Below, in pieces: positions 1 to 64,000 of a stretch of DNA of 64,000 nucleotides. The stretch lies in IMG/VR virus record IMGVR_UViG_3300009184_000029, positions 124,001 to 188,000 of that record. The stretch is one strand, 5' to 3'. Under the pieces are notes generated by a model. The model made no database searches, was not told where the DNA came from, and was given only the letters and a program-made list of their open reading frames with translations. This DNA comes from a virus. The number at the start of each line of letters is the position of its first letter. The stretch's first letter is position 1. Made by a program: the position numbers and the translations under genes.

Positions 1-1
1 T

Positions 2-655
2 GATAGTTTTTCAGCTGATTATTATGGGTTTGATACAAATTATAAATTAGAAAGACCTTGTTGTAATGGTAAAGGAATTACTCCCGAACCTGAACCTGAA
101 CCATTACCCGACGCTTTATTATTTATTGAGCCGGTTTCAAAATCTTCTTTTGTTTCAAATTATATGGTATCTCAGGGAGTGAATTTTTACGGTTTTAATT
201 ATGGAATACCTCCAACATCTGATGATGATATTTTAAACTATATGGAAATGTATGCCAATTATGGTGACGATAATAATTTACCAATAGTTATACGACAAAC
301 AATACCCCAAACTAATGGAGGTTATGATGATTTTAACAATCCTATAACAAAATATAATTTTTTAACAACCGAGATTGATTTAGGAACAATAAATGAAGAC
401 GCTTGGTATACTTGGGTTATACCCATGGATTCTTTAGGAGGAGGTAAACAAACTAAAATATCTTATAGTACATCATCCCCAAATGACCTATTAACTGAAA
501 ATATGAACAATCTAATATATCAATACGATGTTGTTTATAATGGTGTGAGCTTTAATTCGGGAAAATATTCAGTTTATACAACTTTTCAAAGTCATAATTT
601 TAGGTTGAATAATAATAATAGATATATTTATTTTAAAGGTCATACTGTAGAATAA
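2..655 (+). CDS. Tail fibre/adhesin-type protein, 5'-truncated by window edge
   Basis: The reading frame is open from base 2, so the gene starts before the window; the ATG at 164 is internal. The visible 217 residues include a Cys-Cys pair near the left edge, an acidic Pro-Glu linker (alternating P and E) and a C-terminal part rich in Tyr, Asn, Asp and Thr with alternating hydrophobic residues, as in beta-rich phage fibres. No enzymatic motif is visible. It stops one base before the ATG of the next gene, so it belongs to the same late operon as the downstream fibre genes. The family is not recognised; the structural role is inferred from composition and neighbours. Confidence 0.6.
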   Translation, partial: DSFSADYYGFDTNYKLERPCCNGKGITPEPEPEPLPDALLFIEPVSKSSFVSNYMVSQGVNFYGFNYGIPPTSDDDILNYMEMYANYGDDNNLPIVIRQTIPQTNGGYDDFNNPITKYNFLTTEIDLGTINEDAWYTWVIPMDSLGGGKQTKISYSTSSPNDLLTENMNNLIYQYDVVYNGVSFNSGKYSVYTTFQSHNFRLNNNNRYIYFKGHTVE

Positions 656-656
656 A

Positions 657-2195
657 ATGAGTTTCAATTATAAAAATCCATTATCATCAACACAATTAGA
701 CGGTACTAATTCGGTATCAAGAACATCAGTTTTTGGTACAAATTTTTCGGTTTTACAGACTGGTGGTTATATGGAAATATACCATTTAAGTGGTCTAACA
801 TTTACAATACCTAACGGAAGTACAGGTTTAACTGAATATAGTGGTAATACAATACCTATTCAGTTTACTGTTTCAAATAATGTTAATGTACCAAATGTAC
901 TAACATTAAATTCTGATAATATATCTTCAGGGAGACAAAGGTTGGGAATGTTGGTTTATGTTTATGAAAACAATACAACCTATCAATTAAGAATTCCTAA
1001 TTATGATGAATTATTTACTAGTGCAGTTACTACCAATGACGTTACCCAAACACAATTTGGTACTGCTGTAACTTATTCAGGACAAGGTGGGGTATCATTA
1101 ATTAACGCTTGGACGGCGAACACTATTGATGGTGTTGGTGGATATACAAAGGATGATGCTAAATGGGTAGTATATGTTGGGGATGGTGGAGGCGCGTCTT
1201 TAGTGAGTGGAACCACATCAGCAGGTACGGGTTCAACAACCGCAATCACTTTAAATTTAGTTGAGAATAATGGCACGAGTGGAATTACTGTAGATTTATC
1301 TAATGCGTTAACCTACATAAATCCTGACCCTGTTAAAAAAACTGTTGGAGGTATAGAAATACCTAACGCACCATTTGTTAGTGGGATGACTTTTCAACAA
1401 ATAATTGATGAGATTTTTTATCCTAAATTACCTCCCACAATTTTATTTAATAGATTTAATAGTTTTTTAATTGGTGGGACCGGACTTTTTGATACAAACC
1501 AAGTTTATGAAGTGGGCACGATTGGTGGGGTACAAATGACCGCAGGAATTATTCAAGGACAATCAACGGCAACTGGACAACCAATAAAATATATGGGTTT
1601 ACCAAACACATATACATTTACAGGAAACGGATTTACAACACAAACATTTAGTACTGCCGATTTAAGTAGAGCAACAACAGAAGTAAGCTATACAGGTTCG
1701 GTAGGTACAAACACATTTTACGTTAAAGTTGATTATAATTCAGGTGACATTCCTGTTTATGATGATGGTAGTCCATATAATAATGCCACATTTATTAATG
1801 CTGGTAGCATTTCAACAACAACAAGTTTTAATTGTAACTATCCATTTTTTGCAAATACTTTAGATATAACAGACTCTGACGGAACAAAATTAACATTAGC
1901 GGCAAGCACTGTATCTGAATACGTTTTTGAATACTTTCAAACAGAAATTAACGACCCAACAGGATTTGGAGTTTTTAAAAATTATATTGATATTGCCCAA
2001 GACTATCCAAAAAACTTAACTGATATTTTATACTATGATGGTATAAGTAAATCATACGTTTCAATATTCCAAAATTTTAGTATTGACAGTACAGTGACAC
2101 ATAATATCCAAGGAGTTACTATAGATTATGATAGATGGGAAAATAATTATAGTGTTGCGGCCGGAGGTAGAACAATTAAATTAATATTTAGTTAA
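657..2195 (+). CDS. Putative tail fibre / baseplate-attached structural protein, 512 aa
   Basis: The protein is rich in Gly, Ser, Thr, Asn and Tyr with short beta-like stretches and has no signal peptide or catalytic motif. A segment near residues 160-178 (DDAKWVVYVGDGGG) resembles the short beta-hairpin linkers in fibre proteins of Bacteroidota phages. The middle (about 225-260) has a hydrophobic helix-like stretch (MTFQQIIDEIFYP) before a second beta-rich half. The ATG lies one base after the preceding stop and the stop lies three bases before the next ATG, so it is in the fibre operon. Function is inferred from composition and position; exact family unknown. Confidence 0.6.
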   Translation: MSFNYKNPLSSTQLDGTNSVSRTSVFGTNFSVLQTGGYMEIYHLSGLTFTIPNGSTGLTEYSGNTIPIQFTVSNNVNVPNVLTLNSDNISSGRQRLGMLVYVYENNTTYQLRIPNYDELFTSAVTTNDVTQTQFGTAVTYSGQGGVSLINAWTANTIDGVGGYTKDDAKWVVYVGDGGGASLVSGTTSAGTGSTTAITLNLVENNGTSGITVDLSNALTYINPDPVKKTVGGIEIPNAPFVSGMTFQQIIDEIFYPKLPPTILFNRFNSFLIGGTGLFDTNQVYEVGTIGGVQMTAGIIQGQSTATGQPIKYMGLPNTYTFTGNGFTTQTFSTADLSRATTEVSYTGSVGTNTFYVKVDYNSGDIPVYDDGSPYNNATFINAGSISTTTSFNCNYPFFANTLDITDSDGTKLTLAASTVSEYVFEYFQTEINDPTGFGVFKNYIDIAQDYPKNLTDILYYDGISKSYVSIFQNFSIDSTVTHNIQGVTIDYDRWENNYSVAAGGRTIKLIFS

Positions 2196-2198
2196 TAT

Positions 2199-4925
2199 AT
2201 GAGTAGGTTATCAGGACAAACAAGTGTTGCAACAAACGCAGACATTTTAATGAATTCACCCTTTGACACAAGGTCGTGGACTCCTTATTATTCTGGGTTA
2301 ACTGACGGTACAATACCACAACCATATAAAGGAATGTTGGTTTCGGTATATGATGATAACGATTCAAATAAGAATGGTCTTTATTTTTGTACAGATATTG
2401 GGGGTCCCGGCGTTGTAACTACTAGTTCCACTATTTGGGAAAAATTGGGGTCGGGAGCCGGAACATTGACAGGAGGAACAATATCTACCGATAATAAAAT
2501 ATCAGGTGGAACAATTAGTGGATATACAATATATTTTGGTCAAGTAAATGCCGCAACAGGTGGTACATATTCTAATGGTACTATAAGTTTATCAGGTAGT
2601 GGGTCTTTAGGTACTATAACAGGATTTAATGTTTTATCAGGTACTGGCGTAGATTATAGCTATGTTAATGACTCAAATAATTACGGTTTAAAAATTGACG
2701 CAACAAACCAACAAATATCATTTAAATTAAATAATGGTACTATTTTATCGGCGTATACTGGTTCACTTAAAGATTTTTATATTACCGCAGGAACTTACAA
2801 TAATACATCTGGAGTAATTACATTTTATAATACTTCAGGTGGTTCATTTCCTGTATCAGGATTTACAACAGGAAATGACAATTACTACACAACAGGCTCA
2901 ACGTACACTCCAACAAATGGTATAATAACATTTAATAGGACTGATTTACAATCAGCATATTCTGCAACAGGGTTTAATTATGTTACCGGATTTACTGTAA
3001 GTAGTAACAGAATAAGTGGTTATACGAATATTAGTGGGGCTTCAGTTGTTTATGGTGGAACAATAAATGCAGTAACTGGAGGTAGTTTCTCAAATAACAT
3101 ATTATACTTATCAGGAACAGGTAGTATATTATCAGGAGTATCCATCACAGGGTTTAGTACGACTTTAGGGGAATATCTTCCACTAAGTGGAGGAACCGTA
3201 ACAGGAGGTACAAGATTCCAAAGTGGATTAACTGCAAATACAATATCGGCAACAACTTACTTTAATCTTCCAATCAGTGGGTTGACTAACGGAACAGGTA
3301 TCGGTATAAGTGGTTCAAATGGTAATTACACAATCTCATATACCGGCTCAACAGGTATTTCAGGAAACTACCTACCTATAAGTGGAGGGACCCTAACAGG
3401 AGGTACAATATTCCAAAGCGGATTGACGGCAAACACAATTTCTGCGACAACTTATTATAATTTACCTGTTAGTGGTTTAACTAACGGAACAAGTATTGGT
3501 ATAAGTGGTTTAAATGGTAATTACAGAATTTCATACACGGGTAACACAATAACTGGAGGTACTTTAAATTTAACAGGTGGCAGTATTAATTTTTCAGGGA
3601 CATCATCAGGGTTTACTGTGACAGGATTTACTTATGTAACAGGTTTTACTGTTAATTCAAATAATACAATTAGTGGTTATACAAATATTAGTGGAGCGTC
3701 AGTTGCTTATGGTGGAACTATAAATGCTATTACAGGTGCAACATATAACGCAACAGGTAGAACATTATCTTTGTCAGGTACTGGAAGTTTATCCTCAGGT
3801 GTAACAGTTTCAGAACAATTTGATTATTATGGTTTAAAGGAATTAGACCTTAACCTGAATACCTTAGTATTAACTGCAACTTCCTTTGGAAATTATAAAA
3901 CTACCGTTAATTTAACACCCATAAGTGTTTTTTATAACTATGTGACTGGAGGAACTTACGATATCAGTGCGGGAACAATAACATTCCGTTCAGTATCAGG
4001 AACTGCATTCCCAGTATCAGGATTCACAACTGGATTAACTACAACAACAGGCTCAACCTATTATCCTTCACAAGGAGCTATAGAGTTTACTAAAACAGGT
4101 GGTGTACCACCATACTCAGCAACTGGATTTAATTATGTTACAGGGTTTACAGTTAACAATCCAACAAACTCAATAAGTGGTTACACAAATATAAGTGGAA
4201 ATACTCCCGTATTTGGTGGGATTATAACGGCAGTGACAGGAGGTACTTATACGGGAGGAACACTATATTTGTCAGGTACAGGATTAATTTCAACAGGAAT
4301 TACAATATCAGGATTTAACAATAATCAATCAAACGCAGTATTAAGTGGTGGTGTTAATAATTATTTGGCAAAATGGACAGGGTCAACCGCATTAACCGTA
4401 AGTCAAATATATGATAACGGAACAAATGTCGGAATAGGATTATCAGGAGTAACAAATAAACTACACATATCCGCATCAACAAATCCTATAAGAATAGAGG
4501 GTATTCAACAGTCGGCTCAAACTCAAACTACATCTAAATTTTTAATGATTGATGATAATGGTACCGTATTTTGGAATAATGTTACCCCAACTACAGGTAT
4601 TTCAATATATCTTTCAGCAAGAACTAATAGTGGGCAAGTTGATTTTATACCTACAGGAACATCTGCAAATTACAGAAGTGTTAATTATAATTACCAACTA
4701 AGAAGAACTGCAAACCAAACAATAAGAAGCGGTACATTACAAGCAGTTTGGAGTAGCGGAGCGACTGGTGGAGTTAATTACACCGATATGGGACCGTTAC
4801 AATTTTTAGACGGTGGTGATTCTATAAATTATATAGCAGTTTCAGGAGTTACAGGAGGAATCACTGTAGATATTAGTGTATCTACTGGTACTTGGGAATT
4901 TAAGGCTTATAAAGTTTTATTATAA
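2199..4925 (+). CDS. Repetitive long tail-fibre protein, 908 aa
   Basis: This very Gly/Ser/Thr-rich protein is built from repeated beta-type modules. A block with the pattern GFNYVTGFTV...SGYTNISG...GG.I.A.TGG...LYLSGTG occurs three times (around residues 260-320, 470-535 and 645-710). A different 65-residue block (L-P-[LI]-SGGT-[VL]-TGGT...) occurs twice in direct tandem. The N-terminus (residues 1-100) is less repetitive and may be the attachment part. The C-terminus (about 800-908) is non-repetitive and is the best candidate for the tip. No chaperone or protease domain is seen. The final stop overlaps the next ATG (TAATG), suggesting translational coupling. A shaft or receptor-binding fibre is very likely; the receptor cannot be read from sequence. 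Confidence 0.7.
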   Translation: MSRLSGQTSVATNADILMNSPFDTRSWTPYYSGLTDGTIPQPYKGMLVSVYDDNDSNKNGLYFCTDIGGPGVVTTSSTIWEKLGSGAGTLTGGTISTDNKISGGTISGYTIYFGQVNAATGGTYSNGTISLSGSGSLGTITGFNVLSGTGVDYSYVNDSNNYGLKIDATNQQISFKLNNGTILSAYTGSLKDFYITAGTYNNTSGVITFYNTSGGSFPVSGFTTGNDNYYTTGSTYTPTNGIITFNRTDLQSAYSATGFNYVTGFTVSSNRISGYTNISGASVVYGGTINAVTGGSFSNNILYLSGTGSILSGVSITGFSTTLGEYLPLSGGTVTGGTRFQSGLTANTISATTYFNLPISGLTNGTGIGISGSNGNYTISYTGSTGISGNYLPISGGTLTGGTIFQSGLTANTISATTYYNLPVSGLTNGTSIGISGLNGNYRISYTGNTITGGTLNLTGGSINFSGTSSGFTVTGFTYVTGFTVNSNNTISGYTNISGASVAYGGTINAITGATYNATGRTLSLSGTGSLSSGVTVSEQFDYYGLKELDLNLNTLVLTATSFGNYKTTVNLTPISVFYNYVTGGTYDISAGTITFRSVSGTAFPVSGFTTGLTTTTGSTYYPSQGAIEFTKTGGVPPYSATGFNYVTGFTVNNPTNSISGYTNISGNTPVFGGIITAVTGGTYTGGTLYLSGTGLISTGITISGFNNNQSNAVLSGGVNNYLAKWTGSTALTVSQIYDNGTNVGIGLSGVTNKLHISASTNPIRIEGIQQSAQTQTTSKFLMIDDNGTVFWNNVTPTTGISIYLSARTNSGQVDFIPTGTSANYRSVNYNYQLRRTANQTIRSGTLQAVWSSGATGGVNYTDMGPLQFLDGGDSINYIAVSGVTGGITVDISVSTGTWEFKAYKVLL
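3177..3543 (+). repeat. Tandem 195-bp coding repeat in fibre gene
   Basis: Two adjacent copies begin at 3177 and 3372, a spacing of 195 bases or 65 codons. Both encode the same order of blocks: SGGT, TGGT, FQSGLTANTISATTY, NLP-SGLTNGT, IGISG, NGNY and ISYTG. Third-position differences are common, so the copies are old enough to have diverged silently or are under gene conversion. The pattern is consistent with shaft-length change by in-frame duplication. Confidence 0.75.
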
Positions 4926-6385
4926 TGAGTAATACTAATGGGGCAATTTCATATCAGTCAATTTATGTTAATTCAGGTATTAAGTCCAATGTAATATCTG
5001 CAACAACAATAAGTGCAAATACTTTTTATGGTGGAAGTTTGTCAGCTTCTTTTATTGGGAATGGAGACGTAAATGACCAAGAATTTATTTATATTAGTGG
5101 TATTACATCCGATACTCAAACTCAAATAAACCAAAAAGTATCATTCAGTACAAAATTTTTAACTTATGCATCCTCACAATCAGGGTTACCAGTAAGTAAA
5201 AAACTTGAGGGTATAAATGTAACATTGGAAGATAATGGTACAGAAATTAAAGTGTCTTTACCATTTAGTCAGACTCTATTTAAACAATATATCATATCTG
5301 TTTCAACTGTAACATCTTCAACCGCGATTACTAATTTTAATTTAACAACATTATTTAATTTAACTAATGAATCAGTACAAGTTGTGATTAATCAAGGAAA
5401 TGCGGTTATTTCAGGAATAAGTGGTGGAACAGATGGTAGAGTTTTAATGATAACAAATACAGGTAGTGGGTTAATAATTTTAGAAAATGAAAGTACAAAA
5501 TGTGTACCCAATAACTCAATAAAATTTAAATTCTCTTTTGGAGAGGCTTGTTTTTTAACAAGATATAAAAGTATATTTTTAATATATAACTCATCAGAAC
5601 AATGTTGGAAAAATATAAATTTTGGAACATCTGATGTTCAGTATGATTATGTAAATGATTTTGCAAAAACTTGGGATGCTTCAACTCAAAATACTTCCTC
5701 TTGGCAATATAATGGATTGATACCTAATATCCCAATTCAAACTAATATAACCCCTGCAAATATTCTATCAAATCTTGTAACAAATAATTTTTTAGATTCA
5801 AATCACGTTTTAAAAATATCGTTACCACCAAACTCATCTACAACTACTTCTACTTACATTTCATTACATAAACCAAACAGAAGTGACAATTATTTTACAA
5901 CACATATTACCTCAACAATGTTAAATTTATATAAATTTTCATTAACTTCAACAACATTTGATGTAAATTATTGTTTTATGTTTGGTTTTAGTGATTCAGG
6001 ACTTAGTAAAAGATTAAATTTAAATGGGGGAGGGTCAAATGTTGGATTTAGAACCCCATTTGTTACAGATACTTCTCCGACATATTTTCAAACAGGAATT
6101 TTAACTCATACTGTTCTTAATATCACACAATCCTCATCATTATCAACAACTTTATTAGTATCAAGTTGTGTAAATTCTTGGTGTTATGCGGGGCTTTATA
6201 AATCTCCAGAATACATTATATTTATAACGTCCTCTAATGGAGGTGAATATAACATAGAAAGAGTTTATACTAATGGGTCATATTTCACACCATTCTCGAT
6301 GTTAAGGTCTGCCCAAAATAACACTACAAATACTAATTCTATTTTTTTAGATACTTATTCTCAGATAGACTCTGGTGATTTTTAA
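4925..6385 (+). CDS. Tail fibre paralogue A, 486 aa
   Basis: First of three tandem paralogues. The N-terminal ~60 residues carry a shaft motif shared by all three: S-A-x-T-F-Y-G, then A-S-F-I-G-x-G, then a Y-x-x-G-x-T segment ending in Q-T-Q-I-N. Around residues 155-230 there is a shared small domain with ISGISGGTDGRVL, I-I-L-E-N and a final W-K-N; this resembles bead-like domains of T4-type fibre proteins. The C-terminal ~250 residues are not shared and are probably the receptor-binding tip. The start overlaps the preceding stop (TAATG). A role in host recognition is inferred from architecture. Confidence 0.65.
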   Translation: MSNTNGAISYQSIYVNSGIKSNVISATTISANTFYGGSLSASFIGNGDVNDQEFIYISGITSDTQTQINQKVSFSTKFLTYASSQSGLPVSKKLEGINVTLEDNGTEIKVSLPFSQTLFKQYIISVSTVTSSTAITNFNLTTLFNLTNESVQVVINQGNAVISGISGGTDGRVLMITNTGSGLIILENESTKCVPNNSIKFKFSFGEACFLTRYKSIFLIYNSSEQCWKNINFGTSDVQYDYVNDFAKTWDASTQNTSSWQYNGLIPNIPIQTNITPANILSNLVTNNFLDSNHVLKISLPPNSSTTTSTYISLHKPNRSDNYFTTHITSTMLNLYKFSLTSTTFDVNYCFMFGFSDSGLSKRLNLNGGGSNVGFRTPFVTDTSPTYFQTGILTHTVLNITQSSSLSTTLLVSSCVNSWCYAGLYKSPEYIIFITSSNGGEYNIERVYTNGSYFTPFSMLRSAQNNTTNTNSIFLDTYSQIDSGDF

Positions 6386-6386
6386 T

Positions 6387-7916
6387 ATGAAGGATTTAAG
6401 GTATGATAATGGTTTAAGTGTTGAAAACAACTTAGTTTTTTCTTCAGTTATCTCTGCAACAATAACGGCATCAACATTTTATGGTAATATTAATGCATCT
6501 TTTTTAGGCTCAGGAATTACTAACGCAAATTTTTCATACGTAAATGGTGTGACTGATTATATCCAAACTCAAATAAATGATAGAGCATTTAGTGGAGAAC
6601 CATTTATAATTTACGAAAGTCAAATTTTTGGTAATCAAAAACTTATAACTGGAGGTACAGGAATTAATATAAATGTTGGATATTCTTCATCACAAGTCTC
6701 AATTGAAAATTCGGGAGTACCATCAATTATATTAAATTCAATAACAGACAATATAAGTATATTATACCCTTTTAGTGTGAATAATTATAGTCCTAATGGG
6801 TATTCAAATTCAATTATTAATATTAGAATTAATCCTAATTCTGTTATAAAAATAACAGGATTATCTGGTGGGACTAGCGGTAGAAATATAGTTTTACAAA
6901 ATATTAGTGATTATTTAATAATTTTAGAAAATAATGGAACTGGTAGTACTTCAGTTAATCAATTTTATTTTGCAAATAAAACAAGTTATTTTTTAAAACC
7001 AAATTCACAAATACAAATTATATACAACTCAACAATTAATAAATGGACCGATACTATAAATAACAATAATGGATTAAAAAATTATGATTATTTTACCATA
7101 TCGGAGACTTTTGATGGATTTTGGTTTCCTAGTGTCAATACATTCCCTGCGGGTTCTATAAGACTTACATACCCAAGAAATGGTGATATATTCGCAATAG
7201 AATCAAATCCTAATAATTTAACAACAAATCAAACTGCGTATTATTCATCTGAAAATGGGTTAAGAATTTTTAGAGGAATTGGTGATATTTTAGGTAATAG
7301 GACAGGAAGGATTAGTATTGGGTACCCTAATTATGATACTGACTGTCAAAGTAACTCAGGATATTCATTAACAATGGTTTCTAAATTTTCAGTTTTAAAA
7401 CCATCTGCCCCATTTTTAGGGGATACAGATAATTGGGTAATAACATTTGGAACTAACAATAATCTTCTTACTTCAGATTATTTAACACTCACATCTACTA
7501 ACACAACTTTCCCCAATTTTAATGGGGGCTCCTTTTGGTTATTTGATTGGAAATCAAATAACTCATACGCTAGGTACTCAATTCAATCAACAGGTAACAC
7601 AAGTCAAATAGGCGTCTCATCATTTAGTCTTAATAGTATTCAATCTGACGAACCAAAAATATTTGGAGTATACCATAAACCCAATAGAAACTCAGTCGAG
7701 TATGTTTCAACATTTTTTTGGGCAAGTATATCCGGAGAGTCTGAAAATTATGTGATAGAACAACCATTAAGTGGTTCACAAATTAGTAATGGAGTAGTTA
7801 AAGGTAATCCATCTTTAATATTTTATGGTAATTCTAATTTTAATCCGGAATCTTCAATAAATAACAACGCTAAAGTACAAATAAAATATTTGGTAATTGA
7901 TAAAGACAAACTATAA
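6387..7916 (+). CDS. Tail fibre paralogue B, 509 aa
   Basis: I place the start at the ATG at 6387, one base after the upstream stop, rather than at the GTG at 6375 inside the preceding gene. Like its neighbours it has the N-terminal shaft motif (S-A-T-I-T-A-S-T-F-Y-G, then A-S-F-L-G-S-G, then Y-V-N-G-V-T and I-Q-T-Q-I-N) and the bead-like domain (ITGLSGGTSGRNIVL, I-I-L-E-N, then K-W). The C-terminal ~270 residues differ from paralogues A and C. It ends in a TAATG overlap with the next gene. Probably an alternative or additional receptor-binding fibre. Confidence 0.65.
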   Translation: MKDLRYDNGLSVENNLVFSSVISATITASTFYGNINASFLGSGITNANFSYVNGVTDYIQTQINDRAFSGEPFIIYESQIFGNQKLITGGTGININVGYSSSQVSIENSGVPSIILNSITDNISILYPFSVNNYSPNGYSNSIINIRINPNSVIKITGLSGGTSGRNIVLQNISDYLIILENNGTGSTSVNQFYFANKTSYFLKPNSQIQIIYNSTINKWTDTINNNNGLKNYDYFTISETFDGFWFPSVNTFPAGSIRLTYPRNGDIFAIESNPNNLTTNQTAYYSSENGLRIFRGIGDILGNRTGRISIGYPNYDTDCQSNSGYSLTMVSKFSVLKPSAPFLGDTDNWVITFGTNNNLLTSDYLTLTSTNTTFPNFNGGSFWLFDWKSNNSYARYSIQSTGNTSQIGVSSFSLNSIQSDEPKIFGVYHKPNRNSVEYVSTFFWASISGESENYVIEQPLSGSQISNGVVKGNPSLIFYGNSNFNPESSINNNAKVQIKYLVIDKDKL

Positions 7917-9400
7917 TGGAAGGTAAAAAAGTATATGGTGGATTTTCAGGAGTTACATTTTCAGCGTACTCTGACTATATAACTTCAACATTTGTTAGTG
8001 CATCAACCCTATCAGGTCAGATTAATGCGATATATATCGGAACGGGTCTTACAACGCCAAATAATGTAACAAATACTGAAATATCTTATTTAAACGGACT
8101 TAACTCAAATGTTCAGTTACAAATTACAGGTAAGGGTCAAAAAAATCAAAATTATTTAACTTATAATACTGCAAGTACTTTAACTAATTATAGAAAACTA
8201 ACTAATGGGATTAATATTACGTCTACAACACAAGGTAATTATATTAGTTTTTCGTACCTACCAAATATACAAGAATATAATGTTAACATTATTGATGATT
8301 CACCAATAGGTGTTAATAACATAGTTAATAATTATAATCCCACAGGGTGGGACGGTACTTTACCTAATAAATCCACAGAAATTAGAATGAATCCTACGAA
8401 TTTAATTTTAATAACAAATTTACTAGGTAATGTTAATGGTAGAATTTGTAGGTTAAGAAATATTAGTAGATATCCTATCATATTACAATATAATAACTCA
8501 GGAACAGGTAGATTCATTTTTAGGGGACTAACTGATTATGTGCTCAGACCAAATAAAACAATGATGTTTACATGTATTAATGATGAATGGGTTGAATTTG
8601 GGGATATTAAATATTACGGATTTGATTATATAGATACCTTTAAAATTACGGTATCTGACCAGACAACAACTACTAGTAACGCATCAATAAACACAATATT
8701 ACCAAAAAAATCAAGTAATTTTGTTTTTTCGGCAAATACAACACAACTCTCAAATTATATTTTTTATTGGGATGTTAGTTTTAAATTATACACTAAAAAT
8801 TTTCACGCCCCGTCAACAGGAACTAATTTAAAATTTTATACAGTAGGACAGTTTAATAAAAAAACAATATTAAATAATTCAGGTTCAACCATTCTAATGG
8901 AAAGTAGATTAGGACAACCAAGTCAGGGTTCGGCTGTCAACTCAAATTTAAATATGCCGGTTGTGGTTAATGGATTTACAAATTTTGATTTAAGTTATGG
9001 GTATCAATCAGCAACATCAAATTACACTTCACACCCTAACTTTAATGGGGGCTTATTTTTTGTTGGGGTATTTGGAAATAATTATTCTGCAATAACTCAG
9101 TACAATAATGGAACTAGTAATATTATAGACACTGGAATTAATTATCTAAATCCATTATCATTAGGTGTATGCGTGTTAACAAAATCAAATGTTAATAATG
9201 GCGAAGTTATATACTATATAAAAAATAATGCAACTAATGATTATACTATTTTTAATAAAATTATATTAGATAGTGAAATTTTAAATTCATTTCCAAACCT
9301 ATCAATTTTCTCTAATAATATAAATACCATCCCATATACGTGTACATTAGGTAATGGTAGTTACATTGCTTTAAGATTTGTAAAAATGTCAAAAGATTAA
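7916..9400 (+). CDS. Tail fibre paralogue C, 494 aa
   Basis: Third member of the tandem family. The N-terminal motif is present in a more diverged form (V-S-A-S-T-L-S-G, then A-I-Y-I-G-T-G, then Y-L-N-G-L and Q-L-Q-I). The bead domain follows with L-I-T-N-L, G-N-V-N-G-R, P-I-I-L-Q and a closing E-W-V. The C-terminal ~260 residues are unique to this copy. It is the last gene of the leftward fibre operon; the next gene is the DNA polymerase, with its own promoter in the ~95-base gap. No hairpin terminator is obvious between them. Confidence 0.65.
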   Translation: MEGKKVYGGFSGVTFSAYSDYITSTFVSASTLSGQINAIYIGTGLTTPNNVTNTEISYLNGLNSNVQLQITGKGQKNQNYLTYNTASTLTNYRKLTNGINITSTTQGNYISFSYLPNIQEYNVNIIDDSPIGVNNIVNNYNPTGWDGTLPNKSTEIRMNPTNLILITNLLGNVNGRICRLRNISRYPIILQYNNSGTGRFIFRGLTDYVLRPNKTMMFTCINDEWVEFGDIKYYGFDYIDTFKITVSDQTTTTSNASINTILPKKSSNFVFSANTTQLSNYIFYWDVSFKLYTKNFHAPSTGTNLKFYTVGQFNKKTILNNSGSTILMESRLGQPSQGSAVNSNLNMPVVVNGFTNFDLSYGYQSATSNYTSHPNFNGGLFFVGVFGNNYSAITQYNNGTSNIIDTGINYLNPLSLGVCVLTKSNVNNGEVIYYIKNNATNDYTIFNKIILDSEILNSFPNLSIFSNNINTIPYTCTLGNGSYIALRFVKMSKD

Positions 9401-9407
9401 ATGACAT

Positions 9408-9444
9408 TTGACAAATATATTTTAGTTTCATAGATTTAAATTTG
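9408..9444 (+). promoter_or_regulatory. Bacteroidota-type promoter ahead of DNA polymerase
   Basis: TTG at 9408-9410 begins TTGACAAA; 20 bases later lies TAGATTTA (9431-9438), close to the Bacteroidota -7 consensus TAnnTTTG. A perfect TAnnTTTG (TAAATTTG) overlaps at 9437-9444 with a longer spacing. The same TTGACAAA element with the same 20-base spacing recurs before the ssDNA-binding protein gene. Confidence 0.55.
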
Positions 9445-9495
9445 AAAGGTAAATTCCATATTTTATGGAAGCCAATACACCAATTTAAATTTATT

Positions 9496-12276
9496 ATGAT
9501 ATCTAACGAAGAAATTGAAAATTTCCTACAAGGAAATGACGATGAAAAATACATCATCGGAGTAGAATACGATTATGTCAAAGATTGTGTTTGGAAAATA
9601 ATAGAACACCCACTTCATGGAAAACAAATTAAGAAAGATACTTTTATCCCATTTGCATGGGTTGGTGACTTACGTGGGTTAAACTTCTATCAATCATCAA
9701 AAGCATTACAGAAAGAAGCGATGACAAAACATAAGATTGTCATTGAAAAATTACGTACAGACGGAAATGAAAGATTGGAGAAAGGTTTGACATTTATGGT
9801 TAAATCCCTAAATGGTTATCGTTCTTTAATACAATTCTTTAGAGATGGTGGTGTTGACCCATGGGGTGAAAGAACTAAAGGATTAATCCTTATCCTACCT
9901 CCTGTTGAACAATTTTTGGTTACAAAAGAAAAACGACTATTTAAAGGATTTGATGATTACAATAGTATCACAAGGTTTGTATTTGACTTGGAGACGACCG
10001 CATTAGAACCAAAGGATGGTCGTATCTTTATGATAGGGATAAAAACCAATAAAGGTTTTAGTCAGGTAATTGAGTGTTCAACTGAAGAACAAGAAAGAGA
10101 CGGTATTATCAAATTTTTTAATACTATAGATGAACTTAAACCAAGTATCATTGCATCTTACAACGGATTTAACTTTGACTGGTTTTGGATATTTGAAAGG
10201 GCAAAATCATTAGGATTAGACATTAAGAAAGTGGCTAAAACTCTTAATCCAATTAACCCAATCAAACAATCTGAAAGTATGTTAAAACTTGCAAACGAGG
10301 TTGAGAGATTTAATCAGACATCTATGTGGGGGTATAATGTTGTGGACACATTACACGCAGTTAGAAGAGCCCAAGCAATTAATTCGTCTATCAAGTCTGC
10401 GGGTTTGAAGTATATTACCCAATATATTAAGGCAGAAGCCGCTGACCGTGTTTATATTGACCACACAGATATTGGTCCGTTTTATGCGAAAAAAGAAGAG
10501 TATTGGTTAAATATCCAAAACGGAAAATATAAGAAAGTGGGAGTTGACCCCACAATTGACGAAGCGTGTTCTAAACATTCAAATGTTTATATTAAAACAA
10601 CGGGTGATAATTTGGTTGAACGATATCTTGACGATGACTTGGAGGAAACTCTAACAGTTGATGAAGAATTCAATCAGGGGTCATTTCTACTTGCATCTTT
10701 GGTCCCAACAACATATGAAAGGGTTTCTACTATGGGAACTGCAACATTATGGGAAATCCAAATGAGAGCTTGGTCATACAAACATATGTTAGCAATTCCT
10801 AAAAAGAATGAAAAGACAGAATTTGTGGGAGGGTTATCCCGACTACTTAAAGTAGGATATTCAACAGACGTATTGAAACTTGACTTCTCGTCACTTTATC
10901 CTTCAATACAACTTGTTCATGATGTATTCCCAACTTGTGATATTACAGGAGCGATGAAGGGAATGTTAAATTACTTCCGTAATACACGTATCAAGTATAA
11001 AAACTTGGCAAAGGAATATGCAGATATTGATAAGAAACAATCAACATCTTACGATAGAAAACAATTACCGATTAAAATTTTCATCAACTCGATGTTCGGG
11101 GCACTATCAGCTCCACAGGTATATCACTGGGGTGATATGTATATGGGTGAACAGATTACTTGTACAGGTCGACAATATTTACGTCAGATGTTAAGATTTT
11201 TTATGAAACGAGGTTATACAGCATTAGTATGTGATACGGATGGTATGAACTTCTCATTACCTGAAGGTGGCGTGGATGATAGAACTTATATCGGTAAGGG
11301 TAAAAATTGGTTAGTTAAGGAAGGTAAGGAATACAAAGGATTTGATGCGGATGTTGCCGAGTTTAATGATATGTTTATGAAAGGTGCAATGGGTCTTGAT
11401 TGTGATGGGACTTGGAAGTCCTGTATGAATATTGCTCGTAAGAACTACGCAACAATGGAACATAATGGTAAGATTAAACTAACAGGTAATTCTATTAAGA
11501 GTAAAAAACTACCCCTGTATATTGAAGACTTCTTGGATAAAGGGATTAAGATGCTACTCGAAGGTAATGGACAAGATTTTGTTGAATGGTATTACGAATA
11601 CTTGGAAGTAATCTTTAACCAACAGATTCCGTTAATGAAAATTGCCCAAAGAGCAAAGGTTAAATTATCAATTGACGATTATAACAAACGTTCAAAAGAA
11701 AAAACCAAAGCGGGTAATGAAATGTCTCGTATGGCACATATGGAATTAGCAATTAGAGATGGAATTGCAGTTAGTTTAGGGGATGTAATATTCTATGTAA
11801 ATAATGGTCTTAAAGCATCACACGGGGATGTTCAGAAAGTTAACGATAAAATGAGTAAGAAAGATAAGGACGCTTACATTGCTCTACACGGAAAACCTCC
11901 TGTTTTAGGTTCAACTATCCAACTTAATTGTTACCGTCTTAACCCATCTGAATTAGAATCAAATCCTAATATGACAGGTGAATATAACATAGCCAGAGCT
12001 ATTGTGACTTTTAATAAAAGAATTGAACCGTTGTTAATTGTATTTGGTGAAGAAGTTAGAAATAATCTAATTGTTAGTGACCCTAAAGACAGAGGTTTGT
12101 TTACCAAACAACAATGTAAATTAATCAATGGTATACCGTTTGAAAATGGTGACCAAGATAGTATTGAGGATTTGTTAACTATTACAGAACAAGAAAAAGT
12201 ATATTGGGGTAAACGAGGAATCGACCCTGAATACATTTACGAATTAGCTGAAGAAGGATGGGAGGATATGGTATAA
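9496..12276 (+). CDS. 43: DNA polymerase, family B (T4 gp43-like), 926 aa
   Basis: Replicative DNA polymerase with proofreading exonuclease. In order: exonuclease motif I FDLETTAL near residue 163; exo II YNGFNFDWFWI near residue 215; polymerase motif A LDFSSLYPSIQ near 461; motif B with K-I-F-I-N-S-M-F-G-A near 525-535; motif C CDTDGMNF near 578, with both catalytic aspartates. Length matches T4 gp43 (about 900 aa). I chose the ATG at 9496 over the in-frame TTG at 9442, which would put the start inside the putative promoter. It stands alone as an early/middle gene between late structural blocks. It converges on the minus-strand gene at 12279 with only 2 bases between them. Arg codons include CGT and CGA, unlike the AGA-dominated fibre genes. 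Confidence 0.95.
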   Translation: MISNEEIENFLQGNDDEKYIIGVEYDYVKDCVWKIIEHPLHGKQIKKDTFIPFAWVGDLRGLNFYQSSKALQKEAMTKHKIVIEKLRTDGNERLEKGLTFMVKSLNGYRSLIQFFRDGGVDPWGERTKGLILILPPVEQFLVTKEKRLFKGFDDYNSITRFVFDLETTALEPKDGRIFMIGIKTNKGFSQVIECSTEEQERDGIIKFFNTIDELKPSIIASYNGFNFDWFWIFERAKSLGLDIKKVAKTLNPINPIKQSESMLKLANEVERFNQTSMWGYNVVDTLHAVRRAQAINSSIKSAGLKYITQYIKAEAADRVYIDHTDIGPFYAKKEEYWLNIQNGKYKKVGVDPTIDEACSKHSNVYIKTTGDNLVERYLDDDLEETLTVDEEFNQGSFLLASLVPTTYERVSTMGTATLWEIQMRAWSYKHMLAIPKKNEKTEFVGGLSRLLKVGYSTDVLKLDFSSLYPSIQLVHDVFPTCDITGAMKGMLNYFRNTRIKYKNLAKEYADIDKKQSTSYDRKQLPIKIFINSMFGALSAPQVYHWGDMYMGEQITCTGRQYLRQMLRFFMKRGYTALVCDTDGMNFSLPEGGVDDRTYIGKGKNWLVKEGKEYKGFDADVAEFNDMFMKGAMGLDCDGTWKSCMNIARKNYATMEHNGKIKLTGNSIKSKKLPLYIEDFLDKGIKMLLEGNGQDFVEWYYEYLEVIFNQQIPLMKIAQRAKVKLSIDDYNKRSKEKTKAGNEMSRMAHMELAIRDGIAVSLGDVIFYVNNGLKASHGDVQKVNDKMSKKDKDAYIALHGKPPVLGSTIQLNCYRLNPSELESNPNMTGEYNIARAIVTFNKRIEPLLIVFGEEVRNNLIVSDPKDRGLFTKQQCKLINGIPFENGDQDSIEDLLTITEQEKVYWGKRGIDPEYIYELAEEGWEDMV

Positions 12277-12278
12277 AT

Positions 12279-12593
12279 CTATGACAGTTTTAATCCGTCA
12301 GAAGATAATATATACCAATTCGTGAACGCGAATAAAAATTCAACACATGCACCTTTACCTAAATTTAATTCATTGAACTCTTCGTCGATTAATCCTTCTT
12401 TTGTCACTATTTTAGTTTCACCTAAAGATTTAATTACGACATGATTGTTTTTTGAACTATCTAAAATAATTTTTGTTGAGTTTTTAGTTATGACAACAGA
12501 TTCACCATTAATTGTGTATTCTTCAGAATCAGTGATTACCACATCTGAACTTTTTATTGTTTTTTCAATTATTGGTGAATAAAGATTGGCCAT
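12279..12593 (-). CDS. Small bead-domain structural protein, 104 aa
   Basis: The protein consists almost entirely of beta-type sequence: alternating hydrophobic residues, ITDSEEYTI, IILDSS, and a C-terminal end GACVEFLFAFTNWYILSSDG. The ending (hydrophobic strand, Asn-Trp-Tyr-Ile, Ser-Ser-Asp-Gly) resembles the closing strand of the small domain inside the three fibre paralogues at 4925-9400, where a W also closes the domain. It could be a short fibre component or head decoration. It is the last gene of the minus-strand block, three bases after the neck-like gene. A TATTTA-like box lies 12 bases before its start. No enzyme motif; function inferred. Confidence 0.5.
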   Translation of the reverse strand: MANLYSPIIEKTIKSSDVVITDSEEYTINGESVVITKNSTKIILDSSKNNHVVIKSLGETKIVTKEGLIDEEFNELNLGKGACVEFLFAFTNWYILSSDGLKLS

Positions 12594-12595
12594 AA

Positions 12596-13717
12596 TTATA
12601 TAACGTAAATATTTCTTTGGAAAGCTCTTGTTTTCATTTGTTTTTGAAGATTTTCAGCCATTAGAGCCTCTCTTTCCAATATTTTTTCAGGTCTTAATCT
12701 TGTCAGCTTACCTTCAGCCCCTGTTAGTTCTTCAACTAATTTTAACTTTTCATCTTTACCTTCAGTACTTAAAGTTTGCCATTCTAATGTTAATTCAGAA
12801 TCAGGAGTTTTCAAACTACCACTGTACTTACCTCTAACTTTAGATAATGTTTCTTTAACTGACGCAATAAAATATTTTCTAACCCAGTTTTGAGCGGGTG
12901 AATTTAAGTCTACCCAAGAAAGTGTTTCTAAAGGTACATCAGATGGTAATTTTATAATATCGGGGTTCGCTTTTAAACAACTCGCTCTATCTTTTCCTTC
13001 GGTATCATAATACCAATACCAAACTTTACCATTCATTAAATCTGCATTTCCAAAATCAAATTTACCTCCAGGTGTTTGCATAAGATGAATTGCCTTTTTA
13101 CCATCAGGTAATGCAGTAATCCTGTAAGTTTTATCTCCGGCAATTATCCTTCTTTGTATGTTAATTTCTTGCATTCTTAACATCATATCAAATGCTGGCA
13201 TCATGAAGTATGAACCTGAATATCCCATTTGAGAATATCCCGCAGGACCACCAAAACCTCCGCCCCCTAATCCCCCAAAACTCCAAGGGTCGAATAAAAT
13301 GTTATTTTGAGATGGAGGTGTAAACCACAATAATTCATTAACTTCTCTATTTGCTGGAATCTCATAAATTTGTCTGTGCCTTTCAAGTTGGATATAGTCT
13401 TTTTTTAAAACCCAATCTCCTCCAGCTTGTAGACCGACTATTTTAGAATATGCATGAGTATATCTGTCCTCATAATCAAAACTTCTAGTTACAAATGCTC
13501 TTGCCAATGAACTAGTATCCATGTTAAGATTATATAAAGATGTCCATTGAGAATCGATTAACCAATCGTGAACAAACTGAGAATAGTCACTAATTGAAAA
13601 CTCCAATAGAGTATCCATCTGTTCGTCTTCAATTTCTATCGAACGAAGAGGTGCTCCTAAAATGTGTCTTACTTTAGTGTATAGTTGACTTCTATATGGT
13701 TCTTCAATTATTGTCAT
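12596..13717 (-). CDS. Putative neck / head-tail connector protein (gp13-like), 373 aa
   Basis: The N-terminus (residues 10-50) has the pattern V-R-H-I-L-G-A-P, I-E-I-E-D-E-Q-M, then L-L-E-F-S-I-S-D-Y, which resembles connector proteins of contractile-tailed phages (LG.P...vEltdeql...i..Ai..Y). Around 110-135 a D-Y-I-Q-L...Y-E-I-P segment also fits that family. In the middle (150-190) lies a Gly/Met-rich loop, SFGGLGGGGFGGPAGYSQMG, followed by a helix, unusual and perhaps a flexible insertion. The C-terminus is charged and helical. A TATTTAT box is 5 bases before the ATG, suggesting late expression. The gp13 assignment is from remembered family patterns and is moderate; a virion structural role is more secure. 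Confidence 0.5.
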   Translation of the reverse strand: MTIIEEPYRSQLYTKVRHILGAPLRSIEIEDEQMDTLLEFSISDYSQFVHDWLIDSQWTSLYNLNMDTSSLARAFVTRSFDYEDRYTHAYSKIVGLQAGGDWVLKKDYIQLERHRQIYEIPANREVNELLWFTPPSQNNILFDPWSFGGLGGGGFGGPAGYSQMGYSGSYFMMPAFDMMLRMQEINIQRRIIAGDKTYRITALPDGKKAIHLMQTPGGKFDFGNADLMNGKVWYWYYDTEGKDRASCLKANPDIIKLPSDVPLETLSWVDLNSPAQNWVRKYFIASVKETLSKVRGKYSGSLKTPDSELTLEWQTLSTEGKDEKLKLVEELTGAEGKLTRLRPEKILEREALMAENLQKQMKTRAFQRNIYVI

Positions 13718-13722
13718 ATTAT

Positions 13723-13729
13723 ATAAATA
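13723..13729 (-). promoter_or_regulatory. Late-type TATTTAT box before neck-like gene
   Basis: Read on the minus strand this is TATTTAT, ending 5 bases before the ATG at 13717. It matches the element found ahead of most structural transcription units here. Confidence 0.5.
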
Positions 13730-14440
13730 TTACTCAGTTTTTTTAGTGTACGTTGTGTACAGTTCATCAACAAATTTCCAATTAATTGCGTCCCAAAAGT
13801 TTTCAATATAACTGTCTTTTTTGTTTTGATATTTTAAATAAAATGCGTGTTCCCACAAGTCTAATCCAAGTATAGGGTATCCACCTTTATCGTATATATT
13901 CATTAATGGGTTTTCTTGGTTTTGGGTTGACATAACTTTCAGTCTACCACTTTTAGTAACCACTAACCAAACCCAACCTGAACCAAATCTATTTTTAGCG
14001 ACTTTTTCAAATCTTTTTTTAAATTCTGCGTAAGTACCAAAATATTTTTTAATTTCTTTGAGAACTATTCCGTATGGTTTTTGTGGTGTTGGAGATAACA
14101 TCTTCCAAAATAGAGCGTGGTTAAATGCTCCACCCGCATTATTTTTTATAGTTGTATTATATTTTGATATTTGTTTGACAATCTCAATTAGTTCAACATC
14201 TCCATAATCTTTTTTTCTTAACGCTGAATTTAATTTTTTAACATACCCCTTATAATGTTTTTGATAATGAAACTTCATAGTTTCAGGGTCAATAAATCTT
14301 CTTATAGATGAATAAGAATATGGTAATTTATCAATACCAATAGTTCTCATTTCATTAATGAAAAATTTAGGACCAAATTCAGGATTACCTAAGTTGATTT
14401 TTTTCTCTAAAGATTCAGTTATTATGTTGAGATATTTCAT
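13730..14440 (-). CDS. sod: Fe/Mn superoxide dismutase (Mn-type signature) with possible capsid-targeting N-terminus, 236 aa
   Basis: Converts superoxide to O2 and H2O2. All four metal ligands are present: H58 (MKFHYQKH), H108 (GGAFNHALFW), D194 and H198 (GLDLWEHAFYL). Also seen are FGSGWVWLV and NQENPLM. The GG before x-x-NH, together with Q175 in the STxNQ segment, is the Mn-type arrangement (Fe-type has Gln near the second His). The enzyme core begins at LPY (residues 39-41), about 30 residues later than in E. coli SodA. The extra N-terminus begins MKYLNIITES, which resembles the T4 internal-protein targeting peptide and contains I-T-E|S, a match to the gp21 protease consensus (L/I-x-E|A/S/G). 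Start: ATG at 14440; two TTG codons upstream are unlikely. A TATTTAT box is 5 bases upstream. Packaging in the virion is inference. Confidence 0.92.
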   Translation of the reverse strand: MKYLNIITESLEKKINLGNPEFGPKFFINEMRTIGIDKLPYSYSSIRRFIDPETMKFHYQKHYKGYVKKLNSALRKKDYGDVELIEIVKQISKYNTTIKNNAGGAFNHALFWKMLSPTPQKPYGIVLKEIKKYFGTYAEFKKRFEKVAKNRFGSGWVWLVVTKSGRLKVMSTQNQENPLMNIYDKGGYPILGLDLWEHAFYLKYQNKKDSYIENFWDAINWKFVDELYTTYTKKTE

Positions 14441-14445
14441 CAACA

Positions 14446-14452
14446 ATAAATA
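14446..14452 (-). promoter_or_regulatory. Late-type TATTTAT box before sod
   Basis: On the minus strand TATTTAT ends 5 bases before the chosen ATG at 14440. Its presence suggests that sod is expressed with virion genes rather than early. Confidence 0.5.
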
Positions 14453-14453
14453 C

Positions 14454-16196
14454 TTACTTATTGTTAATTTCGTTTAATATCTGTTCGACAATATCCCCTG
14501 TATTTTCAGAATCTCCCATTACAGTTTCAATTATTTGTTTTTTCTTTGTTAAGATATCGTAAATAACACCTTCAATTGTGTTATCAAACAATGGGTAGAA
14601 TATTGATACATTATTTTTTTGACCGTATCTATAGGCCCTATCTTCGGCCTGTGAATGGTCTGAGGGTACAAAAGATAAGTCATTCATAATAACGGCTTCT
14701 GCCTCAGTCAAAGTTAATCCAACACCCGCAGCTTTAATATTACCACAGAAAACTCTGATTTTATCGTTTGTTTGGAATTTGTCTACAGCGTCTTGTCTTG
14801 CGGGTTTAGAAGTTGAACCATCTAAATAAACAGAAGATTTACCAAAATGTTCATGAATCTTTTTAATCGGTTCTGTAAAATTACTAAAAATAATTACTTT
14901 TTTACCTTGTTCAATAATGTTTTCAGCAATTTCAATAGTGTGTTCTATTTTTTCTTCAGCAATTACTTGTCTGACTTTAGTTAGTTTTGAAAATTGAATT
15001 GTTAAAGATTTTGATTCTTCAATTCTATTATTGTACCAATCATAGTATTCTCCCATTAATCCCTCATATAATCGAGACTTCAATCTCAAATAAACAGGTG
15101 TTATTATTTTATCAGGTAAATCTAATACTTCAGTTTTTAATCTCCTTAAAATTTGTCTAGAAGTTCTATCCCTTAATTCTTCTAAATTTGATGCTCCTGT
15201 TACATTCCAAACTTTTTTACTACCGACTCTGAATTGATAACCATTACAGTACCTAATCGCATACGCCATCCAATTTTGACTAACAGGACTATCAATTAAT
15301 TTTAACAAATTATAATAGTTCATAGGTCTAGAGGTCATTGGGGTTCCTGTTAATAACCATAACTTTTTAACCTGTTTACAGATATCCATTATAATTTTAG
15401 TCCTTTGTGCTTGTGGATTTGAAACATAATGTGCTTCATCAATGATTATTAAATCAAACTTAGATTTAACCAACAATGAATTTTCATTATCCTTAGGGTC
15501 ATGGAAATTTTTTAAAATATCATAGTTTGATATTATATAATCTGAATCTTCAAATTTTTTACCCTCACATATGTATATTGACCTATCAGTATAATTTCTA
15601 ATTTCTCTTTCCCAATTTAATTTTAAAGATGCGGGACATATAATAAGAATTTTTTTAGCACCACTTTCTAAAGAAGCAATTATGGTTGAGGTAGTTTTAC
15701 CTAAACCCATATCGTCGGCTAAAATAAATTTATCATTTTTTAATAATCTTTCTATCGCCTCTTTTTGATGAGACAATGGGGGTCTGTTATCGTATTTTGA
15801 ATAATCTACGTTAACTTCATTTTCTTTATGTTCCTTAATTATTGCGGCTTTCGGTATCCAAAAATCGTGGATAGTGTCACCACTAAAAATTTTACCCCAT
15901 ATATGATATGCTTTATCCTTCTCAACTAATAATTTCTCAATGTAGATTTTGTCAGGTTCTTTAATAAACGGATTGTCTTCAACAAGTTTTGTGGAAAAAT
16001 AAGAATCGATTGGGACCCATTTTTTTGCAACTTTTGGAGTTACCTCATGATAATTTATAACATAATCACATTGAGCTCTTGTAGGTATGTTTTTTTTAGA
16101 CACCTCAATTTGCTTCTTAATTTTAAGAATGTAATTATTGGAACCATTATAAGATTCTAAAATTTCGATTGCTTGTTGTTCAATACTTATTGCCAT
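14454..16196 (-). CDS. SNF2-family (SMARCAL1/HARP-like) DNA helicase/translocase, 580 aa
   Basis: Superfamily 2 ATPase with the full SNF2 motif set: DDMGLGKTT (161-169, Walker A), ICPASLKLNW (Ia, 186-195), IIIDEAHYVS (II, DEAH 253-256), LTGTPMTSRP (III, 282-291), IIFSNF (IV), GVGLTLTEAE (V, 491-500) and QAEDRAYRYGQ (VI, 516-526). The first ~135 residues are a non-helicase N-terminal domain. Family members anneal or remodel DNA at stalled forks; in T4 the branch-migrating helicase is UvsW, so this gene may do that job. No UvsW, Dda or other SF1/SF2 helicase is seen elsewhere in the window. It heads the minus-strand block and diverges from the gp14-like gene. A box one base off TATTTAT lies 6 bases before the ATG. 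Confidence 0.9.
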   Translation of the reverse strand: MAISIEQQAIEILESYNGSNNYILKIKKQIEVSKKNIPTRAQCDYVINYHEVTPKVAKKWVPIDSYFSTKLVEDNPFIKEPDKIYIEKLLVEKDKAYHIWGKIFSGDTIHDFWIPKAAIIKEHKENEVNVDYSKYDNRPPLSHQKEAIERLLKNDKFILADDMGLGKTTSTIIASLESGAKKILIICPASLKLNWEREIRNYTDRSIYICEGKKFEDSDYIISNYDILKNFHDPKDNENSLLVKSKFDLIIIDEAHYVSNPQAQRTKIIMDICKQVKKLWLLTGTPMTSRPMNYYNLLKLIDSPVSQNWMAYAIRYCNGYQFRVGSKKVWNVTGASNLEELRDRTSRQILRRLKTEVLDLPDKIITPVYLRLKSRLYEGLMGEYYDWYNNRIEESKSLTIQFSKLTKVRQVIAEEKIEHTIEIAENIIEQGKKVIIFSNFTEPIKKIHEHFGKSSVYLDGSTSKPARQDAVDKFQTNDKIRVFCGNIKAAGVGLTLTEAEAVIMNDLSFVPSDHSQAEDRAYRYGQKNNVSIFYPLFDNTIEGVIYDILTKKKQIIETVMGDSENTGDIVEQILNEINNK

Positions 16197-16249
16197 ACAT
16201 CAATAAATGATATCAATTAATAATAAATGAAAATTGGATATTTATCAAT
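16197..16249. promoter_or_regulatory. Divergent promoter region
   Basis: This 53-base gap separates divergent genes. Plus-strand TATTTAT at 16239-16245 ends 4 bases before the ATG at 16250. A minus-strand CATTTAT (16203-16209, read in reverse) ends 6 bases before the helicase ATG. The gap is otherwise almost pure A/T with no other signal. Confidence 0.5.
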
Positions 16250-16765
16250 ATGTCAAATAGAAATGTACCAATTACAAGATTAGGAAAATTTTTTAGTGAG
16301 AAAGATTATGATTTAGAAGTCCGAATGGGAGAAGAATGGCTTTTAGGTGATATGAATTTTACATTAGTTTTATACGCAATTGATAGACAAAAAACTAAAA
16401 CTGACGATGTTTACGGTGAAACTCTAAGTGATGGAATTAAATTTAAACCTCCTGTAGAATTTAAAGGACTTGTACAAGTTAATGCACCTGAAAATAAATT
16501 TTTAGGTAATTCAAAAATAAATCAGGTTGAACCAGGAAATGTTAGAATTTCGATTTATTTAAAACATTTGGAAGATTTGGAAATTGATATAAATTTTGGA
16601 GATTACATTGGTTATTATGAAACTGAAAATAAAGTTAGATACTATGTAGTTAATAATGACGGTAGAGTTACTTCAGACAATAAACACACATATGCAGGTT
16701 ATAAACCTTATTACAGAACAATATTGGCGTCACCTGTAACTGAAAATGAATTTAGAGGATTATAA
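16250..16765 (+). CDS. Putative neck/tail-completion protein (possibly gp14-like), 171 aa
   Basis: The small protein contains D-D-V-Y-G-E-T around residue 51, a feature recalling the D-x-[IV]-[YF]-G-E segment of T4-type gp14 neck proteins, followed by beta-rich sequence (VRISIYLKHLEDLEIDINFGDYIGYY) and a Tyr-rich end. It is coupled to the following gp15-like gene by a TAATG overlap. In T4, gp13, gp14 and gp15 sit together at the head-tail junction; here the gp13-like gene is on the opposite strand only about 2.5 kb away. The specific assignment is weak; virion role moderate. Confidence 0.4.
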   Translation: MSNRNVPITRLGKFFSEKDYDLEVRMGEEWLLGDMNFTLVLYAIDRQKTKTDDVYGETLSDGIKFKPPVEFKGLVQVNAPENKFLGNSKINQVEPGNVRISIYLKHLEDLEIDINFGDYIGYYETENKVRYYVVNNDGRVTSDNKHTYAGYKPYYRTILASPVTENEFRGL

Positions 16766-17805
16766 TGTCGTTACCAAAAAAAGTAGTACCTAATTTGTCA
16801 TTGGTTAATCCTAAGACTGGATTATCAAGAAGAGAAGAACTTTTGGAAAGAATCCAAGAGGGGGGTACCTTTTTACCAAAGTCAATTTTACACGAAGATT
16901 TAGATAAAGGTTTTTTAGATTTTGTTAAAAATGATTTAAAATTAGTTGTAAGTGGAAAATTAGTACCTACTGTTGATATAATCATAACAACTCAAAATTG
17001 GGCTCAATTTACACAAACTTGGAATTTTCAAAATATTGATAAGAATGCGGAACCACCATTCATAACCGTAGTTAGAAGTCCTGAGGGTAAGTATGGTAGT
17101 ACACCATCATTACAATATAGAATACCTAATTCAAGACAATTTTTTTACGCTGCGGTACCAACATGGAATGGGGATAGAAAAGGGTTAGATGTATATACCA
17201 TACCACAACCAATTCCTATTGATTTAACTTTTAGTATTAAAATAATTTGCAACAGAATGAGAGAGTTAAACTCATTTAATAAAATTATTTTAGGCAAATT
17301 TTCATCAAGACAATCTTACACAAATGTTAAAGGACATTATATACCAATAATATTAAACAGTATTAGTGACGAATCTGTAAATGATTTGGAAAAGAGAAGA
17401 TATTATTCCCAAAGTTACGATTTTACAATGATGGGATTTTTAATTGATGAGGATGAATTTGAGGTTAAACCTGCGGTTAGTAGAGCATTACAATTGATTG
17501 AAGTTGATAATTCAAAAAAATTAAAAAGACCTAAAAAGTTCCCAAAAAATCCTGATACCTTTGATTTTAATTTTAATTTTAGTTCTTCTGATGATTCTCA
17601 AACACAGACAATAGAATATACATCTACTTTAAAAAATATATCCACAAATAATGTTACCACGTATTCAGTTTATATTAATAGTATTTTCTTTGGTGATAAT
17701 GTTAGTGAAATATGGATAAATCAAGGAGACACTTTAACTATTGAAATTACTAAAACAGTTTTGGGACAAGAGTCTTCTGTTAATTTTTCAGGAACGTTAA
17801 ATTAA
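16765..17805 (+). CDS. 15: Tail sheath stabiliser / completion protein (gp15-like), 346 aa
   Basis: Residues about 140-235 show the gp15 family pattern: P-x-P-I-D-L-T-F-S-I-K-I-I-C then a helix, ...H-Y-I-P-I-I-L-N-S-I-S-D-E-S, then R-R-Y-Y-S-Q-S-Y-D-F-T-M-M-G-F-L-I-D. T4 gp15 (272 aa) caps the tail tube and sheath and joins the tail to the neck. The first ~60 residues are a helical N-terminal extension. The C-terminal ~100 residues (after a Lys/Pro-rich linker, KKLKRPKKFPKNP) form an added beta-type domain not expected in gp15. It is followed by a convergent small gene and precedes the sheath gene, consistent with tail assembly. Confidence 0.65.
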   Translation: MSLPKKVVPNLSLVNPKTGLSRREELLERIQEGGTFLPKSILHEDLDKGFLDFVKNDLKLVVSGKLVPTVDIIITTQNWAQFTQTWNFQNIDKNAEPPFITVVRSPEGKYGSTPSLQYRIPNSRQFFYAAVPTWNGDRKGLDVYTIPQPIPIDLTFSIKIICNRMRELNSFNKIILGKFSSRQSYTNVKGHYIPIILNSISDESVNDLEKRRYYSQSYDFTMMGFLIDEDEFEVKPAVSRALQLIEVDNSKKLKRPKKFPKNPDTFDFNFNFSSSDDSQTQTIEYTSTLKNISTNNVTTYSVYINSIFFGDNVSEIWINQGDTLTIEITKTVLGQESSVNFSGTLN

Positions 17806-17951
17806 CCCTCTCCATATATGTCCGAATCAAGGACACAATTTTTTCTAATTAATTTCTCAACAAACTTATTAATCTTCAAACCTTTTTTTTCACAGTATTT
17901 TTTCAACACTTTATGGGTGTCTTCTGAGATTTTTAAGTTCTTAATGTTCAT
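17802..17951 (-). CDS. Small ribbon-helix-helix-type protein, 49 aa
   Basis: The short ORF begins MNIKNLKISEDTHKVLKKYC and continues with a second helix containing K-I-N-K-F-V-E-K-L-I-R. The pattern (beta strand with alternating residues, S-E-D-T-H helix start, turn at K-K-G-L-K-I, amphipathic second helix) is that of CopG/MetJ/Arc-like DNA-binding proteins. It is convergent with, and overlaps by four bases, the gp15-like gene. It may repress phage or host promoters. Start ATG at 17951 with an AT-rich upstream region shared with the sheath promoter. No homologue could be checked; a chance ORF is possible but its composition looks like a real protein. Confidence 0.65.
   Translation of the reverse strand: MNIKNLKISEDTHKVLKKYCEKKGLKINKFVEKLIRKNCVLDSDIYGEG
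17819..17844 (+). terminator. Possible weak terminator after gp15-like gene
   Basis: TGTCC (17819-17823) pairs with GGACA (17831-17835) and is followed by CAA and a run of six T. It lies inside the minus-strand small ORF. The stem is only 5 bp, so this is tentative. Confidence 0.3.
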
Positions 17952-18038
17952 ACAATATAAGTATGAATAAAAGATATTTTTTTCATACCATATTATTTTA
18001 ATTACACTGAAAGTAAAGGTTTTTGTATTTTTTCAAAG

Positions 18039-18045
18039 TATTTAT
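18039..18045 (+). promoter_or_regulatory. Late-type TATTTAT box before tail sheath gene
   Basis: TATTTAT ends 30 bases before the sheath ATG, leaving a longer A-rich leader than most units. The rest of 17952-18075 holds AT-rich sequence with no ORF. Confidence 0.45.
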
Positions 18046-18075
18046 GCAATAAATAAAAAGAAATAAAACAATAAA

Positions 18076-21000
18076 ATGGCAGAATCTAATAAAGTTTTCG
18101 TATCTCCAGGTGTATATACATCGGAAAGAGACTTGTCGTTTGTAGCTCAAAGTGTGGGGGTTACAACATTAGGTATTGTTGGTGAAACCTTAAAAGGGCC
18201 AGCATTTGAACCTATCTTTATTACAAGTTATGATGAGTTTTCAACCTATTTTGGTGGAACTTCAGCTGAAAAATTTGTAAATACACAAATTCCTAAATAT
18301 GAATCGGCGTACATTGCTAAGTCATACTTACAACAATCAAATCAATTATTTGTAACAAGAGTACTTGGTTTATCAGGGTATGATGCAGGTCCTTCATGGT
18401 CAATTAAAACAATCGCAAATCCTGATGTTACAACTATGGGATTAAACGGTACCGGAACGTCATATTCCGTAGCGTTCTCAGGAAACACTGGTGGAACATA
18501 TAATTATGTTAGTTCATTCCCATCAATAATTGAATCTAATAGAACTGCAACATATACAACATTTGCTGGAGGTTCATCTACAATCCAAGAATCATTAAAT
18601 ACTTTAATTACAACTTTTCTTGGTAATGTATCGACATCAGCGAACACAATTTATTATTTTGGACCTGTTTCAGGCTATAGTGCATTAGCATCATCGTATA
18701 CTGCGGACACTAATGTATTTGGTGTGGATACCGAATCAACTGCAACAATAAATTACGCTTCAGGTACAAATGACTCTTGGTTCTACTCTAACTGGTCCCC
18801 AACAACAGGAAATGCTTACACGGGATATTCTTTCTATAGTGTGATTACAAATACAAGCGGAGCGACTGCAGGAACTTACACAGGTACTGTGTCAGGAAGA
18901 TACTATCAATTTAGTGGTACTGCTTATGTAGACTATAACAATTTAGTAATTGCAACTTTACGTTCAAGAGGTATTTCAACATACAGTAGTACTAATGGAC
19001 CAACTTATCAAGTTTCAGGAGTGAATAACGTATCATTAATTACGACAGGTTCTTATTCAGGTGTAAGTGAAAATCCATATCTAACATTTAAAGTTAGTGG
19101 TTCAACAATTGAAAATACAAACTTTGAATTTGAAACATCTTTAGATGATAATGATACAAGTTATATGAATAAAGTTTTTGGAAGAACTAACTTCGCAAAA
19201 GACAGAACTACAGTTCCATTATTTGTTGAGGAAATTTATCCAACTATGTTGTCATACGGTTACAATCAAGGATATATCAGAGGTATCAGTTCTAATTTAG
19301 TTAGTTTAAACAGTGCTAGAAGTGCGACTTCAACATCAATTGGTAACTATACTGAAAGATATCAAACCCCAGTTACTCCTTATTTAGTTTCTGAATTAAG
19401 AGGTAATAAAGTTTATCAGTTATTTAGATTTGTTTCAATATCTGACGGTAATGATGCTAATACAGAAATTAAAGTATCTGTTGCTAACATGTCATTTAAT
19501 AACTTAACATTTGATGTTATAGTTAGAGATTTCTATGACACAGATGCTAACCCTGTAGTATTAGAGAAATTTACGAACTGTACAATGGACCCTAATGAAA
19601 ATAGTTTTGTTGGTAAGAAAATTGGTTCTTCTGACGGGGAGTACGCAATAAATTCTAAATTTATAATGGTTGAGGTTAATCCTGAAGCACCAACAACGGC
19701 AATTCCTTGTGGTTTTGAAGGTTATAATACAAGACAATACTCAACTTACCCAACAAACTTACCTCCATTCCCAATTTTAAAAACTAAATACGATTTTCCT
19801 GGTGAAATTATCAGTAATCCTCCATTTGGTTCTACTTCAGGGGATGATGCTGTTACATCAGCAGGTGATAATGTAAGAAGAACTTATTTAGGTTTCTCTA
19901 CTAAAGTTGGTGTTGATACTGATTTCTTACAATATAAAGGTAAGATAAATCCTTCAAATCTTTGTACGGCAACTGAATACGACCAATGGGGTGTAAGAAC
20001 TCAAGGTTTCCACATGGATAGTGGAGCAACTGTAATTACTATCGGAACTTCATTTACAACTTCAGGTGACCCAGCGTTTGATTGTGGTGTGGCATCATTC
20101 CAATCAGAACCAACAACTGAATCAAATCCTTACTACAGATTATATTCTCGTAAGTTCACACTTGTATTCCAAGGAGGTTTTGATGGATGGGACATCTATA
20201 GAGAAAATAGAACAAACCAAGATAGATTTGCATTGGGTGGTTCAGGATTTTTGGCAGGAGCTTGTTCTTCTACAAGATACCCAACCGCATCAGGTAAACT
20301 ATTTAAATCAATAACTGTAGGTGACAACTCAACTGATTGGGCTAATACTGACTACTACGCATACTTATTGGGTATTAGTACTTTCTCAAACCCTGAAGCG
20401 GTTAACATTAACTTGTTTGTTACACCTGGCGTTGATTATACTAATAATAGTGGTGTTGTGGAATACGCGATTGATATGGTTGAGAATGACAGAGCGGATT
20501 CATTGTATATTACGACAACTCCTGACTTTAATTTATATCAACCATCAACAGATATCAGTAATTTAATTTACCCACAAGAAGCGGTTGATAACTTGGAAAC
20601 TACAGGATTAGATTCTAACTATACCGCAACTTACTACCCTTGGGTATTAACAAGAGATACTGTAAATAACACTCAAATTTATTTACCAGCAACCGCTGAG
20701 GTAACAAGAAACTTAGCATTAACCGACAACATTGCGTTCCCTTGGTTCGCAGCCGCGGGTTATACAAGAGGTATTGTAAATGCAGTTAAAGCTCGTAAAA
20801 AGTTAACTCAAGAAGATAGAGATACTCTTTATAAAGGAAGAATTAACCCAATCGCTACTTTCAATGATGTTGGAACTGTAATTTGGGGTAACAAAACTTT
20901 ACAAGTAAGAGAATCAGCTTTAGATAGAATTAACGTAAGAAGATTGTTATTACAAGCACGTAAATTGATTTCAGCGGTAGCTGTAAGGTTATTGTTTGAA

Positions 21001-21234
21001 CAAAATGACGATATTGTTAGACAACAATTCTTGGATTCAGTTAACCCAATCTTAGATGCAATCAGAAGAGACAGAGGTCTTTATGATTTCAGAGTTGTTG
21101 TTCAAAACACTCCTGAAGATTTGGATAGAAACCAAATGGTAGGTAAGATTTATATCAAACCAACTAAGGCTCTTGAATTCATAGATATTGAGTTCTTAAT
21201 CACTCCATCAGGAGCGTCTTTTGAAAATATCTAA
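18076..21234 (+). CDS. 18: Tail sheath protein (gp18-like), 1052 aa
   Basis: Contractile sheath subunit. The N-terminus (F-V-S-P-G-V-Y-T-S-E-R-D, then G-I-V-G-E-T-L-K-G-P-A-F-E-P near residue 33) is the classic sheath opening. The C-terminal ~150 residues carry the conserved assembly domain: L-L-Q-A-R-K-L-I, a long helix, R-D-R-G-L-Y-D-F-R-V-V, N-Q-M-V-G-K-I-Y-I-K-P and I-E-F-L-I-T-P-S-G. At 1052 aa it is much longer than T4 gp18 (659 aa); the extra length is Gly/Ser/Thr-rich sequence in the middle (about 110-700), probably surface-exposed insertions. A strong terminator follows at 21251. It contains several CGT Arg codons, consistent with high expression. Confidence 0.93.
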   Translation: MAESNKVFVSPGVYTSERDLSFVAQSVGVTTLGIVGETLKGPAFEPIFITSYDEFSTYFGGTSAEKFVNTQIPKYESAYIAKSYLQQSNQLFVTRVLGLSGYDAGPSWSIKTIANPDVTTMGLNGTGTSYSVAFSGNTGGTYNYVSSFPSIIESNRTATYTTFAGGSSTIQESLNTLITTFLGNVSTSANTIYYFGPVSGYSALASSYTADTNVFGVDTESTATINYASGTNDSWFYSNWSPTTGNAYTGYSFYSVITNTSGATAGTYTGTVSGRYYQFSGTAYVDYNNLVIATLRSRGISTYSSTNGPTYQVSGVNNVSLITTGSYSGVSENPYLTFKVSGSTIENTNFEFETSLDDNDTSYMNKVFGRTNFAKDRTTVPLFVEEIYPTMLSYGYNQGYIRGISSNLVSLNSARSATSTSIGNYTERYQTPVTPYLVSELRGNKVYQLFRFVSISDGNDANTEIKVSVANMSFNNLTFDVIVRDFYDTDANPVVLEKFTNCTMDPNENSFVGKKIGSSDGEYAINSKFIMVEVNPEAPTTAIPCGFEGYNTRQYSTYPTNLPPFPILKTKYDFPGEIISNPPFGSTSGDDAVTSAGDNVRRTYLGFSTKVGVDTDFLQYKGKINPSNLCTATEYDQWGVRTQGFHMDSGATVITIGTSFTTSGDPAFDCGVASFQSEPTTESNPYYRLYSRKFTLVFQGGFDGWDIYRENRTNQDRFALGGSGFLAGACSSTRYPTASGKLFKSITVGDNSTDWANTDYYAYLLGISTFSNPEAVNINLFVTPGVDYTNNSGVVEYAIDMVENDRADSLYITTTPDFNLYQPSTDISNLIYPQEAVDNLETTGLDSNYTATYYPWVLTRDTVNNTQIYLPATAEVTRNLALTDNIAFPWFAAAGYTRGIVNAVKARKKLTQEDRDTLYKGRINPIATFNDVGTVIWGNKTLQVRESALDRINVRRLLLQARKLISAVAVRLLFEQNDDIVRQQFLDSVNPILDAIRRDRGLYDFRVVVQNTPEDLDRNQMVGKIYIKPTKALEFIDIEFLITPSGASFENI

Positions 21235-21250
21235 AATTAACTAACTATAA

Positions 21251-21278
21251 AAAAACCCTCACGAAAGTGGGGGTTTTT
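21251..21278 (+). terminator. Rho-independent terminator after tail sheath
   Basis: A 12-bp stem (AAAAACCCTCAC / GTGGGGGTTTTT, one G-T pair) with a GAAA loop is followed by AATTTAAA. The A-tract and T-tract could make it bidirectional, but all neighbours are on the plus strand. Confidence 0.9.
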
Positions 21279-21289
21279 AATTTAAAGAA

Positions 21290-21296
21290 TATTTAT
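21290..21296 (+). promoter_or_regulatory. Late-type TATTTAT box before HAD gene
   Basis: TATTTAT ends 4 bases before the ATG at 21301, directly after the sheath terminator, so the HAD gene probably starts its own transcript. Confidence 0.5.
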
Positions 21297-21300
21297 AATT

Positions 21301-22125
21301 ATGAAATTGTATATCGTCGAAAAAATGGATGAAAAAAATACACCCGATATGGATTATTGGGCGTTTGATTGGGATGATAATATTATGATTATGCCAACTA
21401 AAATTGTTGTTAAAGACTCTAATGGTAAGGAAATTGGAATGTCAACTGAAGATTGGGCAGAATATAAAGATATTGTTGGTAAAGAAGATTTTGAATATGA
21501 AGGTCATACTATTGTAGGTTTGGCAAATAACCCTTTTAGATATTTTAGGACTGAATATGATAAAATGTTCACAATAGATGCTATGTTAGGTAAATTAGGT
21601 CCTGCTTGGGATGACTTTAAAAACGCAATAAATGGAGGTTCTATTTTTGCAATCATCACTGCTAGAGGACATTCTCCATTAAAGATAAGAAGTACCATTG
21701 AAAAAATGATTGACGGTAATTTCAGGGGTATTTCTAAAAAAGAACTTGTTAAAAATTTAAGAAAGTATAGAAGTATTGCTGGTGAAGAAGATATGCCTGA
21801 TGATAAGTTAATTGACGCTTACATGGATATGAATAGATATTATCCTGTGACTTTTGAATCGGGAAGTGTCCAATCTCCGGCGGAATTAAAAAATGAAAAA
21901 TTAAGAGAGTTTGAGGAGTATGTGAAATATATCGCTAATATTGTTCATAAACCTGCACACTTTAAAAATATGGTTTCAAATAAATTTGCACCAGTGATAC
22001 ATTTTTCAGATGACGATGAAACTAATTTAGAATATTCATATAAGAGAAACAAAGACAGACCAGATAACATTATTAATTATGTTACTACCAAAGGAGGAGT
22101 TAAAAAACCTTATGAATTAAAATAA
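21301..22125 (+). CDS. HAD-superfamily phosphatase-like protein, 274 aa
   Basis: HAD motifs are complete: motif I F-D-W-D-D-N (nucleophile D23, acid D25), motif II A-I-I-T-A-R-G (T120), a candidate motif III Lys near 128 or in the following helix, and motif IV H-F-S-D-D-D-E (237-239). The long helical cap between motifs I and II spans roughly residues 45-110. HAD enzymes usually remove phosphates from nucleotides, sugars or polynucleotide ends; the substrate here is unknown. The N-terminus MKLYIVEK slightly recalls the sod N-terminus. The position between sheath and tail tube, with its own TATTTAT box, is unusual for an enzyme and suggests late expression. Catalytic family is confident; role in tail assembly or virion is speculation. 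Confidence 0.8.
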   Translation: MKLYIVEKMDEKNTPDMDYWAFDWDDNIMIMPTKIVVKDSNGKEIGMSTEDWAEYKDIVGKEDFEYEGHTIVGLANNPFRYFRTEYDKMFTIDAMLGKLGPAWDDFKNAINGGSIFAIITARGHSPLKIRSTIEKMIDGNFRGISKKELVKNLRKYRSIAGEEDMPDDKLIDAYMDMNRYYPVTFESGSVQSPAELKNEKLREFEEYVKYIANIVHKPAHFKNMVSNKFAPVIHFSDDDETNLEYSYKRNKDRPDNIINYVTTKGGVKKPYELK

Positions 22126-22196
22126 ATAATTTGCTAGGTATATTGCAATTATCCCCAAAAAAAAACTAAAGTAAATAAAAAATCTTTTTATTGGTA

Positions 22197-22203
22197 TATT
22201 TAT
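22197..22203 (+). promoter_or_regulatory. Late-type TATTTAT box before tail tube gene
   Basis: TATTTAT here overlaps TATAAATA on the same strand (22201-22208), the T4 late-promoter consensus. It ends 31 bases before the tube ATG. The 110-base gap 22126-22234 holds no supported ORF. Confidence 0.5.
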
Positions 22204-22234
22204 AAATAAATAAAACGAAAAAAAATTAAATGAT

Positions 22235-22723
22235 ATGGCAGATTTGCTAATGAAAATGCCCGTACCTTACGAGCCAAAAAGACAGAATAGATTTATTCTA
22301 AGATTTCCGTCTTCGTTGGGTATTAACGAATGGTTCGTACAAGCAGCGTCAAGACCAACTATAACAATCGGTTCAACTCCGATTCCGTTTTTGAATACTG
22401 AAACATATGTTGCAGGAAGATTTAAGTGGAGTACTATACAAGTTACATTTATTGACCCAATCGGTCCTTCGGCGTCTCAAGCTTTGATGGAATGGGTTAG
22501 ATTACACGCTGAGTCTGTTACAGGTCGTATGGGATACGCCGCAGGTTATAAGAAAAATGTTGATTTAGAAATGTTAGACCCAACAGGAGTTGTGATTGAA
22601 AAGTGGATTTTGGAAGGTTGTTTTATAACAAACGCTGGTTTCGGGTCACTTGGTTACGCTAATGAAGGTTTGGTTAATATTCAGGTAACACTACAACCTG
22701 ATAGATGTATTTTAGTTTACTAA
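22235..22723 (+). CDS. 19: Tail tube protein (gp19-like), 162 aa
   Basis: Length and layout match T4 gp19 (163 aa). The N-terminus (P-Y-E-P-K-R-Q-N-R-F-I-L-R-F-P) and the segments F-V-Q-A-A-S-R-P, S-T-I-Q-V-T-F-I-D-P, A-L-M-E-W-V-R and G-W/K-I-L-E-G-C-F-I-T-N...V-N-I-Q-V-T-L-Q-P-D follow the myovirus tube family. It forms the inner tail tube through which DNA passes. It stands as a single gene with an upstream late box and a strong terminator, which fits the need for many copies. Confidence 0.93.
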   Translation: MADLLMKMPVPYEPKRQNRFILRFPSSLGINEWFVQAASRPTITIGSTPIPFLNTETYVAGRFKWSTIQVTFIDPIGPSASQALMEWVRLHAESVTGRMGYAAGYKKNVDLEMLDPTGVVIEKWILEGCFITNAGFGSLGYANEGLVNIQVTLQPDRCILVY

Positions 22724-22747
22724 AAAATTAATTACTATTATATTTTT

Positions 22748-22778
22748 AAAAAAGTCCTTAATGGGCTTTTTTTTGTTT
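22748..22778 (+). terminator. Rho-independent terminator after tail tube
   Basis: AAAAAAGTCC (22748-22757) pairs with GGGCTTTTTT (22763-22772), loop TTAAT, one T-G pair, followed by further T residues. Confidence 0.85.
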
Positions 22779-22817
22779 ACAAATAATTTTTTAAGTATAC
22801 TTTTTTAATAAAAAAAA

Positions 22818-23570
22818 ATGGACGCGAAACAAGCTGGACAAATGGATTTTAATTTACCACATGATGTGGTAGAGTTACCTTCAAGAGGGATTTTTTATAA
22901 ATCTAAGAAAAAATCTTTAAAGGTTGGTTATTTAACGGCAAATGATGAAAATATTTTGGCTAACGCTCGTAAAAACGGGGGACAAAATATTATCCAATCA
23001 TTATTAAGAAGTAAAATATATGAAACCGAAATTAAACCTGAAGAATTATTATCAGGTGATGTTGAGGCAATCCTTATCTTTTTAAGAAATACTTCATTTG
23101 GACCTGAATATACTTTTGAGGTTGCTGATGACGATGGTAAGAAGTTTGAAACAACTGTAACTATCGATGAATTAAATATAAGAAAACCCGAAGTGAATCC
23201 AAATGAAGACGGGACTTTTACAACGACATTACCAAAGTCAGGTTATTCTGTAAAATTAAGACCACTTACTTTTGGTGAAAATGTCGATTTAGAAAAAATG
23301 GAAGATTCATATCCGACTGGACTTGTCGCTCCGACAATAACATGGAGATTAAATAAAATGATTGTTGAGGTTAATGGAGATAGTAATATGGAGACAATTT
23401 CTTCATTTATTAATAATTTACCTATTATGGACTCTAAATATATTAGAAGTTTCATTGACATAAACGAACCAAAGTTAGACTTAGCAAGAGAAGTATTTAC
23501 CCCGTCAGGAAAAAGGAAGAAAGTATTAGTTTCCTTTGGGGTTGACTTTTTTCGGCCTTTCTTCAGCTAG
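22818..23570 (+). CDS. 26: Baseplate/tail assembly protein (gp26-like, T4_baseplate family), 250 aa
   Basis: The family pattern is clear: L-P-S-R-G-I-F-Y near residue 21, V-G-Y-L-T-A-N-D-E-N-I-L, I-I-Q-S-L-L-R-S-K-I, P-E-E-L-L-S-G-D, A-I-L-I-F-L-R-N-T-S-F-G-P-E-Y, and the C-terminal V-S-F-G-V-D-F-F. In T4-type phages the gp26 family acts in baseplate hub assembly. No cysteine zinc motif is present near the C-terminus. It lies between tail tube and tape measure genes, where many phages place a pair of tail assembly chaperones made by frameshifting. Its last codons overlap an ORF in the +1 frame (see the slippery site at 23547). In-frame termination adds only R-P-F-F-S after the conserved FF. 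Confidence 0.85.
   Translation: MDAKQAGQMDFNLPHDVVELPSRGIFYKSKKKSLKVGYLTANDENILANARKNGGQNIIQSLLRSKIYETEIKPEELLSGDVEAILIFLRNTSFGPEYTFEVADDDGKKFETTVTIDELNIRKPEVNPNEDGTFTTTLPKSGYSVKLRPLTFGENVDLEKMEDSYPTGLVAPTITWRLNKMIVEVNGDSNMETISSFINNLPIMDSKYIRSFIDINEPKLDLAREVFTPSGKRKKVLVSFGVDFFRPFFS
23547..23555 (+). other. Candidate programmed frameshift site (TTT TTT CGG)
   Basis: In the gp26 frame the codons are TTT TTT CGG. The P-site Phe tRNA can re-pair from TTT to TTC by a +1 slip, with CGG, an Arg codon uncommon in this AGA-rich genome, waiting in the A-site; a -2 slip on the six T residues gives the same frame. The +1 frame is closed by TAG at 23527-23529 and the gp26 frame by TAG at 23568-23570, so any switch must fall in this ~40-base window. 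Confidence 0.5.
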
Positions 23571-23709
23571 TCTAGAAAATCATATTTACGAGTATTATAT
23601 TTTAGCTCACTATTTACGGACATCATATTCTGACTTTATGTCTATGCCAAGTTATTTTAGGAAGACCCTAATAAGTAAGGTTATAGAAAAAAATAAAAAA
23701 ACAGATTAG
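23554..23709 (+). CDS. Frameshifted C-terminal extension of gp26-like protein (or small separate gene), 51 codons
   Basis: Open in the +1 frame from 23530 to TAG at 23707. After the slip it adds 51 residues with a helical, Tyr-rich stretch (E-Y-Y-I-L-A-H-Y-L), then S-Y-S-D-F-M-S-M-P-S-Y-F-R-K-T-L-I and a Lys-rich end. The '[SY]-x-x-[DE]...MP...R...' pattern resembles small T4-type hub-assembly (gp51-like) or tape-measure chaperone segments, from memory. It could instead start independently at TTG 23542, but no ATG precedes the conserved-looking part. The product by frameshift would be 296 aa. It ends just before the tape measure gene, the usual place of the lambda G-T type extension. Confidence 0.55.
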   Translation, partial: GLSSASLENHIYEYYILAHYLRTSYSDFMSMPSYFRKTLISKVIEKNKKTD

Positions 23710-23711
23710 GG

Positions 23712-23718
23712 TATTTAT
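23712..23718 (+). promoter_or_regulatory. Late-type TATTTAT box before tape measure gene
   Basis: TATTTAT follows directly after the stop of the frameshift ORF and ends 16 bases before the ATG at 23735. Confidence 0.45.
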
Positions 23719-23734
23719 TTTATAAAGAACTTAT

Positions 23735-25729
23735 ATGGCGAAAACTGAAGGTGACGGTGAAGGTGAAAAAAGTACAAATTTCATCAAAAATTTAGGAGAC
23801 GAGATAAAAAAATCGTTATCTTTTGATGCGGTCAATGAACAAGCCAAAACTTTATACAAAAATGTTAATGAGGTAGTTAAAGAAATGGGTATTGGTCGTG
23901 AAAACGCCTATGCTCTTACTGTTGAATTAGGTGATGCGGAATCTAAAATAACCGCTTTAGGAGGTTCTTTAAAGGATGCTGTCGATATCCAAAAGGAATT
24001 TATGACTACAACAAATCAACAGTCTATATTGTCGGCACAAATTCTTGAGGATGTATATGAAACATCTAAAGCTTTAGGAACAACATCAAGTAGTTTTATT
24101 AAATCATTTGAAGTTGTTGGAGGGTCAATTGAAAAATTCACCGAAAACATGAGTCAAGTAAGTCAGATTGCTGCGTCGTTTGGTGTAAATGCTAAAGCGG
24201 TATCAAGTGATGTGTTATCTAATATTGATTTGTTAGACAATTATGATTTTTCTAATGGTGTTGAAGGATTAGCTAATATGGCTTCAACCATGAGTCAGTT
24301 AAAATATTCTTTAGACGATGTTGAAAGGGTTACAAACGCTTTATTAGACCCAAGTAAGGCTTTGAATTTCTCTCAAAAAATGGCGAGTTTAGGTAGTCAG
24401 AATAGAGAATTGACGGATAATTTAAATGTCCAAATGATGGCATTAGAAAATCCTGAAAAGTTAATGAAAAATATTACTGAGGAATTTGCTAAATTTTATC
24501 AGAAACAAGAGGACGGAACATATAAGTTATCAAAACAGGGTCTTTTATTAATGGGAGATTTCTCACAAGCGGCAGGTATTAGTAGTGATAAATTAAGAGT
24601 GGCTTCAAAAGAAATGTTAGAAATTAAAGACAAGATGGGTCAAATAACTTTACCAACATTAGAATCTGACGAAGCGACTAAGAATTATATCTCTCAGATG
24701 TCTAAAATAGGTAAAGACGGTAAGGCGGTTATCACTTTTGAGGCAAAAGATGAACGAGGAATGATTGAAAAGGTAACTAAAACATTAGATGAGTTGACTA
24801 CTAGTGACGCTGAAATGTTGAAGATACAAATGGAGGAACAGGCTAAAAAAACATCTGAAGAAAAAATTGTCGAACAAATGACTCCTGAGGAAAGAGAAAA
24901 GGCGTTAAGAGATTCAATAAGTGCGGCAATTAAAAATGGATTTGCAACAACGAAAGTTGTACAAGGTGCAATTGAATTAAAGAAAGATGCTATTGAATTA
25001 ATGTTAAAACCGTTATCTGCGGCAATTGATAGTAGTTCAATTAGAAAGGCAGGTGATACAGTCGCAACAACTATTGCTGATTTAAGTGGTAGTATTAAAA
25101 AATTTGTTAAAGGTCAATCTGATTTATCAGGGGCGTTTGATGGGGTTAAAAGTAGTGCTACAGTATTGGAAGGGATAATGAGTGGACAATTAAAGAAGGG
25201 ACTTGAAACTTTTGATGAATCATTATCTAAAATAAATATAGATGACTATAACCAATTTGGTTTGGTTATAAAAGAAATAACAGGAAAGAAAACAGGTGAT
25301 TTAACTGATTTAAGGTCAGTTATTAAGGAAGAGTTGTTTACAATGAATACCAAACAGAAAGACGCGATTATTTCTGACGGTATGGTCATACCTTATGATG
25401 AGGGTGATGTTGCTGCGGTCTTTAAAGAAAGAGGTTCTGAAATGAGTATTGACGATGTTAAAAAAACCGTAGATAATACAAAAACACCGGCTCAAGATTT
25501 TGTAAATCAGTATGTTGGTACCGTAAATAAAACTGAAAATATTGATAAAAAAATTATTGAAGGAGACGCTTCAATAACTATAAATTTCAAGGCTGACAAT
25601 AATAAAGATATCGAATACCAATTAATGGAAAAATTAAAAGATTTATCATTTGTCCAAGAAGTCAAAAATAAATTAAATGGTTCATTAATGGAAAAAATAT
25701 CTGGCGGACTTTTGGAAAATAAAAAATAA
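23735..25729 (+). CDS. 29: Tail tape measure protein (gp29-like), 664 aa
   Basis: The protein is predominantly helical with heptad-like patterns across most of its length: long runs rich in Lys, Glu, Ser, Leu and Ala, few prolines and no Cys. Its central part (about 385-440) is Lys/Glu-rich and helical, followed by a weakly hydrophobic stretch. At about 1.5 Å per helical residue, 664 aa corresponds to a tail of roughly 100 nm, similar to T4 (gp29, 590 aa). Position directly after the tail tube and gp26-like assembly gene, and before the large baseplate proteins, supports the assignment. No peptidase or lysozyme domain is visible in it. Confidence 0.7.
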   Translation: MAKTEGDGEGEKSTNFIKNLGDEIKKSLSFDAVNEQAKTLYKNVNEVVKEMGIGRENAYALTVELGDAESKITALGGSLKDAVDIQKEFMTTTNQQSILSAQILEDVYETSKALGTTSSSFIKSFEVVGGSIEKFTENMSQVSQIAASFGVNAKAVSSDVLSNIDLLDNYDFSNGVEGLANMASTMSQLKYSLDDVERVTNALLDPSKALNFSQKMASLGSQNRELTDNLNVQMMALENPEKLMKNITEEFAKFYQKQEDGTYKLSKQGLLLMGDFSQAAGISSDKLRVASKEMLEIKDKMGQITLPTLESDEATKNYISQMSKIGKDGKAVITFEAKDERGMIEKVTKTLDELTTSDAEMLKIQMEEQAKKTSEEKIVEQMTPEEREKALRDSISAAIKNGFATTKVVQGAIELKKDAIELMLKPLSAAIDSSSIRKAGDTVATTIADLSGSIKKFVKGQSDLSGAFDGVKSSATVLEGIMSGQLKKGLETFDESLSKINIDDYNQFGLVIKEITGKKTGDLTDLRSVIKEELFTMNTKQKDAIISDGMVIPYDEGDVAAVFKERGSEMSIDDVKKTVDNTKTPAQDFVNQYVGTVNKTENIDKKIIEGDASITINFKADNNKDIEYQLMEKLKDLSFVQEVKNKLNGSLMEKISGGLLENKK

Positions 25730-25751
25730 GACAAAAAATACCATCGGTTTC

Positions 25752-25758
25752 TATTTAT
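25752..25758 (+). promoter_or_regulatory. Late-type TATTTAT box before OmpA-domain baseplate gene
   Basis: TATTTAT ends 12 bases before the ATG at 25771, followed by an A-tract typical of start regions in this phage. Confidence 0.5.
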
Positions 25759-25770
25759 TAAAAAAAAAGA

Positions 25771-28700
25771 ATGTCAGAAAACTTACTTACTTTACAGGGT
25801 TCAGAACAATTCAGAAAGAGTCTAATTACAAGAAATTTAGCACCTTATAATGTACAAGGTGTTTATACTCCACCTAATTTTCCACAAAATTTTGAAACTG
25901 TATTAAGTGATAGTAGTGTTGTTGATGCTCCTGAAATAGAAGAAAGTGTTGGTGGAGGAGGGAACATATCCCAAGTTTCATTAGCAACAAGATATAATAC
26001 ATATGGACCTGGAGGTGAGAGAAATAGAGTAGACGCTGCTGACCAAATATCTTTACCAAGTCAAAATCAGGGTGTTGAAACTAATGGACAAGTTTCTTTT
26101 ATTGCAAATAACCAACCTTACCAACTTGCTGAGACTCAATTAGATTTAATTAATGAATTTTTCATTGATGCTGCATTTATTGAAAATAAATACGGACCCG
26201 AAGGAGGGTTTAAAAACATGTATTTTGTCACTTCAATACAATCTAATGACAATATATATGCAAATTATTGGGGACCACCTTCATTCGTTCCTTCATTCTA
26301 TTCTGTATACCAAATCTTAACATCTGACAACCCACAAGGGAGTGTTGGTTCATTAAGTCAAGATTCTTATCTTGCTAAAATAGGGGCACAGTATTTAAAA
26401 AATGCGTTCCAAGAAAGAATTGCTCAACAAATTGAAAATGATACTATAGGTCGAGTTAATTTAGATGCGTTACAGGACCCATTTACTGCTATTGAAGTTT
26501 TAAGAGGTGCTGAACCATTAGTTGAAAGAAACTATAGAATTACCGTACCTAACGGACCTATCGCTCGAAGTATTGATATTTTAACACAGGTTACAGGAAC
26601 TTATATTCCCGCTTCACCGATACCCGGAGATTATTTTGGTTTTGTACAAAGAAGCGCCGGTCCTCTTAGACAAATTATTGGTTCGGTTTCAAAACTATTT
26701 AATTTTACACCTGCCGACTCAGGTTCTGAATTATTTTTTAAAAATACTGGTTCAGGTCAAATAACATTTTTATTTAGAAATATTGATAGTAATCTATATA
26801 AACCAAATTACGATAGAAGTTTATTAGGTACTGTAATAGGTTTATTGAATGACGCTACAGATAGAAATGTTAGTATTGGTACTTTTTACGTTGGTTCACC
26901 TAACAGTAATCCATCTTTAATTGATTCACCTCTTAAAGATTCTCCTGATAATGCCTTTGGTCAAAATACTCAATCGATGGTTTACGGACCTGATAAGATG
27001 AGTAAACTTTATGAAGGGTCTCAAAATAATTTTAATTTTGGACTTGCAGGTAAAAGTACCATTGATGGAGGAGGAATTGACGGAGGGTTTACTTGGACTT
27101 CCCCAAAGTATAAAGATAATGCTGGATTCACAGTCGGACCTGGAGGTAAGAATGTAGCTCAAGACCCTGATTATAAATCAATCAGTTCTCAATTAACATC
27201 TAATGAGTCGACTAATTATACATTTAAGACAAATTCTTTATTAGATAATACACAAAGAATAATTGACTCAACACCATCAGATTCGAACAGGTATTCTCAT
27301 GCGGGTAACGCAATTTCAAATATATCTAAAGTTTTTAACGATGGATATAAAGAAATTACAAAGGGTTCTAAAGTAAAAAAATATGTAAATCAAAATGGTG
27401 CTGAAGTAGGCACTGAGTATTGTAGATTATTTACAAAAGACACTCCTTACTTGACTTATAATGATTTACAAAAAACTGTCGCTAATACTTCAGGTTCAGA
27501 ATTAAATGGTAATATTAGAAAATTTAGTTATTCCGTTTTAGACTCTACTTATAATTTGAATATTGCACCTTTTAAAAATCCGGGTTCAACAAACATTCTT
27601 AATAACAAAGTTAAAAAATACATGTTTTCATTAGAAAATTTGGCTTGGAGAACATCAAAGAAACCTGGTTTTACTTATAATGATTTACCTGTATGTGAAA
27701 GAGGGCCAAATGGAGGTAGAATTATGTGGTTTCCACCATATAATTTAACATTTAGTGAAACTGTTACACCATCTTTTGAAAGTCAGGATTTTATAGGAAG
27801 ACCTGAACCTATTTACACTTACAAAAATACAAAAAGGGGAGGTTCAATAGGATTTAAAATGATTGTTGACCATCCATCAGTATTAAATTTAATAGTAAAT
27901 AAAGTTTTAGCAAAAGAATCTAATCGACAAATTGTTAATGAAATTGTTGATTCATTTTTTTCAGGGTGTAAAAAATATGACATTTATGATTTAGCGGCTA
28001 AATTTAATACATTACCGTTATCTGATTTAATTGCTGTTCAGGAAATCATAAATGAACAGAATATACCTATAGAACAAATACAAGATGCTTTAAATGAGAT
28101 TTCATCACCTGGAAATAATGGTACTGACAATCCCGATGCGGCTTCAAACCCGTCTCCTGAATTGGGTGATTTTACAACATATGAAAACATTGGATTTTAT
28201 TTTGACAATGATATACCTGGTCCGTCAACAGTAGAGGAAGTTAGTGGTTCTTTTGAGGAGTACTATAACACTTACATTACAAAGTTAAGTACGTACCAAT
28301 CTAATTCAACTACTGAAGAAAAACCAAAAATGCAACCATTTTTTGATGATGTGGTTAAGTGGAATTTTGACCAAGTTAAGGAAATGATAAAACAATTATA
28401 TCCTATATTAAGTCAACAACAAGCAACAGTTACATTAATTATGGATGGCAGTGCTTCTCCAGTTGCGTCTGCGGCTTATAATAAGAAGATTGCTAAAAGA
28501 AGATTAAGTTCGGTTAAAAATTTCTTTAAAACGTATGAATTAGATTTAGGTAATGAAGTAATGTCTTTAAAGGATTTTGTTGATAAAACTTTATTGTTTA
28601 CAACAACTGCTTTAGGTGAAAATACAAATGCAACCCCAAAGGCAAGTTTTGGAAATGTGGATACATTCTCATGTTCTGACACACCTGGAGACCCAAATTA

Positions 28701-30678
28701 TCAAGCGATTGGTGATTCAAAAAACAAAACGTATTCAACAAGAGCAATGGCTTGTAGGGCGGTGAGATTTAATAAAGTAATAATTGAACCAACCCCTCCA
28801 CCTGCACCTGCACCTCCATTAGTTGACCCAATACAAAAACAAGAACAGGGATATCAAAAAGTAATTAATAAAGATATTTTCTCTAAAGTTAAAGAAGGTA
28901 TTAGTAAAAAAATACTTAGAAGTTTATTATCTGAGTGTGATTATTTTGAGGTAGTTAAAGGAAGTAATCCTATGTTTTTTGATTCTATAAAGGATAAGAT
29001 TAAATATTTCCATCCGGGTTTTCACTCTATGACACCTGAAGGTTTAAATTCAAGATTAGTATTCTTGAATCAATGTGCAAGACCTGGAGATACTATACCT
29101 ACAATAAAACCTGATGGAACTACTGCTAATGGTGATGCGTCAAATACTAACTTTGGGGTACCACCTGTTTTAATATTAAGAATTGGTGATTTCTTTAATT
29201 GTAAAATTATACCTGGTACAATTACACTAAAATATGAAAACTTAGATATAAATCCTGAAGGTATTGGAGTTCAACCTATGATTTGTGACGTATCACTTTC
29301 ATTTGATATTATCGGAGGTATGGGTCTTAAAGAACCTGTTGACAAATTACAAAACGCATTGTCATTTAGTTACTACGCTAATACTGAAATGTATGATGAA
29401 AGGGCGACTCCTACTGAAGATACTACTGCAATAGACCAAGCGGTATTTGAAGCAATTTTAAATCAAACTCCTGTTGTTGGTGTTAATAGTGTTGGTGATG
29501 TAAATCAAATTAATGGTGGTAATCCATTTGGTAGTGTAACTAAATTTAATTTAAGTGGAAGTTCTGAAACTGGAGATATTAATTACCAAAAACAATTTGA
29601 TGATTTATTAACTTCTACTAAAGGATACTTTGATGGAATTTTAAATTCTTTAGAACAAATAATAAAAGATTACGGATGGGCGACTGAACAAATGTTTGTT
29701 AAAACTGACAATCGAAGATTTAAAACTGGTAATTATAAAAATTTATCAGGAACTAAATTGGCTTCAAAAATGTTTGGGAAGAATAATGAATTAGATAATG
29801 AAATTAATGATATTTTTAATAAATTGACAGATTCTATTGATAATAATGATAACCCAATAATAAAGGCAATTGACAATACTTTAGGACTACCTAATAGTGT
29901 TAAACGAGATGTTAAGGGTAACTATGTTAATTATGTTAACACATTAAAATCAGAATATTCTCAATATCTTTTTGAAAAAGAAAAACAATTAACAGAATTA
30001 CAACAAAATTATATACAAACTTTAAGAAAATTTGATTTAGTTGTTACAGGAAATGATGGTAAAATATTAACTAATGGTCAGGCTAAAATATTAGGGTTAA
30101 GTGGAACTACTGACATCCACTCAACAAGTACAGGGCCGACAACATTAGAAGAGATTGTTACTGACTATACTCAAGTAGGCACGGATATGAAAGAGTATAT
30201 TGAATTATTAGAAACTCATTATTTAATAACTAATACATATAGTTCTAGTAAACCTTCATATACACAGGTTTCAACGTACAGTATAACCGACGATGAAAGT
30301 TATCAATATCAAATAATGAATAAAATATTATCAGACGGAACTACTAAGAATAATTTTGTTAACAATTTGGTTAAAAACAATGAATCAAATAGTTTATTAA
30401 AAATAACAATTGAGCAAAGTATCGAAAATTTCTTAACAATCTTTAATGTTGTTAATAGTGATTCATTAAATCAAGTTGAAGATTTTAAAAATTCAGAAAG
30501 TTACACTAACAAATATAAAGATTATAAAACAATTCCATCAGGTAAAACAAGGAAATTTACATATATATCTAACAGTACAACCTCAACTCAAGTATTCCAA
30601 ACCAATACAAAAAACATATATTCTAAAGTTAATATATCGAATGATGAAACTTTTAATGATAAAATACAACTAAATTAA
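25771..30678 (+). CDS. Large baseplate protein with OmpA-like domain, 1635 aa
   Basis: Residues about 540-700 contain S-L-E-N-L-A-W-R-T, I-M-W-F-P-P-Y-N-L-T-F and R-G-G-S-I-G-F-K-M-I-V-D-H-P-S, and residues 1130-1210 contain L-R-I-G-D-F-F, N-P-E-G-I-G-V-Q-P-M, patterns like tube-initiator/baseplate proteins of contractile systems. Between them (about 805-1005) lies an OmpA-like domain: I-G-F-Y-F-D-N-D, then I-M-D-G-S-A-S-P, A-Y-N-K-K-I-A-K-R-R-L-S-S-V-K, and R-A-V-R-F-N-K-V. The Arg that contacts peptidoglycan in OmpA is kept; its partner Asp is Ser, as in many Bacteroidota OmpA-like proteins. A Pro/Ala linker (PTPPPAPAPP) follows. The C-terminal ~400 residues are helical. One base separates it from gp53. 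Baseplate location is inferred from neighbours and patterns. Confidence 0.7.
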   Translation: MSENLLTLQGSEQFRKSLITRNLAPYNVQGVYTPPNFPQNFETVLSDSSVVDAPEIEESVGGGGNISQVSLATRYNTYGPGGERNRVDAADQISLPSQNQGVETNGQVSFIANNQPYQLAETQLDLINEFFIDAAFIENKYGPEGGFKNMYFVTSIQSNDNIYANYWGPPSFVPSFYSVYQILTSDNPQGSVGSLSQDSYLAKIGAQYLKNAFQERIAQQIENDTIGRVNLDALQDPFTAIEVLRGAEPLVERNYRITVPNGPIARSIDILTQVTGTYIPASPIPGDYFGFVQRSAGPLRQIIGSVSKLFNFTPADSGSELFFKNTGSGQITFLFRNIDSNLYKPNYDRSLLGTVIGLLNDATDRNVSIGTFYVGSPNSNPSLIDSPLKDSPDNAFGQNTQSMVYGPDKMSKLYEGSQNNFNFGLAGKSTIDGGGIDGGFTWTSPKYKDNAGFTVGPGGKNVAQDPDYKSISSQLTSNESTNYTFKTNSLLDNTQRIIDSTPSDSNRYSHAGNAISNISKVFNDGYKEITKGSKVKKYVNQNGAEVGTEYCRLFTKDTPYLTYNDLQKTVANTSGSELNGNIRKFSYSVLDSTYNLNIAPFKNPGSTNILNNKVKKYMFSLENLAWRTSKKPGFTYNDLPVCERGPNGGRIMWFPPYNLTFSETVTPSFESQDFIGRPEPIYTYKNTKRGGSIGFKMIVDHPSVLNLIVNKVLAKESNRQIVNEIVDSFFSGCKKYDIYDLAAKFNTLPLSDLIAVQEIINEQNIPIEQIQDALNEISSPGNNGTDNPDAASNPSPELGDFTTYENIGFYFDNDIPGPSTVEEVSGSFEEYYNTYITKLSTYQSNSTTEEKPKMQPFFDDVVKWNFDQVKEMIKQLYPILSQQQATVTLIMDGSASPVASAAYNKKIAKRRLSSVKNFFKTYELDLGNEVMSLKDFVDKTLLFTTTALGENTNATPKASFGNVDTFSCSDTPGDPNYQAIGDSKNKTYSTRAMACRAVRFNKVIIEPTPPPAPAPPLVDPIQKQEQGYQKVINKDIFSKVKEGISKKILRSLLSECDYFEVVKGSNPMFFDSIKDKIKYFHPGFHSMTPEGLNSRLVFLNQCARPGDTIPTIKPDGTTANGDASNTNFGVPPVLILRIGDFFNCKIIPGTITLKYENLDINPEGIGVQPMICDVSLSFDIIGGMGLKEPVDKLQNALSFSYYANTEMYDERATPTEDTTAIDQAVFEAILNQTPVVGVNSVGDVNQINGGNPFGSVTKFNLSGSSETGDINYQKQFDDLLTSTKGYFDGILNSLEQIIKDYGWATEQMFVKTDNRRFKTGNYKNLSGTKLASKMFGKNNELDNEINDIFNKLTDSIDNNDNPIIKAIDNTLGLPNSVKRDVKGNYVNYVNTLKSEYSQYLFEKEKQLTELQQNYIQTLRKFDLVVTGNDGKILTNGQAKILGLSGTTDIHSTSTGPTTLEEIVTDYTQVGTDMKEYIELLETHYLITNTYSSSKPSYTQVSTYSITDDESYQYQIMNKILSDGTTKNNFVNNLVKNNESNSLLKITIEQSIENFLTIFNVVNSDSLNQVEDFKNSESYTNKYKDYKTIPSGKTRKFTYISNSTTSTQVFQTNTKNIYSKVNISNDETFNDKIQLN

Positions 30679-30679
30679 A

Positions 30680-31006
30680 ATGGCTAACGAATATTTTAAT
30701 AGATATCAGCAATTTACAATAAATGGACAACAAAAAACTGTTCCATTTGTGACGTTACCAACAAAAAGTACTGATATTAGACATATATACAAAGTCGGTA
30801 GCTCAAGGTTGGACAAGATATCACAACAATATTATGGTACACCATTTTTTGGATGGTTAATTATGATGGGTAATCCATCTTTTGGTGGTTTAGAGTGGAA
30901 TATACCTGATGGTACCGCAATACGAATTCCATTTCCTTTAGTGTCAAGTTTATTAGATTATAATAGTCAATTAGACAAATATTTTTTATATTATGGCAAA
31001 GACTGA
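30680..31006 (+). CDS. 53: Baseplate wedge protein gp53-like (LysM-like), 108 aa
   Basis: The small protein has a LysM-like fold signature: H-I-Y-K-V-G-S-S-R-L-D-K-I-S-Q-Q-Y-Y-G, then W-L-I-M-M-G-N-P and I-P-D-G-T-A-I-R-I-P. This is the core of phage T4 gp53, a wedge subunit that links hub-proximal parts of the baseplate; T4 gp53 is longer (196 aa). It begins two bases after the OmpA-domain protein's stop and overlaps the giant hub gene by 14 bases, so the three are translationally linked and probably assemble together. Confidence 0.8.
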   Translation: MANEYFNRYQQFTINGQQKTVPFVTLPTKSTDIRHIYKVGSSRLDKISQQYYGTPFFGWLIMMGNPSFGGLEWNIPDGTAIRIPFPLVSSLLDYNSQLDKYFLYYGKD

Positions 31007-34000
31007 AAACATTTTAATAGAACTTGATTATGACAATATGATTGTCATTGACCCAAACAAAGTTCTAAATAATGAAGGGTTTCCCGAGGAAAGAAATGTA
31101 CCTCAGGAAAACTTAGTTATGTATGCCAATTTAACTTGTACTGTAATACCTAGAACAAAACTTGCGATAGGGACTTCTAATAATACTGTAATTGAGACAA
31201 TTAACGTCTCAAGTTTCAATATGTTAAATCAAACAGGACAAGATGGGTTTAACACAAAATGGACTGATGAATTAACTGGACTTGACTCAATACAGGGAAG
31301 AGGAGTAAACCAAATAAGTTTACAACCAAAGGTTAATCCGCAAAATTCTAACGATTACTTTTTATCTCAAACACTTTTAAGTGAAGGTAAACCTGGCACT
31401 ATTGATACAGGATTGTTGGGTATGAAGTCAATAAATATTAAAACAAGTACTAACTATATCTCAACAATATCAATCCAATTTGTTGATATTAAAGGAAGAG
31501 CTTTATTTGGTGCTGGAGATAATTCAATATATTCTGCATTTTTTAATCAACCAAGACCTCAATTTGAGTTAACTATTAAAGGTTATTATGGTAAGGCAAT
31601 TAAGTATAAGTTACAACTTATGGAGTTTGAATTTAGTACAGACCAAAGTGGTAATTTTTCAATTGTTACAACATTTGAATCTTACAAGTTTGGTATTTTA
31701 GGTTCTCTTGGTTATAGTATGATTGAGGCGGTTTCAGGAATGTATGAGAAAAAATACACAGTATTAAATACTGACTCCACACCTATTACCGGAGCTGCTC
31801 CAAATACCGATGGTTCAATTAGTACTTTAAAAACTAATACTGAACAAAGTGTTTATAGAGGGTATGAATTAATTGGTGAATTTTTTGATTTATATAGAAA
31901 AAAAGGTTTGGTTGACCCTGATATGCCAACATTAACTATTTGGGATTTAAAATACAAACTTGAAAATTTTACGACACAAGTCGCTACATCTCTTGTACAG
32001 GAATCAATGGCTCCATTAAATGAGATAACAAAATATTCAGAATTATTAAATAGATATTTGACAGAAGTTTCAAGTTCGTCACCTGAAAGTTGGTTCAAAA
32101 AATATTGTGATGATAAAACATATTATGTTTTAAATTTATCGCGATTGGAGCGTCTTACGTTAGAAATATTGACTGATTCTATAACAATACCATCTAAGAT
32201 ATACAAATTTAAACCTGAAATTGACACTATTGATAAACAAAAAAAGGCAATATCAGAATTAGAAGGAATTATCACAAAATATAACAAAGATTTAAATGCT
32301 AATCCTGTATTGGGTAGTATGGGTAAATTTGTGATTTCAAAAAAAGAAGTTTCGTCTAGTGTGAAAATTAATATTAGTTTAAATACTATACTTACAAATA
32401 CAGTAACCGCTGAAGACATAAATTTTGCAGAAACTTACAAACAGAGATTCTCAACAGAACCTACCGCAGCTCAAGTAGAACAACTTGAATTGGAATTTAT
32501 TATGGAACAAGTTAGGACTATGCAAATTACTAATGAACAAGAAAATAATGTAAAACCAAAACCTATTAATTTTTTTATGTTTGGGCCATCGCAAGGTTTT
32601 GATTATGAAATCAAAACTATAAAAACCAAGGTTGATGACCAAAAACAAAAAATAGAAACTGCATTACAAAATTCATTAGAAAATAGTTTTTTAGATAAAA
32701 ATATTGGATTTGGGTTTAAACCTTCAGTTAGAAATATTATATCAGTTATTATGGCATCTACTGAGGCATTTTTGGCTTTAATGGATGAATGTGAAAATAA
32801 ATCTTGGTCGGTTAGAAATAATGAAATTAGAAAAAGGTCAGTTTTAGGTTTAAATAGTGTTGAAAAAAACGCCGGAAACATTCAGACAACTGACCCAATC
32901 TATCCTTGGCCATTATACACTGTCGCAAAGACAAACAATGGGAAAACTGAATTAGAAGTTACATACCCTGGGGATTCAAGTGTGATACAACAAACACAGG
33001 CGTTTAATAAAGATATATGGCCTGAAGTTGAATTTGTTGAGGAATATTTTAAAGGGTACTCACAACGTATACCGTATCCTGCAAATCCTTTGGTTGGACT
33101 AAATGACTTGGTTGTTACTAAAATTTCAGGTAACATGTTAGACGCACCATTTACAAATAGATTTTATTCTCAAAAATCTGAAAACAAATTTTTCTATGAA
33201 ATTTGGGAAAGAATTTTAAGTATTGGTATGTTTAGCGGTTTTGATTATAAAGACGAAACGTCTAGACTATTACTACCCCCATTGTCGCAGATAGAATCAA
33301 CTGTTATCGTCCAAAGTTTATCTAATGAAAATCCATATTTAATTAACAAATTAAAGAATTTTGATTTAAATTCTGAAAATTATGAAAATTATTTAAAACA
33401 AATTTCTAATAGAGGATTAGGTGAAAGTTGGAACAAATATATAAGAAATGTATTTGTAACAGATTATTTAGAGACCGAATCTTTAAACCCAACTTTAATT
33501 TTACCTGGGACTATCTCACCGTCTTTCACATTACCAAAGAGTGATGAATTTGATGGGTACGTTAAAAGTACTTCAAATAGATTTCCATATTTAGGGATTT
33601 ATCCATTTAATAACGATTTATGGGTGACATTAAATGTTACAAATTCAAGTCTATTCCCAACAGTTTCCGAAATATATAATACTGAAAAAAATCTTTTCTA
33701 TGATAAGGATTATTTTTTAATTAAATCAAATGGAAATTATGCGTTTAGTAACTTTTGTTATGTTAATTCAACTAACCCTGCGGTTGTTGGAAATACATTT
33801 TCAGACTTAACTAATTTTTATTTAAATCGTAACAACGCTGATAAATTTTTAGCAACTGAAGGTAAGATATATTTGAACAACTCGAATAATAAATTAGGGT
33901 ATGAACAGACGACCTCAATTTTAAACACTCCTTATTTTGTAAACGCTATTTTAGATGGTGCTCAAAAACAAAAAAGTGGGTCAACTTATCCGTATATCAA

Positions 34001-37000
34001 TGCAGCTTACCTTTTTATTAATTCACTGCCAGTTGCTACTTTAAGGGAAACATTTAAAAAATTAGTTTCAGTCGAAAATAATAGTTATGAGGATGAAAGT
34101 TTAATTGGTCCTACGTTAAAGAAATTTTCTGGGTTACATACTTTACCTTATACTTTTATTTTAAAATATGGTTCAATATGGCACAGGTATAAAAAATATA
34201 TAGAAACCGGAGTTGATATTCTAATTGATAATTCTGGAGGGCAGATTACAACTTTTGATAATTTTAAATATGCTGAAAATTACGACCCATTAACTTTAAA
34301 TGTTAATAAAGAATATTTTATAGGTAATGAAGATGATGCAAATTATTTAAGTTTAAAATTAAGAAATTTACAACCGACTACTGGACCAACACCAATAAAT
34401 GTGTTAACAATGAATATTGGGTTTTATCCTAAGTTAATTGATAATTTTCATTATTTTTTAAATGACTCTAATTTCTTTGACAATTATACTGCTAGTAATG
34501 TTTTATCTAAAACACAAAGTGGTGATTTAATTTGTATTAAATCTGCCTCAGGGTCTGTTGTTGGTAAATCAAATTATTTAGAAGGAGGAGGAAACACACA
34601 ATTAAACATTTTTGCATGGTCTGTAGTTACTAAAACAGATGACGGTAAATATTGTATCATGCCATCATTTGGAGGTAATATTAAACAATACTATTATGAG
34701 ATGTTTGGTGATAGTCCACAGGCATCCATTGACCCCGATTTGAATCAACCAACAATCAACGGTTCAGTTAGATTATTTTGGAACTCTCCAAACTACGGAT
34801 ATTTTGACCACAATGCGATGAATTTACCGACGCATAAACAGTATATGAAAAAGATATATCCTGAAATTTCAAATCAGGATGCGTTTGGGTTAATTGATTA
34901 CTCTTCAATTGAAGAAATATTTTCAGTATTTACTAAGAATGATTTAGATATTTTTGAAACTGAGTTTTTAAAATTCTCATTACCTACTTTATCGTTAGAT
35001 AATGTGGTAAGATTAAACAACTTCCAAAGTTTGATGAGGTCATTTTTTGTTGTAAATCCTGGTGCGGTTAATGGGTTTAAAAATGATGATAACGGAATCA
35101 AGTCATTTGCTAACGCTCAATTCCCAACAGTATTGAGTTATATTAAAAATTTCTTGGAAAAAACAATTGTTTTAAAACTTGGTAATTGTCATTCATTTAA
35201 TAGAGATTTATTTAACACTTTTAATTTAAACAGAGCTGATGATATAGGTATTATAAAATATAATAGTTATTTTGCAAATACCCCAAATATACTACCTTAT
35301 TATAATCAAACAACACTTTACCAAACAATTGCAACTAATAGTCCCGAAGCATGGAAAGCGTTTCAATTATATATAGGATTTAGTAGTATTTCTGAATTAG
35401 ATTATGAATCTTATAACACTTCTTTCTTATTCGATTTCTTTGTACAGTTTGATGTTGAATTTACTGAAGAAAATGTAATTAAATTTGCACCACTTGTTAA
35501 ATTATATGCAACTAGAAAAATAGAAAATTCATCATTAATACCTAATGATTCGAATCAACATGTTAATTTATTTAAAGATTATATTACAACATTTTTCTCT
35601 AATTCATTGGATTTAAGTAAACAAATTTTAAATGATACTTTAATTAGTGTTAGAAAAGGATTACCGAATGTTAATGTTGGTTCATTATCTGTACTTGAGA
35701 CTGTGTATCAATCTAATCCTCAAAAAGTTGAAATGTATGATAGATTTAAAAATTTAAATGATGGATGGATATCTGGTAGTGATTATTTAAATCCTGCTCA
35801 TACATTGTTTGAGGATATTGTATTTTTCGATAGAGCAGGTAGAAATATTGGGGCTGAAATATATTGTGATGTTAATCACGTTAAAAATATTTTATCGGGG
35901 GCTTTAAAGGAAAATCCTGTGTTTAGTATTATACAAGAAATATTAAACCATGAAAATTTTTCTGTAACTCAAAACATGGCGTTTTGTAATTATTACGGAG
36001 TACAAAGACCCGGAGATAATATTAACCCAAAATTTGTTGGGACTTCAGATGTGGCAAACACTTTATTTGGTACTTTTACTACAATTGATACACAAGATAC
36101 TACCGCTAAGATAATATGTGAGTTCAATGACATGGACTCCAAATACATCGATACCCCAAATGACAACTATAAATTTTCAAACGATTCTTTTGATTTAATT
36201 AAAGTTGAAAATAATCCTTTAAGAGAAGATATTACAAATAAAGCTGATTTTGCACTTTCAAGTAAAGTTGTTGGATTTGTTGTAGACTTTTCGAATCAAA
36301 ATCAGAATGTGTTCAAAAATATGAACATAAGCTCAAGAACTGGAGGTAAAAATATTGTAACAGTTCAGAATCAATTGGACGTTATTGAAGCGTCATCAGG
36401 TAAGAAGAGTGCGTCACAAAGTGTCTCTTTATATAACTTCTACAAGGGACAATCATATGATGTCTCAGTCAGTGCTATGGGTAATGCTTTATTACAACCA
36501 AAAATGTTTTTTTATTTAAAGAATGTCCCATTATTTAGAGGAACGTATCAAATTAATGAGGTAAGTCATTCTATAACTACAACATCTTTTGGGACCCAAT
36601 TTACAGGTAGAAGAGTTCCTGTGTACTCAATTAAAAAAATTACGGATTATCTACAAAGTTTAAAAATACAAGTTTTAGAAAAAATATTAAACGAAACTAA
36701 GAATGCTCAGGAAAAATCACAAGGTGCTGCTACAGTATATAGTGAAAGGGATAATAAGATTATTAACTTTAAAGGTGGTAAACGACCAACACAAAACCAA
36801 GCTTGTAAACCTAATGAAAAATACAATACTTTCCAAACAGATACTCCGAAACAAACAACAACTTCAGTTAACGCTTTAATTAAAAAAATTGAACAAGTCT
36901 TCCCAAGACTAACCGATACGGCTTTAGCTGATTATCAAAAGAAAGTTACCGAAAACCAAAATCTTTGGTTTATAATATTCTCTATTGTATACGTTGCTAA

Positions 37001-37409
37001 TTTACAAGAAGGTAAACTGAGTTCTTTTAATAATAACTTTGGTAATATACCATTAGATACTGAATACGGAGGTGATTTAATGAAGTTACCCAAAAAGAAA
37101 TTTATATGTTTAGAAAGTTTGGGAGGTGCGTCAACGGCTTATATGTCATTTGATACGATAGATAAAAATATTGAATTTATAGGTAAAAAATTACAATCAA
37201 GGTCAAACGACTTTACTTCTTTAGAAGTTAATGCAGTTTTAATTAAACAAATGACAACAATTTGGACTAACTATTGGCCTAATTTCGCAAATGACATGTA
37301 CACCCAACTCAAACAAACTGACCCATATTCATTTAATGAATTAGAATTAAAAGTAAAAAAATCATTGAATTTGGCTAAAAGTAATTTTACACCATTACCT
37401 ACATTTTAA
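30993..37409 (+). CDS. Giant baseplate hub protein with possible C-terminal peptidoglycan hydrolase domain, 2138 aa
   Basis: Residues 140-290 show tail-hub-like sequence (I-S-I-Q-F-V-D-I-K-G-R-A-L-F, then F-E-L-T-I-K-G-Y-Y-G-K). Residues about 1830-1890 have the hub closing pattern: M-F-F-Y-L-K-N-V-P-L-F-R-G-T-Y-Q-I-N-E-V-S-H-S, then T-Q-F-T-G-R-R-V-P, as in gp27/gpD-type hubs. The middle is a ~1500-residue Asn/Tyr-rich region of unknown fold. After a Lys/Gln linker, the last ~185 residues contain A-N-L-Q-E-G-K-L-S-S-F-N-N-N-F-G-N-I and A-Y-M-S-F-D-T-I-D-K-N-I-E-F, recalling GH73 glucosaminidase or lysozyme-like domains, with E2004 (approximate) as candidate acid. That would replace the T4 gp5 lysozyme. 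Hub role moderate, hydrolase tentative. Confidence 0.65.
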   Translation: MAKTENILIELDYDNMIVIDPNKVLNNEGFPEERNVPQENLVMYANLTCTVIPRTKLAIGTSNNTVIETINVSSFNMLNQTGQDGFNTKWTDELTGLDSIQGRGVNQISLQPKVNPQNSNDYFLSQTLLSEGKPGTIDTGLLGMKSINIKTSTNYISTISIQFVDIKGRALFGAGDNSIYSAFFNQPRPQFELTIKGYYGKAIKYKLQLMEFEFSTDQSGNFSIVTTFESYKFGILGSLGYSMIEAVSGMYEKKYTVLNTDSTPITGAAPNTDGSISTLKTNTEQSVYRGYELIGEFFDLYRKKGLVDPDMPTLTIWDLKYKLENFTTQVATSLVQESMAPLNEITKYSELLNRYLTEVSSSSPESWFKKYCDDKTYYVLNLSRLERLTLEILTDSITIPSKIYKFKPEIDTIDKQKKAISELEGIITKYNKDLNANPVLGSMGKFVISKKEVSSSVKINISLNTILTNTVTAEDINFAETYKQRFSTEPTAAQVEQLELEFIMEQVRTMQITNEQENNVKPKPINFFMFGPSQGFDYEIKTIKTKVDDQKQKIETALQNSLENSFLDKNIGFGFKPSVRNIISVIMASTEAFLALMDECENKSWSVRNNEIRKRSVLGLNSVEKNAGNIQTTDPIYPWPLYTVAKTNNGKTELEVTYPGDSSVIQQTQAFNKDIWPEVEFVEEYFKGYSQRIPYPANPLVGLNDLVVTKISGNMLDAPFTNRFYSQKSENKFFYEIWERILSIGMFSGFDYKDETSRLLLPPLSQIESTVIVQSLSNENPYLINKLKNFDLNSENYENYLKQISNRGLGESWNKYIRNVFVTDYLETESLNPTLILPGTISPSFTLPKSDEFDGYVKSTSNRFPYLGIYPFNNDLWVTLNVTNSSLFPTVSEIYNTEKNLFYDKDYFLIKSNGNYAFSNFCYVNSTNPAVVGNTFSDLTNFYLNRNNADKFLATEGKIYLNNSNNKLGYEQTTSILNTPYFVNAILDGAQKQKSGSTYPYINAAYLFINSLPVATLRETFKKLVSVENNSYEDESLIGPTLKKFSGLHTLPYTFILKYGSIWHRYKKYIETGVDILIDNSGGQITTFDNFKYAENYDPLTLNVNKEYFIGNEDDANYLSLKLRNLQPTTGPTPINVLTMNIGFYPKLIDNFHYFLNDSNFFDNYTASNVLSKTQSGDLICIKSASGSVVGKSNYLEGGGNTQLNIFAWSVVTKTDDGKYCIMPSFGGNIKQYYYEMFGDSPQASIDPDLNQPTINGSVRLFWNSPNYGYFDHNAMNLPTHKQYMKKIYPEISNQDAFGLIDYSSIEEIFSVFTKNDLDIFETEFLKFSLPTLSLDNVVRLNNFQSLMRSFFVVNPGAVNGFKNDDNGIKSFANAQFPTVLSYIKNFLEKTIVLKLGNCHSFNRDLFNTFNLNRADDIGIIKYNSYFANTPNILPYYNQTTLYQTIATNSPEAWKAFQLYIGFSSISELDYESYNTSFLFDFFVQFDVEFTEENVIKFAPLVKLYATRKIENSSLIPNDSNQHVNLFKDYITTFFSNSLDLSKQILNDTLISVRKGLPNVNVGSLSVLETVYQSNPQKVEMYDRFKNLNDGWISGSDYLNPAHTLFEDIVFFDRAGRNIGAEIYCDVNHVKNILSGALKENPVFSIIQEILNHENFSVTQNMAFCNYYGVQRPGDNINPKFVGTSDVANTLFGTFTTIDTQDTTAKIICEFNDMDSKYIDTPNDNYKFSNDSFDLIKVENNPLREDITNKADFALSSKVVGFVVDFSNQNQNVFKNMNISSRTGGKNIVTVQNQLDVIEASSGKKSASQSVSLYNFYKGQSYDVSVSAMGNALLQPKMFFYLKNVPLFRGTYQINEVSHSITTTSFGTQFTGRRVPVYSIKKITDYLQSLKIQVLEKILNETKNAQEKSQGAATVYSERDNKIINFKGGKRPTQNQACKPNEKYNTFQTDTPKQTTTSVNALIKKIEQVFPRLTDTALADYQKKVTENQNLWFIIFSIVYVANLQEGKLSSFNNNFGNIPLDTEYGGDLMKLPKKKFICLESLGGASTAYMSFDTIDKNIEFIGKKLQSRSNDFTSLEVNAVLIKQMTTIWTNYWPNFANDMYTQLKQTDPYSFNELELKVKKSLNLAKSNFTPLPTF

Positions 37410-37438
37410 TTACTTTTGAAATTTTATAATAACATTGA

Positions 37439-37445
37439 TATTTAT
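37439..37445 (+). promoter_or_regulatory. Late-type TATTTAT box before 74-aa gene
   Basis: TATTTAT ends 13 bases before the ATG at 37459, followed by an A-tract. Confidence 0.5.
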
Positions 37446-37458
37446 ATAAAAAAAAGTT

Positions 37459-37683
37459 ATGGACATTAAAACTGCAATTAATAATTATCTTGGTAAACAA
37501 GCAAGAATTACTGAAAAGGATAATGGTAATGGATTTAAAGAAGTTTGTGATTTAGATACTGGAGATTGTTATACAGTAAGAATGAAAGATGGTCTTATTG
37601 AAAGAGTTGACAACACATATCAAACAAACAAAAAAATAAAAGTAGAAACTAATAACGGATTTAAACAACTTCTAAATGGCTAA
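37459..37683 (+). CDS. Hypothetical protein, 74 aa
   Basis: Not recognised. The small, charged protein starts with a short helix (IKTAINNYLGKQ) followed by beta-like segments and a Cys pair (V-C-D-L-D-T-G-D-C-Y). The middle (V-C-D-L-D-T-G-D-C-Y-T-V-R-M-K-D-G-L-I-E-R) reads like a small beta-barrel. It overlaps the next gene by 8 bases, so the two are likely made together. Given the late-type box it may be a minor virion or assembly factor. Confidence 0.65.
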   Translation: MDIKTAINNYLGKQARITEKDNGNGFKEVCDLDTGDCYTVRMKDGLIERVDNTYQTNKKIKVETNNGFKQLLNG

Positions 37684-38335
37684 TAAAATATCTGAAAAAA
37701 TATTGTCTGAATTGGCAAGACACAAAAGTATTAATAATTACTTAATGGAACAACCTGTTCCACCACCGCCACCACCTCCACCCGCACCTGACGCTGGTGC
37801 TGTTCCACCACCACCTGCACCTGATGCCGCCGCACCTGCTCCTGCACCTGCACCTGCTGAAGATGCTAATAAAGTTGATGTTACTAAAGACCCAGATGTT
37901 GAAAAAATTGGTGACGAAAAAAGTAAAAAGAAAGACGATAAAGGTGATGAAGAAATTGAAGTCACAGATTTAGTTACATCTCAAAAAAATATTGAGGGGA
38001 AACAAGAAGAGTACTTTGAAAATTTATTTAAACAATTACAAGATTTAGAAAGTAGATTAACTGATATGGACTCAATCGTAAATAAATTAAACGATATTGA
38101 AGCTAAAATTGAAAAATATAGAGTTAAAAGTCCTGAAGAAAAATTGGAACTTAGAAGTATTGATTCTGCACCATTTAATCAAAAACTATCTCAATTCTTT
38201 CAAGATAAAGAAGAAGATTTAGAAGCAACAGGGAAAGAGTATATTCTAACTTCTGATGAAGTTGAGGACTTTAGTCCTGATGAAATCAGAGGAAGTTTCA
38301 CACAGGCTCCTGACCAAGAATTCAAAAAATACTAA
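37676..38335 (+). CDS. Proline-rich coiled-coil protein, 219 aa
   Basis: Not assigned to a family. Residues 1-26 form an N-terminal helix ending N-Y-L-M-E-Q, then comes a low-complexity Pro/Ala linker (about residues 28-61, with a run of eight prolines), an acidic/Lys segment, a coiled coil (about 105-150, heptads such as L-F-K-Q-L-Q-D-L-E-S-R-L and I-V-N-K-L-N-D-I-E-A-K-I) and an acidic C-terminus. The L-M-E|Q after the first helix loosely recalls prohead-protease sites, so a core or internal head protein is one possibility; a tail assembly factor is another. It is the last late gene before the replication module. Confidence 0.65.
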   Translation: MANKISEKILSELARHKSINNYLMEQPVPPPPPPPPAPDAGAVPPPPAPDAAAPAPAPAPAEDANKVDVTKDPDVEKIGDEKSKKKDDKGDEEIEVTDLVTSQKNIEGKQEEYFENLFKQLQDLESRLTDMDSIVNKLNDIEAKIEKYRVKSPEEKLELRSIDSAPFNQKLSQFFQDKEEDLEATGKEYILTSDEVEDFSPDEIRGSFTQAPDQEFKKY

Positions 38336-38342
38336 TTAGTAT

Positions 38343-38373
38343 TTGACAAAAACGGCTGACACACTTACATTTG
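38343..38373 (+). promoter_or_regulatory. Bacteroidota-type promoter before ssDNA-binding protein gene
   Basis: TTG (38343-38345, as TTGACAAAA) and a perfect TAnnTTTG box (TACATTTG, 38366-38373) are separated by 20 bases, the expected Bacteroidota -33/-7 geometry. The ATG is 27 bases further on. Confidence 0.75.
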
Positions 38374-38400
38374 TTTATTAACTATTAATTTATATATATC

Positions 38401-39243
38401 ATGGCGACAAATTCACTAGATGCTGTACTCGCTCAGTATGAAAAAGCGAAAAGTGGAGGAAACTCTACAAACAAAATGTCTCAAGAAGACAGAATGAAAA
38501 AATATTTTGCGGCGATATTGACGCAGAATGAAACATCGGGACAGAAACGTCTTCGTATTTTACCAACCCCTGATGGGTCATCACCTTTTAAAGAGGTATG
38601 GTACCATGAGGTACAAGTTGAGGGTAAATGGAATAAAATCTATGACCCAGGTAAAAACAATAACGAGCGTTCACCTTTGACTGAAATTCATGACGAATTG
38701 ATGTCAACAGGTAAAGAGTCCGATAAGGAACTTGCTAAATCTTACAAACCACGTAAATTCTACATCGTTAAGGTTATTGACCGAGATAACGAAGCGGATG
38801 GAGTGAAGTTTTGGAGATTTAAACACAACTACAAGAACGAAGGTATTCTTGACAAAATCATTCCAATTTGGAAGGCTAAAGGTGATATTACTGACCCTGT
38901 TAATGGTCGTGATTTAATCATTGAGTTAGCTAAGGCTAAGACTCCAAAAGGAGCAACTTACACAGTTATTCAAACTGTAATGCATGATGACCCATCTCCT
39001 GTTCACACAGATGCGGAAACTGCTAAGACATGGACTGAAGACCCACTTACTTGGGCTGACGTTTACTCTAAAAAACCTGTTGAATATTTGGAAGCTATTG
39101 CTCGTGGAGAAACTCCAAGATGGTCTTCAGAATTAGGTAAATATGTTTACGGTGATGAGGCATCAGAAATGAGTGTTGGTGGAGGTATGACAATCTCTGA
39201 CCCTCAGGCAGATGCTGAACCTGATGGTGACTTACCATTCTAA
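38401..39243 (+). CDS. 32: Single-stranded DNA-binding protein (gp32-like), 280 aa
   Basis: Coats ssDNA during replication and recombination and contacts replisome partners through its C-terminus. The core contains R-L-R-I-L-P-T-P, a W-Y-H-E-V...V-Y/I-Y-D-P-G-K segment and Y-K-P-R-K-F-Y-I-V-K-V-I-D-R, as in T4 gp32 OB-fold proteins; length is near T4's 301 aa. There is no cysteine anywhere, so the T4 zinc site is lost. The C-terminus is acidic and ends D-G-D-L-P-F, like the bacterial SSB tip (DDDIPF), rather than the T4 tail. Promoter at 38343 and a terminator at 39249 make it a single-gene unit, fitting high-level synthesis. CGT Arg codons are frequent. Confidence 0.88.
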   Translation: MATNSLDAVLAQYEKAKSGGNSTNKMSQEDRMKKYFAAILTQNETSGQKRLRILPTPDGSSPFKEVWYHEVQVEGKWNKIYDPGKNNNERSPLTEIHDELMSTGKESDKELAKSYKPRKFYIVKVIDRDNEADGVKFWRFKHNYKNEGILDKIIPIWKAKGDITDPVNGRDLIIELAKAKTPKGATYTVIQTVMHDDPSPVHTDAETAKTWTEDPLTWADVYSKKPVEYLEAIARGETPRWSSELGKYVYGDEASEMSVGGGMTISDPQADAEPDGDLPF

Positions 39244-39248
39244 TTTAT

Positions 39249-39295
39249 ATGGATGGACACTTGAATTGACAAAGTGTCCATCCATTCTTATTTTT
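39249..39295 (+). terminator. Terminator hairpin after ssDNA-binding protein gene
   Basis: A perfect 14-bp stem, ATGGATGGACACTT (39249-39262) with AAGTGTCCATCCAT (39272-39285), has a 9-base loop and is followed by TCTTATTTTT. The U-tract is interrupted, so termination may be partial. Confidence 0.8.
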
Positions 39296-39296
39296 A
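39266..39296 (+). promoter_or_regulatory. Bacteroidota-type promoter for uvsX, overlapping the terminator
   Basis: TTGACAAAG starts at 39266 inside the hairpin loop; TATTTTTA (39289-39296, one mismatch to TAnnTTTG) lies 20 bases downstream. Same geometry as the promoters at 9408 and 38343. Confidence 0.5.
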
Positions 39297-39324
39297 TACA
39301 AACAATTTAAACGAATAGACATTT

Positions 39325-40323
39325 ATGGCAATAAAGAAAAAAGAATTTTCATTAGATGCAATCAAAGACAAGTATTCTACAAAAACTAAATACAAAGACA
39401 CGGAGTTCTATGAAGTCGATGAAGCTTTTCATAGTAGTTGCGGTTTACCTGGTCCTGCTTTGGGTAACATCAATATGTTCTTGGGGCACTCAAATTCTTC
39501 CAAAACGACGGCTCTTGTCAAAGCAGCTGTGTCTGCTCAGAAGAAGGGGCATTTGCCTGTTTTCATTATCACGGAAAAAAAATGGAGTTGGGACCATGCA
39601 GTTGAACTCGGTTTGGTGGCGGAGATAACTGATGGTGAGTGGGACGGACAGTTCATATTCAACGATAACTTCGATTACATCGAACAAGTAACTGACTATA
39701 TCAATGAATTATTGGATGAACAGGAAAAAGGTAATATCCCTTATTCTCTTTGTTTCCTTTGGGATTCAGTAGGTTCAGTACCTTGTAAGATGACATTTGA
39801 TGGTAAAGGTGGTAAACAACACAATGCATCTGTATTAGCTGATAAGATTGGTATGGGAATCCAAGCTCGTATTACTAAATCTCGTAAAGAAGATTATCCA
39901 TATACAAATACAATGGTGGTAGTTAATCAACCTTGGGTTGAGTTACCTGACAATCCATTCGGACAACCAACAATTAAAGCAAAAGGTGGTGAAGCTCTTT
40001 GGTTAGCATCGGCTCTTGTGTTTTTGTTTGGTAATCAGAAAAATGCGGGTATCAACCACATTACCGCAACTAAAAATGGTAGAACGGTATCTTACGCAAT
40101 TAGAACTAAAATTTCTGTCCTAAAGAACCACATTAATGGATTAGGATATAAAGATGGTAAGATTATTGCAACACCACAAGGGTATATTGCGGATACCAAA
40201 GAGGCTCTTGAGGAGTATAAAAAACAATATTCACAATATTGGAACGCAATTCTTTCAGGTACTGGGGAAATTACCCTTGATGAATCTGAAGAAACTTTTG
40301 ACAACGAAAACGAACCATTTTAA
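39325..40323 (+). CDS. uvsX: RecA-like recombinase UvsX, 332 aa
   Basis: Strand-exchange ATPase for recombination-dependent replication and repair. Walker A is G-H-S-N-S-S-K-T-T (54-62); the Gly usually before the Lys is Ser, a relaxed P-loop also seen in T4 UvsX (Phe there). Walker B is L-C-F-L-W-D-S (D147). Then come V-V-V-N-Q-P-W near residue 197 and K-G-G-E-A-L, the DNA-binding/ATP-sensing part. The C-terminus is acidic and ends N-E-N-E-P-F. Length is close to T4 UvsX (391 aa) minus part of the C-terminal domain. A partner UvsY is not obvious; the 151-aa gene at 41340 is a candidate by position only. Confidence 0.9.
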   Translation: MAIKKKEFSLDAIKDKYSTKTKYKDTEFYEVDEAFHSSCGLPGPALGNINMFLGHSNSSKTTALVKAAVSAQKKGHLPVFIITEKKWSWDHAVELGLVAEITDGEWDGQFIFNDNFDYIEQVTDYINELLDEQEKGNIPYSLCFLWDSVGSVPCKMTFDGKGGKQHNASVLADKIGMGIQARITKSRKEDYPYTNTMVVVNQPWVELPDNPFGQPTIKAKGGEALWLASALVFLFGNQKNAGINHITATKNGRTVSYAIRTKISVLKNHINGLGYKDGKIIATPQGYIADTKEALEEYKKQYSQYWNAILSGTGEITLDESEETFDNENEPF

Positions 40324-40332
40324 TTATTGTTC

Positions 40333-41328
40333 GTGAAAAAAACACTACTTGTCGACGGAAACAATTTGATGAAAATTGGATTTCACGGTCTGAAAGATTA
40401 CTTTCATAACGGTGAACACATCGGAGCTTTGTATCACTTTATGAATACACTTCGTAAATTCATTGATGAACAAAACTTTGACAAGGTGGTAGTATTTTGG
40501 GATGGTGAAGACTCCACAAGTTTACGTGGGGTTCTTTACCCCAAATACAAACAAAATCGTAGATTAACAATGGAGGACTCAATCTTTATGTCCTACCTAA
40601 AACAAAAAAATCGTATTAAACAATATCTTGAGGAAGTTTACATTAGACAACTTGAGATAAGTGGTAGAGAAGCGGATGATTTAATCGCTCACTATTGTCA
40701 TGTTTCCGAAAATGAACAGAAATTAATATTTTCGTCAGATAGGGATTTAACCCAACTTATTTCTGAAAAGGTGTCAGTATATTCACCATCTATTAAAGCT
40801 ACTTTTAAACATGGTGACAAGATTAAATTTGATGATTTTGAATTCCCTCATTACAATGTCAAAACATTAAAAATATTAACAGGTGATAAATCTGATAATA
40901 TTGAGGGTATATACCTACTTGGTGAAAAAACATTAGTAAAATTTTTTCCTGAGATACTTGAAAAAGAGGTAACTTATTCCGATATTTTAACAAGAGCTGA
41001 AGATTTATTAAAAGAACAAAAAGATAACCAAACTCTTAAAAATCTTCTAACAGGTAAAACAAAATCAGGTATATTTGAAAACGAATTTTTTGAAGTAAAT
41101 GAGCAAATCGTTGATTTATCAAACCCACTCCTCAAAGACGAGGACAAAGAAGAGATTTCCCAAATTGTTAACGAAACATTAGAAGCCGAAGGTAGAAGTT
41201 ATAAGAATATAATCCGTTATATGGTTGAGGACGGAATATTCAAATACCTACCTAAGGGTGACGATTCGTGGACATATTTTTTAAAACCGTTTATGAAACT
41301 AACAAGAAAAGAAAAACACAAAAAGTAA
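40333..41328 (+). CDS. rnh: 5'-3' exonuclease / RNase H (FEN family, T4 Rnh-like), 331 aa
   Basis: Removes RNA primers or flaps. N-terminal metal-site motifs of the FEN family: L-L-V-D-G-N-N-L near the start, V-V-V-F-W-D-G-E-D-S near residue 55, S-G-R-E-A-D-D-L-I around residue 111, F-S-S-D-R-D-L-T-Q-L around residue 134, then L-T-G-D-K-S-D-N-I-E-G-I, the helix-hairpin-helix metal loop. I start at GTG 40333 (9 bases after uvsX) because it gives a family-typical N-terminus (VKKTLLVDGNN, first codon read as Met); TTG at 40327 is the alternative. The product's length fits T4 RNase H (305 aa). Confidence 0.88.
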   Translation: MKKTLLVDGNNLMKIGFHGLKDYFHNGEHIGALYHFMNTLRKFIDEQNFDKVVVFWDGEDSTSLRGVLYPKYKQNRRLTMEDSIFMSYLKQKNRIKQYLEEVYIRQLEISGREADDLIAHYCHVSENEQKLIFSSDRDLTQLISEKVSVYSPSIKATFKHGDKIKFDDFEFPHYNVKTLKILTGDKSDNIEGIYLLGEKTLVKFFPEILEKEVTYSDILTRAEDLLKEQKDNQTLKNLLTGKTKSGIFENEFFEVNEQIVDLSNPLLKDEDKEEISQIVNETLEAEGRSYKNIIRYMVEDGIFKYLPKGDDSWTYFLKPFMKLTRKEKHKK

Positions 41329-41339
41329 AAAAAACAATT

Positions 41340-41795
41340 ATGAAAGAACAACAAGACATTACGAAATTAGAATTCTTAATGACAGTTAACGACAATTTTA
41401 TTGTCCAAAGATTTTTCAACGTTAAAGATTACAATTCAAAATCTTCAAAATCTGTTGAAGTTATCGACCTATTAAATAATTTGGTTGATAGCCTAAAAGA
41501 TGATTTTAAGATGAAGACTGTAACATACATGTTGGATAACCAGTATCAAATTTCAGAAGACCCTGAGATTCTTAACACGTCATTCACTGACGGTCCTGAA
41601 ATGTTTAACATTTACATTAAGAATGGTGACAATGTAATGATGCATTATGGGTTTGATGCTAAATTGTATCCACCTAAAATTAGATATACAGTAGATATTA
41701 GACCTTATCTAAAATCTTTGTTGAATGACTTAACTTATGTTATGTCAAGAAAAAAATTAACACACGAAATGTTGGGGTATCAACTTGTTCGTTGA
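41340..41795 (+). CDS. Hypothetical protein in replication module, 151 aa
   Basis: Not recognised. I use the ATG at 41340; the upstream alternative (41268) would overlap the exonuclease gene by 61 bases and adds an unlikely Lys-rich peptide. The sequence is mixed alpha/beta with no Cys and no nucleotide-binding motif. Features include a helical segment with S-V-E-V-I-D-L-L-N-N-L-V-D-S-L, a Tyr/Met-rich strand region, and a C-terminal helix L-K-S-L-L-N-D-L-T-Y-V-M. Its place between FEN nuclease and replicative helicase suggests an accessory replication or recombination factor (loader or mediator). Confidence 0.7.
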   Translation: MKEQQDITKLEFLMTVNDNFIVQRFFNVKDYNSKSSKSVEVIDLLNNLVDSLKDDFKMKTVTYMLDNQYQISEDPEILNTSFTDGPEMFNIYIKNGDNVMMHYGFDAKLYPPKIRYTVDIRPYLKSLLNDLTYVMSRKKLTHEMLGYQLVR

Positions 41796-41820
41796 TATTT
41801 AATTAAAAAAGGGATTTATT

Positions 41821-43191
41821 ATGGCTGACAAAAATTTTGAATATTTAGGAGACACTTTTCAATTACAATTACTTAATCAAATTGTAATTGATAAGGATTT
41901 CGCCCACTCTATTATCGAGGTAATGGAACCGGGTTATTTTGAGAACAAGTACTATAAGTTATTTGTTCAAATGGTTAAAGAATATTATTCAAAATTTGAG
42001 CATACCCCTAGTTTCGACACACTCCAACAAAAAGCTAAAAGTGAAATTAGTCAAGAATTATTATTAAAGATAACCTTAGACACAATTAATGATATAAAAA
42101 ACATATCTGATGATGGAAGTCAGTTTGTTCAAGAAAAGGCTCTTAAATTCTGTAAACAACAAGAATTACAGAAAGTTATGGATAAGGCCAAAAAAATAAT
42201 TGAACATGGTGAATTTGAAAATTACGATACTTTAGAGGAGATGGTTCGTGAAGCGTTACAAGTTGGTAATGTTGATAGAGGGACTGGGGATGTTTTTGAA
42301 AATTTGGATGATGTTTTAGCCGATGACTATAGACACCCAATTCCAATGGGAATACCGGGTATTGATAACTTACTAAAAGGAGGACTTGCAAAAGGTGAAA
42401 TTGGTGTGATATTGGCTCCAACAGGAGTTGGTAAATCAACACTAACTACAAAAATTGCGAATAACGCTTTTAATCTTGGGTTTAATGTGTTACAAATATT
42501 TTTTGAGGATAATTTTAAAATTATACAAAGAAAACATTTTACATGTTGGACAGGTATTGCACCTGACGACCTTGGAAATCATAAAGAAAAAGTGTTAGAG
42601 AAAGTTGCGGAGATTAAAGAAACAATGACTAATAAGTTAATTATGAAGAAGTTACCTTCAGATACATTAACTATGGGTCAGATTAAAAATCAAATCCGTA
42701 AAATGATTGCTGATGGTATCCACGTTGATATGGTCATATTAGATTATATCGATTGTGTTACACCTGAAAAGGCTTTAGAAGATGAATGGAAATCTGAAGG
42801 TTCGGTTATGAGAGCGTTTGAGGCGATGTGTCATGAATTGAATATCGTTGGATGGACCGCAACACAGGGTAATAGAAGTTCAATATCATCAGATGTTGTA
42901 ACAACTGACCAAATGGGTGGTTCAATTAAAAAGGCTCAAGTTGGTCACGTTATTATTACTGTGGCAAAATCATTACAACAAAAAGAGTTAAACCTTGCAA
43001 CAATCGCGATTACAAAATCAAGGATTGGTAAAGATGGTGTTGTATTTGAGAATTGTAAATTTAACAATGAAATGTTAGAAATTGATACAGAAAGTACCAC
43101 AACATTCTTAGGACTTGAAGAACAAAAAGAGGAGAGGAATCGAAATAGGATTAAGGAAATTATGGATAAAAGAAAACAACAACAAGTATAA
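41821..43191 (+). CDS. 41: Replicative DNA helicase (DnaB family, gp41-like), 456 aa
   Basis: Hexameric 5'-3' helicase at the fork. The N-terminal domain (1-150) is helical, as in DnaB/gp41. Walker A A-P-T-G-V-G-K-S-T is near residues 199-208, Walker B V-D-M-V-I-L-D-Y-I-D near 302-311, followed by G-W-T-A-T-Q-G-N-R-S and a C-terminal arginine-finger region (A-I-T-K-S-R-I-G-K-D-G). The C-terminus is charged (E-E-Q-K-E-E-R-N-R-N-R). No primase gene is in the window. The A-rich leader carries AAAAAAGGG about 9 bases before the ATG, one of few Shine-Dalgarno-like sequences here. Confidence 0.93.
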   Translation: MADKNFEYLGDTFQLQLLNQIVIDKDFAHSIIEVMEPGYFENKYYKLFVQMVKEYYSKFEHTPSFDTLQQKAKSEISQELLLKITLDTINDIKNISDDGSQFVQEKALKFCKQQELQKVMDKAKKIIEHGEFENYDTLEEMVREALQVGNVDRGTGDVFENLDDVLADDYRHPIPMGIPGIDNLLKGGLAKGEIGVILAPTGVGKSTLTTKIANNAFNLGFNVLQIFFEDNFKIIQRKHFTCWTGIAPDDLGNHKEKVLEKVAEIKETMTNKLIMKKLPSDTLTMGQIKNQIRKMIADGIHVDMVILDYIDCVTPEKALEDEWKSEGSVMRAFEAMCHELNIVGWTATQGNRSSISSDVVTTDQMGGSIKKAQVGHVIITVAKSLQQKELNLATIAITKSRIGKDGVVFENCKFNNEMLEIDTESTTTFLGLEEQKEERNRNRIKEIMDKRKQQQV

Positions 43192-43219
43192 TTATTAAAA
43201 CAGAAACAGAAAAAAAATT

Positions 43220-44167
43220 ATGGAAAAAATATTAAAAGAGAACCCAAACAGATTTGTGATTTTCCCAATACAATACAATGATATATGGGAATACTATAAA
43301 ATGCACCAAGCCGCGTTTTGGACTGCGGAAGAAGTTGATTTAAGTGGTGACATTAGAGATTGGGAAAATCTTTCAGAAAATGAACAATATTTTGTTAAAA
43401 ATGTTCTATCGTTTTTTGCGGCGTCTGACGGTATTGTTAATGAGAATTTAGCTGAAAACTTTTACAGAGAGGTACAATACCCTGAGGCTAAATTTTTCTA
43501 TGGGATTCAACTTGCAATGGAGAACATTCACTCATTAATGTATTCTTTATTGATTGACACTTACATCTCAAATGAAGATGAGAAGAATAAATGTTTCACA
43601 GCTTTGGATAACCTACCTGCAGTTCAAAAGAAAGCCAAATGGGCTTTGGATTGGATTGAAAATGCATCCTTCCAAGAAAGATTGGTGGCATTTGCGGCAG
43701 TTGAGGGTATCTTTTTCTCAGGTTCATTTTGTTCAATATTTTGGTTAAAATCTCGTGGAATTATGCAAGGTTTGTGTAATGCGAACTCTTTGATTTTTAA
43801 AGATGAAAATTTACATTGTGATTTTGCAATTCATTTATTGAATAATCACGTAGAAAACAAACCGAGTGAAAAGAGAATTAAAGAAATTCTTTTATCAGCT
43901 TTGGAGATTGAAAAAGAATTTATCACAGAATCACTTCCGGTTTCATTAATTGGTATGAACCAAAATTTAATGAAACAATATTTGGAGTTTGTGGTTGATG
44001 GACTACTTGTTAAATTTGGTTGTAAGAAACAATTTAATGTTGAACAACCATTTAAATTTATGGAACAAATTGCCGTTGAAACTAAAGGTAATTTCTTCGA
44101 ATCTAGAACAGTTGAATACCAAAAAGCAAAATTAAATGAGACCCTCTCATTTACAGATGACTTTTAA
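43220..44167 (+). CDS. nrdB: Ribonucleotide reductase class Ia small subunit NrdB, 315 aa
   Basis: Generates the tyrosyl radical for deoxynucleotide synthesis. All metal ligands of class I R2 are found: D70 (A-A-S-D-G), E101 and H104 (A-M-E-N-I-H), radical Tyr Y108 (S-L-M-Y), E162 (V-E-G-I-F-F), E196 and H199 (D-E-N-L-H). The C-terminal S-F-T-D-D-F resembles the R2 tail that docks to NrdA. Reads as an iron-tyrosyl enzyme needing O2. It precedes nrdA by 19 bases in the same operon. The nearest known types are eukaryote-like/Bacteroidota R2 proteins, judging from the spacing of motifs; this is not proven here. Confidence 0.95.
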
Positions 44168-44186
44168 TTTACTATCTTTTTAAACT

Positions 44187-46619
44187 ATGATGTCACTAAG
44201 AATTAAAAAACGTAGTGGGGACGATGCGTCGTTTAACCCACAAAAAATTTATAACAGAATTAAACGAGCCGCTAAAGGATTAACGGTTAACTCTGACGAA
44301 ATATTCATTAAGGTAATAACCTCAGTTCCGACTGAGGGTATTATCACAACCAAAGATTTGGATAAGTTGATTTATGAAATTGCTGCGGCATTTACGGGTA
44401 GTCATCATGACTACTCTCGTTTAGCGTCATCAGTGGCAATTTCTTCATACCATAAAGAAACTGACCCAAGTTTCTCAAACGTTATGCATACTTTACATGT
44501 TGATGGTGTTGTAAGTAACGAGTTAATGGGAATTGTTGAATCTTACGGACCTGATAAGATTGATGAAGTAATTAATCACGATAATGATTATAACTTTGAC
44601 TATTTTGCTTGGAGGTCACTTTCTGAAATGTACTTGTTGAAACTACCTGACGGTAAAGTTGTTGAACGTCCACAACATATGTATATGAGAGTTGCTCTTT
44701 GGGTAACAAATACATTCGAGGAAGCGGTTGAGTATTACCAATCTTTATCAACACAAAGAATATCTCCCGCAACACCAATCATGATTAACGCCGGTACCAA
44801 AGTTCCACAACTTGCTTCTTGTGTTCTTCATTACAATGATTCAGATTCTCGTGATGGATTACTGAACACTATGAGAGATATCTCAACGTACTCATCGGAT
44901 GCTGCGGGTATCGGACTATCAATGTCTAACATTCGTAGTAAGGAGAGTCGTATTTCATCTTCAGGTGGATATGCAGGTGGACTTTTGAAGTATTTAAAGA
45001 TTGTAAACGAGTCACTTCGTTTCTTTAACCAACAAGGACGTAGACCAGGTTCTGCGGCAATTTACTTAGAACCTTGGCATAAAGATATCTTTGACCTATT
45101 GGAAATTAAAAAGAACACAGGTGCTGAAGAATTAAGAGCTCGTGATTTGTTTACCGCACTTTGGATTCCTGACAACTTTATGAACGCAGTTAAGAACAAC
45201 GATGATTGGTATTTGTTCTGTCCTAACGATATTATTAAAGCGGGTATCAAACCATTACAAGAAAGTTATGGTGATGAGTACGAATCTAATTACAACAAAG
45301 CCGTTGAGTTAGGTCTTGGTAAGAAAGTTAAAGCCCAAGAAATTTGGAATAAGATTATTGAATCACAAGTTGAAACAGGTGTTCCATATCTATGTTCTAA
45401 AGATAGTGCTAACAGAAAGACAAACCATCAGAACATTGGGGTAATCAAACAATCAAACCTTTGTAATGAGATTTACCAATATACTGACGAGAATACAACG
45501 GCAATCTGTACTCTTTCATCTATGGTGTTAAAGAACTATGTAAAAGATGGTGAGTTTGATTTTCAGGGATTGTATGAAGAAACTCGTAAAGTTGTAAGAG
45601 CGTTAAATAAAGTCGTTAACGTCAACAATTACTCAACTGAAAAAGGACTTAAAGGTGGATTGGAACAAAGAGCAATTGCTATTGGAACACAAGGACTTGC
45701 TGACGTATTTTATTTGATGGATTACATCTTCACATCTGAAGAAGCTCGTAAATTAAATAAAGAGATTTTTGAAACAATCTATTTCGCAGCAATCACTGAA
45801 AGTAACAGATTGTGTATGGATGGTATATATGAACCATATGCTCACTTTGAAGGGTCACCGATGTCACAAGGAGTTTTCCAATTTGATATGTGGGGATTGA
45901 AAGAAGATGAGTTATCTAAAAGATGGCCTTGGGGGATTCTTAAACAGAATGTTAGTAAATATGGAGTTTGTAACTCATTATTCACGGCTCAAATGCCTGT
46001 AGCATCTTCAGCTAAGATTACAGGTTCATATGAAATGACAGAACCCGCTCACTCGGCAATCTTTAACAGACGTGTGGTTGGTGGAGAGATTATGATTGTT
46101 AACAAGTATTTGATTAGTGACTTTGAAAAGATTGGAATTTGGTCTGAGGACTTAAAGAATGAAATCATCATGAACGAAGGTTCAATTCAAAACATTAACT
46201 TCAATAACTATCTTGACCAAGAAGATAAGAGATATAATTTCAAAGTTAAAAGAACTGAACATTTAATTAATAAGTACAAAACAATTTGGGAGATTTCACA
46301 AAGAGAATTGATTGAAATGGCGGCTGATAGAGCACCATTTATTGACCAATCACAGTCAATGAATATCTATATGTCAAACCCAACATTGTCAAAAATTTCA
46401 TCATCACATTTCTATGGATGGGAAAAAGGATTGAAAACACTTTGTTATTACGTTAGAACAAGAGCAATCTCAACTGGGGCTAAACACTTGGCAATGGACG
46501 TATCAAAAATTAATAAACCAAAACCAACTCCTGAACCACCAAAGGTTGACTACAGTTATATGAATTTACCTCCAAAACCTGAGAATAGTGATTTTGATTG
46601 TTTTGGATGTTCATCCTAA
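44187..46619 (+). CDS. nrdA: Ribonucleotide reductase class Ia large subunit NrdA, 810 aa
   Basis: Reduces NDPs to dNDPs. An N-terminal ATP-cone (about 1-90: L-R-I-K-K-R-S-G-D...F-N-P-Q-K-I) provides allosteric activity control. Active-site residues are present: C212 (Q-L-A-S-C-V-L), N424-L-C426-x-E428 (thiyl Cys and catalytic Asn/Glu), C441 (A-I-C-T-L-S-S), the radical-relay Tyr pair (L-C-Y-Y-V-R-T) and C-terminal C805-x-x-C808 for thioredoxin/glutaredoxin. The ORF is uninterrupted: no intein or intron, both common in phage nrdA genes. A strong terminator at 46636 ends the operon. Arg codons are largely CGT/CGA in the first half, unlike the tail genes. Confidence 0.96.
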   Translation: MMSLRIKKRSGDDASFNPQKIYNRIKRAAKGLTVNSDEIFIKVITSVPTEGIITTKDLDKLIYEIAAAFTGSHHDYSRLASSVAISSYHKETDPSFSNVMHTLHVDGVVSNELMGIVESYGPDKIDEVINHDNDYNFDYFAWRSLSEMYLLKLPDGKVVERPQHMYMRVALWVTNTFEEAVEYYQSLSTQRISPATPIMINAGTKVPQLASCVLHYNDSDSRDGLLNTMRDISTYSSDAAGIGLSMSNIRSKESRISSSGGYAGGLLKYLKIVNESLRFFNQQGRRPGSAAIYLEPWHKDIFDLLEIKKNTGAEELRARDLFTALWIPDNFMNAVKNNDDWYLFCPNDIIKAGIKPLQESYGDEYESNYNKAVELGLGKKVKAQEIWNKIIESQVETGVPYLCSKDSANRKTNHQNIGVIKQSNLCNEIYQYTDENTTAICTLSSMVLKNYVKDGEFDFQGLYEETRKVVRALNKVVNVNNYSTEKGLKGGLEQRAIAIGTQGLADVFYLMDYIFTSEEARKLNKEIFETIYFAAITESNRLCMDGIYEPYAHFEGSPMSQGVFQFDMWGLKEDELSKRWPWGILKQNVSKYGVCNSLFTAQMPVASSAKITGSYEMTEPAHSAIFNRRVVGGEIMIVNKYLISDFEKIGIWSEDLKNEIIMNEGSIQNINFNNYLDQEDKRYNFKVKRTEHLINKYKTIWEISQRELIEMAADRAPFIDQSQSMNIYMSNPTLSKISSSHFYGWEKGLKTLCYYVRTRAISTGAKHLAMDVSKINKPKPTPEPPKVDYSYMNLPPKPENSDFDCFGCSS

Positions 46620-46635
46620 AAAAATCCGATGTGTT

Positions 46636-46660
46636 ATCCCGAGCTAGGTCGGGATTTTTT
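46636..46660 (+). terminator. Rho-independent terminator after nrdA
   Basis: ATCCCGA (46636-46642) and TCGGGAT (46649-46655) form a 7-bp stem with a 6-base loop (GCTAGG), followed by TTTTTATTTTC. It separates the replication module from the late wedge genes. Confidence 0.88.
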
Positions 46661-46697
46661 ATTTTCATTATGATTTACTGAAAATTTTACAACATTA

Positions 46698-46704
46698 TAT
46701 TTAT
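46698..46704 (+). promoter_or_regulatory. Late-type TATTTAT box before gp25
   Basis: TATTTAT ends 5 bases before the ATG at 46710, right after the nrdA terminator. It therefore marks the start of the long wedge operon. Confidence 0.55.
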
Positions 46705-46709
46705 TTGAT

Positions 46710-47168
46710 ATGGCAGATGGAAGAACATACGGTATAAATTTTCCTTTTAAAGATTCTTTAAATGGTAAATATTTGGATTTGTCCGATACTGCTGATGAAG
46801 AAATCAGAAGTAATTTAATCCACTTATTATTATCTAGAAAAGGAAGTAGGTATTTTTTACCTGATTTTGGGACTCGATTATATGAATATATTTTTGAACC
46901 ACTTGATGGACCAACATTTACCGATATTGAAGCGGAAATCAGAGATGCTGTTGAGAAGTATATTCCAAATCTAACAATAAATGGAATTAATATAACTTCA
47001 ACTGAAAGTGAAGAGGGGAGTGATGTTGTGACTACAAATCAAGACATTTTAAGAACTGTTGATGCTGGCTCACAATCAATACCTGATTATACTGCGAAAA
47101 TAAGAGTTGACTACACAATAACAAATGATGCATTTAAGAGCAAAGATTTTGTAATAATTAACCTATAA
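46710..47168 (+). CDS. 25: Baseplate wedge protein gp25-like, 152 aa
   Basis: Sheath initiator of contractile tails, conserved from T4 to type VI secretion (TssE). The family core is present: L-L-L-S-R-K-G-S-R-Y-F-L-P-D-F-G-T-R-L-Y-E-Y-I-F near residues 41-65 includes the F-G-x-x-L segment; the following D-I-E-A-E-I-R-D-A-V-E-K-Y-I-P helix is typical. T4 gp25 has 132 aa. It is four bases upstream of gp6, and the gp25-gp6 pairing is conserved in contractile systems. Confidence 0.92.
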   Translation: MADGRTYGINFPFKDSLNGKYLDLSDTADEEIRSNLIHLLLSRKGSRYFLPDFGTRLYEYIFEPLDGPTFTDIEAEIRDAVEKYIPNLTINGINITSTESEEGSDVVTTNQDILRTVDAGSQSIPDYTAKIRVDYTITNDAFKSKDFVIINL

Positions 47169-47172
47169 AAAT

Positions 47173-49011
47173 ATGGCTGAAAAAAAAATATCGTATACTA
47201 CAAGGGATTTCCAATCTATAAGACAAGAATTAGTAACCTTTGTTCAAACTTATTATCCTGATTTAATCCAAAATGTAAATGACGCTTCAGTTTTTTCAGT
47301 TTTATTGGACTTAAATGCTGCGGTTACCGACAATCTTCAGTTCCATATTGATAGAAGTATTCAAGAAACGGTATTACAATATGCTCAACAAAAAAGTTCA
47401 ATATATAATATTGCGAGAACTTATGGTTTAAAAATACCTGGATTAAGACCATCAGTTGCGGTTGTCGATTTTTCTATTACTGTTCCCGCTTTAGGTGATG
47501 CTGAGGATTTAAGATATTGTGGAGTTTTAAGAGCGGGAAGTCAAGTTATCGGGGCAGGTCAAATTTTCGAAACAGTTAACGATGTTGATTTTACCTCACC
47601 GTTAAATGCTGAAGGATATCCAAACAGAGTTAAAATTCCAAATTTTGATGCTAATAATAATTTAATTAATTATACTATTGTTAAAAGGGAAACTGTTGTT
47701 AATGGTATTACAAAAGTATTCAAAAGAACAATAACAGGTAGTGATGCTAAACCATTTTTAGAGTTATTTTTACCTGAAAAAAATGTTTTAGGTGTTACAA
47801 GTGTATTACTTAAAGATGGGGTTAGTTATTCTAATGTACCTACATCTCAAGAATTTTTAGGTACTACTGATAGATGGTATGAAGTATATGCTTTAGCGGA
47901 GGACAGAGTTTTTGTACCCGACACTTCAAAACCCGCTGACCAACCAGGACTTAAAGTTGGTAAATATATCCAAACTAATACAAGGTTTATAACTGAATAT
48001 ACACCTGAAAGTTTTCTTAAATTAACTTTCGGTGGAGGAAACACTTCTGCTGATGAACAATTAAGAGACTTTGCGAGAAATGGTATAAACTTAGATTTAT
48101 CAAAATATCAGAATAATTTCTCATTAGGTTCAACGTTAAAACCAAATTCAACTTTGTTTATTCAATATAGAATTGGTGGAGGATTGGCGACTAATTTAGG
48201 TGTTAATGTTATAAACCAAATTGGAACTATATCTTTCTTTGTAAACGGACCGTCACAGAGTGTTAATCAAAACGTTCAACAGTCATTACAATGTAACAAT
48301 GTTACGGCTGCGATTGGTGGGGCAGATAGACCAAGTTTAGAAGAGGTTAGAAATTATGTAGGATTTAATTTCTCGGCTCAAAAAAGAGCGGTAACCATAA
48401 ATGACTATCAATCAATACTTAGAACAATGCCGTCACAATATGGGGCACCGGCAAAGGTTGCAGTTTTTGAACAAGATAATAAAATTGTGGTAAAACTTTT
48501 ATCATACGATACTAATGGTGCTTTAACAAATATTGTATCAAATACATTAATATCAAATATTGCGAATTATCTATCAAACTATAGAATGATTAATGATTAT
48601 ATCTCAGTACAAACTGCTGATGTCATTGACTTATCATTGGACATTTCAGTTGTTCTTAATTCTACACAAAGTCAGGGAGCGGTTGTTAGTAGTATAATTA
48701 ACAAAGTTACCGCATTCTTTAGTCCTACACAAATAGAAATGGGAGAAACAATTTATATTTCAGAATTAAGAAGAATTTTACAATCTGAAAATGGTGTTCT
48801 TTCTGTTGCAGATATTTCAGTTTACAATAAAGTTGGAGGTCAGTACTCATCATCAGAAACATCAATGAGTTACTCTGATGCGACTACTAAAAAAATACAA
48901 CTTAATGAAGAAACTCTTTACGCAGAACCAACCCAAATATACCAAATTAGATTCCCTGCTAAAGACATTATCGTTAGAACAAAGAATTTAACTACAGTAA
49001 ACATTTCCTAA
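47173..49011 (+). CDS. 6: Baseplate wedge protein gp6-like, 612 aa
   Basis: Core wedge protein that forms the inner iris of the baseplate with gp25, gp7 and gp53. N-terminal pattern Y-T-T-R-D-F-Q-S-I-R-Q-E-L, S-V-F-S-V-L-L-D-L-N-A-A-V-T-D-N-L and Y-N-I-A-R-T-Y-G-L-K is the baseplate J/gp6 family. The C-terminal half has R-A-V-T-I-N-D-Y-Q-S-I-L-R-T-M-P, typical of the same family. Length is close to T4 gp6 (660 aa). It is in operon with gp25 and followed by a new TATTTAT box. Confidence 0.92.
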   Translation: MAEKKISYTTRDFQSIRQELVTFVQTYYPDLIQNVNDASVFSVLLDLNAAVTDNLQFHIDRSIQETVLQYAQQKSSIYNIARTYGLKIPGLRPSVAVVDFSITVPALGDAEDLRYCGVLRAGSQVIGAGQIFETVNDVDFTSPLNAEGYPNRVKIPNFDANNNLINYTIVKRETVVNGITKVFKRTITGSDAKPFLELFLPEKNVLGVTSVLLKDGVSYSNVPTSQEFLGTTDRWYEVYALAEDRVFVPDTSKPADQPGLKVGKYIQTNTRFITEYTPESFLKLTFGGGNTSADEQLRDFARNGINLDLSKYQNNFSLGSTLKPNSTLFIQYRIGGGLATNLGVNVINQIGTISFFVNGPSQSVNQNVQQSLQCNNVTAAIGGADRPSLEEVRNYVGFNFSAQKRAVTINDYQSILRTMPSQYGAPAKVAVFEQDNKIVVKLLSYDTNGALTNIVSNTLISNIANYLSNYRMINDYISVQTADVIDLSLDISVVLNSTQSQGAVVSSIINKVTAFFSPTQIEMGETIYISELRRILQSENGVLSVADISVYNKVGGQYSSSETSMSYSDATTKKIQLNEETLYAEPTQIYQIRFPAKDIIVRTKNLTTVNIS

Positions 49012-49042
49012 TCTGAATATTTTTATAAAATAGTAATAAAAC

Positions 49043-49049
49043 TATTTAT
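49043..49049 (+). promoter_or_regulatory. Late-type TATTTAT box before 2175-aa baseplate gene
   Basis: TATTTAT ends 6 bases before the ATG at 49056. The preceding 44-base gap is AT-rich and carries a second, related TATTTTT element (49018-49024). Confidence 0.5.
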
Positions 49050-49055
49050 AAAAAT

Positions 49056-52000
49056 ATGGGTAAAAACTTTAGAATTAGGACAAAGGTTGGAGTAGATACG
49101 AGAGTTGAAGCCAAGTTAGAACAAGATTTTGATTTTTTAGAAATTCTTTCTTTAAAATTAACTCAGCAACAAGTTTACAATAGACCAACCTCAAACTATG
49201 GAGTTTTATGTGGTAGAGTTTACGCTAATAATGGTTTTGGTGTTCCTAACGCAAAAGTATCAGTTTTTATTCCTCTAACTGATGAGGATTCTAACAACCC
49301 TGTAATATCAAGAATATATCCTTATAGAAATTTAAATACTCAAAATGAAGATGGGTATCGGTATAATTTATTACCATATGTTGCATCATATACAGGACAC
49401 GTACCAACAGGAACATTTCCTGATAGAGAAGACATTTTAAAAGATAAATCTCTAAGTTATACCTATGAAAAATATTATAAATTCACCGCCAAAACAAATG
49501 ATGCGGGTGATTTTATGATATTTGGAGCACCTGTTGGGAATCACACAATTGTGATGGATGTTGACGTTTCTGACATTGGTCAGTTTTCATTAACACCCCA
49601 AGATTTATTAAGAATAGGTAGAGCAACTGAAGCTCAACTTGATGGTGCTAAATTTAAAGAATCAACAGATTTAGATTCTCTACCTCAAATAATCGGAATT
49701 AAAAAGACAATAGATATTAATCCATTTTGGGGTGACCCTGATTTGGCGACAATCGCGGTAACAAGAGTTGACTTTAATCTTTTAGAGGAGGCAAATATTG
49801 AATTTAAACCTACATGTGTATTCATGGGTTCATTAATTTCAGGTATTGATACTAAGGCAATTTCTAAAACGTGTAAAGTTAAAGTTAGAGCAGGTGATTT
49901 ATGTGAATTAATTACAGGTCCTGGACAAATTTTAGCGATTAGACAAACAGTTAATTTTGATAAATTAGGAAGACCCATATTAGAACAGTATAAGGTAGAA
50001 AATGACGGACAGGTAATTGATGAAAACGGTACTTGGATGATTGACCTACCAATGAATATGGATTACGTGTATACTGATGAAGAAGGTAAACAACAAATAA
50101 GTTATGACCCAAGTATTGGAATACCAACAAAAGGTAGATATAGATTTAAAATTAAATGGAATCAATCTGACAAGTCAACAGAACAATTAAAAAGAGGGTA
50201 TTTCTTAATTCCCAACGTTAAAGAATATGGATGGGATAAAGATAATTTGGGATTAAATCCGGCGAAAGATTTAAACCCTCCCGCAACTGTACCCCCAACA
50301 ATTAGTGCTGCGACAATAAGTACACCATCGGTAACTGGACCTCCTGTTATATCTTACCAAATTGACCAACCATTGGTTGATTTTGCTAATACTTCTTTTG
50401 GTAAATTTACAAGGTCATATTCATTTAGTTTAAGTTGGTTTGATTATGTAAATCCTCAGTCAGCAATTAATTGTGACGACACATTCTATGAGTTCCAATA
50501 TAATAAAGTTTATACTGTATCTCAGTTAATTGACAAATATAGAAGTGGAAAATTACCTGCAAGATTTTTAGGATTTAAAAATTGTTTAGATGATAAATGC
50601 GCCGGAAATACTGAAAAATTTCCAGTTAATGACGGACACTATAACATAACATTTTTATACGTATTACTTACCGCATTAATAACTTTAGCAAAACCAATTG
50701 TTTTAATTATTGTTTTAATATTTGCGATTTTAGCTTGGATTTACAGATTAATTTCTGAGTTTATTTGCGATAAAATAGTTCCGTTACTTAGAAATTTAGG
50801 AAGAACAAGAACTGTTGCCGGTTTTGATTTTGTTATTTGTCCTACGTGTAATGGTACTGCAGATGATTTAGAGAATAAATGGTGTGATAGACCAAACCCA
50901 TTTACAGATAAAAGATTTCCTTTGTTATTACAAGATGATGGTGATTGTTCATTTTGTGACTGTAAAGATAGTGGAGAATCTTTGGCGGGAAATGTATATG
51001 GAGCGGTTAACTCTAGTTGTTTGGCAGACCTTTCATCAACATCTAAATGGTTATATGATGTTAGTATAAGTACAGAATTACAGTCACCACCTCAAATAAA
51101 TTTATTGGCGGGATTTACGTCTCCATTTTTTAATTTCGCAACAAGAATGCCAACCACATGTGTATATCCTCAAACATATTCGTATGGTTCATTAGCATTT
51201 GATTATGGGTCTGTGTTTTTAACTGAGCAAGGTGTTGGACCCGCAGTCTTTTCACCGTCATTAACAATTTCTGAAAGATTAAATTTATTTAATACTAAGG
51301 CTAAGTATTTCAATAATGGTGGATTAGATATAGATACATTTACATTACCGGCAAGTCATGGTTCAAGTTTAATTAGTACTGAATTAAGCCAAATGAATGT
51401 TAACAAAGGAGGATGGAATAGAATTAAACTTACAATTTCTTCCGAAGATGCGATTCAAGACCAAACAGATTGGCTAGCAGCTCAAAAACTACCATTACCT
51501 GGAGGGGCATACCCAAGTGACGGTTCTTATCACTTGGATAATGTAATGATTTTACTTGTTGATGAGAACTGTAAATTGGGTACTACAAGAGCTGGTACTT
51601 TAGTTACTTTTAATAATCCTACGTTATCATCCGACGTTAATTTAACAGGATTTACAACAACTTCCCAAGGACAAGGAGGTCAAACAATATTTACTCCAAC
51701 GTTTAATCCATATGGTGGAAGACAAATAACGGGAACTCCAATACATAAATCAGCTCAAACTTCAACAACTGCGGGTAAAAATTTGGATGTTTGGTATGCT
51801 GACCCAAGTGATGCTAATGTTGAGCCAGTAATTTTTAATCCTAATCTAATTGTAAAATGGAACCTTATAACTGACCCGTATGTACAAAGTTTAAAAAATA
51901 TTATAGATGCTAACCAAACAATTTATGGTGGGCCATTTAATATTAACAATATAAGGGGTGATGCTCCAGGGTCCACATATACAGATGAACTTACATTCCC

Positions 52001-55000
52001 ATATGTAGGTAATAAAGCTTCATACACTATAAATTATGATGTTGATTTAATACCTCCGTATTACAAATATCCTGCAGATATTGAGTATTTCCAAGTAATT
52101 GAGAATTATAGTATTGATTCGTTAGTTAATAAATGGGCTCCTGATAGTCCGTCTAATGCACTTTCTTTAAAAAGGAGATATTTGTATAATCAAATGCAAG
52201 TTATTAGATGGAGAAAATTTAAATATTTTTTAAGTAGCGTAAACAATACTGCTCCAGGAACAACAAGTCCTAATTTAGTTAACACACCTATTGGTACTAA
52301 TAATACTTCTTTATATTTACAACCTATTGTATATACAAATCAATTAAAACCACATGAGTTATTTCAAAATTTTGGTAAATTAAGGGTGGTAATTTTACAA
52401 AGAGGTGTTGACCCGTATTCACCAAAGTTTAAAATGAAAATAGATTTATCTAGACTTTTAGGTTTTACGGATTTTAAAACTGGATTTTCAGTTGATTCGG
52501 ATGGTAGAGTGATTCAAAATTATTATAGGTTAAATCAACCAATACAAGGTTCAAGCAGAAGTCAAAGTCATTATTACTATCTTGGTAAAAAAACGTATGA
52601 CTTTCAAGGATATATGCAAATAGATGATGATTCATTTCCATTAACGGAGTATGGTAGATTATTTTTTAAATCAAAATTTTTTAAACCTAGTCCAACTCAA
52701 TTTACATCATTTAGTTCTAACATATTACAAAAATACTCTGCTTTAGGTGATAGAAAAATTAATTACCCAAGTTCGTCTCAGAGACCATTTAAAAATTTTA
52801 CATCTTATTTTAAATGGTTTACATTTTGTGCTAATGCATCTTTTAGTAATAATCTGTATTACGGAACTTCGGGGACTAATACTATACCTGCTAGTACGAC
52901 TCCTTTATTTGCAAATGGGGGACAATCACCAATAACAACAACAACAAATCCCATATCATCCCAATACACCCAAACTTTGGGTTCTACTCCAAGATTATTA
53001 CTATACAGATGTAATAATGACCCATCTATATCTACAACTAATATTGCTCCTGGTATAAATCCAAATTATCTTAATTTTACTCAAGGACCAGTTCCTGACG
53101 GGAACAATACCTATAATCAATTTTATTTTACACCTATACCTGCAAATTCTGCAAACGCTTCTGCTAATGGAGATGTTCTTGTTTTAAGTAATAATTCGTC
53201 TTTAGCACAAGATGGAATCACTTCAAGTTATAGTATACAAACAACATTACAAAATAGAGTTATTTATGATGGTATTGGTGTAAAAGCGCATTATAATAAT
53301 TTGTTTACACAAAGGTGGAAAAAGACATCTTCAACTAACAGTAATTCTTTTTGGTCTGCGTTTATTGGGGTTAATAAATACGTAAATAATCAAGCTTGGG
53401 GACCTGGATGGACAGTTAATAACGGTAGTAGTGATAGTCAAGTTATTAATACTTTAGAAGAATATCCGGGGTATACAGGGTATTTCCCATATGAAGATAT
53501 TGGAGGAGGTTCGTATATGTGGGCAGAATTAAATTTTGACACTAATAGTGGACAAGCATTAAGTGACCCTGATTTAGGATATAAGTATTTAACTCAACTT
53601 TATTATGTGCCAAGATATGATACTGGATTAACAGTCACTTACGAGAAATTAACAGGAGCAATAATACCAACAACCAACGCAGCACTTAATGGTTCAACGG
53701 CATCTAATGATTGGCCGAATCAATCAGAGGGTGACATATTTAATATCTTTAGAAGTGATAGATTACCTACATCTGATAATACAGATACTGAGGGTAAAAA
53801 TTCATTTGTTTTGTATCAGAATAATTTGTTTGCGGTTTACATCATCGACACAACCCAAACAGGTGTTACTGTTAGTTTCTCACAATCTGCTCAGAATAAT
53901 TCAGGATTGGCTCTTGAAAATGAACCAGTGAGTGCTGACGGAGTTGGAGAATTCCCATTACAAAATGTTTTGAATACCATTAGTGACTGTACATTATCCA
54001 AAAACTTGGGATGTTATTCAGTAAATACAAATGGAGATGTTACAGTCAGTAGTTTACCCGGATGTTCACAAGTACCAAAAGATTCGCAAAATGACTCAGT
54101 CAAAGTTAGTTTTTTTGAAAATGGATGTTATATCTTGGTAAGAACTGATTTTAATTTTATATATTCGTTTCAGTCTGACGCTAAGATAGTGCAAGAATTA
54201 TTTTTAAGGATTAAATACAATCTTGCAATTTGTTTAAATGTTATCTCACATAATTTTAATAATGAGTGGATTAATGGTACACTATTAGCATTTCCATTTA
54301 AACAAGTTACAATTTTTGGTGGTAATAATCAGGTATCGCAAAAAAATTTCTGTAAAGAAACTATGATGTTTAATTATCAGAGTAATAATTTCTATTATAG
54401 AAGTAGTCCATATGCTTTAGGTAGTGACAGGTATACTCTTAACACTGACGGAACAGTTTCAAATACAAGTGAAGCTGGAACTAATGCAGGTCAATTTGTC
54501 GGACAGAGAAAAAATTATAGAAATACGGGTAATATATTTGGAGCGACTAATGCGTCATTAGGTAATAATAGACAACTTTTATTCCCAACTACTATATTAG
54601 ACATGGGTCCTGTTAATCCTAATATACAAGAGTATGTTTATTCTGATGATTATGATGGGTACATGTTAAATAATCTGAACTCAACAACCTTTCAAAGTAC
54701 TAGTGATATTATAAACTTTTTCACTTTAACCCGATTATTGAGACAAGGACTATCATTAAATAGATTTACAAATCAAGACGGGGCATTTGTTCCTGATGTT
54801 GTAATTGATTCTTTATTTGATGCTAGAGGGTCTGAAAAGGCGGTTGACGGAGATTTTGCACAATCTATTGCAATAAACTCACAATTAGGTATTATTAATT
54901 TTACCCCTGAAAATTATACATCGGACACTGTTAAAGTATTCACAAGAAGTACTGGAACAGGTAACGATACAATATACTCTCCTACTTTTGGAATTTTCTT

Positions 55001-55583
55001 CTCAGGTAGTACATCTCAAAGAGATTTAGTTTCACCTAGAAGAATAATATATATTGAAAATTCAAATATACCTTTAAATACTGATTATTATTTAAATATA
55101 TTAACCAAGTCACAAGAAGTTCCTTTTTATCATTGGAATTTGGATGATAAAAATTATAGGCCTGGTTCTTACGCTTCACCTTCTACTGCTGGTCCAAATA
55201 TATTTGGTTCTGAATCTAATAATTGGTTAACAGGACCTGATTCTGATAGTGTTGCTATTACTACTCCTTTTAACCAAAACAATCAAACATTGTCAAATAA
55301 TAATAAATTTTTCAAATACAAATATCAAAAAGTAGATAGATTAGACTCTGTTTCAGACACATTCCAAAATTATAATACATCACAAACACGTCTGACCGGA
55401 TGGATATGGGATTATGATGCAACTATAAATAAATTAAATTATCAAATCACATCAACTAAAGGTTCTAAACATCCAAGAATTATGAATGGGGCTCCTTATT
55501 ATTTTTATTTTGGATTAATAAAAGGTGCAACTGCTTGGGATAGATTTGTTAGAAGATGGATAAATACTACTGAAGAATTATAA
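49056..55583 (+). CDS. Giant baseplate/tail protein with membrane-like segment and Cys cluster, 2175 aa
   Basis: Near the N-terminus (about 48-180) is a carboxypeptidase-regulatory-like beta domain: G-R-V-Y-A-N-N-G-F-G-V-P-N-A-K-V-S-V, then T-N-D-A-G-D-F-M-I-F-G-A-P-V-G. Residues 533-566 form an uninterrupted hydrophobic stretch broken only by a central Lys-Pro, long enough for one long or two short membrane helices. It is followed by C595, C598, C610, C631, C634 and C636 (CxxC and CxxCxC), a possible metal site. The remaining ~1500 residues are Asn/Tyr/Ser-rich beta-type sequence with another Cys group near 1645-1695. It couples to the next gene by TAATG. A T4 counterpart by position would be gp7/gp8/gp10, but I see no clear homology. 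Confidence 0.7.
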   Translation: MGKNFRIRTKVGVDTRVEAKLEQDFDFLEILSLKLTQQQVYNRPTSNYGVLCGRVYANNGFGVPNAKVSVFIPLTDEDSNNPVISRIYPYRNLNTQNEDGYRYNLLPYVASYTGHVPTGTFPDREDILKDKSLSYTYEKYYKFTAKTNDAGDFMIFGAPVGNHTIVMDVDVSDIGQFSLTPQDLLRIGRATEAQLDGAKFKESTDLDSLPQIIGIKKTIDINPFWGDPDLATIAVTRVDFNLLEEANIEFKPTCVFMGSLISGIDTKAISKTCKVKVRAGDLCELITGPGQILAIRQTVNFDKLGRPILEQYKVENDGQVIDENGTWMIDLPMNMDYVYTDEEGKQQISYDPSIGIPTKGRYRFKIKWNQSDKSTEQLKRGYFLIPNVKEYGWDKDNLGLNPAKDLNPPATVPPTISAATISTPSVTGPPVISYQIDQPLVDFANTSFGKFTRSYSFSLSWFDYVNPQSAINCDDTFYEFQYNKVYTVSQLIDKYRSGKLPARFLGFKNCLDDKCAGNTEKFPVNDGHYNITFLYVLLTALITLAKPIVLIIVLIFAILAWIYRLISEFICDKIVPLLRNLGRTRTVAGFDFVICPTCNGTADDLENKWCDRPNPFTDKRFPLLLQDDGDCSFCDCKDSGESLAGNVYGAVNSSCLADLSSTSKWLYDVSISTELQSPPQINLLAGFTSPFFNFATRMPTTCVYPQTYSYGSLAFDYGSVFLTEQGVGPAVFSPSLTISERLNLFNTKAKYFNNGGLDIDTFTLPASHGSSLISTELSQMNVNKGGWNRIKLTISSEDAIQDQTDWLAAQKLPLPGGAYPSDGSYHLDNVMILLVDENCKLGTTRAGTLVTFNNPTLSSDVNLTGFTTTSQGQGGQTIFTPTFNPYGGRQITGTPIHKSAQTSTTAGKNLDVWYADPSDANVEPVIFNPNLIVKWNLITDPYVQSLKNIIDANQTIYGGPFNINNIRGDAPGSTYTDELTFPYVGNKASYTINYDVDLIPPYYKYPADIEYFQVIENYSIDSLVNKWAPDSPSNALSLKRRYLYNQMQVIRWRKFKYFLSSVNNTAPGTTSPNLVNTPIGTNNTSLYLQPIVYTNQLKPHELFQNFGKLRVVILQRGVDPYSPKFKMKIDLSRLLGFTDFKTGFSVDSDGRVIQNYYRLNQPIQGSSRSQSHYYYLGKKTYDFQGYMQIDDDSFPLTEYGRLFFKSKFFKPSPTQFTSFSSNILQKYSALGDRKINYPSSSQRPFKNFTSYFKWFTFCANASFSNNLYYGTSGTNTIPASTTPLFANGGQSPITTTTNPISSQYTQTLGSTPRLLLYRCNNDPSISTTNIAPGINPNYLNFTQGPVPDGNNTYNQFYFTPIPANSANASANGDVLVLSNNSSLAQDGITSSYSIQTTLQNRVIYDGIGVKAHYNNLFTQRWKKTSSTNSNSFWSAFIGVNKYVNNQAWGPGWTVNNGSSDSQVINTLEEYPGYTGYFPYEDIGGGSYMWAELNFDTNSGQALSDPDLGYKYLTQLYYVPRYDTGLTVTYEKLTGAIIPTTNAALNGSTASNDWPNQSEGDIFNIFRSDRLPTSDNTDTEGKNSFVLYQNNLFAVYIIDTTQTGVTVSFSQSAQNNSGLALENEPVSADGVGEFPLQNVLNTISDCTLSKNLGCYSVNTNGDVTVSSLPGCSQVPKDSQNDSVKVSFFENGCYILVRTDFNFIYSFQSDAKIVQELFLRIKYNLAICLNVISHNFNNEWINGTLLAFPFKQVTIFGGNNQVSQKNFCKETMMFNYQSNNFYYRSSPYALGSDRYTLNTDGTVSNTSEAGTNAGQFVGQRKNYRNTGNIFGATNASLGNNRQLLFPTTILDMGPVNPNIQEYVYSDDYDGYMLNNLNSTTFQSTSDIINFFTLTRLLRQGLSLNRFTNQDGAFVPDVVIDSLFDARGSEKAVDGDFAQSIAINSQLGIINFTPENYTSDTVKVFTRSTGTGNDTIYSPTFGIFFSGSTSQRDLVSPRRIIYIENSNIPLNTDYYLNILTKSQEVPFYHWNLDDKNYRPGSYASPSTAGPNIFGSESNNWLTGPDSDSVAITTPFNQNNQTLSNNNKFFKYKYQKVDRLDSVSDTFQNYNTSQTRLTGWIWDYDATINKLNYQITSTKGSKHPRIMNGAPYYFYFGLIKGATAWDRFVRRWINTTEEL

Positions 55584-57379
55584 TGAATAGTGGACAAGAA
55601 AATACAATAGTTTTAGGTTCTTTAAGATATAAAGGGGCCGTTAATACTAACTTGTTTATTCAAGAAGTTTTAGTCGGTAAACAAAAAGAAATTATAGATT
55701 CTGAAAGAAGTATAACGGTTAATTTACCAAAATTATATCAAGACGAAAGACAAAAATCTAACATCTTTAGGCCATCGGCTAAGTTTGATTTAATTTTAAA
55801 AAATTCATATGTTGGTAAAACAGATTATAGAAGATTTCAAAATCAATTGTATTATACTAACGCTTTAAATGATAAGATTGCGGATGTTAATAACGGTTCT
55901 ACATATTTGGCGTGGCAAGGATTTCCACAATATAATGAATTTGATTTTATTAGAAATGACAATGATTTACCTTCATGGACTCTATCTGGAGGGGCACATT
56001 TAATTACATCACAAAAAGATGTTACTGAAAGGAATTGGTATTTTTATATGTCATATGTTTATAAAGGAGACCCAGATGTACCGATGAGATTTTATGAAGG
56101 TACGTCAACATCACCATCAATTAGTTGGATGGCAAATCAAGGAGTACCATTTAAAACGGGAAGAAATCAAATTGATGGGAAAAATTTAGTAACATTTAAA
56201 TGTATTACTAATCACGGATTAAGTGTTGGTGAAAGTGTAAATTTATTAATTAATAATAGTGCGTCAACTGTAACAGTTTATAGTTTAGGAGATGGTTCTT
56301 TTGGCTCTGATGAATTTATTTTTAACTTATATAATGTTTGGTCAGACAGTTTAACGCCATATCCTCCTAATTTATGGGGTACTGCTAAAAGAGTTTTGAG
56401 ACTTGATGCAAGTGGTAATAGTATATCGGAATACGTGTCTAAATATTATGTTAGAGTACATAAAATTATTACAAAAAATTCAGATAAAGTATTAACAAAG
56501 GCTGGTTTTAATCAGAATGCTTATAGGACGACAACTAAATATGAGTCATCGGCTTTAACACCTAATTTAGTATCTAGAATATCAGTTAAAGAAGGTAGTC
56601 AAGAATATAATTTATCATTTAATACTGATATTAATGTTACAAATTTAATTGACAACCAAAAAAGACCTGTATCTGAAATTTTTTATACTATAATAAATAA
56701 AGGTCAGTTTGGGTGGTTTAATAGACCTGTTGTAATTCAACAAGGTATATTACCTAAAGGTCTATTAACAGGATGGGAATTTAATATGAGTACCTCAAAT
56801 AGTGGTAATTCTTGGTGGAACACTTCAACACAACCATTAAATACTGATAATATACCACTGTTAAGTTATACTAGAACCTCAGGGGTTACTAAAACTTTTT
56901 ACTATAACAATGAACCGAAAAATGGAGAAATTTACGGAGATTTATGTGAGTGGAACGACTTAGAACAAATTGAAAAAGTAGTATCAAAAAGAATACATAA
57001 ATTAAAATTTAATCAAGATATTTTTGTTACTGATACAAATACAAATAATAGTGGTGGTTATTATTATTATCCTTTTTATAGCCAAAAAATTAGACAATTC
57101 TCTAATTATTTAGAAGAAGGTGACCCGGTATTAACTACAAATATACCTGATTACGCATATTACTCAACTAATAATAATTTGTTCTATTGGAGAGATATAT
57201 ACGACTATGGTATTTTTGATTCTGATAATCAAGGAATAAATTTTCCATATTCAAATGACGGACATTATCCGTATTCAAATTACGTATTTAAAATAATACC
57301 AGAAGGTTCTAATTTTGCGGATGCTAATTCTAACCAAGATAATTTAGTTCAATTACCTTTATCAGATGCCTGTGAATAA
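55583..57379 (+). CDS. Putative baseplate/tail structural protein, 598 aa
   Basis: Not recognised. Starts by TAATG overlap with the giant protein. The N-terminal 110 residues are mixed; a segment near 200-240 (N-H-G-L-S-V-G-E-S-V-N-L) looks like a small beta domain. The C-terminal third is very rich in Tyr and Asn (Y-Y-Y-Y-P-F-Y near 491-497). No catalytic motif or signal peptide. It overlaps the following gene by 14 bases, the same overlap length as gp53/hub. Likely a structural component that binds the preceding giant protein. Confidence 0.6.
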   Translation: MNSGQENTIVLGSLRYKGAVNTNLFIQEVLVGKQKEIIDSERSITVNLPKLYQDERQKSNIFRPSAKFDLILKNSYVGKTDYRRFQNQLYYTNALNDKIADVNNGSTYLAWQGFPQYNEFDFIRNDNDLPSWTLSGGAHLITSQKDVTERNWYFYMSYVYKGDPDVPMRFYEGTSTSPSISWMANQGVPFKTGRNQIDGKNLVTFKCITNHGLSVGESVNLLINNSASTVTVYSLGDGSFGSDEFIFNLYNVWSDSLTPYPPNLWGTAKRVLRLDASGNSISEYVSKYYVRVHKIITKNSDKVLTKAGFNQNAYRTTTKYESSALTPNLVSRISVKEGSQEYNLSFNTDINVTNLIDNQKRPVSEIFYTIINKGQFGWFNRPVVIQQGILPKGLLTGWEFNMSTSNSGNSWWNTSTQPLNTDNIPLLSYTRTSGVTKTFYYNNEPKNGEIYGDLCEWNDLEQIEKVVSKRIHKLKFNQDIFVTDTNTNNSGGYYYYPFYSQKIRQFSNYLEEGDPVLTTNIPDYAYYSTNNNLFYWRDIYDYGIFDSDNQGINFPYSNDGHYPYSNYVFKIIPEGSNFADANSNQDNLVQLPLSDACE

Positions 57380-58247
57380 ATTTAAAATAGTTCCTGACGG
57401 TACGAATAAAAATCTAAATGTTAAATTATATTCTGAATGGGATTTGGAAGATAGGGACGACGCTATTGATGAATATAAAAATACTGTTGTAGAAGAAGTT
57501 GTTGGTAAACCAGTTGACTATGAAATAGGTAGATTTGAATTTAAATTTGGAAATATTGAGTATAAATTTTATTTTAATAATAAAAATTTAAAAAACGCGA
57601 CATTTGCGGGTACTAGTTATACTGCGTATCCTAACTATGTTGATATAAATGACCAACCTACTTCAGTTTTCACTGTACCTGAAATATATTACCAAGGAAC
57701 TGCATTTAAAAATTCGTTTTTCAAGTTGGATTTTTATGATAGTAGTGACCCCGGTACCCAAACAATACAATTCACAATAATAATTCCAACACATCAAGGA
57801 GAGGTACAAACTGTTACGTATGAATATAGAAACTATATAATCAAACGACCATGGTTTAAATTAAATAAATTAACAGATAAAGAAGGGTATTATTTATATT
57901 GGTTGAAAAAAAAGAATGTATTTAATATAGATACTTTTTATATGAGTGCTAAGTTTTTTGATGCTAAAACAGGTAAATTTTTAACTTTTTTAACATCTAA
58001 ACAATTATCATTAGGTAACTCAACACCCAATAAATTTACTTTCACAAATAATCTAAACAAATTTTCATATTATAAAGTTAAATTAGATTATAATGATTTC
58101 AGTTATTTAGTTGGTGGACTATACGAAACATTTACAAATATACCATCATCATCAACAACCGACGGTGTTATTACTTATAATAATACTAATGCTAATTTAT
58201 TTGGCACTTCTAATAATCCTGTTGTATGGTACGAATATTTAGACTAA
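57366..58247 (+). CDS. Putative baseplate/tail structural protein, 293 aa
   Basis: Not recognised. Beta-rich sequence with a run of aromatic residues (F-E-F-K-F-G-N-I-E-Y-K-F-Y-F near residues 58-72). The ATG at 57366 lies inside the end of the preceding gene; GTG at 57372 would be an alternative. The stop is one base before the next ATG. Its composition and tight packing in the operon argue for a structural role. Confidence 0.55.
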   Translation: MPVNKFKIVPDGTNKNLNVKLYSEWDLEDRDDAIDEYKNTVVEEVVGKPVDYEIGRFEFKFGNIEYKFYFNNKNLKNATFAGTSYTAYPNYVDINDQPTSVFTVPEIYYQGTAFKNSFFKLDFYDSSDPGTQTIQFTIIIPTHQGEVQTVTYEYRNYIIKRPWFKLNKLTDKEGYYLYWLKKKNVFNIDTFYMSAKFFDAKTGKFLTFLTSKQLSLGNSTPNKFTFTNNLNKFSYYKVKLDYNDFSYLVGGLYETFTNIPSSSTTDGVITYNNTNANLFGTSNNPVVWYEYLD

Positions 58248-58248
58248 C

Positions 58249-59340
58249 ATGGAAGTAAACGATAAATATATAAAAATTTCACCTGAGGTTATTAGTGGTG
58301 ACATATTCCCACAAACCTATGATGGTAAAACATTTGGGATATATTCGAGTATGACTATGGTATTAAGCGCGGGAACTAATGGGTCATCATTATTAACTGG
58401 GCTTACAATACCAATAGTTTTGGAACAATCAGTACATAACATTGGTTATTATGACGTTTTTGATGGGGAGGTATTACAAAAAGATACTGTGAGTAATTTT
58501 ATTTTTACAACAGGGTCAACTACAAATCCGTATGTAATATATGTTTATAACACTTCAGATATAACTACTAAAAAATATTTAGAATTATCAACCTACGAAA
58601 TAAATTGGGGGGATAGTACTATGTATTATCCTTACAACGCATTTAATTCTGCTCACACTTATTCTATATCATCTGCTTATACAATAACATTAAGACAAAC
58701 TAATCCATGGGGAGTTATTAACGTAGTAAAAAACATTAAAATCCCATATGACCAAACTCCCGACGATTCAAATCCAAACGGAACTGCCACTTTTACACCA
58801 TCAGGTGGGTCATGGATTGGTACCCCGATAAGTTATGACTATATTTTTCCCTTTGATTCTAATATTAATAAATCATATCAGGTAACAAGTAATTTCCCTC
58901 AGTTTTATCAAAATTTACCATTCGCCGTAACCTCTTTTACTAAGTCTGAATTAACGACATTAGAAAAATATACATCACCTCAATACATAGTTAACTACGA
59001 AGTATATTTAAACCAACAATATGTCGGTAAAATAACTTCTAGTTCACAGACCCAAATTAATTATACGATTTACGATATTGACTATATAGATTTTTCTGAC
59101 GGGACTTCAGTTAGGGTTGCGTATTCATCAGGTGTTACTCCTAATAATATCACACAAAGTGCAATAACAAAAAATGAGGTATTAATGAATATGGTTGAGC
59201 AGCCACAAATACAATCAAATGTATTTATAGAAAGAGGTAAGAGTTCAGGACTTGAATCTTTAAGAAGGATTGGTGAAGTTGATAGTATTAGGGATTTGGA
59301 GAGATATGGATATAAATATTTTAATATAATTGAGAACTAA
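58249..59340 (+). CDS. Tail protein with PKD-like domain, 363 aa
   Basis: Residues about 112-165 match a PKD/Ig-like fold: Y-E-I-N-W-G-D-S at the first strand, then H-T-Y-S-I-S-S-A-Y-T-I-T-L and a final strand before K-I-P. PKD domains mediate protein-protein or glycan contacts and are frequent in Bacteroidota surface proteins. The C-terminal ~55 residues contain V-F-I-E-R-G-K-S-S-G-L-E-S-L-R-R-I-G-E-V, a charged helix that may attach it to the baseplate. Two bases separate it from the next gene. Not assigned to a T4 gene. Confidence 0.6.
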   Translation: MEVNDKYIKISPEVISGDIFPQTYDGKTFGIYSSMTMVLSAGTNGSSLLTGLTIPIVLEQSVHNIGYYDVFDGEVLQKDTVSNFIFTTGSTTNPYVIYVYNTSDITTKKYLELSTYEINWGDSTMYYPYNAFNSAHTYSISSAYTITLRQTNPWGVINVVKNIKIPYDQTPDDSNPNGTATFTPSGGSWIGTPISYDYIFPFDSNINKSYQVTSNFPQFYQNLPFAVTSFTKSELTTLEKYTSPQYIVNYEVYLNQQYVGKITSSSQTQINYTIYDIDYIDFSDGTSVRVAYSSGVTPNNITQSAITKNEVLMNMVEQPQIQSNVFIERGKSSGLESLRRIGEVDSIRDLERYGYKYFNIIEN

Positions 59341-59342
59341 AT

Positions 59343-60248
59343 ATGGCATTAGGTACATACGGAACATTAAGACCAGCTGACGTTTCACCGGCGGATGTTG
59401 ACATACTACTAAATTACACTCCATCGAGAGATGTGACTGAAAATTTTATTTTAAAAAAATTAAATTCACAATCTATATTAAAACCATATTTTCATAATCA
59501 AAATACTGGTGGTAATAATAATGTTGAATTATTGGGAGGGTTATATAACCTAACTTTACCTGCTACTGAGTTTAATCAACTTGGAATATATACTTTATAT
59601 ATTAGACCTGCGGAAATTAGAACATCAATCACAGATTGTGGAGTTTTATCTGCGTTACCAAATGTAAGAGGATTAGTTATTGATTTAAATAATGTCCCTG
59701 ACCAGTTTAGAAATAAATTCACCTCTCAAGGTTTAGTTGGGTTTAGAGTTGAATATTTAAATTCTGATGGAACAAAAGTACCAAACTTTTTTAGAGTTGT
59801 TACTTCTTCATTTTATTGTGAGGCAGTAACTTCCAATCAATCAAATACTGCGCAAAAGGCGGTTAGATATAGATACGTTAATGGTCAATCTAATTTAATG
59901 TTTTTAACATTAACACCATCATCATCACCAACTAATAATCCTGCATCGGTACCTTTCATAGGACAACCTGGACAAAATATTATAATTACTAATACATATT
60001 TTAATCCTACAACTATTGAAGTTGAGATGGTTGAACATGACGCATCCACATTGGCTATTGCTCTTTATGGTAATCAAACAAAATCGATGGATGATGGTAT
60101 CTACACAATTTATGACAATAATAATAACATCTATAGACAATATAACTTGTATGAAATACGTGACCAATTTAATGAGTTACTTTATGAGGTTAGACAAGAA
60201 CGTACAAATATTGACTTTAGTAAAAACTTTGGAACAATAATCGCTTAA
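59343..60248 (+). CDS. Putative baseplate/tail structural protein, 301 aa
   Basis: Not recognised. The N-terminus (T-L-R-P-A-D-V-S-P-A-D-V-D-I-L-L-N-Y) is helical, the rest beta-type with a helical C-terminus (L-Y-E-I-R-D-Q-F-N-E-L-L-Y-E-V-R). It couples to the P2-I-like wedge gene by a TAATG overlap, so the two may interact. Nothing suggests an enzyme. Confidence 0.6.
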   Translation: MALGTYGTLRPADVSPADVDILLNYTPSRDVTENFILKKLNSQSILKPYFHNQNTGGNNNVELLGGLYNLTLPATEFNQLGIYTLYIRPAEIRTSITDCGVLSALPNVRGLVIDLNNVPDQFRNKFTSQGLVGFRVEYLNSDGTKVPNFFRVVTSSFYCEAVTSNQSNTAQKAVRYRYVNGQSNLMFLTLTPSSSPTNNPASVPFIGQPGQNIIITNTYFNPTTIEVEMVEHDASTLAIALYGNQTKSMDDGIYTIYDNNNNIYRQYNLYEIRDQFNELLYEVRQERTNIDFSKNFGTIIA

Positions 60249-63200
60249 TGGCTACTAAGTATACTTGTCCACCACAATCTCCATCAGGTTTTGGAACCTT
60301 TTCGGATAATTTAGTCGGATTCCAATTAACCGATGGGGGAGGACTTACGCAAGGTAATTTTAATTTTACAACAGGAGTCACTGAAAAATCAAATAGAAAT
60401 TTTGAAACAGGGGTTTTTGGTCAACCGATTAATTTAGAGACATTAAACATATCTGTAGAAGAAAGTAAAAATATACAATCAAATATAACAGGAGTTTATC
60501 CTAATTTTGATTTAAGTTTTATCTCTAATTTTACACTTTTTGGACCTTTATCTGAAAGATTTTCAGCTTCGATAACTAAAATAGTTAATTTTTTTCCTGC
60601 ATCTTTAAATATTAAATTTAGAAGACCAAATTTTACAACTGGTTATACTGCATTTGATATCAATTATGATAGTGATGAAAATGAAACTGAATTTAGTATT
60701 TATGTATCGGCAATAACAAATCCATTTGGTATTGATTTTACAACTAATTCTGCGAAGAATATTGCAAAATCTGAATTACCATTATCTAAGTTAAGGGATA
60801 TAACTACTAATTTCAGAAGTTATACATTAATACTAAGCTCGACTTCGTATAATTTAAAATATTTCTATCCTTCAGCGACTTTAACTGGAGGTACTATAAG
60901 TTTAGTGGTTAATGGTAATCCATTTTCTGCGGGAACCGCGACAACTACATCATACGATTCTTTTATTGTAAGACCGAATAATATCGAAGTAGAACAAGTA
61001 TTTGATTTTGATTTTGACCAAGTTGATAACTTTTTATTAAACAGGTCGGTTAGTCCAATCTATACTGCAATATTCAAAGTCCCAAGAGTTTCAGATGATG
61101 GGATTTATTATAATAGTAATGAAAATACTACTTGGCCATTAGATGGTGAATGGAATTTAGATATAAGAACTCCATTATTTGACAATTACGTATCTAAATT
61201 AAATGAAATAGCTGAAAACTTTGATAGTTTTAAAACAAATTTAATCTCAAGATTTTTGACTACAAATTCATTTATTGAATTTGATACTCCGGATAGAAAG
61301 ATTGATAAAGTATTAAAGATTTATGGTAGAAGTTTTGACGAGACAAAGAAATATATTGATGGTTTGTCACATATTATTTCAGTAAATTATACTGTTAAGG
61401 ATGATATCCCCTCACAATTATTAACAAATCTTGCGGAAACTATAGGTTGGAATCCATCGATTTCTCCAATCTCACAAAAAGGAGTTAATAGTACGGTTTA
61501 TAATGAAAGTTTAGGTTCTGAGTTTGAAGGTATATCGGTAGGTATGACTCAAGATGAGTTAAACTACCAATATTATAGAAATTTAATACTTAATTCGGCG
61601 TACCTTTTTAAGTCTAAAGGTACTAGAAAATCTATAGATTTTTTATTAAAATTAATTGGAGCACCTGAGGCATTGATTGAATTTAATGAATCAGTTTATG
61701 TTGCAAGTCAAAAAATAAATGTATCAGATTTAGATTCCCAATTTTCATTAATTGGTGGAGGAACATTTAGTGAAACAGTTCCTGTGTTAGATACAAATAG
61801 TATATATAATTTTAATGGAGATTCGGTTACAGGATACACTTCTGAAACTCGGTCAACAACAATTGCGATTACAAGAGAGGATTATCCTGTTGACTCTGAA
61901 GGATATCCTTCTCCGCCAACAAATACTGATGGATTCTTTTTCCAAAAAGGGGCTGGTTGGTACCAATTAACACCTGACCATCAAAGTAATTTAAAAGTTG
62001 ACACTACTTTAAGTGTGTTCACAGGTTCTAACCCTGATATACAAACTAGTTTTTCTGAGTTTACTTATGGTAAGGAATATATTGATAGATTTAGAGATTT
62101 CCCATATACTAACTTAGGATATAGTTTAACAAGGGTAACTGATAATAATAAAAGTTGGGGGAATAATGAAATTCCATATAGAAGTAATGAAGACGCTAGT
62201 TATTATGCATTTTATCCTGTAGGTGATGAGAGATTGGTTATAAACGCAAAGAACACTGAAATTTTCTTAAATCCTGCACAGGCCTTGGCTTATGATGTAT
62301 GGTATCTTTCACAACAATATGATTATCCAATTCCTAACTCAGGACTTAGTAATCCATATCCTCAAACAGGGGGGGTTGATTCTACAGTTATTAATCCAAA
62401 ACCAAGAACTCAACCATTTTTCGAGTTCTATCAAAGTTTTTGGAAGAATATGATTAATGTTAGAAATAGACAAATAAGTACGGATGGTAAGACAGGTGGA
62501 TATCCTACATTACAATATTTGTGGTATAGTTATTTGACAATGTATCAAGATACAGGTATTCAAAATGACAACTTTAGTTATCAAAAAATGATTGAATACA
62601 TTTCAGGGATTGGGGGGTATTGGTTGAACTTAGTCGACCAATTTGTTCCGGCAACAACTTTATGGAATGGGGGAACAAAACTTGAAAATTCGATATTCAA
62701 CAGACAGAAATTTTTATATAGAAGAAATAGAAAATATCAATTACCTACACAATCGGTACCTGGTTCACCAACTGTGGCACCATTAGGTGACTATGGATGT
62801 TTAGAAGAGACTGTTGTATTGGGGTATGGTATAATTACCGCATCTATTCTAAGTCAAGCTATTGCTAACTACCAATTAACTAATCCAAATACAAATTTAA
62901 ATACTGTAAGTACATATTGGAAATTAAAATTAACACTTGACGGGATTACAATAACCTCACCAACTAATTTCTTTGTTGGTAATGGAACAAACGGAGGTGT
63001 TGACGAATCATTCCCTAGTGACTCAGTAGTTGATGATGCAGTTAATACTTTCTTTACTAATAATAGTGTAATTAACGCTTTAACTACTGAATTCTACAAC
63101 GCGACTCCAGATACTGCGAATAATAAAATATATTTAACTACAACAAATTGTCAACAAGCGGATTTACAAGTGGCTAACTTGGGTATTGATTTATTGATTA

Positions 63201-63736
63201 GTGCTTTATCTAATACTACGGATGCGGGTGTTTATTGGATAAAATTGGTTTTTGGATTACCAACAAATTTATCACAACAAATTACGTTAATATTTAAAAG
63301 AACTTCATTAACTACTGTTGGTACAAATGTTAATGCATTTAATTATGTTAGTATTGCTGGTACTGGAGGGGGTCCGACATACACATCAATAGTTGATACT
63401 GATAAGACATTAATAAAAGATACTACTAGATGGAAAGTTAAAACTCCAATGTATGCAGTGTTAACTGCGGGAAGTAATGGTGGTAACAGGATTTATTTCA
63501 GTGTTCAAAAAAATGATTTAACTACAACTAATTATCCTAATAATCTTGGATGGGGATTAACATCTACCGCGGCTCCATCAGGTACAAATCCTGCAACTGG
63601 ATTAGTATGGCCGGCAGCTAATCCTAGTTTAGTTGGATTAACTTCAGATGTAGATATTTTCTACTCAACAGACTTTTATACAACTAATGTTAATAATGTA
63701 AATTGGAACCCTAATCCATCAAATATAATAATATAA
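60248..63736 (+). CDS. Large baseplate wedge protein with Tail_P2_I/Afp12-like region, 1162 aa
   Basis: Residues about 340-490 carry the pattern of P2 gpI/Afp12-type wedge proteins: K-I-Y-G-R-S-F-D-E-T-K-K-Y-I, L-L-T-N-L-A-E-T-I-G-W, then Y-R-N-L-I-L-N-S-A-Y-L-F-K-S-K-G-T-R-K-S, and L-L-K-L-I-G-A-P. In contractile systems this region sits in the baseplate wedge and contacts fibres. The N-terminal 300 residues are beta-rich; the C-terminal ~300 residues are Thr/Asn-rich and may carry fibre-binding sites. It ends just before the SprB-like gene. Family assignment is from pattern only. Confidence 0.65.
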   Translation: MATKYTCPPQSPSGFGTFSDNLVGFQLTDGGGLTQGNFNFTTGVTEKSNRNFETGVFGQPINLETLNISVEESKNIQSNITGVYPNFDLSFISNFTLFGPLSERFSASITKIVNFFPASLNIKFRRPNFTTGYTAFDINYDSDENETEFSIYVSAITNPFGIDFTTNSAKNIAKSELPLSKLRDITTNFRSYTLILSSTSYNLKYFYPSATLTGGTISLVVNGNPFSAGTATTTSYDSFIVRPNNIEVEQVFDFDFDQVDNFLLNRSVSPIYTAIFKVPRVSDDGIYYNSNENTTWPLDGEWNLDIRTPLFDNYVSKLNEIAENFDSFKTNLISRFLTTNSFIEFDTPDRKIDKVLKIYGRSFDETKKYIDGLSHIISVNYTVKDDIPSQLLTNLAETIGWNPSISPISQKGVNSTVYNESLGSEFEGISVGMTQDELNYQYYRNLILNSAYLFKSKGTRKSIDFLLKLIGAPEALIEFNESVYVASQKINVSDLDSQFSLIGGGTFSETVPVLDTNSIYNFNGDSVTGYTSETRSTTIAITREDYPVDSEGYPSPPTNTDGFFFQKGAGWYQLTPDHQSNLKVDTTLSVFTGSNPDIQTSFSEFTYGKEYIDRFRDFPYTNLGYSLTRVTDNNKSWGNNEIPYRSNEDASYYAFYPVGDERLVINAKNTEIFLNPAQALAYDVWYLSQQYDYPIPNSGLSNPYPQTGGVDSTVINPKPRTQPFFEFYQSFWKNMINVRNRQISTDGKTGGYPTLQYLWYSYLTMYQDTGIQNDNFSYQKMIEYISGIGGYWLNLVDQFVPATTLWNGGTKLENSIFNRQKFLYRRNRKYQLPTQSVPGSPTVAPLGDYGCLEETVVLGYGIITASILSQAIANYQLTNPNTNLNTVSTYWKLKLTLDGITITSPTNFFVGNGTNGGVDESFPSDSVVDDAVNTFFTNNSVINALTTEFYNATPDTANNKIYLTTTNCQQADLQVANLGIDLLISALSNTTDAGVYWIKLVFGLPTNLSQQITLIFKRTSLTTVGTNVNAFNYVSIAGTGGGPTYTSIVDTDKTLIKDTTRWKVKTPMYAVLTAGSNGGNRIYFSVQKNDLTTTNYPNNLGWGLTSTAAPSGTNPATGLVWPAANPSLVGLTSDVDIFYSTDFYTTNVNNVNWNPNPSNIII

Positions 63737-63737
63737 A

Positions 63738-64000
63738 ATGGCAACATATTCGATATCAGTAACAGGGGATTGTAGTAACACAAATAATGGGGTGTTTAAT
63801 TTAAATATTGACCCAGGTTCAGGACCTTATTTAGTGTCTTGGACAGGTAATATTTTTTCACCACAAACCACCTCTCAAAATTATGTCCAAACAGGACTTA
63901 GTGCTGGAAGTTATTCAATAACAATCACAGACTCTTCATTACCTGTTAATATAGTTACAGGTCCTATTTTATTCTACATTTCATCTGGATTTAGTTTAAA
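63738..64000 (+). CDS. SprB-repeat-like adhesin/fibre protein, 3'-truncated
   Basis: The ATG is one base after the preceding stop and the frame is open to the window edge (87 codons visible). Residues 3-70 match an SprB-type repeat: an opening strand S-I-S-V-T-G-D-C, P-Y-L-V-S-W-T-G in the middle, and the closing G-L-S-A-G-S-Y-S-I-T-I-T-D-S. SprB is the flavobacterial gliding adhesin and such repeats are largely confined to Bacteroidota. In this position it is probably a receptor-binding fibre. The remaining length is unknown. Confidence 0.7.
   Translation, partial: MATYSISVTGDCSNTNNGVFNLNIDPGSGPYLVSWTGNIFSPQTTSQNYVQTGLSAGSYSITITDSSLPVNIVTGPILFYISSGFSL

Follow-up and report, generated by a model that had tools for sequence, protein, structure and literature searches.

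The SOD locus and its genome

The window, the whole stretch of 64,000 nucleotides that was analysed, corresponds to positions 124001-188000 of a 222,829-bp virus contig (IMGVR_UViG_3300009184_000029) from a T4-like phage. Its minus strand carries a gene for a superoxide dismutase (SOD) with an N-terminal extension, located between a gene for an SNF2-type helicase and a gene resembling those of head-tail adaptor or neck proteins (Table 1).

Table 1. Features of the sod locus, with positions counted in the window
Feature	Position	Strand	Basis
SOD precursor gene	13730..14440	-	236 aa between the ATG (14440) and the stop (13730); Pfam Sod_Fe_N/Sod_Fe_C, ligands, PDB matches
Mn/Fe SOD domain, residues 36-229	13754..14335	-	Pfam, PDB matches, ligand alignment
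Putative capsid-targeting propeptide (leader), residues 1-30	14351..14440	-	No counterpart in the PDB/cellular SODs examined
Candidate cleavage site 1, I-T-E↓S, residues 7-10	14411..14422	-	N-termini of relatives
Candidate cleavage site 2, I-N-E↓M, residues 28-31	14348..14359	-	Border of the SOD domain
TATTTAT box, 5 nt before the sod ATG	14446..14452	-	Position count; conserved upstream of sod in many relatives
Head-tail adaptor/neck-like neighbour	12596..13717	-	Weak PHROG match (phrog_211, head-tail adaptor Ad2, E=8.7e-8); synteny
SNF2-type helicase neighbour	14454..16196	-	Pfam, PHROGs, synteny

A first-pass annotation of the window had placed a complete Mn-type SOD, with the metal ligands H58, H108, D194 and H198, in this open reading frame (ORF); its position is correct, and Pfam, the PDB and alignments agree on the enzyme. 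Sod_Fe_N (PF00081) covers residues 36-116 with E=1.1e-20 and Sod_Fe_C (PF02777) covers residues 125-226 with E=8.7e-38, both above the Pfam cut-off, and the three histidines and one aspartate that bind the metal are invariant in all the aligned relatives. The top PDB matches are MnSODs or Mn/Fe SODs, in alignments that begin at residue 36. The C-terminal domain contains a glutamine, Q175, which on established knowledge and the present alignment we take to be a pointer to the Mn type, and which suggests that this is the metal preference of the phage enzyme.

No family for the phage SOD was found in PHROGs. In a tree the phage SODs are separate from the cellular ones and sit on a long branch, so the gene has probably resided in these phages for a long time; the nearest cellular relatives are SODs of Bacteroidota. 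The earlier remark that SOD genes are rare in phages is right for named isolates but not for this lineage, in which the order SNF2 helicase, SOD, neck-like gene is kept in nearly all loci and, of the 75 neck-gene loci that allowed a judgement, 74 have SOD. Here sod is a core gene of the lineage and no stray metabolic gene: a gene of a kind generally classed as auxiliary metabolic is a fixed part of this virus.

The same genome encodes a gp22-like scaffold, gp23 and a gp21-type prohead protease (Peptidase_S77, E=2.6e-26), which the first-pass annotation had proposed to look for beyond the window. The gp23 precursor reads SHLINE↓AATTADSG (the arrow marks the candidate cut) immediately ahead of the part that can be aligned to mature T4 gp23, and the putative site, S[HF]LINE↓[AS], is kept together with the protease in five related genomes. 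Judged by gp23, Microcystis phage Mel-JY01 and Flavobacterium phage immuto belong to the nearest named phages, with Rhodothermus phage RM378 as a more distant match. Because of these gp23 neighbours and of the relatives of SOD, the host is probably a freshwater member of the Bacteroidota. Outside the window, at about 87000-106000 of the contig, a long minus-strand run of genes resembles those of sugar metabolism and glycosyltransferases.

The leader of SOD and its candidate cleavage sites

In T4 the protease gp21 cuts after L/I-x-E, and N-terminal propeptides direct internal proteins (IPs) into the head; these propeptides comprise 10-19 residues (PMC9026906), and the leader of SOD comprises 30. 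Its N-terminus, MKYLNIITES, had been read correctly, and the extension of about 30 residues was rightly described as absent from cellular SODs: no comparable leader occurs on the cellular relatives examined, a few of which carry signal peptides only. A signal peptide was also considered for the phage protein and was ruled out, given that the sequence has no long hydrophobic stretch. In the AF2 model of a fused relative (L021) the leader is predicted to form a helix at residues 2-16.

Two candidate sites can be distinguished. At site 1, ITE↓S, the glutamate is found at position 9 in 34 of 41 distinct N-termini, and a similar L/I/V/M-x-E motif in 40 of them; retention of this N-terminal motif is widespread in the relatives. 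The first-pass annotation had set this site at the same distance from the methionine as in T4 MKTYQEFIAE, but the glutamate is residue 9 here and residue 10 there. At site 2, INE↓M, both the glutamate and an I/L at P3 are present in 70/70 distinct sequences, with N/T/S/L/M at P2 and M/A/I at P1', although the site adjoins the start of the conserved SOD domain and its conservation could be partly that of the domain. The consensus of this pre-domain stretch in the 70 sequences is [FIL]-[IL]-x-E-[MAI]-[KR]. Site 2 is also kept in members whose leader is shorter or longer, and it alone remains in the most divergent clades, where site 1 is weak (for example, IEALKE↓E). Its core is the same as that of LINE↓A in gp23 of the same genome, and a conserved E and I/L around a free P2 is the signature expected of gp21.

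A cut after residue 9 would release a propeptide of roughly the length known from T4 IPs, while a cut at site 2 would remove all 30 residues and leave, by alignment with PDB entries, an N-terminus of about cellular SOD length. Since site 2 is conserved with a free P2 and leaves this length, MRTIGIDK is predicted as the final N-terminus. The mature N-terminus SLEK proposed before is therefore replaced: ITE↓S does stand as a conserved site, but INE↓M is the most conserved one and fits better as the final cut.

By itself, one L/I-x-E[ASG] in a single N-terminal window is weak evidence, as such a motif turns up in about 6-7% of internal windows, and the strength of the case comes instead from conservation and from the family of leaders across the genome. 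On these grounds the extension resembles a removable capsid-targeting leader. Another view would be that SOD is an ordinary auxiliary metabolic gene whose product acts free in the cell late in infection, the extension being a neutral or stabilising tail. Phage and viral SODs are usually read in this way, as buffers of oxidative stress (PMC12542629), and the retention of all the active-site residues agrees with it; a neutral tail, however, would not keep L/I-x-E sites with a free P2, nor does it account for leaders of the same pattern on unrelated proteins, for such sites in the linkers of fused SODs or for a sod gene that adjoins the neck-like gene in nearly all relatives. This view is considered improbable.

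Leaders of the same type across the genome

In 38 of 213 protein families of the genome the motif L/I-x-E[ASG] occurs within residues 4-36; internal windows give 14.8 +/- 2.9. The tighter pattern M[KRN]x1-6[LIV][STN]E[SNTAG], which SOD (MKYLNIITES) shares with leaders such as MKYLITES and MKKVVRLTES, fits 17 of 301 N-terminal methionines and 1 of 1068 internal ones (p=7e-11). All these counts are approximate because the ORFs come from a simple caller. The excess is repeated in two other genomes, G002 and G004 (26/344 vs 1/1132 and 9/260 vs 4/878), with the reservation that the pattern had been defined with the data in view and that both genomes, checked afterwards, are relatives. The leaders of the tight pattern belong to 14 families whose bodies show no detectable similarity (14 body clusters), and the expectation that other proteins of this phage would share the peptide of SOD is thus borne out.

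The leader might also have spread as a copied DNA element, an explanation ruled out by codon usage: at identical leader residues the codons agree in 64 of 152 cases, compared with 70.5 expected. As this agreement is not above that expected from codon usage, selection is on the peptide. Phage immuto has a gp21-type protease, but no leader of the tight pattern was found in the 100 kb of it that were examined. A literature search with the leader string RLTESDL returned nothing.

A different proposal is that the leaders address their proteins to a membrane, a replication site or a host partner, L/I-x-E being part of that signal and not a place of gp21 cleavage. The predicted helix of the L021 leader and the many leader-bearing accessory proteins of unknown function would fit it. 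But L/I-x-E is the known specificity of gp21 (PMC9026906), the genome has a gene for a gp21 homologue and its gp23 shares the core site, and the motif also occurs in interdomain linkers, where a localisation signal has no need of it; little credence is given to this proposal.

Several leader-bearing or site-bearing proteins are encoded outside the window (contig positions). At 14504-24741, in a cluster of leader genes, a family of five paralogues has divergent bodies behind leaders that read MKYLITESQL or a close variant of it. The protein at 19597-20598 begins with the leader MNLQEHIRRVLREE; between its parts NESILREET occurs twice, and it looks like another cargo polyprotein. At 37618-38811 the leader MKLIITETQLKYLITEG precedes Peptidase_M23 and Glyco_hydro_19 domains, and the protein is a cell-wall hydrolase with a cargo-type leader. 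A DHH-type phosphoesterase (weak Pfam match) at 41087-42493, with the leader MRKIISES, is kept in G002 at 238046 and is possibly an injected phosphodiesterase. Finally, a 660-aa protein at 52890-54872 contains in its C-terminal half the run of sites LINE, LISE, LLNE, LISE and LICE↓G.

The TATTTAT box

The sequence TATTTAT precedes the start by 3-9 nt (mostly 4-7) in 33 of 223 ORFs, compared with 42 of 6,499 of all ATGs, and these frequencies indicate that the box is a real signal. Leader genes have it more often than others (9/18 vs 24/205, p=2e-4), and several genes of the tail region are also preceded by it. With its near-fixed spacing of 4-7 nt, it is a candidate promoter or start signal for transcripts with very short leaders. 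The first-pass annotation had called it a late-type box; its presence is confirmed, but identity with the T4 late box was rejected because the sequence reads TATTTAT in the orientation of the gene, and not TATAAATA, so the label of T4 late promoter is unjustified.

SOD fusions and separate modules

In related contigs there are 78 distinct complete SOD ORFs, of which 27 end after SOD and 51 continue, commonly into a domain resembling PD-(D/E)XK nucleases. The motif L/I-x-E[SAGNTE] is present in 48 of the 51 fusion linkers and in 7.5% of windows inside the domains that follow. Typically there are two linker sites, at +11 and +21 from the end of SOD (for example, LNE↓S and LYE↓N), and across 17 aligned fusions one glutamate column is invariant in an otherwise variable linker. 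The linker of L021 (residues 234-252) has a pLDDT below 50 in the AF2 model.

The usual second domain is modelled with a mean pLDDT of 86 and matches PD-(D/E)XK nucleases in the PDB, the best matches being I-Ssp6803I (prob 1.00, E=4e-3) and archaeal Hjc, with modest E-values. E142, D174, Q187 and K189 are invariant in A3 and provide the acidic residues and the (D/E/Q)-x-K motif. Pfam had no match in the fused C-terminal domains, and on the structural models the second domain is commonly a predicted PD-(D/E)XK nuclease. In larger forms, of 694-935 aa, SOD is preceded by a zincin-like domain (HEWxH), followed by other domains, or both.

Both types of module also exist as separate genes in the genome of the window. 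The nuclease type is located at contig 10935-12083 with a leader of its own, MRQIIKKILKEE; its kinship to the fused module rests on a profile match (E=1.7e-14), and a scan of viral sequences with the stand-alone ORF found no relatives. The zincin-like module, at contig 79386-79772 (E=3.9e-33), ends in ...GDYLFE, and the fused forms have a comparable site at that point.

It could be argued that SOD-nuclease is a single multidomain effector that remains uncut in the cytoplasm, with L/I-x-E in its linkers by chance, given a proteome rich in Lys and Glu and a motif short enough to appear by chance in about 7% of windows. The frequency of 48/51 against a background of 7.5%, the regular +11/+21 spacing, the invariant glutamate and the existence of the same modules as separate genes make this argument barely credible. 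Processed cargo is the best explanation for modules that have a leader as separate proteins and cleavage-like sites in the fusions, and the polyprotein relatives with their cleavage-like linkers strengthen the idea that SOD itself is cargo.

Proposed role of the leader-bearing SOD

The SOD, its leader, the protease gene, the conserved L/I-x-E sites, the leader family and the fusions and fissions can be read directly in the genes; from them we infer the targeting, cleavage, presence in the virion, injection and function of the enzyme. SOD is likely a processed head cargo. Its gene would encode the precursor of an active Mn-type superoxide dismutase, taken by leader residues 1-30 into the scaffold core of the prohead, where the gp21-type protease would cleave behind I/L-x-E in two places, ITE↓S and, as the last cut, INE↓M. 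The mature enzyme would stay in the head among the DNA and pass into the host together with it. Among the relatives, many would have SOD as one module of a cargo polyprotein, which the protease would cut into pieces that include predicted nuclease domains and, in some, a zincin-like domain.

This account is weakest on function. The first-pass annotation had suggested that injected SOD might blunt host oxidative defences or protect NrdB. SOD would likely remove superoxide at or soon after entry, which would protect the incoming DNA and oxygen-sensitive early enzymes; protection of the packaged DNA in sunlit water is an alternative function that also fits.

We lean, with reserve, towards a broader proposal of modular protein delivery, in which each genome would encode tens of leader-tagged cargo proteins, and SOD, nucleases and zincin-like modules would be swapped, fused into polyproteins, released inside the capsid by the prohead protease and co-injected, probably into Bacteroidota. 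If this is true, a phage delivers an antioxidant enzyme together with its genome, and the internal-protein system of T4 is extended from small inhibitors to a swappable kit of enzymes made as protease-cut polyproteins. The leader with L/I-x-E would then be a sequence rule that predicts the injected proteins of a large and mostly uncultured group of phages, and would bring the functions of many "hypothetical" proteins within reach.

Comparison with known systems

The principle of a capsid-targeting sequence (CTS) combined with gp21 is already known from T4, as is the presence of SOD in particles of giant eukaryotic viruses (PMC9405923). In the literature searched, coverage of which was partial, neither SOD as a predicted phage CTS cargo nor cargo polyproteins cut by a prohead protease were found.

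The closest parallel is given by the CTS of T4 IPI, IPII and IPIII (PMC9026906, PMC3012670), with which the present system shares a short N-terminal leader that begins with MK, a hydrophobic or aromatic position 4, L/I-x-E near residue 9-10, a gp21-type protease gene and the use of one leader type on unrelated proteins. Unlike the T4 proteins, the proposed cargo is a metalloenzyme; the glutamate is at 9, not 10, the 30-residue leader has a second and more conserved site, and in many relatives the predicted cargo is a polyprotein that contains sites internally. T4 Alt, a packaged ADP-ribosyltransferase, is like the proposed SOD in being an enzyme of the head trimmed by gp21, which also acts on its C-terminal side (PMC9026906), but it is an unrelated enzyme without fusion to other cargo. 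The head and ejection proteins of PhiKZ and SPN3US offer another likeness, as these large phages contain much internal protein that a prohead protease cuts after the E of a short motif (PMC9026906, PMC7411985), although lineage and cargo are different and the protease is only distantly related. The SOD reported among the particle proteins of giant eukaryotic viruses recalls the location proposed here, but the giant-virus SOD whose structure that work cites comes from a eukaryotic virus, is of the Cu,Zn type and is not cargo processed by a prohead protease (PMC9405923).

A SOD encoded at 2995-3720 of L150, a contig binned as Fluviicola, falls on the phage side of the tree and has a different leader, MNLKIVDILREG; no gp21 was found in that Fluviicola MAG.

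Pseudomonas phage PA5oct, which has a gp21-type protease in its genome, encodes a SOD-like protein, gp223 (L227 2435-2983; annotated as hypothetical), that keeps SOD-type ligand motifs and begins with MNDSIKKYISIAEAAS, including IAE↓A. It is 26% identical to the SOD of the window and belongs to a separate phage lineage. The record marks gp223 as detected by ESI-MS/MS, in a set that also includes soluble enzymes such as ribonucleotide reductase. Leader-like motifs are present in 12 of 67 detected PA5oct proteins and in 4 of 73 undetected ones, but because soluble replication enzymes are part of the detected set, this excess is at most suggestive as an independent test of the cargo idea.
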